From assembly GCA_039193195.1 (NCBI GenBank), contig JBCCWS010000008.1:1-64000 (forward strand): 64,000 nucleotides of DNA. Reading direction: 5' to 3'. This document shows positions 1-64,000 of this stretch, one piece after another. The stretch is from Pseudomonadota bacterium (lineage in GTDB: Bacteria; Pseudomonadota; Gammaproteobacteria; Steroidobacterales; JBCBZW01). The notes beneath the pieces are model-generated. The model saw only the letters and a list, made by a program, of their open reading frames with translations. It ran no database searches and was not told the origin of the DNA. The translations under genes were made by a program, and so were the position numbers. Position 1 is the stretch's first letter, and every line of letters begins with the position of its first letter.

Positions 1-27
1 AACTAAATGTATTTGGCCTAACTCTCC

Positions 28-68
28 AAACCGGGCCAATAAACCCGCGGCGCCCGGGCCCGGTTTTT
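28..68 (+). terminator. Probable rho-independent terminator
   Basis: Positions 28-37 and 57-66 form a perfect 10-bp inverted repeat with a 19-nt loop, and a run of five T lies at 64-68. The arrangement fits termination of a plus-strand gene to the left of the window. It also lies just beyond the 3' end of the minus-strand OmpA-type gene and could serve both directions. The long loop lowers confidence. Confidence 0.5.
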
Positions 69-147
69 GTAATTTGGCAGTGTGTAAACGTTCAACCTGT
101 GGGGGTTGGGGCCGGGGCGCGGGACGCGCCGCGGCCCTACGCTCTGC

Positions 148-1005
148 CTATCGTTCGCCTAGGAGCACCAGGTCCACCGAAGCTTCTTCTCCGCCCGCCT
201 CTACACTGCCGGCAGTGGCACTCTCTTCTACGGCCAGCAGGGTGATATCAACCCTGCGCTCAAGCGCGTAAGCATCGTAATCGCCTTCCTCGAAGGCGTA
301 GGCACGCTCGCCGTGGGCGAACCCTTCGAGCTGGCTCTCGCGCAGGCCACCGGCTCGCAGCGCCTTCTCGACGCTGGCGACCCGAGCGGCGGTGAGGGTC
401 TCGTTGTACCGCTCATCACCACGCGGATCAGCGTAGCCGTCCAGCTGTACGATCAACCCGTCGACGTCGGCAAGCACACCCGCAAGGCTCGTGACCTGCT
501 CTGCCGAAGCGCTTGTCAGATCACTCGCGCCCGTGCGGAACATCACCTGCATCTCCAAGCCTGATGCCAGGGCTGAGCGAAGCTCCTGATTGGCTTGTTG
601 GGCGCTGGCGTTCAGCGCCTGTAGTTGGGCCAGGCTATCGGTGCGATCGGCGAGATCCAATTCGAGGTCTCGGTTCTGCGCATACGCTCGATCGAGACTC
701 TGACGGGTCTCCTCCAGGGTTCGTTCGGTGGAGGCGAGCTGCTCCTGCGCCTCTTCTGCTCGGCTCGCCTCTACTACGCGCGACCCAAGCCAAGTCCCCA
801 AGCCAGCCCCAACCATCATGCCGATGGGCCCGCCCACCAGGCCCCCTACCAGCATGCCACCGCCCACGCCTGCGCCTTCGGCTATACGCTTGCCCTTCTC
901 GGGCGGCTCCGCAGGGTGGGGAATCGTGTCGGCCACGCCCGGATTAGCTGCCAGCACCATCGCACTGAGGGCTAAGCCGACGGCAATCCTGTTTGTCTTC
1001 TGCAT
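148..1005 (-). CDS. OmpA-family protein with glycine-zipper segment
   Basis: This 285-residue protein has an N-terminal signal peptide ending near residue 25 (ANPGVAD). A glycine-rich zipper-like hydrophobic segment (about 45-75, GAGVGGGMLVGGLVGGPIGMM) and a coiled coil (about 80-145) follow. An OmpA-like peptidoglycan-binding domain spans about 150-258, with YADPRGDERYNETLTAARVASVEKAL and the ERRVDI end. The family anchors envelope structures to peptidoglycan. The overall layout resembles the sortase-associated OmpA-like protein PdsO, but no sortase is visible here, so I leave it unnamed. The ATG at 1005 has a GGGAG ribosome site about 10 nt upstream. It is co-directional with the VWA/TolQ cluster upstream but separated from it by a MITE-like element, so shared transcription is uncertain. 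Confidence 0.85.
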   Translation of the reverse strand: MQKTNRIAVGLALSAMVLAANPGVADTIPHPAEPPEKGKRIAEGAGVGGGMLVGGLVGGPIGMMVGAGLGTWLGSRVVEASRAEEAQEQLASTERTLEETRQSLDRAYAQNRDLELDLADRTDSLAQLQALNASAQQANQELRSALASGLEMQVMFRTGASDLTSASAEQVTSLAGVLADVDGLIVQLDGYADPRGDERYNETLTAARVASVEKALRAGGLRESQLEGFAHGERAYAFEEGDYDAYALERRVDITLLAVEESATAGSVEAGGEEASVDLVLLGER

Positions 1006-1240
1006 CGCTATGGTCTCCCATGTTCGTCAATCGCTTCGGTTCGTGTCGCGCGGCAGGCCGGCGTGAAGGCATTGGCCTTGCTCGCTTGGGAGCCATTAGA
1101 GGCCGCAGGCACGCGCGGCCCTGGGGCGTCAGCTGGCGAGGGAGCGATAGAAAATGACGAATTCGGGCGGGCGGTAAGGGCACTCGTTGCCGCTGAGGTC
1201 GCACAAGGCGAGCGCTGTTGGGCGCGGCGCGAGCCGAGGG
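1006..1240. other. Intergenic region upstream of the OmpA-type gene
   Basis: No convincing gene, RNA or promoter was recognised in these 235 bases. Short open frames exist on both strands but lack ribosome sites and recognisable sequence. Together with the MITE-like element at 1241-1405 this makes a 396-bp gap between coding regions. Confidence 0.5.
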
Positions 1241-1405
1241 CTAGTGTCCTGAGTTAGAAGTTCGTTGATGAATTCGCACGCGAGTTTTTGTCCCTAAGCG
1301 CGGCGCCACGACGAGCGTGGCAGGTCCCACGGGAGGAGGAGCAACGTGTTCAGGGGCGAAAAGGTGCCGCGAAGTCATCAACGAACTTCTAACTCAGGAC
1401 ACTAG
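1241..1405. mobile_element. MITE-like element with perfect 31-bp terminal inverted repeats
   Basis: Bases 1241-1271 and 1375-1405 are exact reverse complements over 31 bp, starting CTAGTGTCCTGAGTTAGAAG at the outer end. They enclose 103 bp without a transposase. Both ends finish in the palindrome CTAG, which fits insertion at TA, as IS630/Tc1-mariner elements do, or at CTAG. This is what a non-autonomous miniature element looks like. The right end lies exactly on the TAG stop codon of the VWA gene at 1402, so the gene is left intact. RNA read through the element would fold into a long hairpin. Confidence 0.8.
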
Positions 1406-2421
1406 TTGATCAGCCCGACAAAAGTGCCGCCGTTGCGCTCGCACATCGCTCGCATGAGCGTCGCGACGCGCACGCCCGTGACGCGACGGGTGGAGTTCAC
1501 CAAGAACTGGGTGGGAAAGCCCACGGCGTGAATGCGCACGCGTCGCGAACCCTCGGAATCGAGGCGGTTGAGGCGATCGACCGTATCCAGCACGTTCTCC
1601 ATGGAGCCGCCGCTCGCAAACTCGTCACCGAGCACGTAGAGGCTGATGCGCTTGTCGCGGGCGTAGAAGGTGGAGATCGCCTTTTGAATCCCTTCCACTG
1701 GGCTCGAGTTGCTAAAGGGTGCCCAGGTACGCATACGGTCGATCACAGCTTTGCGCCGCCCCGGCGTATCCGGGATCCACTCGCCTGCGTAGCGCGGGAA
1801 CATGTAGTCGCCCATGTCGTTCATCACCTGCATGCCCTTCACCGTGGGGTAGACATCGAGGGTCTCCTCCAGCGTGCGCATCACCTGATCCCAGGCGAAG
1901 TTCTGCATACTGCCGGACGTATCGACGATAAATACTATGTACTCGGAGTCAACAGGTATTCCACCTATCGTATCCTCTAGGTTACGTCGGTAGTTCAGAC
2001 CGATCAGTCGCTCCATCTCCTCGCTGAGATCCTGCCGTGCCACGGCCAAGCGCTCCTCGATAATGGCGGTGACCTCCGATTCGCGCCGTGTCGACTCGAA
2101 CTCCCCCTGCACCTCGGAGAAATCCCCTTGCAGGCGGGCGAGGAGTTCGCGCTGCTCGGAGAGCTGGAGTTCGCGCCCGGAGAGCTCGCGATTGAGTATC
2201 GTGGCCTGTCCGCGAATCTCCTGTAGCTGTGCCTCGAGCGCCTGAATCACCCCGTCCAGCTCCTCACCGCGACGCTCCAGATTGACCGGCTCGAAGAACT
2301 TGGAGATCACTAGCAACAGGATCACGGCACCGAAGCCGCAGCTGATCACGTCGAGGAAGGATAGGCTGACCTGCTCCACTTCGCGCCGCGAGCGGCGCCG
2401 CGCTGAGGGCGTATCGCTCAC
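1402..2421 (-). CDS. VWA protein with TolR/ExbD-like N-terminal helix (second of pair)
   Basis: This 339-residue membrane protein has a short basic N-terminus. One transmembrane helix (about 21-41) carries Asp24 in the context SFLDVISCGFGAVILLLVIS. A long coiled coil (about 46-135) and a von Willebrand A domain from about 160 follow; its MIDAS begins D167-T-S169-G-S171. The FLDV motif at the start of the helix resembles the FIDVM motif of ExbD/TolR, whose Asp carries protons; that functional link is my inference. The stop codon TAG coincides with the border of a MITE-like element. Its start overlaps the upstream VWA gene by 4 bp (ATGA), which suggests translational coupling and equal expression of the pair. 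The substrate is unknown. Confidence 0.85.
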   Translation of the reverse strand: MSDTPSARRRSRREVEQVSLSFLDVISCGFGAVILLLVISKFFEPVNLERRGEELDGVIQALEAQLQEIRGQATILNRELSGRELQLSEQRELLARLQGDFSEVQGEFESTRRESEVTAIIEERLAVARQDLSEEMERLIGLNYRRNLEDTIGGIPVDSEYIVFIVDTSGSMQNFAWDQVMRTLEETLDVYPTVKGMQVMNDMGDYMFPRYAGEWIPDTPGRRKAVIDRMRTWAPFSNSSPVEGIQKAISTFYARDKRISLYVLGDEFASGGSMENVLDTVDRLNRLDSEGSRRVRIHAVGFPTQFLVNSTRRVTGVRVATLMRAMCERNGGTFVGLIN

Positions 2422-3509
2422 GGCCAGTCCCTCGCAGGGCTCATGATCGAGCCAGCACTGAACTGGGCTAGCTGCCAGAAGGCGCTGGAGGCGCGAGGAT
2501 CGCCCTCCATCGGGAACAGGATGATGTTCACGGGCACCTCGTTAGGCAACTGATCGATCGCATCTTCGAAGTGGCGCAAACGCTGGCGGGCACTCACCGT
2601 GGCCCGTCGCGGCGGGTTGCGCCCCTGAGTCGGTAGGCCGTCCGTGATGAGCACTATGTTATCGGGTGGCTCTTCGAACTGCTGGGCGACGATGAAGGCG
2701 TTGTAGAGACTGGTACCCCCGTTAGGGAGCAGAGACTTCAATCCATCTACCACCTCTTCCAAACGGGTGGACTGATCGAGCCCCAGCCAGGTACCGCCTG
2801 TGCCTTGGAGCGTAGGTTGCGCGGTCGTGTTGAACGCGTAGAGCTGGAAGGAAGCACCCTGGGGGAGCTGCGCGATCAACCACTCCACCGTGCGCACGGC
2901 CCGTTGCCACTTCGGAGAGGCCTTTCGATCCTCGTCCTTCATGTTGCGGCGGCGAATCACGTTGACGATGGTCTCATCGAGCATACTGGCGGAGGTGTCC
3001 AGCAGCACGAGCACGCGCTCACCATCGAGACGCAAGCCCGTGAGGTACTGGCGCTGACCCTCGCCTTCGAAGGCCCGCCGAGCGTTACCGAAGTCCGCAC
3101 CTTCGGTCTCCACCCTCAACCGCTCTGCCTCATCGTCCACGGACTGCAGGTCCGAAGTGAGCTGATTGACGTTCTCGCGGCTGGCACGTGTCTTCTGCTC
3201 GAGATCCGCCAGCTCCTCACGTGTCAACTCCAAGCGAGAGATGAGCTGGGCGCTGCGGCCCTGGGTGGCATCGAGCTCATCGACCACGCGAGCTAGCGTG
3301 TTGCGGGCCTCCGCCAACCGCTCCTGCTGCGTATCGAGGGCGAGCTCGAGGCGTGTCACTTCGCTCAGTCGTTCGGCCTCTGCATCGTCCGCGCGTACGC
3401 GAGACTCGTTGTTGATGATCATGAAAAACAGGACCACCGCACCGAACCCGCACGACATGATGTCGAGGAACGACAGGCTGAACGCGTTTAGGCGGCTGCG
3501 CCGTGCCAT
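2418..3509 (-). CDS. VWA protein with TolR/ExbD-like N-terminal helix (first of pair)
   Basis: The protein has 363 residues and the same design as its downstream neighbour. A basic N-terminus leads into a single helix (about 11-32, SLSFLDIMSCGFGAVVLFFM) containing Asp16. A coiled coil (about 40-135) and a VWA domain with MIDAS D171-T-S173-A-S175 follow. The SFLD(V/I)(I/M)SCGFGAV block is shared by both proteins, so they are paralogues that probably form a heterodimer in the membrane. The gene starts 5 bp after the FHA/actin-fold gene and overlaps the second VWA gene by 4 bp. The domain assignments are secure. The comparison of the helix with ExbD/TolR rests on visual motif similarity. Confidence 0.85.
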   Translation of the reverse strand: MARRSRLNAFSLSFLDIMSCGFGAVVLFFMIINNESRVRADDAEAERLSEVTRLELALDTQQERLAEARNTLARVVDELDATQGRSAQLISRLELTREELADLEQKTRASRENVNQLTSDLQSVDDEAERLRVETEGADFGNARRAFEGEGQRQYLTGLRLDGERVLVLLDTSASMLDETIVNVIRRRNMKDEDRKASPKWQRAVRTVEWLIAQLPQGASFQLYAFNTTAQPTLQGTGGTWLGLDQSTRLEEVVDGLKSLLPNGGTSLYNAFIVAQQFEEPPDNIVLITDGLPTQGRNPPRRATVSARQRLRHFEDAIDQLPNEVPVNIILFPMEGDPRASSAFWQLAQFSAGSIMSPARDWP

Positions 3510-3514
3510 GGGGA

Positions 3515-4909
3515 CTAGCTCGTGACGCGCACGAGGTGCAGCTCGTGGCCCGGGGTGCCGACGCGCAGGCGATCACCCATGCGCAGGGTGGCCTGGCCGT
3601 CGATACGATGGCCGTTGAGCCAGGTGCCGTGGGTGCTGTGATCGGTGATCGTGGCGACGCCATCTGCACCGAGCGCCAGGGCGCAGTGCTGGCGTGAAAC
3701 CCCACGCAGCGGTGCGCCCAACTGAATTGCAGGTGCGCCGTCTACACCCACCTGCACGCCGACCATCAAGGGCGTACTCGACAGCGGTTGAGCCAGTCCC
3801 TCGTAGACGACGTGAGTCGGCACCTGATCCGCCGTGGGCGTCAACCTGGGCGGCGCCGACGGCGTCGACGCACCAGCCGTTCCTGCCTGCTGCCAGGCAA
3901 CCTGCGTGAGGTAGGGCACACCCTGCGCCGCGTCGTGCTGACGCAGCGCGTCGCCTAGGGCTAGGGTGCCGTGGGCCACGGCATCAGGCCCCAACACCTG
4001 AACCTGCACACCCGGGAGTTCGCCGAGCAGATCTGCCAAGCCGGGCAGTGATCCCGCACGGTGGGATAGCTGCAGCAGCAGCGCCTCTCCTGGCGTGCTC
4101 GTGGCACTCACCAGTTCGAGCAAGCGCTGATACTCCTGATCAGCCGCTTCGCGCAGGGTCTGTCCATCCACCTGCGCATTGTGTGTGGCTGATGACGTGC
4201 TGATCTCAAGGGACAGCTGCCCCTCATCGCCTATACTTTCCGATAGGTTTCTGAGTTGCTGATACAGCTGCTGTTCGTGTTCAGCAAGGTGCAGCGGATC
4301 GAAGCGGGTACGTTCGACGAAGGCGTTGGCGATCGCCCCCATCCAGCGCTCACGGAGCGCGCGCAGGCCGCTGCCGCGAGTGCTTTCTACGCCCGCACGC
4401 GAGAGCTGTTCGCCCTGCGTAAACCGCGTGATCAGGGCGCGGTGCAGATGCACGTCCAGGTGCATGAGCGTGCGCCCAGGGTCAGTGGCCTGTACGGCGG
4501 CGAGGGCAGCGTCTATCAAGCCCGTGACCGGCAGCCCCGCCTCCCGAGCGATCCCGAGCACCAGCGCGAGCTGTTCGCGGTCGTAAGTACCCGGGACAGC
4601 TAGGAACACCTCCTTCGGCTGATGCGTGCGCAAGGACTCCCAGACCCGCGTCAGGTGCTCGCAGGCCAGATCGGCGGCGGTCTGACCGCTACCCGCCGCA
4701 CTCGCTAGGGGTTCGAGGCTCAGCTCGTCCCAGAAGCGATCGTGAATCGCTCGCGGCTGTAGGCGTGCCTGAGCGTAGGCGTCCTCGCCCACGGACTGCA
4801 CCGCGCCTGCCTCGAGCAGTGCGTAACCGGGGCTCGAAATCAACGAAGCCGCCTGTCCGTCCCAGGCGCAGACGCCTGAGTCGGCAAGCTCCAGTATTAG
4901 CGTGCTCAT
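3515..4909 (-). CDS. Actin/Hsp70-fold protein with C-terminal FHA domain
   Basis: This 464-residue, apparently cytoplasmic protein opens with MSTLILELADSGVCAWDG, which looks like the first phosphate loop of an Hsp70/actin-type fold. A segment near 130-165 (GLIDAALAAVQA, then LMHLDVHLHRALITRF) fits the same family. A C-terminal FHA domain covers roughly 375-460, with GVSRQHCAL and HGTWLNGHRI, the residues that read phosphothreonine. A likely role is to couple the Ser/Thr kinase of the cluster to the TolQ-like and VWA proteins. ATPase activity cannot be judged from sequence alone. The start overlaps the stop of the TolQ-like gene by 4 bp (ATGA). Confidence 0.75.
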   Translation of the reverse strand: MSTLILELADSGVCAWDGQAASLISSPGYALLEAGAVQSVGEDAYAQARLQPRAIHDRFWDELSLEPLASAAGSGQTAADLACEHLTRVWESLRTHQPKEVFLAVPGTYDREQLALVLGIAREAGLPVTGLIDAALAAVQATDPGRTLMHLDVHLHRALITRFTQGEQLSRAGVESTRGSGLRALRERWMGAIANAFVERTRFDPLHLAEHEQQLYQQLRNLSESIGDEGQLSLEISTSSATHNAQVDGQTLREAADQEYQRLLELVSATSTPGEALLLQLSHRAGSLPGLADLLGELPGVQVQVLGPDAVAHGTLALGDALRQHDAAQGVPYLTQVAWQQAGTAGASTPSAPPRLTPTADQVPTHVVYEGLAQPLSSTPLMVGVQVGVDGAPAIQLGAPLRGVSRQHCALALGADGVATITDHSTHGTWLNGHRIDGQATLRMGDRLRVGTPGHELHLVRVTS

Positions 4910-5718
4910 GTGCCCCGCACCTGCAGGCGGGCGATCAGGTGCTCATCGCAGTAGCTCTGCGTATCGAGCACCAGGCGCTCCTGAAATTGCTGCAGCTGGT
5001 AGAGCACGAACATTAGCACGATGCTGAGCAACAGGGCGACGAAGGTGGAGTTGAAGGCAACGCCCAGGTTCGCCGTGACACCGGTGATATCGCCCTCCAC
5101 CGCTTTGTGCGCTTCGCCGAGCGCCGCGCCGATACCGCGCACGGTCCCGATGAAGCCAACGGAGGGGATCGCCCACGCGATGTAGCGAACTAGGGCAAGC
5201 TCCGAGTCGAGGCGATCGGACTCCGCATCGCATACGGAACGCACCGCCGTCGAGGTGTCTTGCACGTTACGCGTCGAGGAAAATCGATGGAGCGCGGTTA
5301 GCAACGCACGCGGCAACAGCATCTGTCGATTCCCGTCGGGTAAGGCTTGCACCGGGCGCGCGTACTCGCGCGTATCGGAGGGCAGGATGCTGAGCCCCTC
5401 GGCGAGGGGGATGAGCTCGCCATCGAGCATGCGCCGCTCGCCGAGCGCCTCCCAACCCTTCAGGCCGATGATAGCCAAAGCCCACAGCAGCAAAATGAAG
5501 CAGGTCTCCTGCTCGAAGTCGCGGATCACGATGTACACGGATCGCTCGGGCACGTAGTTCGGATCCGCTTCGATGCTCTGCGCTTGCTGCTCCATGATGG
5601 CATCGGCCAGCGGGCGCACGGTGGTCACGTACACCGCGTGCACCGCGATGACCACGATCACCAGCGCGGTCAACTGGAAGAAAAACTCGAACCCGTAGCG
5701 TCGGCTGCTGCCTGTCAT
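4906..5718 (-). CDS. MotA/TolQ/ExbB-type proton channel protein
   Basis: This 270-residue inner-membrane protein has hydrophobic segments near 14-33, 73-88, 178-200 and 220-241. The last two match the conserved core of the TolQ/ExbB/MotA family. The third segment contains PSVGFIGTVRGIG with Thr192, and the fourth contains AFNSTFVALLLSIVL with Thr225. These correspond to the polar Thr residues lining the ion path in ExbB/TolQ. The family forms pentamers around two TolR/ExbD helices and uses proton flow to move them. The partners here are probably the two VWA proteins downstream, because no ordinary ExbD/TolR gene is nearby. It lies between a small acidic membrane protein and the FHA protein. 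Confidence 0.85.
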   Translation of the reverse strand: MTGSSRRYGFEFFFQLTALVIVVIAVHAVYVTTVRPLADAIMEQQAQSIEADPNYVPERSVYIVIRDFEQETCFILLLWALAIIGLKGWEALGERRMLDGELIPLAEGLSILPSDTREYARPVQALPDGNRQMLLPRALLTALHRFSSTRNVQDTSTAVRSVCDAESDRLDSELALVRYIAWAIPSVGFIGTVRGIGAALGEAHKAVEGDITGVTANLGVAFNSTFVALLLSIVLMFVLYQLQQFQERLVLDTQSYCDEHLIARLQVRGT

Positions 5719-5735
5719 GCGCGTTAACTCTTGTT

Positions 5736-6131
5736 CTAGATATCAACCGGAAATGCGATGTCCGTATCCACGCGGATCTCTTCGGTGGGCACAAAGACGC
5801 TGTTGTCGCCCTCGGCGGCGCCGTCTTCGCCTGCCGCATCGCCTCCGTCGGTACGCGGACTCGCCGCCTCCGCCGCCTGCTCGGGCGTGATGGCGCCACC
5901 GCCACCGCTATTGCCCAGGTCGATGCGCTGGGGAGACTCCTCCTCCTGCGCGGTCTTCGCGCTGAAATCCCCAGCGCCGAAGTCCTCGTCCTCCGCGTCA
6001 GGCTCATCCTGAGCGCCCTGCGCGAGCACGACGGCTGCCCCCCCGAGCACAGCGACCATGGCAAGCCCGAGCGTGGCTCGACGGATGGACCCAGTCGGCG
6101 GCGTCTCGTCGCGTCCCTCAGATCGGTTCAT
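5736..6131 (-). CDS. Small single-pass protein with acidic tail
   Basis: I do not recognise this 131-residue protein. It has a charged N-terminus, one hydrophobic helix (about 19-38) and a long acidic, Gly/Ala-rich tail that probably lies in the periplasm. It ends in a hydrophobic patch (VDTDIAFPVDI) that looks like a docking motif. A good ribosome site (GGAGGG) precedes the ATG. Its place directly before the TolQ-like gene suggests it belongs to that membrane complex. No catalytic motif is visible. Confidence 0.7.
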   Translation of the reverse strand: MNRSEGRDETPPTGSIRRATLGLAMVAVLGGAAVVLAQGAQDEPDAEDEDFGAGDFSAKTAQEEESPQRIDLGNSGGGGAITPEQAAEAASPRTDGGDAAGEDGAAEGDNSVFVPTEEIRVDTDIAFPVDI

Positions 6132-6145
6132 CAGTCCCTCCTCGC

Positions 6146-8668
6146 CTAGCGATAGTAACGGGCCACGCGGAACCCGAGATCTTCACGCGCCTGGTCATCG
6201 AAGTCTCGATAGGTCAGGCGCAGTTCCGTCGCGCCGCTGGTGAGAAAGCTCGCCCCCCGCACCACGCGCTGGCGACCCAAGTTCGGCCCCAGAGGATCGC
6301 GCAAGGGACCTGGCTCTACGTTGATCCCGAACCAATCGTGAACCCACTCCGCCACGTTACCGCCCAGATCGTAGAAGCCGAGGCGGCCGGGAGGGAACGA
6401 GCCTACGGGCGCACTCACCACATAGGCATCTTCGTAGGTACGAAGCTGCGCGCCGACGATCGAACGCGCTTCCGCCCCCGCGTAGTTGCCCGAGTTTTCC
6501 GCTGGCGGCAGCCGGTCGCCCCAGGGAAACTTCAGGGCGTCGCCGCCAGCGAAACGCGCTAGCCACGCCCACTCAGCCTCCGTGGGCAGACGATAACCCG
6601 TAGTCATGGGTGATGCGGCCACCAGCTGCCCGCCCTGGTCGACGTACGCGGGCGATAGTCCTTCCTGACGGCTCAGCCAGTTGCAGAACGCCGCGGCATC
6701 CTGCCAGCTCACCTGTACTACCGGCTGCTGGGGGTCGCCCAGCCCATTCTGGGCCAGGGCGCCGGAGCGATGGCCGCGACGGAACGCTCCAAACTGGGCG
6801 TTACTGATCTCTCTTGTTGAGACGTAAAACGGGCGCGTGAGTTCGACCTCGTACTGCACTTCATTCGCCAAGCGATCTGGATCGCGCCGCGAGGAACCCA
6901 TGGTGAAGCGCAGCGCACCGTCGCGCTGGCTGGGAGTGGTCTCGGGATCGATGAACTGCAGCGCGACACCGGGTCCCACCACGGGTTGCTTCGGGATTGC
7001 GGCGTAAGCTGCATCGTCCTCGGTGAGCAGGGCCAGACTGACCTGCTGCTCAAAGCCTGCCTGGGGAGTGACCCGAGCGGTGGCAGCAGCGTAACCCGCT
7101 CGACGTGCCTCGATCACCTGCTCCACTGCTGGCAGGCTCACGCGTTGCGCCCCAGTGCCCACCGACCGGCCGTTGACGAATAGCTCCGCATCCGCTGGCT
7201 CCACCTCGATGACCACCGTGCCGGTGATCGCCTGCAGGGACAACTGCAGGCTGCGCTCCTCCCCGCTGGGCACGCTGACCCGTTGCGTCAGGGGCTGGTA
7301 GCCGGCCTTGCTGAGCTGAACCCGGTGGCTGCGATCGGGCTGCAACTCCAACTCGACGGGCGTCTGGCCGGCAAAGCGCCCATCCACGGTCACGAGGGCG
7401 CCGCTCGGCATCGAGCGGAGGTTCACCAAACCGTCGGCGGCGGCCAGGGACACCTCGGTCAGGGTCTGGGGCTCGCCGGCACGCACTTGCAAAAACTGGC
7501 GATGGCGCTTGTGGCCCGGCAGCTTCAGCTCCAGCTGACGCGTGCCGCTGAGCACCTCGACGGTGGCCGGAGTGGTGCCGAGCACTTCGTCGTCCACGCG
7601 AATCTCTGCACCCGGTGGCGAGCTGCTCACGGCCACGTCAGCCCAGTCGGGATCGAGGCTCAAGCGCACGGTCTGCTCGCGATCCAGACCCTCGATGTCC
7701 AGGGTGACCTCGGCCGGCTGATAGCGCGGAGCAGTGGCGGAGAACACCCGCTCGCCTGGCTCCACGGAGAGCACCTGCAGGGGCGTGGCTCCGCGCGCAT
7801 CCCCGTCCACGCTCAGCGACACGCCTTGCGCTGGATCGGTCTCGATCGTGATTCGCCCGGGGAGCTTAGCCATCTCGTAGGTAAACGTCTGAGCCGGCGC
7901 CGCCCCTACCGTGAAGGCCTCCTCCAGCGGGTGGTAGCCCTCACGCTGCGCGGTTACCCGATACTCACCCGATCGCATCAGGCGTCGGTCCGCCAAGGAG
8001 ATCTTCCATAGGCCGCCGGCCACGGCGACCCGCTCCGGAGCGGGCGTGATATCGATCGTGACCGAACGGGCAGTAAACACGAACCATAGGCCCGCCAGGA
8101 ACACTGCTCCCACAAGCCCCGCCGGCACCTGCCAAGGCACACCGCGCGAACGCTCGATCACCGGCGCCGAGCGAGAGAACTCAGCAGGCGCGATTGCGCC
8201 AGTGCTGGCGCTCCGGGTGTTGTCCGGCTGCAAAGTCCTCGCCGAGGGCGCGGCGCCAGGCGCAGTTGACGATGCGATGGCCTGCGACGCCGCCAACGCA
8301 GTGACCTCGCTCTCCTCTGGAGGCAAGGTTCCAGCCGAGGGCTCATCACTCGCCAGGGTGAGGGAACACACGCCCGAAACAGGACACCCAACGAGGTAAG
8401 TCTCCTCGCTTAGTTGCAGCTGATCGCCGGCGCGCAAGGCTGCGCCGCGTGCATCGACGGGTCTGCCGTTCAGCAACACCGCGCTGCCGGCTGTCGGGCG
8501 TAACAGGAACTGCCCGCCGTCAACCTCGGACAAGTCGGCCACCGGTCCTTGGCTACCGCCGATCGTCACGGCGCCCGGCGCCGCGCCACCTAAGGTCACC
8601 GGCAGCGCGTAGGCGGCTTCCTCGCCGCCTCGCCCGATCAACAACCTGCTAGCACTCCCCTCACCCAT
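6146..8668 (-). CDS. FHA-PEGA protein with sulfatase-modifying-factor-like domain
   Basis: This 840-residue protein starts with an FHA-like domain (about 10-100, AVLLNGRPVDARGAALRAGDQ). A Ser/Pro/Ala linker and one membrane helix (about 180-200) follow. Next come four PEGA-type beta repeats (about 270-540; PEGA-like cores such as PPGAEIRVDDEVLGTTP and PSGALVTVDGRFAGQTP). The C-terminal FGE-sulfatase/SUMF fold (about 580-840) has TMGS, GYRLPTEAEWAWLARF, GGNVAEWVHDWFG and RVVRGASF. In true formylglycine-generating enzymes the segment after RGGS carries the catalytic cysteines. Here it has none, so a binding or structural role is more likely. The gene begins 3 bp after the kinase stop, and the topology suggests the PEGA and FGE parts sit outside the inner membrane. 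Confidence 0.85.
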   Translation of the reverse strand: MGEGSASRLLIGRGGEEAAYALPVTLGGAAPGAVTIGGSQGPVADLSEVDGGQFLLRPTAGSAVLLNGRPVDARGAALRAGDQLQLSEETYLVGCPVSGVCSLTLASDEPSAGTLPPEESEVTALAASQAIASSTAPGAAPSARTLQPDNTRSASTGAIAPAEFSRSAPVIERSRGVPWQVPAGLVGAVFLAGLWFVFTARSVTIDITPAPERVAVAGGLWKISLADRRLMRSGEYRVTAQREGYHPLEEAFTVGAAPAQTFTYEMAKLPGRITIETDPAQGVSLSVDGDARGATPLQVLSVEPGERVFSATAPRYQPAEVTLDIEGLDREQTVRLSLDPDWADVAVSSSPPGAEIRVDDEVLGTTPATVEVLSGTRQLELKLPGHKRHRQFLQVRAGEPQTLTEVSLAAADGLVNLRSMPSGALVTVDGRFAGQTPVELELQPDRSHRVQLSKAGYQPLTQRVSVPSGEERSLQLSLQAITGTVVIEVEPADAELFVNGRSVGTGAQRVSLPAVEQVIEARRAGYAAATARVTPQAGFEQQVSLALLTEDDAAYAAIPKQPVVGPGVALQFIDPETTPSQRDGALRFTMGSSRRDPDRLANEVQYEVELTRPFYVSTREISNAQFGAFRRGHRSGALAQNGLGDPQQPVVQVSWQDAAAFCNWLSRQEGLSPAYVDQGGQLVAASPMTTGYRLPTEAEWAWLARFAGGDALKFPWGDRLPPAENSGNYAGAEARSIVGAQLRTYEDAYVVSAPVGSFPPGRLGFYDLGGNVAEWVHDWFGINVEPGPLRDPLGPNLGRQRVVRGASFLTSGATELRLTYRDFDDQAREDLGFRVARYYR

Positions 8669-8671
8669 CGC

Positions 8672-11071
8672 TCAGATCTTCTCCACGCAGCGCACATCGA
8701 TGACCTGGCTCTGCCCGCCCACGGTCACGGTGAATTCCTCACGCACATCGCGGTAGCCGTCGCGGGTACCGATCACCGTGTAGCGACCGGGTCGCAGCTG
8801 CAACTCCGTTTGCTGAAAGCGCCCGAGATCCGCTACGCGCAGGATACGTACGTTGGTCCTGTTGTCTGACGCGATGCGCATGAGCACGGGCTGGCGGACC
8901 TCGTCGATGGCCTGCGCCAGTCGCGCCTGGCGCTCTTCGAGCTGCGGGCCGCGCGGCGTTGTCTGCCGCGCGCTCTCGAGCACCCGCGTCGCGCGCTTGA
9001 GAATCGAGTTGTCCGCGAGGCGCTGCGGGTCGTCGGCATAGAAGGTGAGTTGCTCGTACAGCTCACTCAGACGAGCGGCCACCTCGCGACCCTCGCGGGC
9101 AAAGCGTAGGCTGGGGTCGATCGCCAACGCCTCGTCGTAGACGGCCAGAGCCTCGCGCCAACGTTCCTGGGCCACCAGCTGCTCGGCCTTAGCGCCCAGG
9201 GAGGAGAGCTGCCGACCTCGCGAGTCCACATCCACCTGGGCTAGGGCATCGCGCACGACGCTTGCGTCGGGATCCAAGCGGCCCGCAGCCTCGAACGCGC
9301 GCCTGGCGGCGCTGAAGTCCCCGGCCGAGAGGGCGGCGAAACCCTCGGACATGCGCTGGTCAAAGCTCGACCGATCGAGGCGTAAGCGCAGGTTTGCAAG
9401 CGCCGCGCGCGCGTCTTCCCGGTCGCTGTCGAGGGCCAGCACCTGCTCGTAGGCACCGGCGGCATCGCGCAGGGCGCCGCTGCGCTCTAGCTCCTGAGCC
9501 TCAGTGCTCAGCGCTAGCACCTCGTCGAGTTGCCGCGCCCGAGCTAGTCCGTTGCGCGCATCGCGCAGAGAATCATCGATGGCGAGGGCCTGCTCGAAGG
9601 CGACGATCGACTCGGCCGCCTTGCCGGCTTCATAGGCAGCCCATCCATCCTGCACCCGACTTGCCGCCACTTCCGGCGCCTTGTCTTGGAGGGCCTCAAA
9701 GAGCTCCCGAGCTTGCCCGTAGGCCTCTGCCGAGGCAACAAAATCGTTAGCACGGAAGAGCTCATCGCCACGCACACCCAGGGCAATGGCCTGCGCGTAA
9801 CGCTCCTCGCCCCACTCGACGACGGCACGCGCTTCAAGCGCAGACCGCAGATCTAGCACCTCGTTGACGTCATCGAGCATGGCGTCCCGTTCGCGGCGTA
9901 GGCGCGCAAACTCCATCGGCGCGGCGATACTCGATTCAGCGCGCGACGGCTCACCCCTCTCGGCCACGGACGGCGCCGGGCTGCGTGAGGCGGTGGCGGG
10001 CACGTCGACTCGGGGGGAAAGAAGGCTCAGGACTACTCCGGACAGCACGAGCAGCCAGACCGCGGACACGGCGCCTAGCAATCGCCAGGGCACGCCGCCG
10101 CCGGCCTTGGCGGATTTACCCGCAGCGGCGGCCGTCGCCCCCACGCGCGCGACGCTGCGCACGGGGGTGGGGTCGATGAACTCGGCAGCCTTCACCGCAC
10201 TCAGAGCCAGTGGCGCGCGAGTTGCGTTGAAGTCTGCGCTCGCTACCTGAGCCAGGATGTTGGCCACCAGCTTCATGTCCGCGGGGCGCTTAGACGGGGC
10301 TTCCTGCAGGCATCGCCGAATCAGATCGGAGAGTCCAGCACTGGATCCGACTGCGTCGACCGTGTTGCCCTCCACCGGCGCGCGTCCGAAGGCCAGCTCG
10401 TGCAGCAGTACACCGAACGCGTAGATATCGTCTGCAACGCTCGGCGCTTCGCCAGCCCGTTGTTGCGGACTCATCGCCAGGGGAGAACCGCCGCTGCGCA
10501 GCGCCTGCTCAGGGGGCGCGTCGCGCACGATCGCTGCCACGCCGAAGTCGATCAAAAGAGCGTTGCCCTGGGCATCGATTAGAACGTTGGAGGCCTTGAC
10601 GTCACGATGAACTACCCCGGCGGCGTGCACGGCCGTCAGGGCGGAGGCAAGCTGCAGCACTGGGCGAATCCAGTCCTCACCCGGCGCTCCGCGCAGGCTC
10701 GAGAGCTCGCGGGGGCGCGCTCCGGCAAGGGCGCCAGAACCGCCCCCCCCTTGTCCCAGCACGGCATCCATCACGAGGAACGACTCGCCCTGCGCCTCGA
10801 TCACCTCGAGGGCGCAAGCCACCGCGTTGTGCTGCACTCGGGCCATCGCCGAGCGCTCGTGCTCGAGCAAAGCCCTGCGCTGAGCAGGGTCCGCCGGGTG
10901 CCCGAGGAGCTTGAGGGCGACGGGACGAGCGGCCTGCAGGTCTTCCGCCAGCCATACGGCGGAGCCGTGATGCCCGCCGCCGAGGCGTTGGCGCAGAATG
11001 AACCGATTGCCGAGGCGCTGCCCCTCGTTCAACACGCCAGCCACCGCCGCGCCTCGCTCTGGACCGCGCAA
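8672..11071 (-). CDS. Membrane Ser/Thr protein kinase with TPR-type repeats
   Basis: The protein has 799 residues from the TTG at 11071; GTG codons 9 and 12 codons later are alternative starts. The kinase domain (about 20-275) is complete: glycine loop LGGGHHGSAVW, Lys54 in VALKLL, catalytic HRDVKASN with Asp157, and IDFG with Asp175. A juxtamembrane segment and one helix (about 335-357, WRLLGAVSAVWLLVLSGVVLSLL) follow. Many TPR/coiled-coil helices (about 390-720) and a short PEGA-like end (LRPGRYTVIGTRDGYRDVREEFTV) complete it. The kinase should face the cytoplasm with sensors outside. FHA domains in two neighbours are natural readers of its phosphothreonines. No PP2C phosphatase gene is nearby. 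Confidence 0.9.
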   Translation of the reverse strand: MRGPERGAAVAGVLNEGQRLGNRFILRQRLGGGHHGSAVWLAEDLQAARPVALKLLGHPADPAQRRALLEHERSAMARVQHNAVACALEVIEAQGESFLVMDAVLGQGGGGSGALAGARPRELSSLRGAPGEDWIRPVLQLASALTAVHAAGVVHRDVKASNVLIDAQGNALLIDFGVAAIVRDAPPEQALRSGGSPLAMSPQQRAGEAPSVADDIYAFGVLLHELAFGRAPVEGNTVDAVGSSAGLSDLIRRCLQEAPSKRPADMKLVANILAQVASADFNATRAPLALSAVKAAEFIDPTPVRSVARVGATAAAAGKSAKAGGGVPWRLLGAVSAVWLLVLSGVVLSLLSPRVDVPATASRSPAPSVAERGEPSRAESSIAAPMEFARLRRERDAMLDDVNEVLDLRSALEARAVVEWGEERYAQAIALGVRGDELFRANDFVASAEAYGQARELFEALQDKAPEVAASRVQDGWAAYEAGKAAESIVAFEQALAIDDSLRDARNGLARARQLDEVLALSTEAQELERSGALRDAAGAYEQVLALDSDREDARAALANLRLRLDRSSFDQRMSEGFAALSAGDFSAARRAFEAAGRLDPDASVVRDALAQVDVDSRGRQLSSLGAKAEQLVAQERWREALAVYDEALAIDPSLRFAREGREVAARLSELYEQLTFYADDPQRLADNSILKRATRVLESARQTTPRGPQLEERQARLAQAIDEVRQPVLMRIASDNRTNVRILRVADLGRFQQTELQLRPGRYTVIGTRDGYRDVREEFTVTVGGQSQVIDVRCVEKI

Positions 11072-11090
11072 CAGCCCTCGCTACGCGGGT

Positions 11091-12383
11091 TCAACGCGGT
11101 GCGCTTTCTCCGGTGCCCTCACCGGAAGCCGCAGAACCTGCCCCATCCCCGCCGCTGCCCGCGGTGCTGAAGGTCTCGCCGGTCTCCAGCGAGTAGATGT
11201 CGCGCAAGATCGTGCGCCACTCATCGAACTGGCTATCCAACGAGCCCTGCAGGGTGACGGTCTGCCCTTCGATCTCAACCACCATGGGCTCAACCTCGGC
11301 CTCGAAGGAACCGTTTAGCTCCTCCAACGCAGCCGCGTGCAGGCGCGACTGGCGCTTCTTGTCGATACCCACCTTGAGCGCGGCGATGCCGCCGGTGATC
11401 GCCGTCCATTCGGCAATGCTGCCTGCCGTGCTGTCCGTATTGGCGAACAGGCCGCCCGCGATGGCTGCGCCGCCAATGAGCTTGTGCGCGAGGGCCTGAC
11501 GCTGGATCTCGCGTAGGGTGATCACCTCATCGTAGGTGTATTTGCGCCATTCGTCGTAGGGCACGTCCATCTCCTGGGCAAAGGTCTGGAAGTGCTGGTC
11601 GAGCGTGTCGAAGAAGAGGTACTCGCGCTCGCGGATACGCCGCATGCGCGCCACCATCGGGTCCGAGTACGCGGGCAACCGTCGGGCTTTGTACAGGCCG
11701 TCGGTCTCGGCGAGAAAGTCACCGAAGGCCTCGGGGGAGAGATCGCCGGCGAAGCGCAGTTCGGCCACCTGGCGAATCGCCACGCGCTGCTCCGGCGTGA
11801 TCTGCTCCATCGCCTGCGCCAGGTCGTTGGCGATGATGTTGTAGAGGTCCTGGAAGGGATCCAAGCGGGATTGATTCAGGGGCAATGAGTCGCGATAGGA
11901 CAATTGCCCCGTTAGGTGATCGTAGTCTTTTTCGAACCACAGTCGGCCCGTCGCGTCGCGCGCTTCGATGCTCAGGCTGAGGCGCTCGCCGTCCGAGTGG
12001 ACAATGGCGCCGGAGACGGTCAGGTCAACGCTGTTCGAAGCCCGCGGGATCACCCGCACGGCACCCCAGTGGTTGGTCTGCTGCAGGGTCTCGCTCAGCA
12101 CGTAGGGGATGTAGCGCGCCTCCGCGTTGCGCACACTTTCAGATATCGAGACCGCGTTTTTCTTCTGCTTCGCCTTTTCCTCGGGCGTTGGCAAGCCGGG
12201 ATCGAAGACCGTAACGCCCACATCGAGCAGCTGCTCCTCGGGCAACTCAACCTCGGCCTGCTGGGCAGCCACCGCGCCGGTCTGAATCACCGTCGTGCTC
12301 ACGCAGCCGGCGCCGCCAAAGGCCGTGGCGACCATCGCCACCAGGGCGAGCGTCGGGACCTGTGAATCGCTCCAGCGCACCAT
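11091..12383 (-). CDS. Outer-envelope lipoprotein, unknown function
   Basis: The protein has 430 residues from the ATG at 12383, preceded by a strong GAGGAG ribosome site 5 nt away; a frame continues 8 codons further upstream without such a site. The signal peptide ends in the lipobox FGGAGC with Cys27. The body has no catalytic motif I recognise. It contains a segment resembling lipoproteins of the CsgG/curli-accessory style (ISESVRNAEARYIPYVLSETL, then SGAIVHSDGERLSLSIEARD), a helical middle and a hydrophobic stretch (LIGGAAIAGGLF). It lies immediately upstream of the kinase, in the same direction, and is probably its periplasmic or outer-membrane partner. Confidence 0.75.
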   Translation of the reverse strand: MVRWSDSQVPTLALVAMVATAFGGAGCVSTTVIQTGAVAAQQAEVELPEEQLLDVGVTVFDPGLPTPEEKAKQKKNAVSISESVRNAEARYIPYVLSETLQQTNHWGAVRVIPRASNSVDLTVSGAIVHSDGERLSLSIEARDATGRLWFEKDYDHLTGQLSYRDSLPLNQSRLDPFQDLYNIIANDLAQAMEQITPEQRVAIRQVAELRFAGDLSPEAFGDFLAETDGLYKARRLPAYSDPMVARMRRIREREYLFFDTLDQHFQTFAQEMDVPYDEWRKYTYDEVITLREIQRQALAHKLIGGAAIAGGLFANTDSTAGSIAEWTAITGGIAALKVGIDKKRQSRLHAAALEELNGSFEAEVEPMVVEIEGQTVTLQGSLDSQFDEWRTILRDIYSLETGETFSTAGSGGDGAGSAASGEGTGESAPR

Positions 12384-12464
12384 TCGTCTCCTCGTCTGTT
12401 CGCGCACGTAGGGCCGCGCCTATCCGCGCGCACCCGCCGTACCAATCTGCCTGGGGCGGCAGCC

Positions 12465-14918
12465 TTATCCGCCGGAAATGCTTTCCTTGTAGCGGCGGTA
12501 CTCATCCCACAGGCGCTCGCGCAGCTCCGGATCCGACTCTCGCATAGCCGCTTCACGAATCTGTCTTGCCACCACATCGTCGCCCTGGGGATCGGGAATA
12601 TCCTCAGGCACGTTAACGCGCGTGTTGGCGCTCGGCGCTCTTACGCCACCCTGACCAGTGCCGCCGCCGTTGATTACCGCGGGCACCGAAGAGGGGCCCT
12701 GCTGAGTCGACGCGGTGGCACCAGCGCCACCGCCGGCAGCGCCGCTCTGGGGACCACCCGAATCACCTTCACCGCCACCACCGCCGGCACTACCTATCAC
12801 GTCGGCGTAGGCCACCCGCCCCGCCGCTGACGCCGCTTCGCGTGCGTCTGCCAGCTCGCCGTCGTAGTTGGCAAGGCTCCCCTGGAGCTCTTCCTCCAGC
12901 TCAGCGACGCGCTCCTCGACGGTCTGACCGCCGCCGATACCTAAATCATCTTGCGCCCAGTCAGCCCCCTGGCCACCTGCGCCAGCGGTGCTGCCCTCGC
13001 CCACATCGGGGATCGCGCCGCCTGCGGTGGCGCCACCGGCGCCGCTCGGCGAACTCTGCCCTTGGCTTCCCGGTTGGCCACCGCTGGTCTGCGCGCCAGG
13101 CTGTCCACCGCCACCGGACTGCCCGGACGGCGGCTGCCCAGTGGGGGCCCCACCCGGCTGGCCGCCTGGATTTCGTCGCGGGAGGGGAAGCGGCAGCGAC
13201 GCGCCGCCGGTGCGCGAGGGAATCGGCACCGCTACCACTACGCGCGGCGGCGGTCGCTGGTAACCCACGTCGTCGCTGCGCCCGCCCGGCTCACCAGCCT
13301 CGCCCGCGACGCGCGCGCCGGCTGCCTCTCGAGCTGCCTCCGCCATCTGTGCGCCCGCGCGCTCTAGGGCTTCAGCCGCCCGCTCAAAGTCCTCGGGATC
13401 GCCTGCCTCCGGCGCGCCGCCACCGGCCGGCTCGCCGGCCTCGCTTTGGCCGGGCTCGCCCCCGCCCGCAGTCTGCGCCGCTGGCTCGCCCTGCTGCTCT
13501 GAGCCGGCGGGCGCGGTGCTACTAGCGCCAGCCGCGGCTGCGGCGCTGCTGGACGCCGCTTCATCCGCAGCGGCCTGCGCCTCACGATTGGCCTCCGCCA
13601 AGGCTTCGCCAGCAGCGCGCATCTGTTCCGCGGCGCGCTGGAGCTCGATCGACGCCTGGTACAGGCGCTCGGCGTCATTCGTTTGGGCGACATCGGCGGA
13701 CGCGGACTGTTGCCGCTGTGCGGATGCGTCGCCACCCGCCGCGCTGGGTGAGGACGAAGACGAAGCCTGCTCGCCACCACCGGCACTCTGATTCTGTCGT
13801 GTCGCCGCGTCGCTAGCCGCATCGGAGGCCGATGCAACCGCTTCGCGGGCGGCGTCCACCGCCTGCTGGGCAGCTTGCTGCGCCGCGTCTGCCTGGGCAG
13901 CGGCGGCGGCTTGCGCGGCGCTTGATGAGGAGGACGCGGAGGACGCCGATGCGGCGCTGGAGGATGAGGTGGACGCGGTGGCCCCTGAGGAGCTGTCCGA
14001 CGCGCGCGACTGGCTGGAGGAGGCGCTCGCGCTGGCAGAAGCCGAACTCGCGCTGCTGCTGCTCGGCGAGCTGGCGTTGTTGGCCTGCGATTCGCTGGCG
14101 GCCTGCTCCTCGGCGAACAGATCCTCCAGCTCCGTTTCGCTCGGGTCGGTCGGTTCGGACTCGCTGGCTGAATCGGTCGCCTCGCTCGCCTCCGCAAGCG
14201 CCTCGTCCAGGGACTCCTGCGCCTCTTCTACGGCCTCGGCGGCCGCATCCGCCGCGGCCACGGCAGCTTCGGCAGCGTTGCTCGACTCGGTCGGATCAGC
14301 GAACAGATCCGGATCGTCGTTGCCCTGGGGACCCGCCTCCGCGTTGGGATCCGGCGGCAGGGCCGACTCTTCGCCGCCGCCGAGGCTCTCGCCCGCAGGA
14401 TTGGAAGACGCATCAGCACTCGCGCTCGCTTCCCCGCTTTGCCCCTGCGACTCGGAGGACGACGCTGACGACGATGAGGCCGTCTCACCGCCACCCGAGC
14501 TGGGCTTGCTGGGCAAGCCAGGCGTGGGCTGCGCAGCCGGGCCCGAATTGGGGTTGGGCAACCCGCCCTGTGGCAGGCTCGCCGTGCTCACGGGCGTTTG
14601 CCCAGGAATAGAGGGCGAGGCGCTCGGCGAACTGGAGGGCGAACTGGAGCTAGACGACGAGGACGAGGAGGAAGAGCTGCTGCTGGAGGAGGAGCTGGAG
14701 GCCGTCCGCTGCTGCTGGCGTTGCTGTTGCTGGCGGCTGCTCGAGCGCGATTGGCTCTGCTGGCCGGCCGGCGGCGTCGACGGCGCACCGCCCGAGGAGG
14801 ACGGTGAACTCGTCGGGGGTGGGGACGATGTCTGCTGCTGCTGATCGTTGCAGGCGGCGCCCGTGAGCAGCGCCCCGGAGGCAGCAGCGGCGAGGATGAG
14901 CTGTTTGGCGGTACGCAT
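12465..14918 (-). CDS. Ser/Ala/Gln-rich low-complexity lipoprotein
   Basis: I start this 817-residue protein at the ATG at 14918, because it gives a lipoprotein signal peptide (ILAAAASGALLTGAAC, Cys23) and has GGGGA upstream. A frame extends 74 codons further but encodes no signal peptide. The mature protein is extraordinarily biased: Gln clusters, 20 consecutive Ser at 74-93, then long Ser/Ala/Glu and Gly/Gln/Pro segments. Two Ala-rich helical segments (for example AAEAAVAAADAAAEAVEEAQ) also occur. Only the C-terminal 50 residues (PEDIPDPQGDDVVARQIREA to the KESISGG end) look like an ordinary conserved domain. It appears to be the first gene of the minus-strand cluster. A flexible spacer from membrane to peptidoglycan or beyond is a reasonable guess. 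Confidence 0.75.
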   Translation of the reverse strand: MRTAKQLILAAAASGALLTGAACNDQQQQTSSPPPTSSPSSSGGAPSTPPAGQQSQSRSSSRQQQQRQQQRTASSSSSSSSSSSSSSSSSSSSPSSSPSASPSIPGQTPVSTASLPQGGLPNPNSGPAAQPTPGLPSKPSSGGGETASSSSASSSESQGQSGEASASADASSNPAGESLGGGEESALPPDPNAEAGPQGNDDPDLFADPTESSNAAEAAVAAADAAAEAVEEAQESLDEALAEASEATDSASESEPTDPSETELEDLFAEEQAASESQANNASSPSSSSASSASASASASSSQSRASDSSSGATASTSSSSAASASSASSSSSAAQAAAAAQADAAQQAAQQAVDAAREAVASASDAASDAATRQNQSAGGGEQASSSSSPSAAGGDASAQRQQSASADVAQTNDAERLYQASIELQRAAEQMRAAGEALAEANREAQAAADEAASSSAAAAAGASSTAPAGSEQQGEPAAQTAGGGEPGQSEAGEPAGGGAPEAGDPEDFERAAEALERAGAQMAEAAREAAGARVAGEAGEPGGRSDDVGYQRPPPRVVVAVPIPSRTGGASLPLPLPRRNPGGQPGGAPTGQPPSGQSGGGGQPGAQTSGGQPGSQGQSSPSGAGGATAGGAIPDVGEGSTAGAGGQGADWAQDDLGIGGGQTVEERVAELEEELQGSLANYDGELADAREAASAAGRVAYADVIGSAGGGGGEGDSGGPQSGAAGGGAGATASTQQGPSSVPAVINGGGTGQGGVRAPSANTRVNVPEDIPDPQGDDVVARQIREAAMRESDPELRERLWDEYRRYKESISGG
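14640..14699 (-). repeat. Polyserine tract coding for 20 consecutive Ser
   Basis: Residues 74-93 of the lipoprotein are all Ser. The codons are a mixture of TCC, AGC, TCG, TCT and AGT, so the tract is not a simple triplet expansion and appears to be kept at the protein level. Confidence 0.85.
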
Positions 14919-15191
14919 GGCGTGTCCCCTATCGCTCCACTCGATTCGACGGGCCGGCGGGAGCGGTTTGCCGGAGTCGCGTTCCCGCAGGCTTAGAGTG
15001 GAGAAAAAGCAGATGGTTCGGCCCCACGCAGGTGGGTGACAGCCCGGTGCCCGGGAGATGCCTTCGAAGCGCCGATCGGCTCGACACGGAAACGATACAA
15101 CGCATATCCCGAAACGTCGATGACATTGCCACCGGGGCAAGGCTCGGGGCAGGATGGGAATCCCCCGAAAGGAGCAACGTAAGGCTCGTCA

Positions 15192-15803
15192 ATGATTCGC
15201 AAGATCTGGCGCGTTCGAAGGGTCGCCGCCGCACTCGCCTGCGGCACACTGAGCATGCTGGCAGCGAGCTGTGCCCGCAACATCGAGGTGCCCGCGAGCG
15301 TCCCCACGCCCCTGATGGCTGCTCTGCCCGTCACCATCGGCGTCTACTACGATGAGGAGTTCAGCAACTACCTCTACATCGAGAAACTGCTCTACGGACC
15401 TGAGATCAACGTGGAGCTCGGGGAGGCGAACGTCAATATGTTCGATCGCATGGTCGATTCCGTCTTCAGCGCCCACGTGCCCCTCGACGAGCCGCGCGGC
15501 GAGGGCGTTGATGCGATCATCGCCCCGTCGGTAGATGAGTACGCATTTTTGACGCCGGACCAGTCCGGGGTCGATTTCTACTCCGTGTCCATCCGCTACA
15601 AGGTGGACCTACTGTCGCCATCAGGTGACGTAATCGACAGCTGGAAAGTGGACAGCTACGGACGCACACGGGCGACGGGACTCGTTGGCACCAACTCGCT
15701 GTCCCAAGCGAACGAAGAGGCGTTGCGGGATGCCGCTGCGGTCCTGGCCTTAGATCTGCAGAATCGGCCGTCGGTCGTCAGCCTTAGCGGCGAGGGTTCA
15801 TGA
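15192..15803 (+). CDS. Small lipoprotein, first of a pair
   Basis: This 203-residue protein has a lipoprotein signal peptide ending in LAASC (Cys27). The mature part contains VTIGVYYDEEFSNYLYIEKL and a beta-rich segment (SVSIRYKVDLLSPSGDVIDSWKVDSYG), followed by an Ala-rich helix near the end. This resembles proteins of the YajG/DUF4136 style that bind in the outer membrane, but I cannot assign a family. It diverges from the Ser-rich lipoprotein gene across a 273-bp gap with no clear promoter motif. It overlaps the next lipoprotein gene by 4 bp (ATGA). Confidence 0.75.
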   Translation: MIRKIWRVRRVAAALACGTLSMLAASCARNIEVPASVPTPLMAALPVTIGVYYDEEFSNYLYIEKLLYGPEINVELGEANVNMFDRMVDSVFSAHVPLDEPRGEGVDAIIAPSVDEYAFLTPDQSGVDFYSVSIRYKVDLLSPSGDVIDSWKVDSYGRTRATGLVGTNSLSQANEEALRDAAAVLALDLQNRPSVVSLSGEGS

Positions 15804-16495
15804 TGCGTAAACACCCCCAAAGCGCTTTCCTGCGTAGCGCCCTGGCGCTGCTGCCCATGCTCGCCGTCACTCTCTCTCAGAGCGGCTGCGTCACGGCTCG
15901 GGTCGAGGAGGCGCGCCAGTCCCTAAGTAGCGGCGGCATGAGTTCCGGCGATGCGGTAGTTCTGCTCACGCGCCGCTTCAACAATCAACGCGAAGCCGAA
16001 CAGGGCTTCACCAACTGCGTGGCAAACGCCCTGCTGACCGGCAACCCAGGCATGGAACTGCGCACGGAGCAAGAGTTCCTGGACGGCCTGTTTCCCTGGT
16101 TCGAACCGCGCTACGCGCCTACCACTGTTGAAGACCTCCCAGAGCTGTTGGCACAGCCGGGCGTGACCGAGCGCCTCGAAGACACGGGCGTCCGCTACAT
16201 CGTATGGTTGGACGGTGAGACCGAAACGGTCGACGGCGGCGGCAGCATCACCTGCGAGATCGGTGCTGGAGTGGGCTGTTTGGGCTTTCAGTGGTGGGAG
16301 AACGACAGCAACTACGAGGCCTCGATCTGGGACCTCGAGACTTCGACGGACGCCGGTGTCATGACCAGCTCTGCTCGCGGAACGTCTTACCTGCCGGCGA
16401 TCGTTGTGCCGATTCCCATCATCGCCCGCACGCGCGTGACGGCATGTAAGGGCCTGGCCGATCGACTGGTGGAGTTTCTCGCCCTCGAAGGTTGA
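15800..16495 (+). CDS. Small lipoprotein, second of a pair
   Basis: The protein has 231 residues with a signal peptide and lipobox SQSGC (Cys30). The mature protein has a helical N-terminal part and a beta-rich C-terminal part (RYIVWLDGETETVDGGGSITCEIGAGVGCLGFQWWENDSNYEASIWDLET) with two Cys that may form a disulfide. No family was recognised. It is translationally coupled to the preceding lipoprotein, so the two likely act together. Its stop is one base from the stop of the convergent TonB-domain gene, and no terminator separates them. Confidence 0.75.
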   Translation: MMRKHPQSAFLRSALALLPMLAVTLSQSGCVTARVEEARQSLSSGGMSSGDAVVLLTRRFNNQREAEQGFTNCVANALLTGNPGMELRTEQEFLDGLFPWFEPRYAPTTVEDLPELLAQPGVTERLEDTGVRYIVWLDGETETVDGGGSITCEIGAGVGCLGFQWWENDSNYEASIWDLETSTDAGVMTSSARGTSYLPAIVVPIPIIARTRVTACKGLADRLVEFLALEG

Positions 16496-16496
16496 G

Positions 16497-17930
16497 CTAC
16501 TTCTTCGCGTTCCGCGGGCGGAAGTATTGCCGCATCGTCATCTCCGTGGCCACCGGCTCGCCATCGACGAACGCCGGTCGGAAGTGCGCCGCGCGGATAG
16601 CGGAGAGGGTCTCGTTCTCCGTTCTCCTAGTGGCCGTGCTGTCGGTCACCCGTGCGCGCGTCACTTTGCCTTCAGCGTTTACGGTGAAACTCACCTCTAG
16701 GTAGTTGTCAGGCGATAGGAACGCGCGCGACCGGTAGTCTGGGTACACGTTGAAGGGCTTCACGTACTCGACTTGTTGGGGTTGCCCCAGCAGCGCCTTC
16801 GCGCGCGCGCCATCACCATCGGCCTGCGCGATCACCTGCCACGCCTGCCGGTAGTTTGCGACGGCCTCTCCCGGGCTGTTGCTCTGCAAATGCCAATCCC
16901 CACGAATGAGCAGAAACTCCGCAAAGTCGGTGACGTCAGCGTACTCGTCGCCCTCGAACAGGGAGATCGCGCGGTCCAGCGAACGCCTGCCCTCACCGCG
17001 AAAGTAGTTTCGCTTGGTGTAGGTCAGCGCAATCCCGCGCAGCGGTTCCACCAAGCGCAAATCATCCTCGCCGTAGGACTCCTCCAAAATTTCTAACGCC
17101 CGGCGGAAGACTGGAAGGGCACTTTGAAAATCGCCGATATCGATGTAGTAGTTGGCGTACTCGTAGAGCGCTGGCACGAGCTCCGGCGACATTTCACCGA
17201 ACTTGCGCTCGTGAATGCGCAGCATGAAACCCTGCTCGCGCTCGGACTTCTCGAAGCTGAGACCGCGGGCGTAGAAATCCGATAGGAGGCGAAGCACCTC
17301 CACCTGCTCCAGATTGTTGATGCCAAGGCGCCGGTGGGTGATGAACTTCGCGCGCAGCAAAGCGCTCTCCGCGGCTTCGTCCTGATCCAAGGCTTCCAGA
17401 TGCTCGGCCAGATTGCTGAGCAAGTAGACCAGACTGAAGCTGTAGAGGCCTTCGTAGCGCTCGGTCAGAGCGATGGCGCGCTCGAAAACACGGCGAGCGT
17501 TGTTGTCGTCATTTAGGCGCTTGTAGGAGAAGGCGTGCAGCTTGACGTAAGGCAGCGCCTCGAAGCTGTCGGCACCATAGCGCTCCTCATGCACCTCACG
17601 TAACAGCGCGGCCGCTTGCAGCGCCGCGCCGGGGTTACCCGCCTCAACGTAGGCGGCGTGCGCGCGGATCAACTCATCAATCGTCTCACTGCTGATGTCG
17701 CCGATGCCATCGGTGAGGGCCGCCGCCTCAGCGGCGTCCGTGGACGAGATGCTCGTCGCAGCGGGTTCCGGTGCAGCTTGCTCCGGGGCTTGCGCCTCCT
17801 GACCTAACACCGTGTTGGCATCGAGAAGCGCGAATGCCCCCCCTAGCAGCGCTAACAGCGCCCCACGCATCGTAGCGGGCCAACTGCCTGGCGCCGCCCT
17901 TTCCCCGTACCGTCCCACGCTCACTCCCAC
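16497..17930 (-). CDS. TPR protein with C-terminal TonB domain
   Basis: The protein has 477 residues from the GTG at 17930, chosen because GGAG lies 8-10 nt upstream; an ATG at 17870 lacks a ribosome site. A signal or anchor segment (about 22-43) leads to tetratricopeptide helices (about 75-385), then a TonB C-terminal fold. That fold contains VSFTVNAEGKVTRARVTDST and AIRAAHFRPAFVDGEPV, and the protein ends in an RQYF motif. Such proteins are exported and act as scaffolds rather than as true ExbBD-driven TonB. It follows the M48 protease gene by only 4 bp, so the two are probably co-transcribed. Confidence 0.8.
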   Translation of the reverse strand: MGVSVGRYGERAAPGSWPATMRGALLALLGGAFALLDANTVLGQEAQAPEQAAPEPAATSISSTDAAEAAALTDGIGDISSETIDELIRAHAAYVEAGNPGAALQAAALLREVHEERYGADSFEALPYVKLHAFSYKRLNDDNNARRVFERAIALTERYEGLYSFSLVYLLSNLAEHLEALDQDEAAESALLRAKFITHRRLGINNLEQVEVLRLLSDFYARGLSFEKSEREQGFMLRIHERKFGEMSPELVPALYEYANYYIDIGDFQSALPVFRRALEILEESYGEDDLRLVEPLRGIALTYTKRNYFRGEGRRSLDRAISLFEGDEYADVTDFAEFLLIRGDWHLQSNSPGEAVANYRQAWQVIAQADGDGARAKALLGQPQQVEYVKPFNVYPDYRSRAFLSPDNYLEVSFTVNAEGKVTRARVTDSTATRRTENETLSAIRAAHFRPAFVDGEPVATEMTMRQYFRPRNAKK

Positions 17931-17934
17931 GCGA

Positions 17935-19383
17935 TCACTCCAGAACCTTTACGTAACTCCCGGGCTCGGGCTCACCTTCCGGGAACATGCCATTGATCAG
18001 GCGCAGCTGTTCCTCGGCGAAGTGCGGCAGCCGCGAGGTTGCCGCCAGGTAAGCGAAGGTCATGCCGGGCTGGACGCGCTCCAGGCGGATGATGCGGGGT
18101 CGAGCCAGATCCCGCTCCTTCGAGGTCAACAGGCGCAAGCTGGTGATGGCACGCTTGAATTCCGCGTCGTAGGCCAGCTGATCGGTGGTGCTCTGCACCG
18201 CCCCCGCGAAGATGTAGGCCTGATCGCCGACCAGAACCACACCGTAGCGCACGTTGCGCGGACCGAAGGGTGAGGTGGCACGCTCGGCGATTGCCGTGAA
18301 CCCGGGGAACCCGTTGACGTCCACAGGGTACGCGTCGAGCAGTGTGGTGTCGCGACCCACCCGGCGCACCAGTACGTCCTTCGGATCCCTCACGCGGGAA
18401 TTCTTGTAGGCCTTTACCTGCAGTACGGCGTCAGAGTCGGTCGACTCGGCCAGGATTTGGTTCTTGCCCATCTTGACGATCCAACCGAGGGGCACTCGCA
18501 AGCCCACGCCCATGTCCGGGTTGTGCTGCTCACCGCGGGCGCGACGAGGCTCGGCTGGCGACATGCCAAACATCATGCCGTCGCTGAAGTTGAGGAAGGT
18601 GAACTCGTTGAGCACCTCGCCCTCGGCGCTCTCCTTGGCCTTGCCCGCCTTCTTCACCACTTCCTGCAAGCGCGTATCGGCCGAGGGGTGCGAGGCGAAC
18701 ACGCCGTGGTAGACGTTGGGTTCACGCCCTTCGATCTCAGCTCGCTTGATCTCGAAGATCTCCTGATCCTTGAGCACGCGGATAACGTCTATCATCGCCT
18801 CGGGCGCGTAACCGGTGGCAGCCAGGTAGCGCGCACCAGCCTCGTCCGCCTCAAGTTCTAGCCCGCGGCCGTAGCCGGCGGTCAGCACCGAGCCGGCCAG
18901 ATCACCGGCGAAGATCGCGCCGGGCACGCCGGTAGCCACCGCCAGTAGCGTGCCGAGCACGTTGGTGAGCTGGGAGTTACGTTCGCCCCGCGCCGCATGA
19001 CGCAGAGCCACATGGCCGATCTCATGGCCCAGCACGGCAGCGAGCTCCGCCTCGCTGTTGAGGTAGCTCATCAGGCCGCGAGTCACATATATGTAGCCCC
19101 CGGGCGCTGCAAAGGCATTGACTTCCGGAGAATCGAGCACAGTAAAGGTGTACTTGAGCTCGGGGCGTTCGCCGACAGCGGCCAGGCGCGAGCCGACGGC
19201 GCGGACGTAATCGTGCAGTTTTTCGTCCTTGTAGACGCGATACTGGCGAAGGATCTGGGCGTGGGCCTGACGGCCGATGAGGATCTCCTCCTCTTCGGTC
19301 ATCGCCGATGTGTGGAGCGGCGCGAACAACGCAGCGAGCAGGGCAAGAGCGGCAGGAAATGACCAGGCGTTACGAGTGTTCAT
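17935..19383 (-). CDS. M48-family periplasmic metalloprotease (BepA-like)
   Basis: The protein has 482 residues from the ATG at 19383, which has an AGGTGA ribosome site; a GTG lies 6 bp upstream. A signal peptide ends near residue 28. The M48 peptidase domain contains the zinc motif H120-E-I-G-H124 and the third-ligand segment ELEADEAGARYLA. The conserved NAFAAPGGYIYVTRGLM block precedes it. The C-terminal half (about 290-480) lacks clear TPRs and has a separate beta-rich region (VRRVGRDTTLLDAYPVDVNGFPG) seen in larger M48 proteins. The family handles quality control of outer-membrane proteins. Confidence 0.9.
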   Translation of the reverse strand: MNTRNAWSFPAALALLAALFAPLHTSAMTEEEEILIGRQAHAQILRQYRVYKDEKLHDYVRAVGSRLAAVGERPELKYTFTVLDSPEVNAFAAPGGYIYVTRGLMSYLNSEAELAAVLGHEIGHVALRHAARGERNSQLTNVLGTLLAVATGVPGAIFAGDLAGSVLTAGYGRGLELEADEAGARYLAATGYAPEAMIDVIRVLKDQEIFEIKRAEIEGREPNVYHGVFASHPSADTRLQEVVKKAGKAKESAEGEVLNEFTFLNFSDGMMFGMSPAEPRRARGEQHNPDMGVGLRVPLGWIVKMGKNQILAESTDSDAVLQVKAYKNSRVRDPKDVLVRRVGRDTTLLDAYPVDVNGFPGFTAIAERATSPFGPRNVRYGVVLVGDQAYIFAGAVQSTTDQLAYDAEFKRAITSLRLLTSKERDLARPRIIRLERVQPGMTFAYLAATSRLPHFAEEQLRLINGMFPEGEPEPGSYVKVLE

Positions 19384-19483
19384 GCTCACCTCTGACCGGA
19401 TCCGGTGGATTTAGTTTTCCACTTCAGGCGGCGGGACTGACGACAGTAACGGCCGTCCCGACGGCAGGCAAGGAAGGCGGTGG

Positions 19484-20437
19484 TTGCGACAGCAGGAACG
19501 ATCATTGAACGAGGAAAGAGAGCATTGGCCTGGCTGGCACGTGGTCCTGCGCGGGCATGACTACCGACGACTAGCAGATCGTGCATTTGTCCTCACAGCT
19601 CTGGACTTGCCGTGCGAGTGGGCTCGCGACGAGGCCGGCGCCCTAATGCTGCTGGTCCCCGCACCGGTCGCGGCGCACGCCCTCGAGCAGATCGTGCGCT
19701 ACGAGAGCGAGCACCAAGTTGGCCAGGATCGCTGGCGCCACAGCGAGGATGCGCTCGCCCGTCCTCGCCAGGCTGCCGTCGGGGCGCGCTTCGGCGCGAT
19801 GGGATTGGTCTTGGTTCTGGTGTTCTTCGCCTTCGCCCAAACCACCTACCTAGGCAGCCGCGACTGGTTGGATGCCGGACGCCTCCAGGCCGGGTTAGTC
19901 CGCGACGGCGAGTGGTGGCGCGTGTTTACGGCTTTGACCCTGCACCTGGACATGGCCCACCTGCTGGGCAACCTCGTATTCGGTGTCGTGTTCGGGTTTA
20001 TCGCCAGCCTCTCCCTGGGCAGTGGGGCCGCGTGGCTGACGATCCTGCTGTGCGGGGCGGCCGGCAACCTACTCAACGCCTGGCTTCAGCCACTTACCCA
20101 CTCGGCGGTCGGCGCCTCCACCGCCGTTTTCGCCGCCCTGGGCCTCATCGCTGCCTTCCAATGGCGCGTACAGATGGTGCAGGCGGGGGAACGCTGGTTG
20201 CGCCGCCTCGGTCCCTTGGTCGCCGGCATCGCGCTGCTCGCCTTCCTCGGGGTCGGTGATGAGCGAACGGACGTGGGGGCGCATCTGACAGGGTTTCTGT
20301 GCGGCTTGGGCGGGGGCTGGTTATGGGGTGATGTGCTGCGCCGACGAGGTGCGCCTAGCATGCGCGTCCAGTGGATGATGGGGGGTGCTGCGCCGACGCT
20401 GCTCGCCCTGGCCTGGTGGATCGCCTTTGCGAGCTGA
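19484..20437 (+). CDS. Rhomboid-family intramembrane serine protease
   Basis: The protein has 317 residues from a TTG with AAGGAAGG just upstream; a second TTG at 19505, with AGGAA, is equally possible. A cytoplasmic N-terminal domain (about 10-95) precedes about six membrane helices. The rhomboid signatures are present: LTLHLDMAHLLGN (151-163), the catalytic serine in GAS (Ser212) and the catalytic His267 in DVGAHLTGF. These proteases cleave membrane proteins inside the bilayer. The gene diverges from the M48 protease gene and runs tail to tail with the glycosylase gene, 7 bp apart. Confidence 0.9.
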   Translation: MRQQERSLNEEREHWPGWHVVLRGHDYRRLADRAFVLTALDLPCEWARDEAGALMLLVPAPVAAHALEQIVRYESEHQVGQDRWRHSEDALARPRQAAVGARFGAMGLVLVLVFFAFAQTTYLGSRDWLDAGRLQAGLVRDGEWWRVFTALTLHLDMAHLLGNLVFGVVFGFIASLSLGSGAAWLTILLCGAAGNLLNAWLQPLTHSAVGASTAVFAALGLIAAFQWRVQMVQAGERWLRRLGPLVAGIALLAFLGVGDERTDVGAHLTGFLCGLGGGWLWGDVLRRRGAPSMRVQWMMGGAAPTLLALAWWIAFAS

Positions 20438-20444
20438 TCATCCC

Positions 20445-21332
20445 TTAGGTTCGCTGGCGCTCCAGCTCATCGATCGTGCGCGGCCAGTCCTTCTTCAGCA
20501 GTCGCGAGAGGGAACGGTCGGCGAGCAGCTTGCCGTCGGTCTGGCAACGGGGGCAGTAGTTGGTCTCGTTCTCCGCGTAGCGAATTCGCTGCACCGACGT
20601 CTCACAGCGTGGACAGGGTTCGCCGTAGCGCCCGTGAACCGCCATTCCTTCGCGGAAGGCGGTGACCTTCTCTGGGAATCGATCACCGTAGTGGGCTCGG
20701 AGGCGATCACGCCACTCGGTCAATACGGTGCGCATCGCTACGAACAACCGTTCGCACTGTTCCCCATTTAAGCGCGAAGTCAGGCGTACGGGCGAGAGTC
20801 GGGCCTGGTGCAGAATCTCGTCGGAGTAGGCATTCCCTATCCCGCTCAACAGGCGCGGATCGGTCAGCAAGCGCTTCAAGGTATGGTTGTGAGCTGCAAC
20901 CAACTGGCGAAACCGCTCGAAGCTGAGGCTCGCCACTTCCAGACCGCCTGGATCGAGGGCCTCGAGTGCTTGTTCGCCGCGCACGAGGTGGAGGGAGGCG
21001 CGGCGCTTGGTGCCCGCCTCCGTAAGGAGCAAGCACCCGCGATCGAAATGGACCCGTAGCAGTCCTTTGCGCTTGGGCGCTCCCGTCGACCAGTGGAGGC
21101 GGCCTGCGATCATCAGGTGGATCACCGCGTAGAGGTTCTCTTCCAGGTGCAGCACGACGCGCTTTCCTAGACGCGAACAGGCAAGCACGCGGCGGCCCGC
21201 GAACTCGCCCACGGCGGGCGTGACCGTGCGCAGCAGGAAGGGATTGGTGATCTCCACGCGTTCCAGGATGGCGCCGACGATCCTCGCCTCGAGCGCCTCG
21301 ATGTACACTTCCACATCCGGAAACTCCGGCAC
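20445..21332 (-). CDS. Fpg/Nei-family DNA glycosylase
   Basis: I start at the GTG at 21332 because it gives the required N-terminus Met-Pro-Glu, whose Pro becomes the catalytic amine. A GGGAGGAG ribosome site lies upstream; the frame continues 26 codons further without sense. The 295-residue enzyme shows P2, E3, Lys57 (SRLGKRVV), the H2TH region (DPRLLSGIGNAYSDEILHQA) and the C-terminal zinc finger CPRC-X16-CPRC. The family removes oxidised bases from DNA and nicks the strand. Whether the substrate preference is Fpg-like (8-oxoguanine) or Nei-like is not clear. It diverges from a DNA ligase gene with only 29 bp between the starts. Confidence 0.9.
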   Translation of the reverse strand: MPEFPDVEVYIEALEARIVGAILERVEITNPFLLRTVTPAVGEFAGRRVLACSRLGKRVVLHLEENLYAVIHLMIAGRLHWSTGAPKRKGLLRVHFDRGCLLLTEAGTKRRASLHLVRGEQALEALDPGGLEVASLSFERFRQLVAAHNHTLKRLLTDPRLLSGIGNAYSDEILHQARLSPVRLTSRLNGEQCERLFVAMRTVLTEWRDRLRAHYGDRFPEKVTAFREGMAVHGRYGEPCPRCETSVQRIRYAENETNYCPRCQTDGKLLADRSLSRLLKKDWPRTIDELERQRT

Positions 21333-21361
21333 TTCTTCGCTCCTCCCGCCGAGGTATTTGC

Positions 21362-22924
21362 TTGCCCACAGCGCTGTCCTTCGCCGAACTCGTCGCGGTC
21401 TCCGCAGCACTTAGCGATACCCGCAGCCGCAAACGCAAAACGGCCCTGGTCGCTGAGCTGCTCGCCCCCGTGGACGAGTGCGACGCGTTCCTTGCCGCTT
21501 GCTATCTCACGGGCACCTTGCCCCAGGGACGCATCGGCATCGGCTACCGCACGGTACAAGCCCACCTGACCAGCGTCGACGGCCCTCCAACCGCCTCTAC
21601 CCTAACCTTGGCCCAACTGGACCAAACCTTGGACGCCTTGGCCAACCTGCGCGGCGCGGGCTCACAAGCCGCCCGTGGCGAGGCCCTGAGCGCCCTCGGT
21701 GCGCAGCTGTCCTCGGCAGAACGTGACTACCTGGCTCGCCTGTTCGTAGGAGAGGTGCGCCACGGCGCCCTGGAGGGAGTGCTAGCAGATGCGATCGCCC
21801 AAGCGTATCAGCTAGAACTCACCCTCGTGCGACGCGCCGCGATGCTCGGGGGCGATTTACCATCGGTGGCTCGCCTCGCCAGCCGTGGCGATCACGGCGC
21901 CTTGGCGGCCGCTCGTCTGCGCCTGCTCCAACCGGTGCAGCCCATGCTGGCCCAGTCGGCGAAGGACATCGATGATGCGCTCGATCGCTGTGCGCACCCT
22001 GTGTTCGAAAGCAAGCTAGACGGCGCCCGCGTGCAGATCCATCGCCAGGGCGAGCACACCAAGGTGTTCACGCGGCAGCTACACGATGTGACCGGTGCGG
22101 TGCCGGAGCTGGTTGAGTGGGCCAGGGCGCGCCCAACGCCGACGTTCATCGTTGAGGGCGAGGCGATCGCCCTGCGCCCACAAGACGGTCGACCGCTGCC
22201 GTTCCAACACACTATGAAGCGCTTCGGGCGCCGCCTCGACGTCGCTGCCATGCGCGAGAGCATCCCACTCAGCCTGCGCTTGTTTGACTGCCTGCATCTC
22301 GACGGCGATGACCTCATCGACGAGCCCCTGCGCGAACGCCTCCTAGCCTTGAGCGCCTTGGCGCAGCCCGGCGATCAGGTCGCCAGACTGGAGAGCGGTG
22401 ATCGCGAGGCCGTCGGCGCGTTCGTCGATCGCGTACTGGCTGACGGGCACGAAGGCGTGATGGCAAAAGATCTCGAGGCACCCTACGCCGCCGGCCGACG
22501 CGGTGGCGCCTGGCTGAAGCTAAAGCCGACGCACACTGCAGACCTGGTATTGATCGGATGCGAATGGGGGAGCGGGCGGCGCGAGGGCATGATGAGCAAC
22601 CTGCGTCTCGCCGCGAGCGATGGTTGCGGTGGATTCGTCATGGTGGGGAAGACCTTCAAAGGACTCACGGATGAAGTGCTTCGCTGGCAAACTGAGCATC
22701 TCCCACCCTTGGCCCAGGGCCACGATGCCCTCGGCATCGATCTACCACCACGCATCGTTTATGAAATCGCCTTCGACGGCGTTCAGGCGAGCCCCCAATA
22801 CCCCGGTGGGCTGGCCCTACGCTTCGCTCGCTATCGCCGCCGCCGCGACGACAAGGCACCGCAAGACGCCACGCCGCTGGCCGAGCTTCGCGCGCTCCTG
22901 CCCTCGCCCCAGGGGAGTACCTAG
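21362..22924 (+). CDS. ATP-dependent DNA ligase
   Basis: The protein has 520 residues from a TTG at 21362 with GAGG 8 nt upstream. An N-terminal helical DNA-binding domain (about 1-190) is followed by the adenylation domain with the active Lys218 in FESKLDGARVQIH (motif I). Further nucleotidyltransferase motifs are IVEGEAIAL, SLRLFDCLHLDG, DGHEGVMAKDLEAPY and AWLKLKPTH (motif V). An OB-fold and the ending GLALRFARYRRRRDDK follow. Replication in bacteria uses an NAD ligase, so this is an accessory repair ligase. The divergent glycosylase supports a joint role in base excision repair. Confidence 0.92.
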   Translation: MPTALSFAELVAVSAALSDTRSRKRKTALVAELLAPVDECDAFLAACYLTGTLPQGRIGIGYRTVQAHLTSVDGPPTASTLTLAQLDQTLDALANLRGAGSQAARGEALSALGAQLSSAERDYLARLFVGEVRHGALEGVLADAIAQAYQLELTLVRRAAMLGGDLPSVARLASRGDHGALAAARLRLLQPVQPMLAQSAKDIDDALDRCAHPVFESKLDGARVQIHRQGEHTKVFTRQLHDVTGAVPELVEWARARPTPTFIVEGEAIALRPQDGRPLPFQHTMKRFGRRLDVAAMRESIPLSLRLFDCLHLDGDDLIDEPLRERLLALSALAQPGDQVARLESGDREAVGAFVDRVLADGHEGVMAKDLEAPYAAGRRGGAWLKLKPTHTADLVLIGCEWGSGRREGMMSNLRLAASDGCGGFVMVGKTFKGLTDEVLRWQTEHLPPLAQGHDALGIDLPPRIVYEIAFDGVQASPQYPGGLALRFARYRRRRDDKAPQDATPLAELRALLPSPQGST

Positions 22925-23106
22925 CGCTCGGTTCGCGGGTGCTACCAAATCGCAGGACGATCGTTTATCGTGCGCGCGGTGTCGCTCTGGCGACCGGGTA
23001 CGCCGCCGCACACAACCCACCCGAGGCAGGCCGCGCCCATCACCAGCGCCCTGCGCGCTTTCCGAGCCCACCCTCTCGCCAACTACCACGGGGCCGTGAC
23101 CACCAA

Positions 23107-24150
23107 ATGAAGATCGCTATCGTCACCGATGCATGGAAGCCACAGGTTAACGGAGTCATTACAACGCTGGTCAACACCGGCGAATGCCTCACCGACGATG
23201 GCCACGACGTGCACTACGTGACGCCGCTCGATTTTCTCCGCACGCCCTGCCCCACCTACCCGGAGATCCGCCTGAGCCTATTCCCGGGACGTAAGGTGGC
23301 GCGCATGCTCGATAAGTTGCAGCCCGATAGCATCCACATCGCTACCGAAGGCCCTCTCGGCCTGGCTGCTCGCAGCTACTGCTTGAAGCGCAAGTTACTG
23401 TTTACAACCTCTTACCACACGCGATTCCCCCAGTACGTCAGGGCACGCTTCCCCATCCCCTTAAGCTGGTCCTACGGCTACATGCGCTGGTTCCACAGCG
23501 CAGCCGCGCACACGATGGTGGGCACAGAGACCCAGCGCGATGACCTTGTTGCTAACGAATTCAAGAACGTGGTCCTGTGGCCTCGCGGTGTGGACACGCG
23601 GGCCTTCCACCCAGCTGACAAGGACTTCCTGAAGGATGAGCGCCCCGTCTCGATGTACGTGGGGCGGGTCGCTGTTGAGAAGACCCTAGAGGACTTCCTG
23701 AAGCTGGACATTCCCGGCACGAAGTACATCGTGGGAGATGGCCCCGCACTGAAGCAGCTACAGCGGGATTTTCCGCAGGCGGTGTACACCGGCTACCGCT
23801 TTGGCAAGGAGCTTACGCGCTACCTTGCGGCCGCGGACGTCTTCGTATTCCCAAGCCGAACCGACACGCTGGGGTTAGTGCTGCTCGAATCAATGGCGTG
23901 CGGGGTGCCGGTGGCAGCCTACCCAGTGATGGGCCCTATCGACGTGGTCGACCGCGGCGTCACGGGTGTCCTCAATGAAGATCTGACGAAGGCGATCGAG
24001 GGCGCCCTTGCGCTCAGTCCAGCGGACTGCCGAGAGGCCGCCCTGCAGCGATCGTGGCAGGCGGCGAGCCGACGATTTTTCGCAAACTTGGTGGACGCCT
24101 CCCCCCCGAGCGGTCGGATCGAGACGCGAAACGAGCAAGGGGCTACCTAA
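23107..24150 (+). CDS. GT4-family glycosyltransferase
   Basis: The protein has 347 residues from the ATG at 23107 (MKIAIVTDAWKPQVNGVITTL), which is the canonical N-terminus of this family. The open frame extends 56 codons upstream but does not look coding. It is a GT-B fold enzyme. The acceptor half contains IATEGPLGLAARSYC and FTTSYHTRFPQYV. The nucleotide-sugar half contains VGRVAVEKTLEDFL and the E-x7-E type region FPSRTDTLGLVLLESMACGVPV. Close relatives transfer mannose, glucose or sulfoquinovose to diacylglycerol or other lipids; the substrate here is unknown. It sits alone between the ligase and a convergent enoyl-CoA hydratase gene. Confidence 0.88.
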   Translation: MKIAIVTDAWKPQVNGVITTLVNTGECLTDDGHDVHYVTPLDFLRTPCPTYPEIRLSLFPGRKVARMLDKLQPDSIHIATEGPLGLAARSYCLKRKLLFTTSYHTRFPQYVRARFPIPLSWSYGYMRWFHSAAAHTMVGTETQRDDLVANEFKNVVLWPRGVDTRAFHPADKDFLKDERPVSMYVGRVAVEKTLEDFLKLDIPGTKYIVGDGPALKQLQRDFPQAVYTGYRFGKELTRYLAAADVFVFPSRTDTLGLVLLESMACGVPVAAYPVMGPIDVVDRGVTGVLNEDLTKAIEGALALSPADCREAALQRSWQAASRRFFANLVDASPPSGRIETRNEQGAT

Positions 24151-24218
24151 TGGCTCGCCTCGTCGATGGCTGGTCTACGATCGGGTCGATCGAGTCTACG
24201 GCCACCTAAGGCTGGTAC

Positions 24219-25040
24219 TCACCACGCATCATCGTCGAAGTTCGGCGGCCGCTTCTCGCGACGCGCCGCGAGCCCTTCCTGCACGTCGCCCTGACGGAAG
24301 CCCATAAACTCCATCGCCAGAGAAGCATCGAAGGCGGGCCCCGCCTGGCGTAGCCAGTTGTTCAGCGCGTATTTGGTCCAGCGAATCGCGGACGGGCTGC
24401 CATCAGCGAGATTCGCCGCTACGTCGACCGCGCGGTCCATCAGCTCCTCCCGTTCGACGCAAAGAGACACCAGTCCCATGCGTTCGGCTTGTTCGCCGGA
24501 CACGGGGGTGTTGGTGAGAAGGTGGTAGCGGGCTTTGGCTAGCCCGCACAGGAGCGGCCAGACCATGACCGCGTGGTCTCCAGCCGCCACCCCCAGGGTG
24601 ACGTGGCCATCGAGTAGGCGCGCATCGCGAGCAGCAATCGACACATCGGCCAGCAGCGCTACGGCTAGGCCGGCCCCCACCGCGGGACCGTGGATTGCCG
24701 ACACGACGGGCTTAGAGCAGTTAATAATATTATAAACTAGGTCGCGCGCTTCACGCCAAACCCGCTGGAGGGCACGGTCGTCAGCGATCATCTCGTCGAT
24801 GAGATCGTAGGCGCCGCCGGCGCAGAAGCCGTCGCGCCCGGCGCCACAAATCAAGGCTGAGCGCACGTTCGCATCGCCGTCGATGGCGGTCCAGACGTCC
24901 GCGAGATCACCGTGCATTTCGCCATCGGCCACGGCGATCTCCAGGCCGGGAGCCGGAGGCAGCTCAATTTGTAGCACCCCGGGATGGGGTGTAGAGAAAT
25001 CTAGCGACGGGAAATCGCTAGCGTATTGATCTAGGTCCAT
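24219..25040 (-). CDS. Enoyl-CoA hydratase/isomerase family protein
   Basis: The protein has 273 residues from the ATG at 25040; a TTG 11 codons upstream is an alternative, and neither has a strong ribosome site. The crotonase fold is evident from the first oxyanion region ([18 protein letters not shown]) and the second ([28 protein letters not shown]). The position of the usual catalytic Glu pair is ambiguous ([21 protein letters not shown]), so hydratase, isomerase or hydrolase activity cannot be distinguished. The C-terminus ([21 protein letters not shown]) is typical. The gene is monocistronic, convergent with the glycosyltransferase. Confidence 0.88.
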
Positions 25041-25213
25041 CGGCCGGCTCGCACGCGCTAGTGAGGCACGCAAGTTTACCGCGAGCCGCCCGAGCGAACC
25101 CCTTGCTGACCGAGTCGGCCGGCCGGCCGCACCGATGGTTTCTCCGCCTCACATGAAGCGGACCGCCGATGCGCCGGCCGGAAGGTAGGCAGCAGGGGCC
25201 CCCGATGGCCCGG

Positions 25214-25564
25214 TCAGCCGACGCGCGCGAATTCGGTGACCGATGCTGCTGCCGGCTGCGTCACCTGGCGCGGGCCGAGGACCGCTTCGAGCAGATCACC
25301 AACCGTGGCGCCGCCTTCCACTGAGTGACGGAGCGAGCAGTCGCGATTGAGCGTGTAGTGGTTGCGACGCCCCTCGCGCTCGCGAATCAGCACACCGCCC
25401 GCTTCGAGCTCGGCGACGATCCGCTGCACAGCGCGCTCGGTGATACCAACGGCGGCCGCTACGTCGCGCAGGCGAGCGTTAGGATCACGCGCCAGGCACA
25501 CCAGCACGTGGCCGTGGTTGCTCAGATAGGCCCAGTTTGACTTCCGGATTGAGGATTCCTGCAT
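25214..25564 (-). CDS. Small winged-helix transcriptional regulator
   Basis: The protein has 116 residues from the ATG at 25564, chosen because GGAG lies 8 nt upstream; 11 further codons are open. A winged helix-turn-helix of the MarR/ArsR style fills about 10-75. It includes the helix-turn-helix LRDVAAAVGITERAVQRIVAELEAGGVLIRE and the wing GRRNHYTLN. The tail has no ligand or metal motif. Upstream on the same strand are a good sigma-70 promoter and a pair of 9-bp direct repeats that could be its operator. It has no obvious partner gene, so its target is unknown. Confidence 0.85.
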   Translation of the reverse strand: MQESSIRKSNWAYLSNHGHVLVCLARDPNARLRDVAAAVGITERAVQRIVAELEAGGVLIREREGRRNHYTLNRDCSLRHSVEGGATVGDLLEAVLGPRQVTQPAAASVTEFARVG

Positions 25565-25602
25565 GTCAGTTACTCCGTGATTGAGTTCGGGGAACACACG
25601 AA

Positions 25603-25631
25603 ACCCTAGTCACCACAATTGGCTTTGTCAA
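25603..25631 (-). promoter_or_regulatory. Sigma-70 promoter of the winged-helix gene
   Basis: On the minus strand a perfect TTGACA (25626-25631) is followed by a 17-bp spacer and TAGGGT (25603-25608). Transcription would begin about 35 bp before the ATG at 25564. The -35 hexamer is consensus and the -10 hexamer matches 3 of 6. Confidence 0.55.
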
Positions 25632-25653
25632 TGGAATGACGAATAAACTAATC

Positions 25654-25673
25654 GACAAAACCTAGACAAAACC
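25654..25673. promoter_or_regulatory. Tandem 9-bp repeat, possible operator
   Basis: GACAAAACC occurs at 25654-25662 and again at 25665-25673, an 11-bp period that places both copies on one face of the helix. The pair lies about 23 bp upstream of the -35 hexamer of the winged-helix gene, where an activator or autoregulator could bind. The surrounding 144-bp gap is noticeably AT-richer than its neighbours. Confidence 0.4.
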
Positions 25674-25741
25674 GATCTAAAACTCCGCCACCACCTCCCG
25701 ATTACGTCATTTCTCCTTCGTAATCCGGGATTTAGTTGCAT

Positions 25742-27079
25742 TTAGGGCTTCGCAGCTGCTGCCGTATACGGCAACTCAACCATGACTTCGACGCCGCCTT
25801 CGATTCGGTTGTGAATTCGCAAACGTCCGCCGTGCGCCTCAACGATCTCCCGGCAAAGGGGCAGCCCGAGGCCCGTGCCCGTGCGCTTGGTGGAGTAGAA
25901 CGGCAACAGTGCGCTGCGTAGAGTCTCCTCCGACATGCCCTGCCCGCGATCCCGCACGAGCAAGCGCACCCGGTGCGGATCCTCCAGGAGCTCCAGCTCG
26001 ACCTGGTCGGCGCTCGAGCCCGACTCATGGGCGTTTTTGAGCAGGTTGATCATCACTTGCTCGAGTTGGGCTGGATCGGCCGTCACGGGCCGCTGCGGCG
26101 GCGCGCCGCAAGGTCGAAAGCTAACCACCCCCGCCAGTCGGCGCAGGAACTCCTCCCCGTCGATGGCTTCGGGACGCGGCGAAGGCAACTTGGCAAAGCG
26201 CGCGTAGCTCTGAATGAAGCCGCTGAGGTGCTCGGCACGCTCGACGATCGTATCGAACACCAGCTCTAGCCCATCGGGGGTGCCCTGATGAGCCTTTAGC
26301 AGCGTGCGTCCGGAATTGGCGAGCGAGCGCATGGGTGCCAGGGAGTTATTCAGTTCATGAGAGATCACGCGGATCACGCGTTTCCAGGTGCTGACCTCTT
26401 GGCGACTGATCTCGGCGGTCAATTGCTTGATCTGATACAGCTGGTGCTGTCGCGCGTTGAGCGTGAACGCGCGGCGGCTTACGTGGTAAACCTCGTGCTG
26501 ACCGTCGATTTCTACCGTGCACAGACCATCGCGATCGCGCTCAAGGGCCTCGCGTAGGTCATCCGGCGCCTGGCTGCGCAGCGCGTCGAAGGCGAGCCCC
26601 TCCACCTTGGCGCCGCCGTTGAACAGCTGGCGCGCTGAGGCGTTGCTATAGATCACGCGCCCGCCCGACGAGGTGAGGAGCAACGCGAGAGGGCTTGCCT
26701 GAAGCACCGTATCCAGCAGGAGTTCGCGCTGGAACAGCGTCAGTCGCTCATCGCGCATCACCCGAGTAAGCGTGTTAAAGGCGTCGGCGATGCCATCCAG
26801 AGCATCGAGCCCCGGCGGTGCCCCCACGCCTGCCGAGAAGTCCCGGTCAGCCAACCGCTCCAGCCCGTCGCCGAGCGCGGCGAGCGCGCGGCGTTGGGGG
26901 CGCCAAAGTAGGTGGGTGCTGAGCACCGCTCCGAGCACGCCAACCGCTAGGCCCGCAAGCACACCTAGCAAAGGCGCTTGCAGGCGCAAACCCACGTAGG
27001 CCGTCACGGCCACGGCGGCCGCCACCGCGACCCCCACGAGGGCAGCTGCTCGTCCCTCGAAGGAAATCCTGACCGCCAT
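25742..27079 (-). CDS. Sensor histidine kinase (NtrB/NtrY-like)
   Basis: This 445-residue membrane protein has two N-terminal helices (about 11-30 and 36-56) with almost no periplasmic loop, so it probably senses within the membrane or cytoplasm. A HAMP-like linker (about 58-110) and a PAS domain (about 120-215) follow. The phosphoacceptor is in VISHELNNSLAPM with His241. The ATP-binding domain ends with LLKNAHESGSSADQ (N box), RDRGQGM and GTGLGLPLCREIVEAHGG. It is the last gene of the exporter operon and follows the sigma-54 response regulator gene by 53 bp, making a clear two-component pair. Autoregulation is likely through the operon promoter at 33600. Confidence 0.9.
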   Translation of the reverse strand: MAVRISFEGRAAALVGVAVAAAVAVTAYVGLRLQAPLLGVLAGLAVGVLGAVLSTHLLWRPQRRALAALGDGLERLADRDFSAGVGAPPGLDALDGIADAFNTLTRVMRDERLTLFQRELLLDTVLQASPLALLLTSSGGRVIYSNASARQLFNGGAKVEGLAFDALRSQAPDDLREALERDRDGLCTVEIDGQHEVYHVSRRAFTLNARQHQLYQIKQLTAEISRQEVSTWKRVIRVISHELNNSLAPMRSLANSGRTLLKAHQGTPDGLELVFDTIVERAEHLSGFIQSYARFAKLPSPRPEAIDGEEFLRRLAGVVSFRPCGAPPQRPVTADPAQLEQVMINLLKNAHESGSSADQVELELLEDPHRVRLLVRDRGQGMSEETLRSALLPFYSTKRTGTGLGLPLCREIVEAHGGRLRIHNRIEGGVEVMVELPYTAAAAKP

Positions 27080-27132
27080 CGCGCTCCTACCTCGACTCCA
27101 GAGCCCCTGATCCTACGCCCAAACGGCTCGCG

Positions 27133-28491
27133 CTAACGGGTGCGCGGAATGCCGAACTTCTCCATGCGTCGGTACAGGGCCTGGCGAGACATGCCGAGAT
27201 CGCGTGCGGCGTGGGTGACGTTACCATCGTGACGGGCCAGCGCCTCGGTCACCGTGTCGGCCGTGAGCGTGGTGCCGAGCCCAGCGCTGATCGCCGTGCT
27301 AGTGCGGCCATCGGTCTGCGCGGCGAGACCGAGATCCGTGGGCGAGATGTGTCCCTCTTGGCACAGGAGCTGGGCCCGCTGCAGGCGGTTTCGCAGCTCG
27401 CGCACGTTGCCGGGCCAGTGGTAGCGCAGCATCGCCTCGCGCGCCGTCGCCGTGACCCGCGCGCGGCCTTCCAAAATGTGCTCGGCGAGTGGCATCACAT
27501 CGTCCATGCGCTCGGCGAGCGGTGGCACCTGCAGCTCGATCACGTTCAAGCGGTAAAAGAGATCCTCGCGGAATTCACCGTCCGCGATGCCCTGGGGCAG
27601 GTCTGCGTTGGTCGCGGAGATGACCCGCACGTTCACGCGGCGCGTCTGGGTGCTGCCGAGCCGTTCGAACTCACCCGTTTGCAGCACACGTAGCAGCTTC
27701 GCCTGGCCGGGCAGAGATAGGTTGCCGATCTCATCCAAGAACAGGGTGCCGCCATCGGCGGCTTCGAAGCGCCCGGCACGCGTTTGGCTAGAGCCTGTGT
27801 AGGCCCCTTCCTCCGCCCCGAACAGCTCGCTTTCGATCAGCTCCGCCGGCAGTGCGCCAACGTTCACTTTGACGAAGGGGCCAGCGCGCACGCTCGAATT
27901 TGCCTGCACGATCTCGGCGACCTTCTCCTTTCCGGCACCGTTGGCACCTGTGATCAACACCGGCACGTCGGCCGGAGCGATGCGCGTCGCCACCGTGATG
28001 AGCTCGTGCATGACGTCGCTCTCGTACACCAGACCGCACAGCTGCTGGCGCTCAGCGAGGCGCTCGCGCGCGGCCCGACGAGCCGCCAGCAGTTCCCTAT
28101 GCTCGGAGGAGACGGCGCGCAACTCCAGCAGGTTGGTGACCGTGGTGATGAGTTTCTCATCTTCCCAAGGCTTGCCAAGGTAGTCCGCCGCGCCTGCGCG
28201 TACGAGACTCACCGCCGTCTCCAGATGGGTCCACGCGGTGAGCAGTATCACCGGCAGGTCCGGATCGCGCTCGCGCAGGGCTTGGAAGAGAGCGATCCCT
28301 TCCTCGCCAGAGGTGGTGTCGCGGGTGAAGTTCATGTCCTGTACGACGAGATCAACCGAGTGACTCTCGAGCGCGGCCAGCCCCGCTTGAGGGCTGTCCG
28401 CGGTGACCGTGTCGAGGCCATGCAGGGAGAACAGAACACTTAGCGCCGTGCGCACCGCGTCGTTGTCATCGATGACGAGCACCACACTCAT
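27133..28491 (-). CDS. Sigma-54-dependent response regulator
   Basis: The protein has 452 residues from the ATG at 28491; the frame is open 15 codons further up, but the receiver domain starts exactly here. The receiver (1-120) has Asp8, Asp9 and phosphoacceptor Asp52. The AAA+ domain (about 140-380) carries the Walker A variant GANGAGKE, the sigma-54 contact loop as GAYTGS instead of the usual GAFTGA, and Walker B GGTLFLDEIG. The C-terminal Fis-type helix-turn-helix is HDGNVTHAARDLGMSRQALYRRM. It should activate transcription from -24/-12 promoters, and such a promoter lies at the head of this same operon. The altered loop may weaken or tune contact with sigma-54. Confidence 0.92.
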   Translation of the reverse strand: MSVVLVIDDNDAVRTALSVLFSLHGLDTVTADSPQAGLAALESHSVDLVVQDMNFTRDTTSGEEGIALFQALRERDPDLPVILLTAWTHLETAVSLVRAGAADYLGKPWEDEKLITTVTNLLELRAVSSEHRELLAARRAARERLAERQQLCGLVYESDVMHELITVATRIAPADVPVLITGANGAGKEKVAEIVQANSSVRAGPFVKVNVGALPAELIESELFGAEEGAYTGSSQTRAGRFEAADGGTLFLDEIGNLSLPGQAKLLRVLQTGEFERLGSTQTRRVNVRVISATNADLPQGIADGEFREDLFYRLNVIELQVPPLAERMDDVMPLAEHILEGRARVTATAREAMLRYHWPGNVRELRNRLQRAQLLCQEGHISPTDLGLAAQTDGRTSTAISAGLGTTLTADTVTEALARHDGNVTHAARDLGMSRQALYRRMEKFGIPRTR

Positions 28492-28573
28492 CCTTGGCGC
28501 ATCCCTCTTTCCGTGACAGCGCAGCGGGGTTTGCACACCCGCTGCGCACGATCGTACCGTGGCGCGAAGCCGC

Positions 28574-29791
28574 TCACACCGTACGCGTGGCGATGGCGGG
28601 CTGAATAGTGGCTGCCCGCCGCGCGGGCCCGAGCACGGATAGCAGCCCTAGGGCCCAGATGGCGAGGATGGCCACCGGGACGTAGAGGGGATTCAAGCGA
28701 TCGATTTCGTAAGCTTGTGCCAGCCAGATGTTGCAGGCGATACCCAAGGCCGTGCCGAGCACCACGCCTGCGGTGGTGATCATCCAGTTCTCGACCAAGA
28801 AGTAGCGCACGATGTGCATGCGGCGTGCACCGACGGCTCGGCGCGTGCCGATCTGCCGCGTGCGCTGGGCAACGGAGAAGCTGGCTAGGCCGACAATCCC
28901 CAAGGAAGTAATCAGCGTGAGCATGACCACTACCACCACCATGAGGATGGCCATAGCACGATCGCGAGAGTAGCTTCCATCGCGATACTCGCTCATCGGC
29001 ACGACGCGACGAACCACACGGCCGCGATCGCGCTCAGTCAAGACGGTTTCCACCTGCTTGGTCATCGCCTCAGCGGTGCCCGGCTCTACGCGCACCAGGT
29101 AGCGCACCAGAGAGCCAGTCGGCTTCTCCGGGGCGAGCATCACCATGTCTAAGCGATCCCAGCCCACCCACGCGCCGTGCATCTGCTCCAGCACGCCGAC
29201 CACCGTCATCGGCCGGTCCAGGCCATCGTACAAGGTCTGGCCCACATAGGTGCTCAGGTCCGGGAACAACTCCTTGGCCATCGCCAGGGTAATGATCACG
29301 CTCGCGATAGGCACTGAGCTGTTCGGCTCGCGCCAATTGATGTCCTCGCGGGTGAAGGCACGCCCCTCATAGAGCGTTAGCCCAAGTGCGTCTAAGCCTT
29401 GCTCGTTGACCATGTAGCGCGCCGCGTTCGAATCGATGCGTCCTTCCTCTCCGCGCACCACATTGTGGACCGTGTCGCCCCAGCCCCCGCCGGAGAGCGG
29501 CACCTGGTTGCTGGCGGTGACGGCAATCACACCGGGGATCTCGCGCAGGGCGGCGATATCTAGATCCACCATGCCTTTGATATCGGCATCATCGGAAACG
29601 GCCCAGGACTGGGCGGTCACCACATTGTCCACGTCCATACCGCTATCGCGGGTGATTTGCGCCACCCGCTGGGACACGATGAAGGCCGCGTTCATGAGTA
29701 CCGCAAGGGTGAAGGCGATTTGCAGAGCGATCAAGATGGCGCCCGTCTTGTTGCGCATCAGGGCACTCAGGATGGGTCTCATTTCGAGCAT
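28574..29791 (-). CDS. MacB/FtsX-type ABC transporter permease (distal)
   Basis: This 405-residue inner-membrane protein has a first helix near 18-38, a large periplasmic MacB-type domain (about 40-270) and three more helices in the C-terminal FtsX domain (about 285-395). The segment TRQIGTRRAVGARRMHIVRYFL is the conserved cytoplasmic coupling region. An AAGGAG ribosome site precedes the ATG. It is clearly homologous in design to the preceding permease gene, so the transporter is probably a heterodimer of the two. This class works by mechanotransmission, extruding peptides, lipoproteins or small molecules with an HlyD/MacA-type partner. Confidence 0.88.
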   Translation of the reverse strand: MLEMRPILSALMRNKTGAILIALQIAFTLAVLMNAAFIVSQRVAQITRDSGMDVDNVVTAQSWAVSDDADIKGMVDLDIAALREIPGVIAVTASNQVPLSGGGWGDTVHNVVRGEEGRIDSNAARYMVNEQGLDALGLTLYEGRAFTREDINWREPNSSVPIASVIITLAMAKELFPDLSTYVGQTLYDGLDRPMTVVGVLEQMHGAWVGWDRLDMVMLAPEKPTGSLVRYLVRVEPGTAEAMTKQVETVLTERDRGRVVRRVVPMSEYRDGSYSRDRAMAILMVVVVVMLTLITSLGIVGLASFSVAQRTRQIGTRRAVGARRMHIVRYFLVENWMITTAGVVLGTALGIACNIWLAQAYEIDRLNPLYVPVAILAIWALGLLSVLGPARRAATIQPAIATRTV

Positions 29792-29813
29792 CGTCTTTAA
29801 CTCCTTGTTCGCT

Positions 29814-31127
29814 TTACTGCGCGCGCAGGAACGGCGCCGGGTCCACGTTGGCGGCGCGCCAGGTGGGATAGAGCCCGGCGGCGACGGCGGAGATGAGCGC
29901 CAATACCACCCCCAGTAGGACCATGTTCAGATCGAGATAAGTCGTGCGTTCCGCGCCTGCGTTCAGTGCTCGCACGCCCCATAAGCCGAGGTAGGACAGG
30001 CCCAAACCAAAGGCCCCACCGAGTAACCCGATCACAGATACCTCCACCAGATGCTGTCGGAACAGCTCCCCGCGCGTTGCCCCCAGGGCACGACGAATAC
30101 TGATCTGCGACGCCTTCCCTACGAATTTCGACAGGAGCAGCCCAACGGTATTGAACAGGCACACGGCAAGGAACATGAAGGCAAGCCCCACCAACACCTT
30201 GCTGTCGTCCGCTACCACCCGGCGCACATCCAGCCAGTCCGATACTTTGGTCAAGCGATTGTCGAGGGGGCGCTCGAAACGACCGAGGGCCTTCTGGGTT
30301 TTCGCGTAGGCGTCGATGTGGCGTTGGTACTCGCGTTGCTGCTGGGCGGAGCTCAACTCCACCCAGTACTGGATCCAAACGCACTCGGAGTTCATGAAGT
30401 CATCGTAGGAGTTGCGCGGCTCGGGCTTCCAGCAGTTGGTGTTGCCCGCTGAATCCAGCTCCAGCGCTCGGGTGAGCGTGAAGGGCACATAGATGTCTTC
30501 AGCATCATCGTAAGCACCGTTGTTCGGATCGAAGAACTTCGGCGTCGGATTCCAGTCTTTCAGCACACCGGCCACGCGAAAGGACCGATCGCCCATGCGC
30601 ACGGTCCGACCCACGCTGTTCTCACCTCCGAAGACTCTCTCGTTGATGCTGCGGCTGAGCACCACGACCTGCTCGCCGGCTTCGTCCGCCGCCTTGTCCC
30701 AGGCGTTGCCGTACAGAAACGGCACATCGAACAGACCGAAGAAGTCACTGTCCGTGACGCGAGCGATCGAGAGGAAGGGATTGACGTCCTCGCGCTCCGG
30801 CTGCACCACGAAGGTTGCCTTGTACATCGCCGCTTGCCGCTTGGGGATGTCACTCTTGCGCAGAGCAATCGCGTCGCGCCAGGTCAACTCCCAGGGCACC
30901 CCATCGGGCTCCTGGTTGTAGCCCTCTTCCGGATCCCAGCCATCGAGCTGCACCGCGAACAGCACGTCGTTGCGGTGGGCGATGGGGTTGGAGGACATCA
31001 GGTAGTATATCGTGAGCGTGGTCATGCACACGCCGATGCCCACGGCGATGGCCGCGACCATCAGTAGGCTGAGAGCCCGGTTACCCCACAGACTCTTCCA
31101 AGCCAAACGAAGATGATAGGAGAACAT
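29814..31127 (-). CDS. MacB/FtsX-type ABC transporter permease (proximal)
   Basis: The protein has 437 residues from the ATG at 31127, with GAGGGG 6 nt upstream; a GTG directly precedes it. It has four membrane helices: one near 20-45, then three in the C-terminal part (about 305-430). A periplasmic MacB-type core domain of about 250 residues separates them. The FtsX motif ISIRRALGATRGELFRQHLVEV is present. It begins 10 bp after the ATPase stop and is followed by the second permease 22 bp later. The two permeases differ strongly, which argues for a heterodimer rather than a recent duplication. Confidence 0.88.
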   Translation of the reverse strand: MFSYHLRLAWKSLWGNRALSLLMVAAIAVGIGVCMTTLTIYYLMSSNPIAHRNDVLFAVQLDGWDPEEGYNQEPDGVPWELTWRDAIALRKSDIPKRQAAMYKATFVVQPEREDVNPFLSIARVTDSDFFGLFDVPFLYGNAWDKAADEAGEQVVVLSRSINERVFGGENSVGRTVRMGDRSFRVAGVLKDWNPTPKFFDPNNGAYDDAEDIYVPFTLTRALELDSAGNTNCWKPEPRNSYDDFMNSECVWIQYWVELSSAQQQREYQRHIDAYAKTQKALGRFERPLDNRLTKVSDWLDVRRVVADDSKVLVGLAFMFLAVCLFNTVGLLLSKFVGKASQISIRRALGATRGELFRQHLVEVSVIGLLGGAFGLGLSYLGLWGVRALNAGAERTTYLDLNMVLLGVVLALISAVAAGLYPTWRAANVDPAPFLRAQ

Positions 31128-31137
31128 CACAGGCCCC

Positions 31138-31836
31138 TCAGGCGATTGCGGCGGAGCCGACTAGCTCGCCCTCTAGGTCAGAGACGCAGCCGTCCAACAC
31201 GTGCACATTCCGCTGAGCCCGACGCGCCAGCTCCGGATCGTGGGTCACCATGATGATGGTGGTGCCGCGATCGTTGATCTCCTCGAGCAACTCCATCACC
31301 TGGCGCGCCATGAGCGAGTCGAGGTTCCCCGTGGGCTCGTCCGCCAGCAGGCAGCTGGGGTTACCGGCAAGGGCACGAGCGATGGCGACCCGCTGCTGCT
31401 GGCCACCAGAAAGCTGAGCAGGCAGATGGCGCTTGCGCGAGCCTAGGCCGACCAAGTCGAGCGCCGCTTCGGTCCGCTCGCGACGCTCGCCGCCCTTCAT
31501 GCCGCGATAGCGCAGGGGCACCTCCACGTTGTCGGCCACATCGAGGTCGGGAATCAAGTTGAAGCTCTGGAAGATGAACCCGATTTTCTGGTTACGGATG
31601 CGTGAGCGAGCGTTGTCGTCGAGTTCACTCACATCCAGGTCATCGAGCACGTAGCGTCCGCTGCTTGGCGATTCCAGCAGACCGGCAATGTTGAGGAAGG
31701 TGGTCTTGCCTGAGCCACTGGGCCCTGTGACGGCTACGAACTCGCCCGACTCCACGGTGAGGCTAAAGTCGCGTAGGGCGTGCGTTTCCACAAGCTCCGT
31801 ACGGTAGACCTTGGCGATGTGTTCCATCTTGAACAT
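31138..31836 (-). CDS. ABC transporter ATPase (MacB/LolD type)
   Basis: This is a compact 232-residue ATPase. Walker A is GPSGSGKTT (38-46), followed by the Q-loop, the signature [15 protein letters not shown], Walker [13 protein letters not shown] and the H-loop [11 protein letters not shown]. The [10 protein letters not shown] form is typical of the LolD/MacB/FtsE group that drives type VII ABC systems. An AAGGAG ribosome site precedes the ATG. The 94-bp gap to the upstream adaptor gene is AT-rich and might hold an internal promoter, but I could not define one. It powers the two permeases encoded directly downstream. Confidence 0.93.
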
Positions 31837-31930
31837 GAGTGGCTCCTTGGGGTCCTAGGCGGCTCGAGCGAAAGAATCGGAACGCCTAATTAAATTATTA
31901 CTTGATCTGGTTTAGCGATGGCGGCGAGGG

Positions 31931-33316
31931 CTAGCGGGCGAGCATCACAGACTCGGCACCGTCGAAGACGGAGATATCGGAGATCACCACCGTATCGCCG
32001 GGCGCCAGGCCCTCGAGGACCTCCACTTCGCGCAGGTTGCTCGACCCGGTCTGGATCAACCGCCGGCGAACCACGCGGTCCTCCACCACGTAAGCGACGC
32101 GGCCGCCGCCCGTATCCAGGAATGGGCCGCGCCTGACCTTCAGCGCATCGTCCGTGGACTCCAGCAGGACGCGTGCCGCGACGCGCTGGTTCTGGCGCAT
32201 CCGCGGCGGCAGCTCACCGTCGAAGCGAATGCGACCGACCACCTGGTTCTCTTGCACCTGCGGGGATACGGCCGTGAGCGTGGCTGGGTAGCGATTGCCG
32301 GAGAAGGTCACCTCTGCGGGAAGCCCTATGAGCAAATCATCTCCGTAGCTCTGTGGCACCCGGATTTCCACCTCCAGGGCGGAGAGGTCGACGACGCTCA
32401 GCACGGGTGCGTTGCGCGCGACGGCTGCCTTCTGGGTTACCGCGAGCGTGCCCACCATACCGTCCACCGGTGAGGGAACGGTTAGGTCGGCGACGCGGCG
32501 TTCGAGATCTGCAACCACCAAGGCTTGGCGATCTCGTTCGATGCCGAGGGTCTGCAGATCGAATGCGCTACGTTCGCTCTCGAGCTTTGCATTCTGTTGG
32601 GCGTGAGCGTACTCGAGGCGGGCACGCTCGAGATCGTCTATTGCCTTCTCATAGTCCTGCTGGCTGATGACCTGGGAGGCACGGGAACTCTCCGCGCGGC
32701 GCAGCTCACGCTCGGCGGCGGTGACCGTGACGCGGGCGAGATCCACCTGCTGCTGGTTCTCTAGATCCTGGGCACGGTTTTCGAGCTCACGCCTGGCCAT
32801 GCCAGTCTCGAGGCTGCGAAAGGTGGCGTTTTCCTGCTCGAGCTGGCTGCGCAGTAGGGGGCTGTCGACGACGGCTAGCGCCTGCCCTTCGGAGACGACA
32901 TCGCCCTCCTGGACATCGAAGGTGACCGTGCCGTCCTCAGGGGCAAACAGGGTGGGACTCACGGCGGCGACGACCACCCCCTCGGCGGCAACGTCACGCA
33001 CGAAGCGCCCCCGCTCCACCTGGGCCAAGCGCAGGCGACTCTCACTGATGCTGGTCGGGGCTTCGAGGTATGCGCGTACGCTCGGACCTACTAGCCAAGC
33101 GAAGATGAGTAGGGCGGCCAGCGCGCCGAGGCCTCGAATGCCCCAGCGAAGTCGGCGACGGCCCGCCGCCCCCTCCACGCGCAGGTCCTGGGCGGAAGTA
33201 TCGCGGATAGGGGTGCTACCGGCGGACTCGGGGTTGCCGCTCCCTTGGTCGGACCGCGCCGTGAGTCGCTCCAAGTTAGCAGAGCGGCTAGGAGAGATAT
33301 CCGGGTTGCTGCTCAT
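31931..33316 (-). CDS. HlyD/MacA-type periplasmic adaptor protein
   Basis: I start this 461-residue protein at the ATG at 33316; the 57 extra open codons upstream overlap another candidate gene and look non-coding. A long cytoplasmic N-terminus of about 60 residues precedes one membrane anchor (about 64-82, GLGALAALLIFAWLVG). The lipoyl/barrel-sandwich halves (TLFAPEDGTVTFDVQEGDVV and TVPSPVDGMVGTLAVTQKAAV) flank a long coiled-coil hairpin (about 165-280). Beta-barrel and membrane-proximal domains end the protein. Adaptors of this type join the inner-membrane ABC transporter to an outer-membrane channel; no TolC gene is in the window. Confidence 0.9.
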   Translation of the reverse strand: MSSNPDISPSRSANLERLTARSDQGSGNPESAGSTPIRDTSAQDLRVEGAAGRRRLRWGIRGLGALAALLIFAWLVGPSVRAYLEAPTSISESRLRLAQVERGRFVRDVAAEGVVVAAVSPTLFAPEDGTVTFDVQEGDVVSEGQALAVVDSPLLRSQLEQENATFRSLETGMARRELENRAQDLENQQQVDLARVTVTAAERELRRAESSRASQVISQQDYEKAIDDLERARLEYAHAQQNAKLESERSAFDLQTLGIERDRQALVVADLERRVADLTVPSPVDGMVGTLAVTQKAAVARNAPVLSVVDLSALEVEIRVPQSYGDDLLIGLPAEVTFSGNRYPATLTAVSPQVQENQVVGRIRFDGELPPRMRQNQRVAARVLLESTDDALKVRRGPFLDTGGGRVAYVVEDRVVRRRLIQTGSSNLREVEVLEGLAPGDTVVISDISVFDGAESVMLAR

Positions 33317-33327
33317 GCGCGAGACGC

Positions 33328-33561
33328 TCACAGCCAAAAGCCGCGACGCGACGGCTTGGGCGGGTGCGCAGGCAGAGGATGAGCGGGCGGCATCTCGACG
33401 GCGCAACCGGCGTCGGCTTCGAAGCTGAACGGCCCCTGCAGCAGATCGGGGGCGAGCGCGGGCGATCCCTCGAGTCGGGGCGCCCACAGCGCGATGAGGG
33501 CAACGTAAGTTGCGACTACGACACCGATGGCAACCGACTTGTCGAGTAGTGAGGTCTTCAC
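33328..33561 (-). CDS. Small single-pass protein, candidate first gene of exporter operon
   Basis: This 77-residue frame opens with GTG and encodes one good membrane helix (about 9-27, SVAIGVVVATYVALIALWA). A Pro-rich tail with a single Cys follows. No family is recognised, and the ribosome site is weak (GGGA). It is listed because the sigma-54 promoter at 33600-33617 would start RNA about 29 bp before this GTG, which suits a first gene. Its stop is 11 bp before the adaptor ATG. It could instead be part of a long untranslated leader. Confidence 0.45.
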   Translation of the reverse strand: MKTSLLDKSVAIGVVVATYVALIALWAPRLEGSPALAPDLLQGPFSFEADAGCAVEMPPAHPLPAHPPKPSRRGFWL

Positions 33562-33599
33562 GTCCGCATCCCGTCCGATAGTGAGTGTTACGGACTTAG

Positions 33600-33617
33600 A
33601 TGCAGCGCTCGTGCCAA
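33600..33617 (-). promoter_or_regulatory. Sigma-54 (-24/-12) promoter of the exporter operon
   Basis: The minus strand reads TTGGCACG-AGCG-CTGCAT. It carries the -24 GG and -12 GC with exactly 10 bases between them, and every position of the YTGGCACG-N4-TTGCW consensus matches except one T. Transcription should start near 33590. The operon it would serve encodes a sigma-54 activator, which strengthens the assignment. Confidence 0.75.
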
Positions 33618-33696
33618 TGGCTTGGATGGAAGTGAAAAACGCCAGGAAACAGCTGGTTAGCAGATCGATGGGGAAACTGGCGAAGGCCGGACAGGC

Positions 33697-33742
33697 GTCC
33701 GATAGCGGACAGCGGACAGCGAGCGGACAGCGCAGTGTCCGC
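33697..33742. promoter_or_regulatory. Cluster of GTCCG/CGGAC half-sites, probable activator site
   Basis: Within 46 bp there is a palindrome GTCCG-N4-CGGAC (33697-33710). Further CGGAC copies lie at 33713 and 33724, and an inverted pair GCGGACA-N6-TGTCCGC lies at 33723-33742. The cluster is about 105-150 bp upstream of the predicted sigma-54 start, the normal distance for an enhancer-binding protein. The Fis-type response regulator encoded in the operon is the obvious candidate. A hairpin formed here could also affect the 3' end of the gene at 33762. Confidence 0.5.
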
Positions 33743-33761
33743 CCACCGCAAGAAGGCTCGC

Positions 33762-34319
33762 TTAGGTGCTAGCCGGGGCGTCTTCGACCGCACCACTGCC
33801 CGGCTTGCCGCTCGCCGGACGCGAGTACAAGCAGTACACAATCGACTCGTCGGCGGCCTCAGGGTCGTCCGTGAAGCTACCGTAGGGCGAGGAGCCCAGA
33901 GCATTGACGCGATCGACGCCGTAGACGCGGTAGAGCGCGACGAAGGTGTTGTAGTCCTTGTCGCAGCCCACGTAGTTCTGAGCCTTCACCCAGGGCTGTC
34001 CCGTCGCCGTCATCTCGCTGAAGGAGGAAGAGAGCACGGCGTACTCGCCATATTCGCGATCGCCCCCCTGCTGGAAGCGGGCCGCGCCGATGAGACCGAG
34101 ACGACTCTGCTTGGCGATCACGTACTGATCGTCGCCCATATGAATGTGCCCACCGACGATCTCCTCCGGGGAATCACCCGTGACTAGGAACGGTTGGCGT
34201 TCACCGTCGCGGTTGGTGAATTCACCTCGCAGCAGGTCTTCCGCGCTGGCCGTGGCGGCGGCGAGGGCAATACCAGCGGTGAGAAGTGCTCTTATGATTC
34301 GCGAAAGGGCTGTGTTCAT
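33762..34319 (-). CDS. Secreted protein of unknown function
   Basis: The protein has 185 residues from the ATG at 34319, chosen because it opens a clean signal peptide (ALLTAGIALAAATASA, cleaved near residue 25); AAGG lies upstream. The mature protein contains ADDLLRGE-like and VGGHIHMGDDQYVIAKQSRLG segments, two Cys that may pair (GCDKDY and VYCLYS) and no catalytic motif. I do not recognise the family. It diverges from the phosphoglycolate phosphatase gene. Its 3' end lies next to the repeat cluster that probably controls the exporter operon. Confidence 0.7.
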   Translation of the reverse strand: MNTALSRIIRALLTAGIALAAATASAEDLLRGEFTNRDGERQPFLVTGDSPEEIVGGHIHMGDDQYVIAKQSRLGLIGAARFQQGGDREYGEYAVLSSSFSEMTATGQPWVKAQNYVGCDKDYNTFVALYRVYGVDRVNALGSSPYGSFTDDPEAADESIVYCLYSRPASGKPGSGAVEDAPAST

Positions 34320-34432
34320 GATGTCTAATGCCTTGAACCGCTGAAAACGGGCTGCGAGTCTAGCATGCGATTCTCTCCTCGGCGGATAGCCGACCGAGGT
34401 GTCACCATCGACTGCGTTCACCGGTACTCTGT

Positions 34433-35134
34433 ATGTCACCACCGTCGGCCACACATCTCCTTCCTGCGCCCCAAGCCGTCCTCTTCGACCTCGACGGTAC
34501 CCTAGTCGATAGCCTTGGCGACCTCGCGCTGGCCACCGACGGCACACTCGAAGCCCTCGGACATGCACCCGCGGGCGGAGAACGTGTCCGCCAATGGGTG
34601 GGTCGCGGCATCGATGCGTTAGTGGGTGAAGCCCTCACCTGGGCGGGCATCGCAGCGAGTTCGAAAGAGGCTCGAGCCCATGCGATGGCCGTGTTTGCGC
34701 GCCACTACGAAGCCGCAAACGGCAGCACCACAGAGGCGCTCCCCGGCGCTCACGGGCTGCTGGCCGAGCTCGACGCGCGGGGCACTCCCATGGGTTTGGT
34801 GACCAACAAGGCGCGACGCTTCACCCTGCAGTTGCTGGACGCGCTCGATTGGATGCAGCACTTCGGAGCGATCGTCTGCGGCGACGACACGGCGCGCAAG
34901 AAACCCGCGCCTGACCCAGTCCTCGAGGCCCTCACGACGCTCGAGGTGGATCCGTCGCACGCCGTGATGATTGGTGACTCCACCTACGATGTGCGTGCCG
35001 CTCAGGCCGCCGGAGTCGTCGCGATCCGACTGTCCGACGGCTACGGGCCCGATGATCGCGAAGTAGTGGCTGACTGGGAAGGCGCCACCCTCGAGACCAT
35101 TGGCCACTGGCTTCGGGCAACCGGTCCGCGGTGA
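34433..35134 (+). CDS. gph: Phosphoglycolate phosphatase (HAD family)
   Basis: The 233-residue HAD hydrolase carries motif I FDLDGTLVDS with both catalytic Asp, a helical cap, motif II LVTNK, the conserved Lys in RKKPAPDPV and motif IV MIGDSTYDVRAAQAAG. The length and the GTLVDSLGDLALATD start match Gph, which dephosphorylates 2-phosphoglycolate formed by Rubisco oxygenation or DNA repair. Other small phosphate esters are possible substrates. It stops 21 bp before the stop of the convergent formate dehydrogenase gene. Confidence 0.88.
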   Translation: MSPPSATHLLPAPQAVLFDLDGTLVDSLGDLALATDGTLEALGHAPAGGERVRQWVGRGIDALVGEALTWAGIAASSKEARAHAMAVFARHYEAANGSTTEALPGAHGLLAELDARGTPMGLVTNKARRFTLQLLDALDWMQHFGAIVCGDDTARKKPAPDPVLEALTTLEVDPSHAVMIGDSTYDVRAAQAAGVVAIRLSDGYGPDDREVVADWEGATLETIGHWLRATGPR

Positions 35135-35155
35135 ACTGCGCTGCGCGAAACTCAG

Positions 35156-38047
35156 CTAATCGATCTGCTCGTGCTCGGATTCCTGCGCCTGGCACCGACC
35201 ATCGAACGCAACCCGCCTACCACCGATGGTCGCCGGAGGGGCCTCAAAGGTCTCCTCAACCCCCGGCACTAGCTTCTCCAGACGCACCGCGTTCACCTTG
35301 TACTCCGGGCAACCCGTGTACTCATCGCGATGTTCACCAACCAGGATATTGGTGCGGGTCTCCGGATAGTGGAAGGTCATGAACAAAGTGCCGGGGTTGG
35401 TGGCGCGGGTGACCTCCGCGCGCACGCGCACGCGACCGCGCCGCGACACCACATCCACCATCTCGCCATTGCACACGTCCATGCGTCGGGCATCCGACGG
35501 ATGCAGGCGAACGCGCTCCTCCTTCGCCTTGTCGAGCGCCGTAATGTCCGTGCGACGCGTCATCGTGCCCACGTTGTAGTGGAACAGCATGCGCGTGGTG
35601 GTCAGGTAGAAGGGATACTCCTCGTCAGGGATCTCACCGGGGTCTTGCCAGGGCGTTACGCGCAGCGACGCCTTGCCCTTAAGGAAGTCGCCATCGGCGT
35701 GCACGGTCTCCGTGCCGGCATGGTCCGGTGAGGGACAGGGCCATTGGATGACACCTAGCTCATCGAGACGTTCGTAGCTCACGCCGCCCCAGGCCGGAGT
35801 GAGTTCAGCGATCTCGTCCATGATGCGTGAAGTGTCCACTGGCGTCCCCTCGCCCTCGTCGAAGCCGAAGTCGACCCCCATGGCCCGCGCGATACCGTTG
35901 ATCACATCACCATCGGTGTGGCAGCCCTCAGGCGGCTTCACCGCTTGGCGAACGCGCTGAATGCGGCGATCGGAATTGGTGAAGGTGCCGTCGGTCTCGA
36001 GGAAGGAGGAGCCGGGTAAGACCACGTCGGCATAGCGGGCGGTCTCGCACAGGAACAGGTCCTGCACCACGAGGAACTCGAGGGCCTCGAGTGCCCCGAC
36101 CACATGAGCGGTGTCCGGGTCGGACTGGGCGATGTCCTCGCCGAGCACGTACATCGCCTTCAGCGTGCCAGCGTGGGCAGCGTCGAACATATCCGGGATG
36201 CGCAGGCCCTTGTTCAGTGGCGTCTCTACGCCCCAAACGCGTCTATGATCAGCCCGCGCCTGCTCGTCGAAGACGCTGCGATAGTCGCTGAAAACGTCCG
36301 GGAGAGCACCCACGTCCGAGGCGCCCTGCACGTTGTTTTGGCCTCGAATCGGCGCAGCTCCCGTGCCGGCGCGGCCGATGTTGCCGGTCATCACGGCTAG
36401 GTTGATCAGGGCGAAGGTGGACTCGGTGCCGTGGGAACCCTCGGTAACGCCGAGACCCCACAGCAGCTGGCTGGCTCCACTCGTAGCGTAGGCGCGCGCG
36501 GCCTCACGAATGAGATCTGCGGGCACCCCACTAATGCCGTGCGCCCACTCGGGCGTGTAGGCTTTCATCTCCGTACGCAGAGCCTCGTAACCCTCGGCAT
36601 GGCGGGCGACGAAAGCTTCATCGACTAACCCCTCGGATAGCACCACGTGCTGCATGGCGTTCAGTACGGACACGTTGGTCCCCGGTCGCAGTTTCAGATG
36701 CATGTCGGCGTACCTGGACAGCTCGATGTTGCGCGGATCGAGCACGATGAGCCTGCAGCCCTTGAGCACCGCCTGCTTGATCCGGGCGCCGAACACCGGA
36801 TGGGCCTCGGTGGTATTCGTGCCGATCAGCACGACGAGCCTGGATTTCTCCACATCCTGGAAGCTATTGGTGCCCGCCCCCGTGCCGAGCGCCTTGTTGA
36901 GGGCGAAGGCGGAGGGCGAATGGCAGATACGCGAGCAGTTATCGATATTATTGGTCTGCATCACCACCCGCGTGAACTTGTTCATAAGGTAGTTCTCCTC
37001 ATTCGTACACCGTGAGGAGGAGATGCTGGCGAAGGCCGCTGGGCCATGCTGATCACGAATGCGCGTCAGGTTCTCGGCGATGTACCGATTCGCCTCGTCC
37101 CAACTCACTTCGCGGAAGTTGCCCCGACCGTCGTTCACGAGAGGCGAGGTGAGGCGATCGTCCGCGTAGGTGAACTGGTGAGCGAAGCGCCCTTTGACAC
37201 AGGTGTGGCCGAGGTTGGCCGAGCCCTCCGGGTTGGGCTCGATGTTGATGATCTCATCGTCCTTACTGTTCACATTTAGGGAGCAACCGACGCCGCAGTA
37301 GGAGCAGGTAGTGGTGGTGGTCTTATCCGGCAACCCGTGGGTGCGCGTCTGCGCTTCCTCCAAGGCTGCCACCGGACACTCGAAGACGCACTGGCCACAG
37401 CTCACGCAATCAGCGTCCTCGAAGCCCGTCCCATTGCCCGCGATCACCCGGACGTCGAAGCCACGCCCTTCCATCCCTAAGACGAAAGACCCCTGCACCT
37501 CATCGCAAGCGCGAACGCACTTAGCGCAACCGATGCACTTGTCCATCTCCAACTTGATGAAGGGATGGGAGTTGTCCATCGGCGGATTGTGGGTGCGAGG
37601 CGCCTCGAAGCGCGACGCACGCAGGCCAACCTCGGCGGCGAACGCCTGCAGCTCACAGCGGTTGTTCGCCGTGCAGTCGAGGCACTCGAGCGGGTGGTCG
37701 GACACGATCAGCTCGGCGATGTTGTAGCGAAGGCGCGAGAGCTTTTTGCTGCGGGTGATGTACTCGCCGCCCTCGCGCACCGGCGTGTGGCAGGAGGCTA
37801 CGGTCTTACCGCCCACCTGCTCCACCAGGCAGGTACGACAGGCCCCGTAGGGTTGCATGCGATCGGAGTAGCACAGGGTCGGCACGTCTTTGCCGAGCTT
37901 GCGCATGGCCTTGAGGATGGTGGTGCCGGTCGCAACATCGACGCTCTCCCCGTCGATAGTGACGGTGACTTCGGCTTCAGCGCCATCGGGCTGACCGAGG
38001 ATCTCCGCCACATGGCGGCGAACCCGCTCAGGGACTTGCTTGATCAT
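35156..38047 (-). CDS. fdsA: NAD-dependent formate dehydrogenase, catalytic alpha subunit
   Basis: This 963-residue molybdenum or tungsten enzyme subunit oxidises formate to CO2 in the cytoplasm. An N-terminal NuoG-like module holds a [2Fe-2S] site (C59, C70, C73, C86) and a His-Cys3 cluster (H118, C122, C125, C131). Two [4Fe-4S] sites follow (C171/174/177/181 and C214/217/220/224). The catalytic domain starts at the CSYCGVGC cluster (C248, C251, C255). The metal ligand is Cys375 in SRICHSPSA, so this is the Cys rather than the Sec form; the adjacent His is conserved. The C-terminal domain binds the pterin. Together with fdsB it passes electrons to NAD. Confidence 0.95.
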   Translation of the reverse strand: MIKQVPERVRRHVAEILGQPDGAEAEVTVTIDGESVDVATGTTILKAMRKLGKDVPTLCYSDRMQPYGACRTCLVEQVGGKTVASCHTPVREGGEYITRSKKLSRLRYNIAELIVSDHPLECLDCTANNRCELQAFAAEVGLRASRFEAPRTHNPPMDNSHPFIKLEMDKCIGCAKCVRACDEVQGSFVLGMEGRGFDVRVIAGNGTGFEDADCVSCGQCVFECPVAALEEAQTRTHGLPDKTTTTTCSYCGVGCSLNVNSKDDEIINIEPNPEGSANLGHTCVKGRFAHQFTYADDRLTSPLVNDGRGNFREVSWDEANRYIAENLTRIRDQHGPAAFASISSSRCTNEENYLMNKFTRVVMQTNNIDNCSRICHSPSAFALNKALGTGAGTNSFQDVEKSRLVVLIGTNTTEAHPVFGARIKQAVLKGCRLIVLDPRNIELSRYADMHLKLRPGTNVSVLNAMQHVVLSEGLVDEAFVARHAEGYEALRTEMKAYTPEWAHGISGVPADLIREAARAYATSGASQLLWGLGVTEGSHGTESTFALINLAVMTGNIGRAGTGAAPIRGQNNVQGASDVGALPDVFSDYRSVFDEQARADHRRVWGVETPLNKGLRIPDMFDAAHAGTLKAMYVLGEDIAQSDPDTAHVVGALEALEFLVVQDLFLCETARYADVVLPGSSFLETDGTFTNSDRRIQRVRQAVKPPEGCHTDGDVINGIARAMGVDFGFDEGEGTPVDTSRIMDEIAELTPAWGGVSYERLDELGVIQWPCPSPDHAGTETVHADGDFLKGKASLRVTPWQDPGEIPDEEYPFYLTTTRMLFHYNVGTMTRRTDITALDKAKEERVRLHPSDARRMDVCNGEMVDVVSRRGRVRVRAEVTRATNPGTLFMTFHYPETRTNILVGEHRDEYTGCPEYKVNAVRLEKLVPGVEETFEAPPATIGGRRVAFDGRCQAQESEHEQID

Positions 38048-38151
38048 GATGTTGACTCCGGTAGCGCATCCATATTGGTAATCCTAGGCATCACGAGGAG
38101 ACGGACTGGCCTTTGCGTGCTGGCGCTCACCCACCTGCGCGTAAGCGGCGC

Positions 38152-39939
38152 TCAGGCCTCGTCCGCCATGGCGGGCGGTGCGAGCGGCGAGCGGCGCAGG
38201 CGCTCGAACTCATCCGGGAAATACTGCAGCAGGTTGTAGATGGGCACGGGCGCCATGCCGCCCAGGGCGCATAGGCTGCCCACCTCCATGGTTTCGCAAA
38301 GCTCGCGCAGCAGCGTCATTCGCGCATCCGTCACGCCACCCTCGATCATCTGGTCGAACAGCTCGGTCGCTCGTACGGAGCCGATGCGGCATGGGAAGCA
38401 CTTGCCACAGCTCTCCACGGCGGTGAAGTGCATCAGAGCACGACCGATCTGGATGAGGTCGTCCTCCTGCGAGTAGACCACCACGCTCGCGTGGCCGAGC
38501 ATGCCCTGCACGGCGGCGAGCTCATCGATGGCGAGGGGCGTATCGAGGAGCGCTTTGGGCAGGATACCGCCGAGGGGCCCGCCGATCTGAACCGCCTTGA
38601 AACGTTGCCCGTCCTGCATGCCACCCGCTAAGCCAAACAATAGCTCACGCAGGGTGGTGCCGAGTTCGATCTCGTACAGACCAGGTCGCTTCACACGCGT
38701 GTTCAGACTCACCAGCTTGGTCCCGCGGGATGTGCCATGACCGAAGGCGGCATAGGCCTCTCCACCGTTGGCCACGATCCAGGACAGGTTGTGCAGAGTC
38801 TCGACGTTGTTGACCGCGGTCGGACACCCCCACAGACCTTTCACGGCTGGGAATGGCGGCTTGTAGCTCACGATGGCCGGCACGCCCTCGATCGAGCGCA
38901 GCAACGAGGTCTCCTCGCCGCATATGTAGGCGCCCTGCCCCCGCACGACGCGGGCCTCGCAGGAGAAGTCACTGCCGGCGATGCGCTCACCCACGAGGCC
39001 CGCGGCACGCGCCTGCGCAATCGCCTGCTCCATGTGCTCAATGCAGCGCGGGTACTCGAAGCGAATGTAGAGAATGACCTCCGTAGCGCCTGTCGCGTAG
39101 GCCGCGAGTAGCGCCCCTTCGAGCTGCGTATGGGGATCGCGCTCGATAAGTTCCTTGTCGATGTAGGAGCCGGCGTCCCCCTCGTCGCAATTGACGACGA
39201 TGAACTTGCGCCCGTCCTCGCTCGGCGCATCGTGCACGGTCTGCAGCTTGATCGCCGTGGGGAAGCCAGCACCACCGCGCCCGCGAAGCTGGCTCGCCTT
39301 TACTTCACTGATCACCTGCGCCGGCGTCATGTCGTTGACCGCCTTGCTCAACGCGTCGTAGACACCCACCTCGCGGGCGGCCTCCAAACCCACCACGTCT
39401 CGGTCGAAATGCCGCAGCAGCACGCAGGGTTTGTCGTCCGCGGGGAGATACACGGGGTTACGTGGCTCTTCGAGGCCGTGGGGCTCGCCGGCTAAGGCAT
39501 AGGCGACGACACGATCGCGGGATCGCTGCTCGGCGAGGCTCACCGGTGTTCCGTCCACCATCGCCGCGGGACCGACGCCGCAGTATCCCAAGCAGGTCAC
39601 ATGCTCCACGCGAACCCCCGCCGCGCTCACCCCGCCAGGTGCCTGCACGTGCAAGCGTTCGCACAGCTCGGACTCCAAGCTGGCACAGCCGGAGGTACGG
39701 CATGCCTCACCATTACACACCTTGAGCGTGCACCGAGCGGGGCTCGAATGGCACAGCTCTTCGTAGAACTTCGCGGTCGAGCGCACGTGCTGCGGCGGTA
39801 GCTTGTGCTCCTTGGCGAGACGGTCGATATCCGCATCGCTGATAGCACCGTGCTCATCGTGATGGCGGGCGAGGACGTCGTAGATGGTCTGACCTTGACC
39901 GAGGAATTTGTTCTGTAGCGCGATCAGGTTTCGACTCAT
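38152..39939 (-). CDS. fdsB: Formate dehydrogenase beta subunit with fused NuoE-like domain
   Basis: The 595-residue protein joins two units that are separate in many species. Residues 1-150 resemble the gamma subunit (FdsG/NuoE), with a thioredoxin-fold [2Fe-2S] site (CNGEACRTSGC and CLGYCGVGP). The rest is FdsB/NuoF. It has the FMN/NAD glycine-rich region LRGRGGAGFPTAIKL, GEETSLLRSIEG and the [4Fe-4S] site SCGKCFPCRIG with a later Cys in SLCALGG. It accepts electrons from FdsA and reduces NAD. It is the first structural gene, 104 bp ahead of fdsA, and its ATG has an AGAGG site. Confidence 0.93.
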   Translation of the reverse strand: MSRNLIALQNKFLGQGQTIYDVLARHHDEHGAISDADIDRLAKEHKLPPQHVRSTAKFYEELCHSSPARCTLKVCNGEACRTSGCASLESELCERLHVQAPGGVSAAGVRVEHVTCLGYCGVGPAAMVDGTPVSLAEQRSRDRVVAYALAGEPHGLEEPRNPVYLPADDKPCVLLRHFDRDVVGLEAAREVGVYDALSKAVNDMTPAQVISEVKASQLRGRGGAGFPTAIKLQTVHDAPSEDGRKFIVVNCDEGDAGSYIDKELIERDPHTQLEGALLAAYATGATEVILYIRFEYPRCIEHMEQAIAQARAAGLVGERIAGSDFSCEARVVRGQGAYICGEETSLLRSIEGVPAIVSYKPPFPAVKGLWGCPTAVNNVETLHNLSWIVANGGEAYAAFGHGTSRGTKLVSLNTRVKRPGLYEIELGTTLRELLFGLAGGMQDGQRFKAVQIGGPLGGILPKALLDTPLAIDELAAVQGMLGHASVVVYSQEDDLIQIGRALMHFTAVESCGKCFPCRIGSVRATELFDQMIEGGVTDARMTLLRELCETMEVGSLCALGGMAPVPIYNLLQYFPDEFERLRRSPLAPPAMADEA

Positions 39940-40022
39940 AGCTGACGCCTCTTTTGACGGTTATTCTGCCCTGGCGCGGACTCGCCCCTCGCGGGCGCTC
40001 GTGACCGTGGGATTGCGCTCAC

Positions 40023-40403
40023 CTAACACTTAAGATCGTCTGTATTGGGATGGGCGAACATATCGCTCTCGTCCTCTTCCGCTCGGGGCTGCAGGCATGC
40101 GAAATCCTTCTCCACCAGGATCCGTAGAGCGCCCGCATCAAGCCTCTGCTCCGCGTCGATGGACACCTCGGCCTCATCGTGCGCCCAGGCATCCACGGCG
40201 ACAGCGGGCAGCCTCACCTCGATGATCTGGTCAGCGAAGCGTGCCTGCGCTGCGGTGGCCTCAGGATCGCGTACGAGGCGATAGCGCAACGCGTTGGAAC
40301 CGAAGTCGACGATCTCCTCCACTAGGCCATCGCTGGCGATGCTCGCGAGCTCACCGCGGGTAACCCGTAGGCGGATGGAGTTACCTCGGATACGAAGCTT
40401 CAT
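40023..40403 (-). CDS. Small conserved protein of the formate dehydrogenase operon
   Basis: This 126-residue protein starts MKLRIRGNSIRLRVTRGELASI, a pattern I associate with the DUF7009-type proteins found beside formate dehydrogenase genes; the name is from memory and not checked. The rest is beta-rich (FGSNALRYRLV, QIIEVRLPAVAVDAW) with two late Cys (ACLQ and the final Cys) and no signal peptide. The ATG has GGAGGAG upstream and overlaps the fdhD stop by 4 bp. A role in assembling or regulating the enzyme is inferred from position only. Confidence 0.7.
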   Translation of the reverse strand: MKLRIRGNSIRLRVTRGELASIASDGLVEEIVDFGSNALRYRLVRDPEATAAQARFADQIIEVRLPAVAVDAWAHDEAEVSIDAEQRLDAGALRILVEKDFACLQPRAEEDESDMFAHPNTDDLKC

Positions 40404-41383
40404 GGGCTCCTCCCTCGGCCGCTGGCGGACGGGCGCGGCGAGGTCTGCCCTGAGCGGGCCCCGACGGCAAGGAGGCGCTCGGCACCTGAGTAAACGTTGA
40501 ATCGGTCATCGCGCAGGAAGCCTACGAGGATGACGTCGAATTCTCGCGCTAGCTCTACCGCCAGACTAGACGGCGCTCCGACGGCCGCCAACATGCTCGC
40601 CCCGGCCATCACAGCCTTCTGCATGAGCTCGAAGCTGGCTCGGCCGCTGACCAGCACCCCGAAGTCACTCAAGGGCAAGCGCCCTGCCATGAACTCGGCA
40701 CCGAGCAGCTTATCGAGGGCATTGTGGCGTCCGACGTCCTCGCGGATTGCCCCTAGCTGCCCTTGTGCATCGAACAGGGCGGACGCATGGATTCCTCCCG
40801 TGCGTCCGAATACTTCCTGATGCTTACGTAGCTCATTAGGAAGGGCACCGAGCGTGGCCGCCGTCATAGTCAAGGCGGACACCGAACACCGATAGCGCGT
40901 TTGCACGCGCAGGGCTTCGAGGGAGGTCTTGCCGCAAACCCCGCAGCTCGACGTGGTGTAGAAGTGGCGCTCGAGGCGACCCAGGTCGAGTTGACTCGCG
41001 TCGGCGAGAGTCACCTTCACGACGTTGCGCAGCTGGTGAGGACCGACGGCAGGTCCGCAGTGATCGACTTGAGCCAGCTGCTTCGGATCGGTAAGGATCC
41101 CCTCGCCGTGCAAGAATCCTACGGCAAGCTCCAGGTCGTTGCCCGGCGTGCGCATTGTGATGGAGATGCTCTGCTCGCGCGCTTCGCCCTCGCCGTCCAG
41201 CCAGGACAGACGGATTTCTAGTGGCTCTTCGACAGCTACCGCGTCGATCGGTGACGAGGCACCAGATTCAGCTTCCCACCGAGTGATCCGGGTGGGGCGG
41301 GCACCGGGCTCGGCGATGGCTCGCCCCTCGAGCTGCAGCCCGCGTTGGCTCGGGGGTGTGTCGTCCGTAGCGTCGTTGGTCAT
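40400..41383 (-). CDS. fdhD: Formate dehydrogenase accessory sulfurtransferase FdhD
   Basis: The protein has 327 residues from the ATG at 41383; a frame is open 12 codons further up. FdhD moves sulfur from IscS to the molybdenum cofactor so that formate dehydrogenase becomes active. The two essential Cys lie in SSCGVCGKTS (C147, C150). Other conserved blocks are DGEGEAREQ, PGNDLELAVGFLHGEGI, REDVGRHNALDKLLG and SGRASFELMQKA. The N-terminal 45 residues are longer than usual and look unstructured. It is the leading gene of the formate dehydrogenase operon and diverges from the cytochrome b561 gene. Confidence 0.95.
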   Translation of the reverse strand: MTNDATDDTPPSQRGLQLEGRAIAEPGARPTRITRWEAESGASSPIDAVAVEEPLEIRLSWLDGEGEAREQSISITMRTPGNDLELAVGFLHGEGILTDPKQLAQVDHCGPAVGPHQLRNVVKVTLADASQLDLGRLERHFYTTSSCGVCGKTSLEALRVQTRYRCSVSALTMTAATLGALPNELRKHQEVFGRTGGIHASALFDAQGQLGAIREDVGRHNALDKLLGAEFMAGRLPLSDFGVLVSGRASFELMQKAVMAGASMLAAVGAPSSLAVELAREFDVILVGFLRDDRFNVYSGAERLLAVGARSGQTSPRPSASGRGRSP

Positions 41384-41529
41384 ATAGTAAGCCGCGGCTG
41401 GCCGGCGCAGCGCACCCAAGGGGCCTACACGCAGCCGTCATTTTTTAAGAATACTAGACACACGTGACGCGGATTGCCACCGCTCACAGTAGCGCGTGAG
41501 TGCGATTTCAAAGTAGCGAAAGAGGTGTC

Positions 41530-42084
41530 ATGACGAGTTCACCAGCGCCAGCGGCTGCGGGTCACGAGAAATACAGCCATGTGGCGATCGCCCTGCACTG
41601 GATCGTGGCCGCCTTCATCCTCGCGTTGCTGGTGGTGGGTTACTACTTCAACACCTTGCCGGACGGCCATGAGAGCCGAGGCTTAGTGATCTCATGGCAT
41701 AAGTCGATCGGACTCACAGCGGTCGTACTGGTCATACTGCGGCTGATCTGGCGCCTGACCCATCGACCACCTGCCCTCCCTAAGAAGCTGCCTGGCTGGC
41801 AACGCACCGCCGCTCGCGCCAACGCCGTGTTTCTGTACCTGCTGATGTTCCTGCAACCACTACTGGGTTATCTTTCCACCTCCTACAGCGGCTACTCGAC
41901 GCGCTGGTTCGGCCTCGCCCTGCCCAAATGGGCAGAAAAATCACCGGAGTTGAATCAGCTCTTCAGCGACGCGCATCACCTGGGCGCAAAGCTGCTCGTG
42001 CTGGCTCTGTTGCTTCATGTGGGCGGCGCAGCAATGCACGGAATCGTGCGCCGTGACGGCGTGCTGAGCAGGATGCTTCCTTGA
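41530..42084 (+). CDS. Cytochrome b561 family protein
   Basis: The protein has 184 residues from the ATG at 41530, with AGAGG just upstream. Four membrane helices carry His residues in the positions used for two b hemes (KYSHVAIALHW, ISWHKSIGL, DAHHLGAKLL and LLHVGGAAMHG). Such proteins move electrons between quinol and periplasmic partners. Its stop overlaps the TTG start of the next gene (TTGA), so it is coupled to a quinoprotein-relay metallohydrolase. That suggests a link to PQQ enzyme electron flow. Confidence 0.9.
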   Translation: MTSSPAPAAAGHEKYSHVAIALHWIVAAFILALLVVGYYFNTLPDGHESRGLVISWHKSIGLTAVVLVILRLIWRLTHRPPALPKKLPGWQRTAARANAVFLYLLMFLQPLLGYLSTSYSGYSTRWFGLALPKWAEKSPELNQLFSDAHHLGAKLLVLALLLHVGGAAMHGIVRRDGVLSRMLP

Positions 42085-43010
42085 GACTTGCAGCGTTCGC
42101 AGCCCTTTGCGCGCTGCTACTGGCCGGGTGCGCCGGCGACGCACCGTGCCCAGAGGCTGACATCGAAGAGATCGCCTCCGGCGTCTACGTGCGCCTCGGC
42201 AAGGTGGGGGTGGTCTTCGAAGCCGACGATGTGGCCAATGTCGGTTTCGTGATCGGCTCAGAAGCCGTCGCCGTCATCGACAGCGGCGGAAGCCCAGCGG
42301 AAGGCGAGGCCCTGCTTTGCGCGATCCGCCAAGTCACCAAGCTGCCGATCACCCACCTGATCAACACTCACGTGCATCCAGATCATGTGTTCGGGAACCG
42401 ACCGTTTGTCGAAGCCAATCCCACTATCTCCATCATCGGCCATACCAATCTGCCGCGGGCTACGGCCTTGCGCGGCGCCAGCTACGTGCAGAACGCCAAT
42501 GCCGTGCGCGCCACGCCATGGCAGCCCGAGCAGGTGATCGTGCCACCGACGGCGACCACGGGAGACGAGCTGCGCATCGATCTCGGCGAACGGGAACTCG
42601 TGGTGACGGCCCACCCCGCGGCACACACGGACAACGATGTGAGCGTGCTGGATACGCCGACCAACACCCTGTTCACCGGCGACCTGCTGTTCCGCCATCA
42701 CTTGCCTGTGATCGATGGCAGCATCAACGGTTGGATCGAAGTCCTGGAGTCTTGGCTACGCAACGCAGCACCCACCCTCATCGTGCCTGGCCACGGTCCG
42801 GTGAGTGAGAGCGTAAATGAAGCATTCCGACCGAACCTGGCGTATCTTAGTGCGGTCAGAAAAGACGTACGCGCCGCAGTGGCCCGCGGCGATAGCATCG
42901 AGCAGGCCCAGGAGGAGGCCGGCGTGGAGGCCGGCGCGGGATGGGAACTCGCCGATCACTATCACCAACGCAACGTGGCCGCCGCGTACGTCGAACTCGA
43001 ATGGGAGTAG
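42081..43010 (+). CDS. Quinoprotein-relay-type zinc metallohydrolase (MBL fold)
   Basis: The protein has 309 residues from a TTG that overlaps the preceding stop. The N-terminus is a lipoprotein-type signal (LLLAGC, Cys17). The metallo-beta-lactamase core has THVHPDHVFGN, later zinc ligands AHTDNDVSV and TGDLLF, and PGHGPVSE. The sequence fits the family called quinoprotein relay system zinc metallohydrolase, related to SoxH, which travels with PQQ dehydrogenases and SoxYZ-like carriers. Here the carrier gene follows within 25 bp, supporting this. The substrate is not known; release of a thiol-bound intermediate from the carrier is one idea. Confidence 0.88.
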   Translation: MRLAAFAALCALLLAGCAGDAPCPEADIEEIASGVYVRLGKVGVVFEADDVANVGFVIGSEAVAVIDSGGSPAEGEALLCAIRQVTKLPITHLINTHVHPDHVFGNRPFVEANPTISIIGHTNLPRATALRGASYVQNANAVRATPWQPEQVIVPPTATTGDELRIDLGERELVVTAHPAAHTDNDVSVLDTPTNTLFTGDLLFRHHLPVIDGSINGWIEVLESWLRNAAPTLIVPGHGPVSESVNEAFRPNLAYLSAVRKDVRAAVARGDSIEQAQEEAGVEAGAGWELADHYHQRNVAAAYVELEWE

Positions 43011-43033
43011 GTCCCATTCCGCTACAGGAGCTC

Positions 43034-43867
43034 ATGATTATGCAACGCCTCTTGCTCGCCCTGCCCTTGGCCCTAGCGCTTCTCGTGAGCGCTCCCATCG
43101 CCGCGGCGCAGCAATCGAGTCCGGTCGAAGATGTAATCTGGCAAAACGGCCTGCGCGATCACTTCTTCCCGAACGAAGACATCTGGGACGGCGACGGCGT
43201 CGTTAGCCTTGAAGCACCCTATCGCGCGCAAAACGCAGCGATCGTTCCCGTCAACATCACGGCGGCCTTCCCCCAGAGCGAAGATCGCTACATCGAGACG
43301 ATTTGGTTGATCGTCGACAAGAACCCGGGGCCCCTCGCAGGCCGCTTCGACTTCAGCGCGAAGGCCGGCCGTGCCGATCTCGCCCTGCGACTGCGCATCG
43401 ATCAGTATTCCCCCATACGTGTGGTGGCGCGAACTAACGATGGTCGCCTGCACATGACACGCACCTTCGTGAAGGCCAGCGGCGGCTGCTCAGCGCCAGC
43501 CGGTGCCGACCTCGACGCGGCGATGGCTCGCTTGGGCAAGATGAAGTTCCGTGAGCTGGACCCGAACAACGAAGCGCAGGCGCGCCAGTTCCAGCTCAAC
43601 GTGAGCCATCCGAACATCAACGGCATGCAGATGGACCAGCTGACCCAGCTCTACCTACCGGCTCACTTCGTGCGGGATGTGAAGGTGTCGCTGGACGGTG
43701 AGCAGATCTTTTCGGCACAGACTGGCTTCTCGATCAGCGAGAACCCGAGCTTCCGTTTCTACATGCGCCCGGAGGTAGCCGGCAAACTCACGGCCGAAGT
43801 CACGGACACCAAGGACATGAAGTTCTCGCAGACCTTCGAAGTAGCCAACGGCGGCACCGGCCAGTAA
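43034..43867 (+). CDS. Quinoprotein-associated SoxYZ-like carrier protein
   Basis: The protein has 277 residues from the ATG at 43034, with CAGGAG directly upstream; the frame is open 31 codons further. A signal peptide ends near residue 25 (IAAAQQ). The N-terminal domain resembles SoxY and ends with a Gly-Gly-Cys motif (SGGCSAPAG, Cys152). The C-terminal domain resembles SoxZ, so the two carrier subunits are fused. In sulfur oxidation the SoxY Cys binds intermediates on a swinging arm; here it is internal and not at a GGCGG terminus. Its neighbours tie it to quinoprotein systems rather than to thiosulfate oxidation. Confidence 0.87.
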   Translation: MIMQRLLLALPLALALLVSAPIAAAQQSSPVEDVIWQNGLRDHFFPNEDIWDGDGVVSLEAPYRAQNAAIVPVNITAAFPQSEDRYIETIWLIVDKNPGPLAGRFDFSAKAGRADLALRLRIDQYSPIRVVARTNDGRLHMTRTFVKASGGCSAPAGADLDAAMARLGKMKFRELDPNNEAQARQFQLNVSHPNINGMQMDQLTQLYLPAHFVRDVKVSLDGEQIFSAQTGFSISENPSFRFYMRPEVAGKLTAEVTDTKDMKFSQTFEVANGGTGQ

Positions 43868-43879
43868 GCGCACTCAGGT

Positions 43880-43899
43880 GGTGGGCCGTCTGGCCCACC
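43880..43899. terminator. Bidirectional hairpin between convergent genes
   Basis: GGTGGGCC (43880-43887) and GGCCCACC (43892-43899) form a perfect 8-bp stem with a 4-nt loop between the stops of the SoxYZ-like and maiA genes. There is no T run, so it may stabilise 3' ends rather than terminate by itself. Confidence 0.45.
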
Positions 43900-43917
43900 G
43901 TCGCGCTGTAGCGACAC

Positions 43918-44577
43918 TCAGCTCAGTCCTCGCCAATGGCAAGGGTGGGCCGCTTCGAAAGCAGGGAGCTCGACGCAGCGGGCCTCCAGCGCCTGCAGCT
44001 GGGGAAACGGTCCGAGGTCCACGGCAAACTTGCGCAGATTGTATAGCTGCGGCACCAGACAACACTCCACCCAGCCAGGTTGCCCCCCGAAGACGAAGCC
44101 CCCCTGACTCACCCGGTTGCGGACCATCGCTTCGATCGGCCGCAAACCACGCCCCATCCAGAAGCTCAGCCACTGACCAATCGCTCCCTCATCGAAGTCG
44201 AAGGCATCGGTCAAATAGCGTTGCAGTGTGGTCTTTTGAAAGGGCGCTACATCGCTGATGATCAGCTGCGAAAGCGACCGCGCCTCGGCGCGCTCTGCTG
44301 CCGTCCTAGGCAACAGAGAGTGTCCCATCCCGACCTCCTCCAGGTACTCCAGCATCGCACTGGATTGGCCGATGGCACAGTGTTCGCCCACTTCTAAACA
44401 CGGGACCAACCCCTGAGGATTCAAAGCCCGATAACGTTCGGCGTGTTGCTCGCGCTCGCGGATGTCAACCAACACGGAGTCAAAGCTAAGGCCCTTCAGA
44501 CCCAGGGCGATGCGTACGCGGTAGCTTGCGCTTGACTCGCTGAAGTGATGCAGCGTGAGCGCTGAGGCGCTTGTCAT
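43918..44577 (-). CDS. maiA: Maleylacetoacetate isomerase (zeta-class GST)
   Basis: This 219-residue glutathione transferase has the zeta-class active-site motif SESSASYRVRIALGLKGL and the glutathione-site segment NPQGLVPCLE. The family isomerises maleylacetoacetate in homogentisate (Tyr/Phe) breakdown or acts on maleylpyruvate. No other gene of that pathway is nearby, so the exact substrate is open. Its ATG overlaps the stop of the large upstream BNR-repeat gene by 4 bp, an unexpected pairing. Confidence 0.85.
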   Translation of the reverse strand: MTSASALTLHHFSESSASYRVRIALGLKGLSFDSVLVDIREREQHAERYRALNPQGLVPCLEVGEHCAIGQSSAMLEYLEEVGMGHSLLPRTAAERAEARSLSQLIISDVAPFQKTTLQRYLTDAFDFDEGAIGQWLSFWMGRGLRPIEAMVRNRVSQGGFVFGGQPGWVECCLVPQLYNLRKFAVDLGPFPQLQALEARCVELPAFEAAHPCHWRGLS

Positions 44578-47500
44578 CGATCCGCACCATCCGCCGGTGA
44601 TTCAAGTGTTTCAAAGCGTTCCTCCAGTTCGAGCGTGCGTCGTTCCATTGCCTTGAGGGCCCGCACCGCCGCCGCCGTGGGCCGCGCGTCAGCCGCCTGG
44701 AATAGCTGAAGCAGGTACAGCAGCTTGCCCTGAAGGCTCACCACTGTCTCCTCTTCCTTGGCCACCGCGTAGACACTGCCGTAGGTGATGTCGGTCACCT
44801 TGGCCTGCCCCTCACCACGTAACAGGCGTAGGGCGTGCCCACGTGCAGCAGATGCATCTGGCAGACCAGCGTCGATGCGCCTACGCAGATCTTGAGCCCG
44901 ATGGTAAGCATGGAATGCTCGCAGGGAGGACTCGGTCTGCGCCGCCACCTCATCCTCATTGACGCGCACCCGGGGATCGAGGGTGACCGTGAGCGGCTGC
45001 TCGCGCACCTGACCGTCGACCGTGAGCCGCACCGTGTAGGTACCCGGCGCCACCCATGGGCCCACCGGGCCTACGGGCGTTTGCTGGTAGACCGCCGCAA
45101 TATCGAAGCGCCGAGTCACGCCCGGCGGCTCGGAAAAGCGTAGATCCCAGACAAAGCGCTGGTGACCAGCTGCGACAGCGAGCGGCTTCGACTTACGAAT
45201 CCAATAGGTTGGATGGGGCAGGGACGCCGGATCGACCGGCAACGGCAGGAGCGCACTGTCGTAGCGCCTCACCAAGGCGCCCCGGCCGTCGAGGATCTCC
45301 AGCGTGACCCGTTCTGCCGCCCTATCCAGGTAGTAGTCGACGATGGCGCCGTCGGGAGGATTTTGGCCGGTTGGCTCCTCCGGCGGCAGCGGTGTATCGG
45401 AGAACATGTTCCAGCGGACGCGCACGGCCAGTGACGGTGGAAAGAGGTAGGGGCCTTGGGCGGCCTTCGCCGCGGAGAGAGATCGCAGCGGAGCGATGTC
45501 GTCGAGCACCCATATCGAGCGTCCGTGCGTCCCCACCACCAGATCGTTCTCGTGCACGACCAGGTCGCGCACTGACGATGCGGGCATATTCAAACGAAGG
45601 GGCTGCCAATGGTCCCCATCATCGATGGACACGTAAACGCCACGTTCCGTGCCCGCAAACAGCAGTCCAGGTTGCTTGGGGTCCTCGCGCACGACATTGA
45701 CCGGTCCCGACGCGGGCAGACCGAACACGATCAGCTGCCAGGTCTCACCTCGATCGTGCGTTCGATAGACGTAAGGTCGCTGATCATCGCGGCGAATCGC
45801 GTTGATCGCCGCGTAGGCTGTCGCTCTGTCGAAGTGCCCCGCGTCCAGCTGCGAGACCTTATCCCAAGACCTTAGGGTGGGCGGCGTGACGTTCTGCCAG
45901 GAGCGCCCGAGATCCTCCGTGCGATGGATCAGTCCATCGTCCGTGCCGGCCCACAGCACCTGGCGATCACGGGGCGACGGCGCCAGCGCGTAGATCACCC
46001 CGCGACGTGCCATCGAGTCCATTTCCTCCTTGCGATAAACACCTACGCTAGGCGGCACGGCAGGATGCGGGCGCGAGAGATCCGGACTCAGGGTCTCCCA
46101 ATGCTGACCGCCATCATGAGTCCTCCAGAGCAGGTTGGTAGCGTAGAGAAGCATGGTGGGGTCAGCTGGATGGAACATCAGCGGCTGCGTGCGCAGCACG
46201 CGCACCTCGCCAGATCGCAGCGCTTCGGGGGCGACGTTGCGAGTCTGACCTGTCCGCCGATCAAAGCGCACGACGCGACCGCCGTAGACGATATCGGGGT
46301 TGCGCGGATCAGGCGCCACGTAGGCGTACTCGTCGGCCCCCACGCCGAGAAACTCACGGAAGGTAATCTGCCCGCCGTTGCCACGACTTGCGATGGCGAT
46401 GGCGCCGCTCTCCTGTTGACCACCGTAGATCCAGTAGGGGAACTGGTTGTCCGTCGTCACGTGGTAAAGCTGTGAGGTGGGCTGGTTGTACCAACTGCTC
46501 CACGTGCGACCACCATTGACGGTGATCGTGGCCCCCTGATCGGCAGCGAAGAGCATCGTGTCCGGCTCGCTCGGGTGAATCCAAATGCGGTGATAGTCAT
46601 CTCCGCCCGGTGCGCCCTTGATGGAGGTCCAGCTTTCACCTCCGTCCTCAGAACGATAGGCGGCGATGTTGCCCGCGAACACTACATCGGGGTTCTGCGG
46701 GTGAACGCGAATCTCGCCGAAGTCACCCGGACGTCCCCATACACGCTCATCCTCACTCACACGCCGCCAGCTCTCACCGCGATCATCCGACCGGTAGACG
46801 CCACTACCTTCGCGCGCGCCGACCGTCGCGTAAACCCGCGTGGGCCGCGAGGGCGCAATACCCACGCCAATCCGCCCAACACCTTGCTTCGCACCGGGTA
46901 GCCCCTTGTCGAGCGAACGCCAGCTATCGCCACCGTCATCAGATCGATAAAGACCGCTGTTAGGCCCTGAGAAATCCGCGTTCTCCCAAGGGCCGTCCCG
47001 ATGTTGCCAGAGACTGGCGTAGACGATGCTCGGATCGCTTGGATCGAACTCAACCTGGATGGCTCCCGTGTCCGCATCCACGTAGAGCACACGCTCCCAC
47101 TGGGCGCCGCCATCGCGGGTGCGGAACACGCCGCGCTGCTCATTGGGGCCGTAGGGGTGACCGAGCCCTGCGACAAACACCGTCTGCGGGTCCGTAGGAT
47201 GAACGATCAAACGTGCCACCTGCTGAACGTCCGCAAGGCCAACGTGTTGCCAGTGGGCGCCGCCGTCGCCCGAGCGGAAAATGCCGTCGCCCACCGCGAG
47301 GTCTGGTCGGTGAAGACCCTCGCCCGTTCCCACGTAGATGACATCGGGGTCCGACGGCGCTACCGCGAGATCGCCCACCGAGCCTGTGGGCGCATCGTCG
47401 AAGATGGGATGCCAAGTGCGACCGTAGTCGTCGGTCTTCCATACCCCGCCGTTGTTGACCCCCACGTAGAAGACCCCAGGTTGTGTCGGCACGCCGACGG

Positions 47501-47669
47501 CACCGACGGTGCGCCCACCACGGAAGGGCCCGACGAGGCGGTAGCGCAGAGATTGCACATCCGACGGCAACACCTCGACCGCTGCTGGGGCATCGGCCCC
47601 GATTACAGGTACGGCCAGCAATTGCGCACAGAAGGCGCCGAGAAAAGGCAGACGAAGCTCGCAGCGCAC
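44574..47669 (-). CDS. Large secreted BNR/sortilin-like beta-propeller protein
   Basis: The protein has 1031 residues from the GTG at 47669, which has GAGGGA 6 nt upstream and opens a signal peptide; a TTG 6 codons earlier is possible. About ten repeats of the Asp-box type (SxDxGxTW, such as KTDDYGRTWHP, RSDDGGDSWRS, RSEDGGESWTS, NGGRTWSSW and RTHDGGQHWET) build a VPS10/sortilin-like propeller over about 40-720. The C-terminal third is an Ig-like plus helical region (PGTYTVRLTVDGQVREQPLTV). Proteins like this are often annotated as glycosyl hydrolases without proof. The role is unknown. Confidence 0.85.
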   Translation of the reverse strand: MRCELRLPFLGAFCAQLLAVPVIGADAPAAVEVLPSDVQSLRYRLVGPFRGGRTVGAVGVPTQPGVFYVGVNNGGVWKTDDYGRTWHPIFDDAPTGSVGDLAVAPSDPDVIYVGTGEGLHRPDLAVGDGIFRSGDGGAHWQHVGLADVQQVARLIVHPTDPQTVFVAGLGHPYGPNEQRGVFRTRDGGAQWERVLYVDADTGAIQVEFDPSDPSIVYASLWQHRDGPWENADFSGPNSGLYRSDDGGDSWRSLDKGLPGAKQGVGRIGVGIAPSRPTRVYATVGAREGSGVYRSDDRGESWRRVSEDERVWGRPGDFGEIRVHPQNPDVVFAGNIAAYRSEDGGESWTSIKGAPGGDDYHRIWIHPSEPDTMLFAADQGATITVNGGRTWSSWYNQPTSQLYHVTTDNQFPYWIYGGQQESGAIAIASRGNGGQITFREFLGVGADEYAYVAPDPRNPDIVYGGRVVRFDRRTGQTRNVAPEALRSGEVRVLRTQPLMFHPADPTMLLYATNLLWRTHDGGQHWETLSPDLSRPHPAVPPSVGVYRKEEMDSMARRGVIYALAPSPRDRQVLWAGTDDGLIHRTEDLGRSWQNVTPPTLRSWDKVSQLDAGHFDRATAYAAINAIRRDDQRPYVYRTHDRGETWQLIVFGLPASGPVNVVREDPKQPGLLFAGTERGVYVSIDDGDHWQPLRLNMPASSVRDLVVHENDLVVGTHGRSIWVLDDIAPLRSLSAAKAAQGPYLFPPSLAVRVRWNMFSDTPLPPEEPTGQNPPDGAIVDYYLDRAAERVTLEILDGRGALVRRYDSALLPLPVDPASLPHPTYWIRKSKPLAVAAGHQRFVWDLRFSEPPGVTRRFDIAAVYQQTPVGPVGPWVAPGTYTVRLTVDGQVREQPLTVTLDPRVRVNEDEVAAQTESSLRAFHAYHRAQDLRRRIDAGLPDASAARGHALRLLRGEGQAKVTDITYGSVYAVAKEEETVVSLQGKLLYLLQLFQAADARPTAAAVRALKAMERRTLELEERFETLESPADGADR

Positions 47670-47795
47670 AGCGGGTCCCTCGCTCAAGGTGGATCAACTG
47701 CAGATCATAGCGTCGCCCGCGAGGCTCCACGGCATGGGTGCGCAATCGAGCGGTAGACTAGCGGCAGTTCCCATCATCGAGGGCTCACTACTCTC

Positions 47796-49184
47796 ATGCG
47801 TATGATCCTCTCCGGCATCTCCCGAGCCACCCTCGGGCTGCTCGTCAGCGCGGTGGTCGCGGCGCCCACCCAGGCTCGATGCCAGATCTCCGTAAGTCCA
47901 GGTGAGGACGTACGCGATGCCTTTGACCGGGCCATGGCAGAGCAGTGCTCGGTACACTTCCTCGCCGGCAAACACCTCACGACGACGCGCCTAGGGGTTA
48001 CCTTGATAGGGACGGCGGAGGATCCGGTGATCATCAGCGGCGAGGGCAACGCCGTGTCGCACCTGCACCGCCCGAACCGCGAGCAGAGCATTATCGACCT
48101 TAGCGCCAAGCACCTCGTGGTCCGTGACCTCACCTTCAGCGGTGGCTCACGCGGAGTCCGACTAGAGCGCAGCAGCTCCCATGCCCGCTTCGAGCGTATC
48201 GTCGTGCACAGCACGGGCAATGCTGCTTTCATGGCCAGTACGCGGGACGAGACCTACACCGACATCGTTGTGCGCCGCTCGGAGTTCTACGATACGAGCG
48301 GCTCCGGCGAGTGCCTCCATCTCGGCTGCAATCACGGTGCCTGCACCTTTTACGATTCACAGATCGTGGGCAACTCCTGTCACGACACACGCTCTCGCGA
48401 GGGACGCGACCACGCAAGCGGATTGGTCCTCGAGGGCGGCAGCGAGGCGGTGCTCGTGCGCAACAACGTATTTACCAACACCTACGGTCTTGCCATCCTC
48501 ACGTACGCCAACGGCGGCAAGCGACCGAACGTGCTCGAAGGCAACCTAGTCTTCAACCAACATGGCGGTAGCGGTATCCAAGTCACTGGCGACGTACTGG
48601 TGCGAAACAACGTGGTGATCCTCGAAGGCATCGAGGGGGAGGCGGGCTTTGTCGGCAGCCCCAGCCAGCAGGGGACGCCCAACAACTTGGTCGTGCTGCA
48701 CAACACTATCGTGCGTCGCGCCGGAGCCGGCCGCTGCATGAGCTTTCGAGGCTGGCGAGGTGAAGCGCCCCGCATCATCGTAGCCAACAACGCCGTTTAC
48801 TGCCCTGAAGGCGAAGCGCTCTACGTTGGCGATAACACCCAGCTGGGCTTGATCGTGAGCAACGCCATCGAGGGCACCACTAGCCTTAGGGTCGGCACCT
48901 TTGCAGCCGGTGCGTGGCAAGACGAACTCGTGGCCCCCTTCAGCGCGGCTAACGCGTACCCGCGCGAGGGCGCATCCGTGCTTGGCAACGCGGATGTCGT
49001 GCTATCGATCCCCAGCGACTTTAATTGCCGGGCACGCCGCGTTCCCTCGGACGTAGGCGCCTACGGCCGACTCGAAGCCCGTAACATCGGGCGGACCTCG
49101 GCCATCACCTTCAAACGATGTGTAGCACCCGCACCATCGCTACCGCCTCTGCCCGTTCCACAGCTGCCCTCGCCAGACAAGTAG
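47796..49184 (+). CDS. Secreted right-handed beta-helix protein
   Basis: This 462-residue protein has a signal peptide ending near residue 30. It then has regular beta-helix rungs with asparagine-ladder features (VLVRNNVFTNTYGLAILTYANGG, VLEGNLVFNQHGGSGIQV, DVLVRNNVVILEG). Paired Cys (CLHLGCNHGACTF, NSCHD) occur near the middle. This is the fold of polysaccharide lyases (PL6/NosD-like) and C5 epimerases, but no catalytic set can be assigned. The C-terminus is Pro-rich. The gene is a stand-alone unit diverging from the BNR protein gene. Confidence 0.82.
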   Translation: MRMILSGISRATLGLLVSAVVAAPTQARCQISVSPGEDVRDAFDRAMAEQCSVHFLAGKHLTTTRLGVTLIGTAEDPVIISGEGNAVSHLHRPNREQSIIDLSAKHLVVRDLTFSGGSRGVRLERSSSHARFERIVVHSTGNAAFMASTRDETYTDIVVRRSEFYDTSGSGECLHLGCNHGACTFYDSQIVGNSCHDTRSREGRDHASGLVLEGGSEAVLVRNNVFTNTYGLAILTYANGGKRPNVLEGNLVFNQHGGSGIQVTGDVLVRNNVVILEGIEGEAGFVGSPSQQGTPNNLVVLHNTIVRRAGAGRCMSFRGWRGEAPRIIVANNAVYCPEGEALYVGDNTQLGLIVSNAIEGTTSLRVGTFAAGAWQDELVAPFSAANAYPREGASVLGNADVVLSIPSDFNCRARRVPSDVGAYGRLEARNIGRTSAITFKRCVAPAPSLPPLPVPQLPSPDK

Positions 49185-49469
49185 CGCCGCACCGGCAACT
49201 AGTGACCGCCTCCAAGCCAACGCGAGACACGAAGTGCTGAGGAAGGGGTGGCCTCGGCACTGCCGTATCCGTGCGATACGCAACAGCTTTCGTGAAGCGG
49301 AGCGCCGCATTAGCGAATGCCACCGGGGTATTTTCAAAGGCCAGCCAACTCTGCTATTGAATTGGGCGCAGCGCTGTGGCCACGTGGGTCACGCGTGCCG
49401 GCTTTGCTCTTGCGTAGAGCCCTAGCAGACGCGATTGAAGATACAGGACAGCCTAGCCGCGGAGGTACC
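49185..49469. other. Intergenic region before the alpha/beta hydrolase gene
   Basis: These 285 bases contain no recognised gene. The frame of the following hydrolase stays open for 51 codons into the gap but encodes nothing like a signal peptide until the ATG at 49470. No strong promoter or hairpin was seen. Confidence 0.5.
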
Positions 49470-50447
49470 ATGACCGCCACCATCAGCCAACGTTTGGGAC
49501 TTGCCTGCACGATCGCGTTCACTCTGCTCGCGGGTGCTGCCGATGCGGCCCTAACCCACGGACAGTCGGCACCGCCGGCGCCCGGCACCTTCGTGTGGGT
49601 CGGCGACCACCGCTTGCACGTTCACTGTATGGGCCAGGGCTCGCCCACTGTCATCTTCGATTCGGGCCTCGGCGGCACATCCCTGGACTGGTCCCTGATC
49701 CAGCCTAAGGTGGCCGAGCACACCCGCGCCTGTACCTACGATCGGGCTGGCTACGGCTGGTCGGACCGCGGGCCGTCGCCACGGCACTCCCGTCGTATCG
49801 TCGCTGAGCTCGAGCAACTCCTCGGCTACAGCAGCATAGGCGGTCCTTACGTGCTGGTAGGTCACTCCTTCGGCGGGCTCAACGTTCAGCTGTTCGCGAA
49901 GCGTAACCCCGAGCGAGTGGCGGGCCTGGTGCTCGTCGACTCCTCCCACGAGCGCCAGTTCGAGGCCTTCGACGAGGCTGGACTACCGTCCGTGGCGCCG
50001 CGCGGCAACAGCTTCATGCTTCGCAACTACAACAACGTTCCCAGCAACATGCCGTCTGCCGTCAGACCTCTAGCGCAGAAGTTCGCCTACGCGTCCGACA
50101 CGGTGGTCTCGATCCACAGCGAGCTCGCGAACATGCGTCGCAGCGCCCAGCAGCTCGCGGCGGACGCGCCCCTGCCGGATATCCCTATGGCCGTGGTGAT
50201 TCACGACCCATCTCCCTACCTAGCCTCGCCCCGCAGTGCCACCATGGCGTTGTTGTGGAAGCGCCTGCAGACCGACCTTGCCAAGCAGACCTCGCACTCC
50301 AGACTCATCGTCTCGCAGTCCTCTGATCACTACGTGCAGTTCGCTGATCCCGCAACGGTAACCGAAGCGATCGTCGATGTGCTCGGGCAAGCTCGCGGCA
50401 TCGATGTAGCCTGCCAGGTAGCGGCTCCGGAACCGTTCACCTGCTAG
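49470..50447 (+). CDS. Secreted alpha/beta hydrolase
   Basis: The protein has 325 residues from the ATG at 49470, with GGAGG 5 nt upstream. A signal peptide ends near residue 28. The fold begins with HRLHVHCMGQGSPTVIFDSGLGG (oxyanion segment) and has the nucleophile elbow GHSFGG. The acid is probably in a segment near VVIHDPSP and the catalytic His in SSDHYVQFADP. Such enzymes hydrolyse esters or similar bonds; the substrate cannot be predicted. It ends 8 bp before the stop of a convergent HExxH gene. Confidence 0.88.
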   Translation: MTATISQRLGLACTIAFTLLAGAADAALTHGQSAPPAPGTFVWVGDHRLHVHCMGQGSPTVIFDSGLGGTSLDWSLIQPKVAEHTRACTYDRAGYGWSDRGPSPRHSRRIVAELEQLLGYSSIGGPYVLVGHSFGGLNVQLFAKRNPERVAGLVLVDSSHERQFEAFDEAGLPSVAPRGNSFMLRNYNNVPSNMPSAVRPLAQKFAYASDTVVSIHSELANMRRSAQQLAADAPLPDIPMAVVIHDPSPYLASPRSATMALLWKRLQTDLAKQTSHSRLIVSQSSDHYVQFADPATVTEAIVDVLGQARGIDVACQVAAPEPFTC

Positions 50448-50455
50448 GAGACTCG

Positions 50456-50914
50456 CTAGTTGGCGTAGTCGACGCTCGCGATTTCGTCGGCCTTCGCAGT
50501 GGAGTCGCCCGCGTAGCGGCACGCGGTCGGATGCAACCGCATCGGATTCACGGCATTACCAAGCTGCAGCATGTAGTCGCTCTGCACGCTGTAAGCCTCC
50601 CGTTCCCGCACGATGCTGTGCTCGCAGGAGAAGCTGTCGAAGCGACCACTCCGGTGCTGCAGGTAATGCACTAGCTCGTGCACGATAAGGCTCTTGGCAA
50701 ACGATGAGGAGGAATAGCGTAGGCGCTCGTCCACGTAGATCACACCCTCATCGTTGTACCATCCGACAACTTTGCACTCGCGATCGCCGCACACCTCACG
50801 TACGAAGAAATCATGCAGACGGTACTCGAGCTTAGGAGGCTGCTCGGGCGCTGGGTAGCCGCTCAAGTGAACCGCCCACCCCATCAGCACAGGCATCATG
50901 ACCTGAAGATCCAT
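50456..50914 (-). CDS. Small HExxH protein (putative metallopeptidase-like)
   Basis: The protein has 152 residues from the ATG at 50914, with GAGGAG upstream; the frame is open 16 codons further. A hydrophobic start (VMMPVLMGWAVHLSGY) could be a signal. The centre carries HELVHYLQHRSG, an HExxH zinc motif, with a possible third ligand in REREAYSVQSDYML. Four Cys (VCGDREC, FSCEH, TACRY) suggest disulfides in the periplasm. This matches the DUF6647 style of proteins, a comparison from memory. Peptidase activity is unproven. Confidence 0.75.
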   Translation of the reverse strand: MDLQVMMPVLMGWAVHLSGYPAPEQPPKLEYRLHDFFVREVCGDRECKVVGWYNDEGVIYVDERLRYSSSSFAKSLIVHELVHYLQHRSGRFDSFSCEHSIVREREAYSVQSDYMLQLGNAVNPMRLHPTACRYAGDSTAKADEIASVDYAN

Positions 50915-50977
50915 GCAAACACTCCTCGCCCAAGTAGAGCGGTGGAATGCAGCCGCGCTCACGCAGGTGCATTGATT

Positions 50978-50992
50978 GACGTAACTTACGTC
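50978..50992. promoter_or_regulatory. Palindrome upstream of the HExxH gene
   Basis: GACGTAA-C-TTACGTC is a 7-1-7 inverted repeat about 64 bp upstream of the HExxH gene start. It is a plausible operator for an unknown dimeric regulator. No promoter hexamers were defined around it. Confidence 0.3.
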
Positions 50993-51135
50993 CCCAGTTT
51001 GATCACAGATGATCGCCAGTTACGGGCGCCTAGGTCACAGCTCGGACGTGGCTAGTGTGAACCAATCTGCAATCTCCAAACACCGCTTGCCACGGCGATA
51101 GGTCGGCTGGGAGAGCAGCAGTTAGGGGGACTTCT

Positions 51136-52134
51136 CTAGCTCCCTAAGCGAGTCCGTCGCTGGAGCTGCGCGCGGAGCGCCGGCAGCAGTAGGTAGAGCA
51201 GCGCAAGCGCCAGAGTGGCCGCTCCAAGCAGTGGCGCGGTCTGCGCGTCCACCGTGATTTGCTCGGCAAAACGCGACTGACGCAGCGCTCGAGTGAGCTC
51301 AGGCGGGCTTCGTACGCGCACATAGTCAAGCCTCGCTTGATCAGCTACGCCCTGCAGATATTGCTCGCGCAGGGACGACATGTGCTCGGTGCCGGCGGCA
51401 ATCAAGCGCCGCACTTCGGCCGCGTTCTCAATCCCCTCACCCTCGACATCGCCGCTGCGACCGAGCTGGTAGTTGTCGAGCTGCTGCACATCCTCGGCCC
51501 GCCAGTAGCCGAGCACCTCGCCCTCCTCGGACATGACGGGGATGGGCATCAGCTCATCGCCGCCCACGCCGATCAACAGGCCATCCACCTGCTCTGCGTA
51601 CTGCTCGAAGGGGACGTGGAAGGTCGGCGGTACCGGCGGGGCTTCGTGCCCGTCAGTGATGAACACTAGACGGATGTCCCCTTCCATCTCGGTCACCGAC
51701 CGCATCGCCGAATAGAGCCCCTTTGCCACTTCACTGCGGGACACCCAAGCCAGGCGCCAATCCAGGGTAGCCAGCGTTGTCTCGAAGGCGCCGACGTTGC
51801 CACACACCTCCACGGGCGAGAACAACATCAGGCTACGGTGCTCTGTGAACATGGCAAGGCCAGCCTTGGAGCCACACGGCAAGCGCCGCAGAGACTGGCG
51901 GATCGCCGCGCGGGCGAACTCGAGACGCGGAACCGTCTCCCCATCGAGCTCTACATCCGCCACGTTCATGCTCTGCGTCACGTCGAGCACGAACAGGTAG
52001 TCAAAGCGGGGCTGCTCGATCCGCACCGTGGGGTTAACTGCGGCAGTCAGCAACAGCACCAGCATCAGGGGCAGCAGCCAAAACCGCGGCTGCGCCCACC
52101 ACGCCCGACGCTCCGTCGCCAGCGATCCACTCAA
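51136..52134 (-). CDS. mxaL: MxaL-like VWA protein of the methanol dehydrogenase assembly operon
   Basis: This 332-residue membrane protein has one helix (about 18-36), a VWA domain with MIDAS-type DVTQS (in YLFVLDVTQSMN) and TDGHE, and a C-terminal helix (about 303-325). It is the last gene of a six-gene operon ordered moxR-mxaS-mxaA-mxaC-mxaK-mxaL, the set known to assemble or insert calcium or metal in methanol dehydrogenase. Translation starts at a TTG overlapping the mxaK stop (TTGA). Its role is inferred from operon order and domain content, since this family diverges in sequence. Confidence 0.82.
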   Translation of the reverse strand: MSGSLATERRAWWAQPRFWLLPLMLVLLLTAAVNPTVRIEQPRFDYLFVLDVTQSMNVADVELDGETVPRLEFARAAIRQSLRRLPCGSKAGLAMFTEHRSLMLFSPVEVCGNVGAFETTLATLDWRLAWVSRSEVAKGLYSAMRSVTEMEGDIRLVFITDGHEAPPVPPTFHVPFEQYAEQVDGLLIGVGGDELMPIPVMSEEGEVLGYWRAEDVQQLDNYQLGRSGDVEGEGIENAAEVRRLIAAGTEHMSSLREQYLQGVADQARLDYVRVRSPPELTRALRQSRFAEQITVDAQTAPLLGAATLALALLYLLLPALRAQLQRRTRLGS

Positions 52135-52682
52135 GGCAGCTGCTCCTCCACCCGCATCGTGCTGATCGCTCGCTCGCTGCGCTCGGGGTTGCGTTCCTCA
52201 TCCGCGGGAAGATCCGCCACCTCGGGCAAGAGCAACAGCGTGAGCTCCAGGTTGTACTTCGCATCGAAATCGCTCGGGTCTTCGATGAGAAGGTTGCGAT
52301 AGTGCTGCTTGGCTTGCTCGACCAACGGCACCAACAAATCGCGATCCGACTCTACATCTAAGTTGATTGCGCGCCGCAGATAGAGATTCGCCAGGTTGAA
52401 GCGTGCGTTGCGGGCAGTAGCGTCGCCAGCCTCGCCCCCGAGCATCAGCCGCGACCAGGCCAGCACCTTCTCATCGAAGGCTTCGTCTTCGAGGGCATAG
52501 GCACGCGCGGCTAGAGACTGACGCGGCAATCCCTCTCGCGCTGCTCGCTGGTAGTCACGCGCCGCCAGCGCGTGGTTGTAGCCAAGGTCCCGACGCCAGG
52601 CATCCACCTCGAGGAGAAACAGCGCCATGAGAACCACCATCACGGCCCAGGCGCCTCGCACCAAACTCAAACTGTCGACCAC
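52131..52682 (-). CDS. mxaK: MxaK-like membrane protein
   Basis: The protein has 183 residues from a GTG with AGGTGAG upstream, overlapping the end of mxaC by 16 bp. One N-terminal helix (about 8-26, GAWAVMVVLMALFLLEVDAW) precedes a soluble helical domain with a tetratricopeptide-like region (ARFNLANLYLRRAI and AKQHYRNLLIEDPSDFDAKYNLEL). Low similarity within this family makes sequence recognition weak. The position between mxaC and mxaL is the main evidence. Confidence 0.75.
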   Translation of the reverse strand: MVDSLSLVRGAWAVMVVLMALFLLEVDAWRRDLGYNHALAARDYQRAAREGLPRQSLAARAYALEDEAFDEKVLAWSRLMLGGEAGDATARNARFNLANLYLRRAINLDVESDRDLLVPLVEQAKQHYRNLLIEDPSDFDAKYNLELTLLLLPEVADLPADEERNPERSERAISTMRVEEQLP

Positions 52683-53683
52683 GATCTCACCTGCGCGGCA
52701 TGGGCCAGCAACATGATCAGCAACAAAGGCGCAGCCAGGGCAAAGCAGTAGGGCGCCAACTCCACGCGTGGATGCAGCTCCTCGTAAACGATTGGCAGAC
52801 TCTGCAACCGATTCACGTCGTCGATCGCCTGCTCCAGCGCCTCGCTGTCCTCAGCATCGTAAGCGCGGTAGGGCGTGTCGAGTTGCTCGAAGAACCGGTG
52901 CAGCGCACGCGCCGGCGCGGTCGCTTCATCAAACTCCACGTCGTCGCCGAAGATACCCTCGCTGAATCCGGAGCGCACGTAGAGCCAATACAGGGTTACT
53001 TGGTGCTTGCGAAACAAGTTCTGCAGCTCCAAGCGGGTGGCCACGTCAAGCTTCGCACCGCCGTCGGAAATCAGCATGATCAGGCGTGAGCCGGTGTACT
53101 CACGCCCCTCGAAGAAACCTAAGGCACGCAGTAAGCCGGCGCCGATATCCGTCGACGCAAGGCCTCGCCCCACGTTACCCGCAGCGATGGCGGCCTGAAT
53201 CATCTCCTGGCTTTCAGTCAGGGCCAGCACGGGAATCGGCGAGGAGCTGAAGATCGTCATCGCGTACATATCGTCCTGACGTCGCGCGACGAACTCCTGC
53301 AGCAGGCGCCGGGCGGTGGCCCCCTTCGACTCGCCGACGGCGAGCGCGGCCCCCGTGTTGCGGAAATTGGATCGCCGTCGGCCCGCCGCGAACGGTTGAT
53401 CCATGCTGCGGCTTCGGTCCAAGAGCATCACGATCTGCGCGCCGGATCCCGTGCGCAGCTCCGCCACAGGAGGGCGATGCAACCCCGCCAAGCCGAGCAG
53501 GAGCAGCACGAGTAGCAAGGCGGGTGCGATCCGCAGTACCAGGGCTACCGCCTGGGACAATGGGTCCGGCGGCAGCAACGCCAGAGACGAGTATGGCACC
53601 GGTATTTCACGCCGCAGAAACAGAGGCAGCAACGCCAGGGGCAAGAGCAGCAAAACAGCCGGTTGGGCGAAGGCTAGGTTCAC
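52667..53683 (-). CDS. mxaC: MxaC-like VWA protein
   Basis: I start this 338-residue protein at the GTG at 53683, because it overlaps the mxaA stop as GTGA, the style of coupling used in the operon. An open frame runs 12 codons further up. Two N-terminal helices (about 8-25 and 44-65), a VWA domain with MIDAS DRSRSMDQ and ISDGGAK, and a C-terminal helix (about 312-332) give the BatA-like layout. It presumably forms a membrane complex with MxaL and the MoxR ATPase. Confidence 0.82.
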   Translation of the reverse strand: MNLAFAQPAVLLLLPLALLPLFLRREIPVPYSSLALLPPDPLSQAVALVLRIAPALLLVLLLLGLAGLHRPPVAELRTGSGAQIVMLLDRSRSMDQPFAAGRRRSNFRNTGAALAVGESKGATARRLLQEFVARRQDDMYAMTIFSSSPIPVLALTESQEMIQAAIAAGNVGRGLASTDIGAGLLRALGFFEGREYTGSRLIMLISDGGAKLDVATRLELQNLFRKHQVTLYWLYVRSGFSEGIFGDDVEFDEATAPARALHRFFEQLDTPYRAYDAEDSEALEQAIDDVNRLQSLPIVYEELHPRVELAPYCFALAAPLLLIMLLAHAAQVRSWSTV

Positions 53684-54663
53684 GGAGCGCTCAGCTCCAG
53701 CACGGACAGGCGACGACATACATCTACTAGTCGCTGGGTGCCTATAGGTGGCGCCCTATCGGGGGCGTTCGAGGTATCACCCTCAGACGTAAAGAAGAAT
53801 CGATGGGAGTGCTCGAACACATCTGCTATCGCCCCCCGCTCGGTAGCGTAGAGCGGCTGGGCGCTGAAAAATTCATCCAGGTCATCACGCATGACGACGC
53901 GCCCCGCCGCTTCATTGACCGCGGCGTGAAAGCGCCGCAGACCGGCAGCTACTGGCCCCTCGGCGAACGCATCCGCGTCCTCCGCGGCATGCTTCGCCAA
54001 GTTGCGCAGATCCCGCAGCGCGGCGGTGAAGGGACGACGCCAACGCGCCAGCCAAACCGCGCCGAAGTGGCAGTAGAACAGGTACAAGCCAAGCACCAAC
54101 ACGGCCAGCCCCACGAGGCTCAAGCGAACGAAGTGCGCAGACCAGGGGGCAGGCAGCGGCGGCAGGTCGGCGCGCACGTCGGCGGCAGTGAGAAACTCCG
54201 CGTCCGTGAGGGGGACTACCGCCAGCTGCGTGAGAGACCACTCGGGCACATTGATCGGCACGCGACGCCCGGGGCGGGTCGTATACAGCTCCCAAGAGGG
54301 AAGCACCCGTTGTGCCGATTGCTTTCCCTCCCCTATCGCATTCGTCAGGCGGTAGGTGAGCGCCAGGTCGGTGATCAAACCACGCGAACGCACCTCCAAT
54401 GCCACCAGCTCCAGCCAGAAGTTCACGCGCCCAACCTGGGGCAGTGCGTCGCGATCGAGCTGCCAACCGGGCTCGATCTTCAGTCGTAGGGTTCGAGTGA
54501 ACTCATCGCCGACGAACCAGGCGTAGGCACGTGGGTCGTCTATCGCGAGGTCTTCCACGTTGGCCGCGCTAATAGGTACCCAGCACGTAAGCGCTGCGAA
54601 CAGGCCTAGGGACACGCAAGCGCGGCTAAGACTCCTGGCCAAGGCGCGATTGATCCTATCCAT
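53680..54663 (-). CDS. mxaA: MxaA-like protein
   Basis: The protein has 327 residues with an N-terminal signal (about 12-33), a periplasmic beta-rich domain (about 35-175; EFTRTLRLKIEPGWQLDRDALP) and one helix (about 182-203). A cytoplasmic helical domain ends the protein. MxaA is required for active methanol dehydrogenase in methylotrophs, probably for metal insertion. Its ATG lies inside the last codons of mxaS (8-bp overlap). Identification depends on operon order and the beta-domain plus helix design. Confidence 0.78.
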   Translation of the reverse strand: MDRINRALARSLSRACVSLGLFAALTCWVPISAANVEDLAIDDPRAYAWFVGDEFTRTLRLKIEPGWQLDRDALPQVGRVNFWLELVALEVRSRGLITDLALTYRLTNAIGEGKQSAQRVLPSWELYTTRPGRRVPINVPEWSLTQLAVVPLTDAEFLTAADVRADLPPLPAPWSAHFVRLSLVGLAVLVLGLYLFYCHFGAVWLARWRRPFTAALRDLRNLAKHAAEDADAFAEGPVAAGLRRFHAAVNEAAGRVVMRDDLDEFFSAQPLYATERGAIADVFEHSHRFFFTSEGDTSNAPDRAPPIGTQRLVDVCRRLSVLELSAP

Positions 54664-55522
54664 AGAAGTAGCGACTCACCGTTTCCGCATCGAAGCGCGC
54701 GCCGAGCAGCAGCGGTCGACGGCCGTGCCGTGACAGCGTGCTGAGGACATCCTGTCGATGTTGATCGACCTCGATTTCTATGCGCTTGCGCAAGGATGGG
54801 CGCATAAACAGCAGCCGCTCGAGCCCGGATTCTGCGTCGCGCAAACGGACCAGGCCAAAGCTCGGCAGCTGGCGCTCGGCCTCGCTCCAGATGGGCACAG
54901 GAACGACATCGTGCCCGCCGAGCGCTGCCATCAACCGCTCGAGGTCGGAGAGGGGAAAGTGGAAATCTGAGAGCAGGAACAGCAACCCTCGCTGGCGAAG
55001 TAGGTAGTGAGTGGCCTCAAGCAATCCCCGCGCACCGTCGCCTTCAGGTTGGTAGGCGCGAAGGCGCTCGGCGTAGGCGAGGCCAGCGCCACGGCGCCGA
55101 GTGGTCGGCAAGCAGAGTTCCCGACGCACCTTCGTGTCCGCGCTGATCACACCGAAGCTATCGCCCGTACGTACTGCGGAGAAGCCAAGTGCTGCCACGA
55201 AATCCGCCATGAGATCGAGGGTGCCCCCGGCGGCGGCTGGCATCGAGGCGGAGACGTCGAGCAGGGCGGTGACCGGGATACTGCCCAGCTGACGGTAGGC
55301 TCGAAGGCGTAGGGATCGCTGGGGATCGCGCTGGGTCGCGAGCACGTCAAAGCGTCGTGGATCTGTGGTCTCGAGCAGCGAGACGTGCCCGTAGAAGTCG
55401 ACGCCGGGACCGAGGCGACGACTCGCGTGGGCGCCCGGCAGCGGCCCACCCGAGCGCCAGCCGATGCGGTAATGGAACTCGCCTACGGGCGTCGAGGCTC
55501 CTGTCGGTGTGCTGTCAACCAT
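54656..55522 (-). CDS. mxaS: MxaS-like DUF58 protein
   Basis: The protein has 288 residues from the ATG at 55522; the frame is open for 109 more codons that overlap moxR and are not credible. It contains the DUF58 motif (PGVDFYGHVSLLETTDPRRFD), a VWA-like part with DVSASM and LLSDFHFPLSDLE, and no clear membrane helix. DUF58 proteins usually work with MoxR ATPases, and the gene follows moxR by 35 bp. It is the second gene of the methanol dehydrogenase assembly operon. Confidence 0.82.
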   Translation of the reverse strand: MVDSTPTGASTPVGEFHYRIGWRSGGPLPGAHASRRLGPGVDFYGHVSLLETTDPRRFDVLATQRDPQRSLRLRAYRQLGSIPVTALLDVSASMPAAAGGTLDLMADFVAALGFSAVRTGDSFGVISADTKVRRELCLPTTRRRGAGLAYAERLRAYQPEGDGARGLLEATHYLLRQRGLLFLLSDFHFPLSDLERLMAALGGHDVVPVPIWSEAERQLPSFGLVRLRDAESGLERLLFMRPSLRKRIEIEVDQHRQDVLSTLSRHGRRPLLLGARFDAETVSRYFYG

Positions 55523-55557
55523 TGCCCGGGTGGATGGTCCACGCGCAGCCGCCGTCG

Positions 55558-56580
55558 TCAAGGCGCTGCCACCCGATCGAGGAGAGACGCGACGAAAGGC
55601 TGAATCAGCGCCGCGCGCTGAAGCTCGTAGACGGGCTTGAAGAACACGCGATGGGCGATTGACTCGTAGAAGACGAAACGCAGATCCTCGGGCAACATCT
55701 GGTCGCGTCCCTCGAGCCATGCATGCACGCGCGCAGCCCGCAGGAGCATGCTGGAACCGCGCGGGCTCACCCCCGCCTCGATGAGTTCCGCCACGTCCAC
55801 GTCGCTCAGGCGCACGCCGTAGGCGTGCGGGTCCGCAGTGGCCATGCACAGGTCCAGCGCATACTCCTGAAGACGCTCGGTGCCACTCACATGGTGTTGA
55901 ATCGCGCCCGCGATCGCACCCAGGCGCTCGTGCGGCACCACCCCGGCCGGCACGGTGTCCACCAGCGCATCCGCGTCGTGGAAGCGCGTGTCGAACATCA
56001 GCTGTCGTTGAAGGTCGCGCTCCTGCGGTCGTTCGATCAGGATCTCCATGGCAAACCTGTCGCGCGCGGCCGCGGGCAACTCGAAGGTCTCCTCCTTCTC
56101 GACCCGGTTGCGATCAGCAAACACCTGCAGGAACGGGAGGGGGTGATCACGATTGAACGCCGCCACGCTGCGCTCGGCCATCACGCGCAACAGCAACGAA
56201 TGTAGCTGCGGGCGAGCGCGATTGACCTCGTTGAAAAAGAACACGGACAGCGCTTCGCCGTGGCGCAACAGAGGCCCAGGTGCCACGCGCGGCTGCCCAT
56301 CCTCGGTGATGTACGTGTAGTAGACGAGATCGCTCGGCATTAGATCAACGGTGCCTTCGATCCGCGAATAGGCCCCACCGATGGCTCTCGCAATGCAACG
56401 CAACATCGTTGTTTTGCCAACGCCAACGTCACCTTCTAGAAGCACGTGTCCGCGCGCGAAGACGGAGACGAGGATCAATCTGACCGCCCGTGATTGCCCC
56501 AGCAGAGCCCCGTTAACCGCGTTCTCCAAGGCCAGTGCTTGGTGGCGCGAATCACTTAGCAGTTGAGCGTTCGCCGTCAC
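55558..56580 (-). CDS. moxR: MoxR-family AAA+ ATPase
   Basis: This 340-residue ATPase begins with GTG. Walker A is GDVGVGKTTML (about 55-65), Walker B SVFFFNEVNRA, followed by sensor-1 and arginine regions (FADRNRVEKEETFELPAAARDRFAMEI) and a helical lid domain. MoxR-type ATPases pair with VWA and DUF58 proteins to activate or load metal into partner enzymes. Here it leads the mxaSACKL genes. The gene diverges from the small secreted protein and xoxF with a 195-bp gap that must hold promoters for both directions. Confidence 0.9.
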   Translation of the reverse strand: MTANAQLLSDSRHQALALENAVNGALLGQSRAVRLILVSVFARGHVLLEGDVGVGKTTMLRCIARAIGGAYSRIEGTVDLMPSDLVYYTYITEDGQPRVAPGPLLRHGEALSVFFFNEVNRARPQLHSLLLRVMAERSVAAFNRDHPLPFLQVFADRNRVEKEETFELPAAARDRFAMEILIERPQERDLQRQLMFDTRFHDADALVDTVPAGVVPHERLGAIAGAIQHHVSGTERLQEYALDLCMATADPHAYGVRLSDVDVAELIEAGVSPRGSSMLLRAARVHAWLEGRDQMLPEDLRFVFYESIAHRVFFKPVYELQRAALIQPFVASLLDRVAAP

Positions 56581-56775
56581 GAGCGTTGATCCCCATCACA
56601 GCAAGGATCGAACGGCTGCCCTACGCTACCGCCTCCCTGATCATGCCTACCCACTGCGCGCGCCTCCTGCTGCTTCATACGACATCTGGCAGCGGGGGTT
56701 GAACCGAAGCCAAGTGAGGCTGGTATCATAGGCAACCCTGTTTTGGGATGTCACACCGGCACACCAAAGGACGGA

Positions 56776-57153
56776 ATGCACAACTCGATCACTGCCACGG
56801 CCGCCCTCGCCGGCGCCGCTCTCCTCACCGTTGCATCTGCATCCGCAGGGGCTAACGATTTTCCGACCCAGGCACGGGTCGAATACGTTTTGCAGTGCGT
56901 CAAAGACAATGGCGGCGAAACCTACAAGAATTTGTACGGTTGCGTATGCATGATCGATAAGATCGCGGAGCAGATGAGCTTCGCTGATTACGACGAAGGC
57001 ACCACATTCGGCAACATGCGCACCGTCCCTGGTGAGCGCAGTGGCGTATTCCGCGACAACGCGCGCGGTCGCCGCCTGGGGAAAACCCTTGAGCAGGTGC
57101 GTGAAGACGCCGCGAACGCGTGTCTGATGAGCAAGGCCCGCGGGGAATCGTAA
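56776..57153 (+). CDS. Small secreted four-Cys protein upstream of xoxF
   Basis: The protein has 125 residues from the ATG at 56776, with AAAGGA upstream; the frame is open 11 codons further. A signal peptide ends near residue 25 (ASAGAND). The mature protein has four Cys (41, 56, 58, 116), likely two disulfides, with YGCVCMIDKIAEQM in the centre. There is no CxxCH, so it is not a c-type cytochrome. I do not recognise the family. It lies 216 bp ahead of xoxF in the same direction and probably serves methanol dehydrogenase in the periplasm. Confidence 0.75.
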   Translation: MHNSITATAALAGAALLTVASASAGANDFPTQARVEYVLQCVKDNGGETYKNLYGCVCMIDKIAEQMSFADYDEGTTFGNMRTVPGERSGVFRDNARGRRLGKTLEQVREDAANACLMSKARGES

Positions 57154-57194
57154 CCGCTGGCTCGCGTTACGAAATTCCCACACTAGAAGTGGCA

Positions 57195-57222
57195 TTGCTT
57201 TGGCTATCTGCGTGACTATACT
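57195..57222 (+). promoter_or_regulatory. Predicted sigma-70 promoter of xoxF
   Basis: TTGCTT (57195-57200), a 16-bp spacer and TATACT (57217-57222) form a good -35/-10 pair. Transcription from about 57229 would give xoxF a leader near 140 nt, which is long and could carry regulation. Confidence 0.5.
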
Positions 57223-57326
57223 CAGTCTTGACTCAGGCCTAGCCACAGTTTCTCCACATCGGTTTTACCGGCCGGAGTGGAAAAAAGGTGCTGGAGTATC
57301 CCGAGGGGAGTCCAGCCTTTCCAAAA

Positions 57327-57344
57327 GCCGACGGTTGTGTCGGC
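57327..57344 (+). promoter_or_regulatory. Leader hairpin ahead of xoxF ribosome site
   Basis: GCCGAC (57327-57332) and GTCGGC (57339-57344) form a perfect 6-bp stem with a 6-nt loop, about 12 nt before the GAGGGGGGAAA ribosome site of xoxF. It could influence RNA stability or translation; no terminator T run follows. Confidence 0.35.
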
Positions 57345-57369
57345 ATCTTTCTCTGAGGGGGGAAAGTTA

Positions 57370-59172
57370 ATGTCCAAGCGCTTTGTAAGCCTCGCTGCAG
57401 CTTCGGCTGTGGCACTGACGTCCGGGCTGGCCATGGCCAACCAAGACGTCATGCGCCTCACCAAGGACCCCAACAACTGGGCGATCTGGGGTGGCAACTA
57501 CGCTGGTCAGCGTTTCTCTAAGCTCGACCAGATCAACACTGGAAACGCTCGCGATCTGCAGGTGGCGTGGAGCTTCTCCACGGGCGTGCTGCGCGGTCAC
57601 GAAGGCGGCCCCCTGGTCGTCGGTGACACGCTGTACATCCACACCGCCTTCCCGAACAAGGTCTTCGCTATCGACCTTGAAGACCAGACCCTGATCTGGT
57701 CGCACGTCCCCGTACAGAACCCGGACACCATTCCGGTCATGTGCTGCGACACCGTGAACCGCGGTCTGGCCTACGCTGACGGCAAGATCTTCCTGCAGCA
57801 GGCTGACACCACCCTGAAGGCGCTGAACGCCAAGACGGGTGAAGTCATGTGGTCCATCAAGAACGGTGATCCGTCCAAGGGTTCCACCAACACCAACGCA
57901 CCCATCGTCATCAAGGACAAGGTGTACACCGGTATTTCCGGTGGTGAGTTCGGTGTACGTGGCTTCGTAGCCGCCTACAACACCAGCGATGGCTCGCTGG
58001 CTTGGAAGGCCTACAGCACCGGCCCTGACGATGAAATGCTGGTCAACCCGCGCAAGACCACGGTCATGGGCAAGAAGATCGGCAAGAACTCTTCCCTGAA
58101 GAGCTGGAAGGGCGACCAGTGGAAGATTGGCGGCGGTACCACCTGGGGCTGGTACACCTACGATCCCAAGGAAAACCTGATCTACTACGGCACGGGTAAC
58201 CCGTCCACGTGGAACCCGGTTGTCCGCCCTGGTGACAACAAGTGGACCATGACCCTCATGGCTCGCGACGCTGACACCGGTGAAGCTCGGTGGTTCTACC
58301 AGATGACCCCGCACGATGAGTGGGACTACGACGGCATCAATGAGAGCATCCTTGCCGACATCGACGTCGACGGCAAGATGCGCAAGGTGATGGTGCACTT
58401 CGACCGCAACGGCTTCGCCTACACGCTCGACCGCGTGACCGGTGAACTGCTCGTCGCCGAGAAGTACGACCCCGCGACCAACTGGGCAACCCACGTCGAC
58501 ATGAAGTCGGGCCGCCCGCAGGTTGTGGACCGTTACAGCACGGACAAGAACGGCGAGGACTTCAACACCACCGAGATTTGCCCTGCAGCTCTGGGTTCGA
58601 AGGACCAGCAGCCTGCTGCCTTCTCTCCGAAGACCAAGGTGTTCTACGTGCCGACCAACCATGTCTGCATGGACTACGAGCCGTTCGAAGTCGAGTACGT
58701 TGCGGGTCAGCCGTACGTCGGCGCTACACTGAGCATGTACCCCGCGGGTCGCGTGCTGGGTGATGGCACCAATAACCTCGGCAACTTCATCGCCTGGGAC
58801 GCTGGCGAAGGCAAGATCCTGTGGTCCATCCCCGAGCGTTTCTCCGTGTGGAGTGGTGCTCTGGCCACCGCTGGTGACATCGTCTTCTACGGCACCCTCG
58901 AGGGCTACCTGAAGGCAGTGTCTGCTGACACGGGTAAGGAGCTGTACAAGTTCAAGACCCCGTCCGGCATCATCGGAAACGTCAACACCTGGATGCACAA
59001 CGGCAAGCAGTACGTGGGTGTCCTGTCGGGCATCGGCGGCTGGGCCGGCATCGGCATGGCTGCTGGCCTCGAGAACGACACCGACGGCCTGGGCGCTGTG
59101 GGTGCGTACAAGAAGCTGAGCGACTACACCCAGCTAGGTGGTGTGCTGACGGTCTTCTCCCTGGGCAACTAA
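57370..59172 (+). CDS. xoxF: Lanthanide-type PQQ methanol dehydrogenase XoxF
   Basis: The protein has 600 residues from the ATG at 57370, which has a very strong GAGGGGGGA site. A signal peptide (about 1-23, ending AMA) directs it to the periplasm. The eight-bladed propeller binds PQQ. The vicinal disulfide Cys125-Cys126 ([10 protein letters not shown]), the metal ligands Glu193 (GGEFGVRG) and Asn277 ([10 protein letters not shown]) and the catalytic Asp319 are present. Asp321 in [10 protein letters not shown] is the extra acid that marks lanthanide-dependent XoxF; calcium MxaF has Ala there. It oxidises methanol and related alcohols. Codon choice is more biased than in its neighbours, which suggests high expression. 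A strong terminator follows. Confidence 0.97.
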
Positions 59173-59222
59173 GTCCGGGCGACGCTGATCAGAAAACAAA
59201 AGCAATAAGCGTCTAAGAACTA

Positions 59223-59256
59223 TCCCCGGTCATCGCAAGGTGACCGGGGATTTTTT
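59223..59256 (+). terminator. Rho-independent terminator of xoxF
   Basis: A perfect 10-bp stem (59223-59232 with 59241-59250), an 8-nt loop and six T residues (59251-59256) lie 50 bp past the xoxF stop. It should end most xoxF transcripts before xoxJ. Confidence 0.92.
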
Positions 59257-59530
59257 CGTCTTAGGGCATCCATTGCCTCTTCACTTGGAATCGCGGCCCA
59301 CACGGCACTCGATGACCGCGACATCGAGCACGGCGTAGAGGGGACTGCCTCGTGAGCGGGGCCCGCCTCGACGACAGCGCGGCCGACGACCACACACGCA
59401 CGCTCGGGGTGATGCCGGCTGGGCGCAGATCCGAGCGTTGACGCGGCATTCGCCGACCCTACGCCTACCTCAAAGCGCGCTCAGGCGGTATCCTCGGCGC
59501 CGAACGTCCAACACGGAAACGTTGAAACTT
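59257..59530. other. Gap between the xoxF terminator and xoxJ
   Basis: No gene was recognised in these 274 bases. A short minus-strand frame (59261-59449) is Arg-rich and lacks a ribosome site. A separate promoter for xoxJ is expected here because of the terminator, but I could not identify clear hexamers. Confidence 0.45.
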
Positions 59531-60424
59531 ATGAACACGCCCCTTGTTCGCACGCTAGCGCCTGTGGCGCTAGCCATCCTCGGCCTGAGTGGTATGGCCC
59601 GCGCCGACCATCACGTCGACGACAATGCCTTTCGCGTCTGCGCGGATCCCAATAACCTGCCCTTCTCCAACCAGGCGGGAGAGGGCGTTGAGAACCGAAT
59701 CGCCAGCCTCTGGGCCGAGCGCCTCGGTCAACCGCTAGAGTACGAGTGGTTTCCGCAGCGTCGCGGCTTTGAGCGTATGACCCTACGCTCTCAAAATCCC
59801 GCCAATCGCTCGGGCTACAAGTGCGATGTGGTAGTCGGCGTTGCCAAGGGCTGGGAACTCGGTATCACTACCCAGTCCTACTACCGCTCCACCTGGGCCC
59901 TCGCCTACCTTGAAGGCGGCAAGCTGGATGGCGCACAAACACCTCAGGACATCATTAACCTGCCCGCGGAGCTGAAGGAGACGGTCTCGGCCGCCACCTT
60001 CATCGGTACTCCCGCCTCAGTGTGGCTCTCACGTCACGGCTTGGACTACAAGCTGCGTCCCTACCAGGCGCTGGATGCGGACCCCAACCGCTACCCTGGT
60101 CAGCTGATCGAGAACGATCTGCGCGCCGGCGAAGTGGACCTGGTCATCTTGTGGGGCCCCGTGGCGGGGTACTTCGCCAACCGCGTCAATACGGCCAGTG
60201 ATGCTCCAAAGGTGGTGGTGATCCCGATGGAGTCTGGCAATGGGCTGACCTTCGACTTCACCATCGCCTCAGGCGTGCGCTACGGCGACGGGAAACGGCG
60301 TGAACAGATCTCCAACTTGCTGCGCGAGACACAATCGGAGGTCACAGCCCTGCTCACCGAGTACGGCTTCCCGCTCCTGCCCATTGGCGAGGAGCGCGAG
60401 GAAGACGACGACGATGACGACTAG
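59531..60424 (+). CDS. xoxJ: XoxJ/MxaJ-like periplasmic binding protein with acidic tail
   Basis: The protein has 297 residues from the ATG at 59531; the frame is open 31 codons further. A signal peptide ends near residue 26 (GMARADHH). The body is a bacterial extracellular solute-binding fold with the XoxJ/MxaJ hallmarks FRVCADPNNLPFSNQAGEGVENRIASLWA, WFPQRRGF and CDVVVGVAKGWELGITTQSYYRSTW. XoxJ is thought to bind and help activate XoxF. The C-terminus is unusual: it ends in an acidic run of Glu residues and six or more Asp (EEREEDDDDDD), which could bind metal ions. Confidence 0.92.
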   Translation: MNTPLVRTLAPVALAILGLSGMARADHHVDDNAFRVCADPNNLPFSNQAGEGVENRIASLWAERLGQPLEYEWFPQRRGFERMTLRSQNPANRSGYKCDVVVGVAKGWELGITTQSYYRSTWALAYLEGGKLDGAQTPQDIINLPAELKETVSAATFIGTPASVWLSRHGLDYKLRPYQALDADPNRYPGQLIENDLRAGEVDLVILWGPVAGYFANRVNTASDAPKVVVIPMESGNGLTFDFTIASGVRYGDGKRREQISNLLRETQSEVTALLTEYGFPLLPIGEEREEDDDDDD

Positions 60425-60454
60425 GCGCCCCTAAGCCTCGTTCTTCGACCCGTG

Positions 60455-60482
60455 AGGCGGCGGCCGGTCGCCGCCTTTTTTT
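60455..60482 (+). terminator. Rho-independent terminator of xoxJ
   Basis: GGCGGCG (60456-60462) pairs with CGCCGCC (60469-60475) across a 6-nt loop and is followed by seven T (60476-60482). An A-T pair extends the stem. Confidence 0.9.
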
Positions 60483-60541
60483 GTGTATGCTGCCGGGCCA
60501 GGCGAGTCGCAATGAAGAACACGAATCGGAAGGAGCGAGGG

Positions 60542-62254
60542 ATGGCAGGCCTATTGTCGAAGGAGCGCATCATTGCCGGCCCAGGGTTCAACCGCTGGCT
60601 AGTGCCCCCCGCCTCCATCGCCATCCACCTGTGCATCGGCTCCGTGTACGCCTGGAGCATCTTCAACCCAGCATTGACCAAGTCATTGGGGGTGGTCACC
60701 AGCGCCGCCGATGACTGGACGCTCAGTAGCGTCGCCACCACCTTCACGGTCGCTATCGTGTTCCTGGGGATCGCCGCTGCCTTCGCCGGGAAGTGGCTGG
60801 AGCGAGTCGGGCCGCGCATGGTCGGCGTTACCGCTGCTTGCTGCTGGGGCGGTGGCTTCATCGTGGGGGGCCTCGGAATCCTCACCCACCAGCTCTGGCT
60901 GCTGTACCTCGGCTACGGAGTGTTAGGCGGCTGTGGCCTTGGCCTAGGTTACGTCTCGCCGGTGAGCACCTTAATCCGCTGGTTTCCGGACCGCCGCGGC
61001 ATGGCCACCGGCATGGCCATCATGGGCTTCGGCGGTGGCGCGATGATTGGTGCTCCGCTCAAGGAGTTCCTCATCTCCACATTCTACAAGGCACCGCAGT
61101 ACCTCGGCCCCATGAGCGATGTCAATTTGGTTACGGAAACGGGCAAGCGCTTCGCGGAGGTCGGCGGGGAGCTGCTCGAAGTGGTCGTCGTCGGTGCTAA
61201 CGATATCTCTAATATGCTGGTTACGGGACCTGAAGGTGTTTACGTCGTCGGCACGGGAAGCGTCGGTCTTGCCCCCACTTTCTTCACGCTCGGCGTCCTC
61301 TACTTCGTGGTAATGATGATGGCCGCATTCGCCTATCGCATCCCCGCGCCTGACTGGAGCCCGGCGGGCTGGACCCCGCCCACGGACGCCGCTCGCAGCG
61401 CCAAGATGATCACCACGCGCCACGTGGATATCGATCAGGCACTTAAGACCCGCCAGTTCTACCAGCTTTGGATCGTGCTCTGCCTCAACGTGACCGCGGG
61501 TATCGGCGTGCTCAGCGTGGCGAAGACCATGATCAACGAGATCTTCGGCACTACCCTGCCCGGCGTGGTGGACGGCACGTTCGCCGCCACCTATGTGGTC
61601 ATGATCAGCCTGTTCAACATGATCGGCCGCTTCTTCTGGGCCAGCACCTCGGATTTCCTCGGACGCAAGAACACCTACTGGGTTTTCTTCGCACTCGGCA
61701 TCGTACTCTACGCCTCCATCCCCTTCGCCGCGCAGCAGGTGAGCGCCAGCCCGTCGGTGATCTGGCTCGTGTACTTCTACGCCGCCACCATGATCATCTT
61801 CACCATGTACGGCGGTGGCTTCGCGACGATCCCCGCTTACCTGGCGGATGTGTTCGGTACGCGTTATGTCGGCGGTATCCACGGCCGTCTACTCACGGCC
61901 TGGAGCATGGCGGGTGTGCTTGGCCCTCTCGCCATCACCGCCCTGCGGGAGTACTCGCTGCGCAACGCCCTCTCGTCGCTGGCGACGCAGGTGGACCCAG
62001 AGCGCTTCCGCGCGACCTTTGGCGCCGGCTTGGACCAGCTCGATGCGCTGATCAGCCAAAAGACGGTCACCGTCGCGAAGCTGATGGAGATCGCGCCCGC
62101 AGGCACGGTCGACCCCACGCCCAGCCTCTACAACCTGACCATGTACCTAATGGCTGCACTACTAGCGGTGGCCTTGGTGAGCAACGCGCTCATGTCGCCA
62201 GTGGACGAGCGACACCATATGAGCGACGAAGCCATGCGTCAGGCGACGGACTGA
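60542..62254 (+). CDS. OFA-family (oxalate/formate antiporter type) MFS transporter
   Basis: I start this 570-residue protein at the ATG at 60542, because AAGGAG lies at the right distance; an ATG at 60512 is possible. It has about 12 membrane helices. The OFA signature PPASIAIHLCIGSVYAWSIFNPAL opens the first helix, and GWxxGYxPRR-like loops are replaced by RWFPDRRGMATGMAIMGFGGGAMIG. A long insert (about 185-260) in the first half lies outside the membrane. Family members exchange oxalate for formate or import other small acids. Next to methanol and formate oxidation genes, a C1 acid is an attractive but unproven substrate. Confidence 0.88.
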   Translation: MAGLLSKERIIAGPGFNRWLVPPASIAIHLCIGSVYAWSIFNPALTKSLGVVTSAADDWTLSSVATTFTVAIVFLGIAAAFAGKWLERVGPRMVGVTAACCWGGGFIVGGLGILTHQLWLLYLGYGVLGGCGLGLGYVSPVSTLIRWFPDRRGMATGMAIMGFGGGAMIGAPLKEFLISTFYKAPQYLGPMSDVNLVTETGKRFAEVGGELLEVVVVGANDISNMLVTGPEGVYVVGTGSVGLAPTFFTLGVLYFVVMMMAAFAYRIPAPDWSPAGWTPPTDAARSAKMITTRHVDIDQALKTRQFYQLWIVLCLNVTAGIGVLSVAKTMINEIFGTTLPGVVDGTFAATYVVMISLFNMIGRFFWASTSDFLGRKNTYWVFFALGIVLYASIPFAAQQVSASPSVIWLVYFYAATMIIFTMYGGGFATIPAYLADVFGTRYVGGIHGRLLTAWSMAGVLGPLAITALREYSLRNALSSLATQVDPERFRATFGAGLDQLDALISQKTVTVAKLMEIAPAGTVDPTPSLYNLTMYLMAALLAVALVSNALMSPVDERHHMSDEAMRQATD

Positions 62255-62286
62255 CCGTCGCAAGGCCGTTCGCTACAGAGATCGCC

Positions 62287-62769
62287 ATGGCTCCTGTGGC
62301 CCAAAGAGTTCACGCCCTACTCGCTGCCGGCCTGGCGCTGTCCCTAGGTCTTAGCGTCTACCTCTTGCTGCGACCCGCGGCAGCAGGGCCCGCGCTGTTG
62401 CTCGGCAGCACGCCTGCCCTCACGCACGCCTTCGCGTTCTCTGCACTGCTGTTGGTGACTGCCCAACCGCGCCGCCCACGGCAGCGTCGCTTGCTCCTCG
62501 GCGGATGGTTAGTGTTGCTGGTTGGCTTTGAATGCATGCAACTGCCAGCCGCGCGCGCTTGGGTGGGCGCTTCGATCCAATACCTGGAGAGCGGCTGGCC
62601 GTACCTGGCCTCACTGCTGCGCGCCCATGGCGCGGGTACCTTCGACATGTACGACGTGCTCGCCAGCGCCCTGGGCGTGACCCTGGCGGCCGCCCTACTT
62701 CGCCCTGTGCGAGCTCCCACCACGCGCGGGCTCACCTTATCGAGAGAGACTTATGCCGCATCTTCGTGA
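62287..62769 (+). CDS. VanZ-like small membrane protein
   Basis: The protein has 160 residues from the ATG at 62287; the same frame is open far upstream through the transporter gene in another reading, which is not coding. Four hydrophobic helices (about 8-26, 40-56, 68-86 and 117-139) include LVGFECMQL and FDMYDVLASALGVTLAAALL. The latter resembles the DVxxNxxG end of VanZ proteins. The function of such proteins is unknown, and the call is tentative. It overlaps the next gene by 17 bp. Confidence 0.6.
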   Translation: MAPVAQRVHALLAAGLALSLGLSVYLLLRPAAAGPALLLGSTPALTHAFAFSALLLVTAQPRRPRQRRLLLGGWLVLLVGFECMQLPAARAWVGASIQYLESGWPYLASLLRAHGAGTFDMYDVLASALGVTLAAALLRPVRAPTTRGLTLSRETYAASS

Positions 62770-63796
62770 TCATCGACCCGCGCTCACCATCGCCGTGCTG
62801 GTGGCAGGCCTGTGGACCTTGCTCGCCAGCAGCACCTTCGAGGACAGCGACCCAGACACACGCGCTAGGGTGAGCTTCGCCGTCAGCACCAGCCTCGCAC
62901 CCTTGACCTTGGAAGACGGTACCGTCGAGTCCGTGGCCATGAACCTGCGCGTAGCCGGCGACTACGAGGACGATCTCGGCGACCCCATTACCATAGAGCG
63001 CAACAACCTCACCATCGACGTCTCCACCACCTTCGATCTGTCGGTGAACGCGGTTGACGGCGAGGATAACCTCGGCAGCGATGAGATCGACTTCGGCACC
63101 GCCTTCGAGGTGCTGCTCGATATCGACCAGGACCCGGACCAAGGCCAGTTCTCGGTGATCATCGACGGCACCACCACCCTGCTCACGGTGGAGAACGACG
63201 GCTTCACCATCGAAACCACTGGCAGCGACACCATCAGCCGCGACTTCGATGACTTCCGAGCCGCCATAGAGGATGAAGATGAGGACGAGCCCGACGAGGT
63301 ACGCCTGTCAGCCGCCGCCTACGCTTTCGTGCCTCTCGCCCTGCAGATCGCGCGCATCGCAGAGGAGTTCGCCGACGACATCGAGTTCAACGCGGAAACG
63401 CTCGAAGGCATGAACCTCAACGAATCCCTGACCCTCACCTGCAGTAACAGCGGTGGCGAGCGGGTGATCATCTGGACTCAGGACGCCTCGGGCACCGGCG
63501 AAGGTGAAGTAGGTGCTGGCGACAGCTTCGAGCTGCGGGTTGAGAGCTGCTTTGACAGCCAGCTGAGCCGTTTTTTGGACGGGGTGATCACGTTGACAGA
63601 CTACATTCCGATCGACGAGGACGCCGCGGAGCGCAGCTTTGGCGCGAGCCTCGATCTGGCTCAGCTGTTCATCAGCGAGGAAGAGGTCAACGTGGGCACC
63701 AACGCCTCCAGTACATCACCGCGAGTCGACGGCATTGTGATCGTGCGCTACGACGAGATAGAGATCGAAGTGGTGACCGATGAGGACACGTTCTAA
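62753..63796 (+). CDS. Acidic secreted protein, unknown
   Basis: This 347-residue protein begins at ATG 62753 with GAGAGAG upstream and has an N-terminal signal-like helix (about 9-27). The mature part is strongly acidic: many Asp/Glu pairs (FEDSDPDTRA, DIDQDPDQGQ, AIEDEDEDEPDE). It looks beta-rich with two Cys (LTCSNSG, VESCFDS). No family is recognised. The high acid content might favour binding of Ca or other cations, but no EF-hand loop is clear. It overlaps the VanZ-like gene, so the two may be translated together. Confidence 0.7.
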   Translation: MPHLRDHRPALTIAVLVAGLWTLLASSTFEDSDPDTRARVSFAVSTSLAPLTLEDGTVESVAMNLRVAGDYEDDLGDPITIERNNLTIDVSTTFDLSVNAVDGEDNLGSDEIDFGTAFEVLLDIDQDPDQGQFSVIIDGTTTLLTVENDGFTIETTGSDTISRDFDDFRAAIEDEDEDEPDEVRLSAAAYAFVPLALQIARIAEEFADDIEFNAETLEGMNLNESLTLTCSNSGGERVIIWTQDASGTGEGEVGAGDSFELRVESCFDSQLSRFLDGVITLTDYIPIDEDAAERSFGASLDLAQLFISEEEVNVGTNASSTSPRVDGIVIVRYDEIEIEVVTDEDTF

Positions 63797-63846
63797 CGCC
63801 CGCTGCGGATGGCTCGAGAACGGCCTCCGGGGCCGCCGGCTACCGC

Positions 63847-64000
63847 TCAGAGCAGCTGCAGGTACGGCATGATCGCCTCGCGAAGGGCACTACTCGCAGC
63901 CGCGAGCGTCCAGCCGACAACCGAACCAGCTAACACATCCGAGGGGTAATGTAACCCGAGTACCGGGCGCGAGAGCCCGACTAGTATGGCGAAGGGAATC
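63847..64000 (-). CDS. PAP2-family phosphatase, C-terminal part
   Basis: The gene runs off the right edge, leaving only the last 50 codons, which end at the TGA at 63847-63849. The visible segment contains LSRPVLGLHYPSDVLAG, the final PAP2 motif (SRxxxGxHxxxD) with the catalytic His and Asp, followed by the last membrane helix. PAP2 enzymes remove phosphate from lipids such as phosphatidate or undecaprenyl pyrophosphate. The active-site half is intact here. It faces the acidic-protein gene tail to tail, 50 bp apart. Confidence 0.8.
   Translation of the reverse strand, partial: IPFAILVGLSRPVLGLHYPSDVLAGSVVGWTLAAASSALREAIMPYLQLL

Follow-up and report, generated by a model that had tools for sequence, protein, structure and literature searches.

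A TolQ-type channel gene and two VWA genes at the core of a conserved gammaproteobacterial gene set: a candidate proton-driven trans-envelope machine

Results

Gene content and extent of the locus

The window, i.e. the whole 64,000-nucleotide stretch of DNA that was analysed, contains a minus-strand gene run encoding a TolQ-like channel and two VWA proteins. The genes and their coordinates were confirmed as real, and are listed here with the neighbouring members of the set.

1402..2421, minus strand: B, second TPH-VWA protein, with the Asp24 helix, a coil and a MIDAS VWA domain (VWA match under the Pfam cut-off)
2418..3509, minus strand: A, first TPH-VWA protein, with the Asp16 helix, a coil and a MIDAS VWA domain (Pfam VWA_2 at 32.5 bits against a cut-off of 27)
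3515..4909, minus strand: H, Hsp70-type ATPase-domain fold and C-terminal FHA domain (AF2, Foldseek; Pfam FHA 3.7e-11; SRxH)
4906..5718, minus strand: Q, MotA/TolQ/ExbB-type channel with Thr192/Thr225 and Pro185 (Pfam MotA_ExbB 1.5e-13)
5736..6131, minus strand: small 131-aa protein between G and Q, candidate member
6146..8668, minus strand: G, FHA-like N-terminus, TM helix, PEGA repeats and FGE-like domain without catalytic Cys (Pfam PEGA 9.9e-44, FGE 6e-39)
8672..11071, minus strand: T, Ser/Thr kinase, TM helix (about 338–348, by hydropathy), TPRs and PEGA-like C-terminus (Pkinase 1.1e-24)
11091..12407, minus strand: C, lipoprotein with TolB-N/LptE-like domain and long helical hairpin (AF2, Foldseek)
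12465..14918, minus strand: S, Ser-rich lipoprotein with conserved acidic C-terminal peptide (ATG at 14918; the frame stays open as far as 15140)
15192..15803, plus strand: D1, lipoprotein-like, divergent from S in the window
15800..16495, plus strand: D2, small lipoprotein-like protein
16497..17930, minus strand: TP, TPR protein with TonB C-terminal domain (Pfam TPR_12, TonB_C)
17935..19389, minus strand: M, M48 metallopeptidase (Pfam 6.3e-35)

The genes for A and B share a 4-base overlap. The sequence-only reading gave the extent of the system as 1402–14918; its end does fall on the ATG of S, but the set reaches farther, and the four families encoded in 15192–19389 accompany it in most relatives. 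Among loci with enough flank, the order S-C-T-G-Q-H-A-B is exact in 50 of 53 (the exceptions are L040, L032 and L074), and A and B are both present in all 53. D1 is present in 57 of the 59 loci outside the kinase clade (described below) that have enough sequence. The D2 family is found in 52/56 loci, the TP family upstream of S in 41/42, and the M48 family in 35/51. These counts, like that for D1, follow a filter that set aside 17 of 80 loci; before it, D1, D2, M48 and TP were counted in 59, 56, 39 and 29 of 80 loci. For the 19 kinase-bearing loci, with flank length uncontrolled, D1 lies near the cluster in 8, D2 in 3, TP in 3 and M48 in 1, the window itself. The channel and the VWA pair are part of a conserved set of ~12 genes in many gammaproteobacteria.

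Two lipoproteins had been predicted in the run. These are S and C, and the lipoprotein-like D1 and D2 lie beyond 14918. A simple pattern applied to whole open frames finds lipobox-like motifs in S (51/78), C (65/84), D1 (61/74) and D2 (48/67). For the candidate 131-aa protein, a search of the flanks beyond the core genes at 80 loci gave no relative. An OmpA-like gene adjoining B (148–1005) was left out of the set; it has relatives in the flanks of 2/80 loci.

Invariant residues in the channel and its VWA partners

Q matches Pfam MotA_ExbB with 51.1 bits against a cut-off of 22.9, and Thr192, Thr225 and Pro185 are invariant in 105/105 channels, in agreement with its initial description as a TolQ/ExbB/MotA-type channel carrying this Thr pair. 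In a weak alignment with solved TolQ (phmmer, 8odt, E 0.044), Thr192 and Thr225 correspond to chain positions 145 and 178. A and B each have one strong hydrophobic segment, which is N-terminal and preceded by a net-positive start: SFLDIMSCGFGAV in A carries Asp16, and SFLDVISCGFGAV in B carries Asp24. Asp16 is present in A from 109/109 loci; 80 of these came from a two-pattern scan in which one pattern contains the Asp, and the residue is kept in all 29 A proteins outside the scan. Asp24 and the MIDAS residues of B (D167/S169/S171/D266) are found in 107/107. L090–L095 were excluded from the counts for all three proteins. Overall, the Asp of the VWA helices and the Thr and Pro of the channel are invariant, and the MIDAS residues are near-invariant. 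The single Asp-bearing N-terminal helix reported earlier for each VWA protein is borne out by these results.

The channel and VWA genes are inseparable

In our class sample, the identical 31 of 369 genomes have the VWA proteins (E<=1e-10) and a close TolQ (E<=1e-78); in our phylum sample, the identical 14 of 329 genomes carry both. The two samples overlap, and together hold 44 distinct genomes with channel and VWA. Two genomes were dropped from this number, one for a match to coil residues 40–159 only (G677) and one for a channel cut by a contig end (G476). A regular occurrence of the VWA genes without the channel would have spoken against their partnership, and none of the 44 genomes shows it. 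By coordinates, channel and VWA share a contig in 42/44 genomes; in G213 the channel is on a different contig, apart from the rest of the set, and in G312 it is on a short separate contig. The TolQ-type channel and the two VWA proteins, each with an invariant Asp in the N-terminal membrane helix, thus cannot be separated genetically.

The Asp-to-MIDAS spacing of A and B is about 140–155 residues, and the two spacings co-vary across the tree (contrast r=0.63, leave-one-out 0.45–0.65, 0/10,000 permutations), as expected of a two-stranded axle. Control contrasts were 0.04 for A spacing against B-VWA spacing and 0.11 for A spacing against channel-loop spacing. Two other control pairs also fell under 0.05: A coil against A VWA (p 0.046), for which a raw correlation of 0.76 falls to r 0.22 on contrasts, and B VWA with the channel loop, at r -0.48 and p 0.015 (up to 0.07 in leave-one-out runs).

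Are A and B the ExbD/TolR-type partners of Q? Neither matches PF02472 (ExbD/TolR) at E<=1, and Pfam finds no match to it in the window cluster. Homology of their helices to ExbD/TolR was sought by profile-profile comparison (hhalign) with the six ExbD/TolR-type proteins of the genome, which did not show it; the scores were not significant and no better than those of control TM helices. VWA is commonly a binding domain. Together with the helix comparison, this would suit an arrangement in which a TolQ-like scaffold has A and B as its anchored partners or its sensors, with no proton-driven rotation. We regard that arrangement as distinctly unlikely given the invariant Asp in both VWA helices, the invariant Thr pair in the channel, a window cluster with no ExbD/TolR match, and the co-varying spacings. 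Strict co-occurrence, the invariant Asp and Thr, the co-varying spacings and the result for PF02472 in the window cluster support the earlier proposal that A and B take the place of ExbD/TolR.

An Hsp70-fold protein and a Cys-less FGE protein

The sequence-only reading counted two FHA proteins in the run. For H this call stands, but the reading missed that the N-terminal part of H has an Hsp70 ATPase fold (AF2 mean pLDDT 86.4; Foldseek to DnaK, E 7.2e-18), which Pfam HSP70 matches in only 1/76 relatives. Hsp70 chaperones have the phosphate loop GGGT; the phosphate-type loop of H, in contrast, is not Gly-rich in 76 proteins. In the window, the FHA domain comes after the ATPase-type fold, H has no Hsp70 substrate-binding domain, and the SRxH signature of the FHA domain is intact. 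FHA-profile matches to H residues 16–63 and 287–314 were disregarded because they lie outside the FHA domain. For G, Pfam makes no FHA call, and its N-terminus is FHA-like by profile-profile comparison alone (90.7% and E 1.3e-6 for a group of eight clade members, against 0.06% and 0.11% for the controls). On G alone, the FHA profile is weak, with 2 matches that do not include the window; the grouped profile does better. The length of G was discarded as a marker of this N-terminus: it looked clean at first (5/73), whole open frames blur it (17/96 reach 780 aa), and the difference between counts means that it depends on start choice.

The description of G as a PEGA/FGE-like protein is confirmed by its Pfam matches, and both domains are present in 61/61 G proteins scanned. 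The FGE catalytic segment has no Cys in the 63/63 segments that could be extracted by motif (of 94 proteins), and the family profile has no Cys where human FGE has Cys; G does not have the two catalytic Cys of a formylglycine-generating enzyme. Its best NCBIfam match is GldK/PorK (1e-23, 84 bits), far below the model cut-off of 350. PorK of the type IX secretion system (T9SS) has an FGE fold without catalytic Cys and is a hub linked to the PorLM proton motor (PMC12421860). By analogy with this repurposed fold, a rotating VWA axle might drive a ring or track of FGE-fold hubs made of G, moving or exporting surface proteins. We think this unlikely, since in the PDB comparison PorK ranks behind catalytic FGEs (5.7e-26 vs 1.8e-31), PorN, Sov and GldM are unmatched among the window proteins scanned (Pfam, NCBIfam), and G is predicted to be anchored in the inner membrane whereas PorK is in an outer-membrane ring.

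The structure predicted for C (AF2 pLDDT 76.7) has LptE (E 2.1e-3) and TolB (E 2.9e-3) as its best Foldseek matches, too weak to identify C as either protein. The weakly TolB-N-like domain, the several lipoprotein-like parts, TolQ as the sole, weak, solved relative of Q by phmmer, and the OmpA-like gene beside B in the window would all fit envelope maintenance of the Tol-Pal kind, with force releasing or concentrating an outer-membrane lipoprotein at the septum. This is possible, if somewhat doubtful: the genome has a separate channel-TolR-TolA cluster, and the OmpA-like gene is rarely found beside the set. Further channel, ExbD/TolR, TolA and TonB genes lie elsewhere in the genome, which hence has a Tol or Ton motor besides the window set.

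The kinase is confined to one clade

Control by the Ser/Thr kinase, as initially proposed for the run, is not supported as a general feature of the system. Among the 93 loci that encode a T protein, 19 carry a kinase domain. Seventeen of the 19 are placed on the tree, all in one clade; L018 and L068 are absent from the tree, which leaves out eleven near-identical rows of 102. All four catalytic residues (Lys, HRD Asp, Asn, DFG Asp) are kept in 7/19, including the window (K54, D157, N162, D175). Furthermore, a second copy of the set in the same genome (L003) lacks both kinase and FHA. Its placement is unsure, since L003, L099 and L137 carry long-branch warnings in the tree. Next to C, this copy encodes an M48 protein (L003:1863-2705, Pfam 1.7e-26); the gene was checked separately by Pfam because our M48 profile had been built from it and the gene of the window. 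Rather than being a core part, the kinase domain is restricted to a single clade, in which it has often decayed.

Each of the 7 intact kinases occurs with an intact FHA signature. Ignoring kinship, the kinase-FHA association gives a Fisher p of 9.6e-6 on 61 loci; allowing for relatedness leaves 2 usable pairs on supported branches (sign test 0.5), and we therefore claim no significance. Judging from the intact kinase motifs and FHA signature, kinase control of the window's own copy is plausible. A signalling system run by the kinase, with the channel as its output, would be consistent with the intact kinase and FHA in part of the window's clade and with the FHA and PP2C genes borne by sister TolQ loci. 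The small share of loci with a kinase, its restriction to one clade, its frequent decay and its absence from the second copy make such a system very improbable.

Discussion

What is the function of this gene set? Ion-driven 5:2 rotors power flagella, TonB import, Tol-Pal and T9SS. We consider a proton-driven trans-envelope machine the best explanation, and a likely one, with its function read from architecture. Five Q subunits would enclose one A helix and one B helix, and protons passing via Asp16/Asp24 and the Thr192/Thr225 ring would turn the A/B pair. A and B would form a parallel coiled-coil axle that, if mostly helical, lifts two metal-binding VWA heads far into the periplasm. There, the heads may act together with inner-membrane-anchored G (PEGA and a catalytically dead FGE hub) and T (TPR-PEGA), pulling on or stepping along the lipoproteins S, C, D1 and D2. 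M48 and TP may handle assembly or turnover, and H, on the cytoplasmic side, could serve as scaffold or gate. The window's clade alone would have an added phospho-switch, made up of the Ser/Thr kinase fused to T and the FHA domain on H. Our best guess is that proton flow exerts force on outer-membrane components, with outer-membrane maintenance, protein export and surface movement as candidate outputs.

Proton-motor defence systems exist (ZorAB). An anti-phage motor of this type is extremely unlikely here: gene order is kept across the clade, and a PADLOC search of ten window proteins matched kinase families and two marginal models, with no match to ZorA/ZorB.

The core of the proposed machine has a precedent. 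A TPH-vWA/TolQ motor in which the VWA proteins are the ExbD/TolR-type partners was predicted in June 2025 (Mol Biol Evol, PMC12204202), with AF3 models reported to place the TPH-VWA helices inside the TolQ-like pentamer. As in that family, our locus has a TolQ-like gene and a heterologous VWA pair, an Asp in the putative transpore helix and Thr residues for a predicted Thr ring, and tolR/exbD do not lie beside them, which we checked in the window cluster. The tight co-occurrence and VWA gene pair that mark the family are seen in 44/44 genomes and 53/53 loci, respectively. The sequence-only reading knew of no described system with exactly this set. The core had been published as a prediction; for the rest, in the literature searched, we found no description of the full gene set or of the lineage's kinase switch. 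For TPH-vWA, the text of PMC12204202 covers the channel and VWA genes; a figure there is built from Idiomarina homologues, figure 4c may show further neighbours, and the word "kinase" has 0 occurrences in the main text. New relative to that text are (i) the ~12-gene set, (ii) the A/B spacing co-variation, (iii) the non-core status of the kinase, and (iv) the second copy with neither kinase nor FHA.

The set shares with TolQRAB-Pal and ExbBD-TonB the channel family, an Asp-bearing N-terminal helix, lipoproteins and two domains: the weakly TolB-N-like one of C and the TonB C-terminal domain of TP. Unlike in those systems, the dimeric partner ends in VWA rather than an ExbD/TolR fold. With T9SS and Bacteroidota gliding (GldKLMN, PorKLMN) it would share a proton motor and a Cys-less FGE-fold partner; it differs in its proposed VWA axle, in that none of the window proteins scanned matches PorN, Sov or GldM, and in its distribution, which covers Gammaproteobacteria and one further family of the phylum. 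Myxococcus AglRQS-Glt also combines a TolQ-type motor with envelope proteins, and the NCBIfam model of GltG is a weak match to the FHA domain of H (2.4e-6, well short of the cut-off). AglQ and AglS are, however, ExbD/TolR proteins by Pfam in the published table (PMC3169522), unlike the VWA partners in the window.

We tentatively propose, as a reading that we hold to be rather unlikely in full, a distinct trans-envelope class in which a proton-driven rotor with a VWA-heterodimer axle acts on the outer membrane, via a catalytically dead FGE hub and several lipoproteins, and so moves or exports surface components, with one lineage adding a kinase-FHA switch via an Hsp70-fold scaffold. Taken together with that proposal, and equally tentatively, such a class would be a functional parallel to T9SS/gliding in Gammaproteobacteria.

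The order of the set is also kept in cultured strains, which record titles name as Haliea salexigens, Chromatocurvus halotolerans, Parahaliea mediterranea and Microbulbifer. Hence, deletions and Asp-to-Asn mutants are within experimental reach. The window's genome, with one copy that has kinase and FHA and another that has neither, offers an internal comparison between regulated and unregulated forms. If our interpretation as a proton-driven machine is true, the set would encode a new 5:2-type rotor that delivers its output through two metal-binding VWA heads.

Results

The minus-strand gene run that a sequence-only reading had placed at 1402-14918 is real, by gene coordinates and Pfam matches. 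The genes overlap or abut; those for the two TPH-VWA proteins (A and B) share 2418-2421, and those for the channel (Q) and the Hsp70-fold protein (H) share 4906-4909.

Pfam domains in the window cluster
2418-3509, minus strand, VWA_2 (A)
3515-4909, minus strand, FHA (H)
4906-5718, minus strand, MotA_ExbB (Q)
6146-8668, minus strand, PEGA and FGE (protein G)
8672-11071, minus strand, Pkinase and TPR (protein T)

For B (1402-2421), the Pfam VWA match falls under its cut-off. The helix is SFLDIMSCGFGAV in A, containing Asp16, and SFLDVISCGFGAV in B, containing Asp24. By averaged hydropathy, A and B each have a single strong hydrophobic stretch, which is N-terminal and follows a net-positive start. 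Hence, the coil and VWA domain of both proteins are expected to lie in the periplasm. The gene between G and Q (5736-6131) encodes a 131-aa protein that Pfam does not match and for which the outer flanks of the best 80 loci (of 249 relatives) show no relative. A gene for an OmpA-domain protein (148-1005) follows B in the same orientation, with flank relatives at only 2 of the best 80 loci.

The gene set is conserved. We scanned contigs with two first-VWA proteins as queries and used the best 80 loci of 249 relatives. Among these, the order S C T G Q H A B (S and C are lipoproteins) is exact in 50 of the 53 loci with enough sequence. Flank comparison revealed further partner families, corresponding to the window genes at 15192-19389: the lipoprotein-like D1 and D2, a TPR/TonB_C protein (TP) and an M48 metallopeptidase (M). 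Outside the window's kinase clade, among those of the best 80 loci with enough flank, TP is present in 41/42, D1 in 57/59, D2 in 52/56 and M48 in 35/51. The commonest layout, TP S C T G Q H A B D1 D2 M, was seen at 30 of 116 loci examined. The window's D1 and D2 genes run divergently from S, and the D1 genes of five relatives do likewise. D1, D2, TP and M48 are less closely tied to the group to which the window belongs, since they were seen in just 8, 3, 3 and 1, respectively, of 19 kinase-bearing loci, counts in which flank length is uncontrolled. H was found in 89 of the 103 loci showing Q, A and B.

Genomes with VWA genes and regularly no channel gene, which the sequence-only reading had named as evidence against a partnership, were looked for in 369 + 329 genomes, with none among 44 (0/44). 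In the class sample, 31/369 genomes have a VWA protein (E<=1e-10), and precisely the same 31 have a channel at E<=1e-78; 8 more have distant channels only (E 1.5e-29 to 8e-16). In the phylum sample, 15/329 genomes have a VWA match at E<=1e-6, or 14 after removal of G677, where the match is limited to coil residues. A channel at E<=1e-15 is found in those 14 and in G476, where a contig end cuts the channel off. Since one genome (G000) is common to both samples, the 31 and 14 make 44 distinct genomes with both genes, 12 of them from a single family that belongs to the phylum but not to the class. By coordinates, both genes are on one contig in 42 of the 44; the channel is elsewhere in the genome in G213, and on a separate 4.4-kb contig in G312.

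Key residues are retained throughout. In 105 channels, Thr192, Thr225, Pro185, Asn223 and Arg194 are invariant. Asp16 is invariant in 109 A proteins, a count in which 80 loci are affected by one of the two scan patterns containing this Asp; without them it is 29/29. The MIDAS residues of A are nearly as constant (D171 108/109; S173, S175 and D290 each 109/109), and Thr266 is found in 99/109. B, unlike A, was never used as a query, and its Asp24, D167, S169, S171 and D266 are invariant in 107 proteins. In the first hydrophobic segment of Q, His27 is also invariant (79/79).

The helix Asp and the MIDAS Asp lie 152.5 residues apart in A (sd 5.2) and 141.7 in B (sd 2.3). On 90 phylogenetic contrasts, the two spacings correlate (r=0.63, leave-one-out 0.45 to 0.65, 0/10,000 permutations). 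Among the controls, the A coil gave 0.22 against the A VWA domain (p 0.046), 0.04 against the B VWA domain and 0.11 against the channel loop; the B coil gave 0.17, 0.03 and -0.06, respectively. The A VWA domain gave 0.10 against that of B and 0.08 against the channel loop, and the B VWA domain gave -0.48 against the loop (p 0.015, leave-one-out up to 0.07). Because the A and B spacings co-vary, we take them as evidence, short of proof, that A and B form a parallel coiled coil.

The kinase is not part of the core. Pfam detects Pkinase in 14/64 T proteins and FHA in 6/76 H proteins; with our own profiles, a kinase domain is found in 19 of 93 loci with T. All four catalytic residues (Lys, HRD-Asp, Asn and DFG-Asp) remain in 7 of the 19 (the window, L014, L048, L069, L130, L132 and L137). 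An SRxH signature is present in H at all 7 of these loci and at 1 of the 12 with decayed kinases (L065); it also occurs in H of L127, where T lies outside the fragment. On the tree, one change accounts for the kinase domain (17/81 rows), which lies within a 24-row set that includes the window (SH-aLRT 99); intactness requires four changes. The kinase-FHA association is non-significant once relatedness is accounted for. Separate Ser/Thr kinase genes lie downstream of the cluster at L048:14435-15967 (Pfam Pkinase 1.4e-30) and L069:13261-14649, both loci also carrying the kinase-T fusion.

A genome search with Q gave one further relative at E<=0.001, on contig C9 (L003). This second copy has C, a TPR-PEGA protein without kinase, a PEGA-FGE protein lacking the FHA-like region, a channel, the two VWA proteins, a small protein bearing the C-terminal peptide of S, and an adjoining M48 gene (Pfam 1.7e-26). 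H was looked for there and is absent. Since L003 is without all three, the core does not require a kinase, FHA or Hsp70-type domain.

Some genomes with distant channels only show other layouts. Two loci encode an FHA protein, a channel, a PP2C phosphatase, proteins that combine a trypsin-like and an FHA domain, and just one TPH-VWA protein, whose helix is SALDLFASALGAF or SALDLFASAMGAF (pattern SALDLFASA(L/M)GAF).

Sister systems
L090:7078-14460
L092:3125-7750

At L091, L093 and L094, FHA-profile matches adjoin the channel, as does PP2C at L093. Because sister loci (L090, L092, L093) carry FHA or PP2C genes, phospho-signalling beside such motors occurs more than once. At L104:1-1294 and L105:3248-7902, TolQ-like genes adjoin N-terminal-helix proteins without the Asp, judged by eye; L105 also encodes a protein of 539 aa whose helix does contain an Asp, and this might be a mixed pair. 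Two MAGs titled Klebsiella pneumoniae (L030, L043) have loci that group with those of uncultured and marine gammaproteobacteria, and the names are perhaps wrong.

Discussion

What are the remaining parts? The structure of H was predicted with good confidence and matches an Hsp70 ATPase fold by Foldseek; the window protein has FHA at its C-terminus. Asp10 is conserved in 74/76 proteins, but H may not be an active ATPase, since its second phosphate loop lacks a Gly-rich sequence. C has a TolB-N/LptE-like domain (weak match) followed by a long helical hairpin, and S has a Ser-rich linker and a conserved acidic C-terminal peptide. G has PEGA and FGE domains in all 61 proteins scanned. Cys is absent from its catalytic segment in 63/63 segments that could be extracted by motif from 94 proteins, whereas human FGE has Cys there. 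In the available passages of PMC12421860, PorK of the T9SS is a repurposed FGE fold, likewise without the two Cys, that bridges to the PorLM motor, and GldJ/GldK are described as a track; a moving track with bound outer-membrane proteins is reported in PMC12635249.

The main inference of the sequence-only reading, that the VWA proteins are ExbD/TolR-type partners, is already published as a prediction, as the passages available from PMC12204202 make clear. There, TPH-vWA genes co-occur tightly with tolQ-like genes, mostly as heterologous pairs and without tolR/exbD, and AF3 models put the Asp pair inside the Thr ring; the function given is a proposed role in force, nothing further. The word "kinase" has 0 occurrences in the main text, and we found no mention of a PEGA, FGE or Hsp70 partner in the passages available. 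Our search of open-licence PMC papers, at title and abstract level, found no description of the whole set.

The cluster is real and conserved as a trans-envelope set. Its motor core is published, and the whole is, as far as searched, undescribed. A motor with a VWA axle is likely. Kinase control, as the sequence-only reading had it, is plausible in the window's lineage but is not a general feature (domain in 19/93 loci, intact in 7; L003 without a kinase). Our reading is that the kinase switch was gained once and decayed repeatedly, and that the motor was retained.
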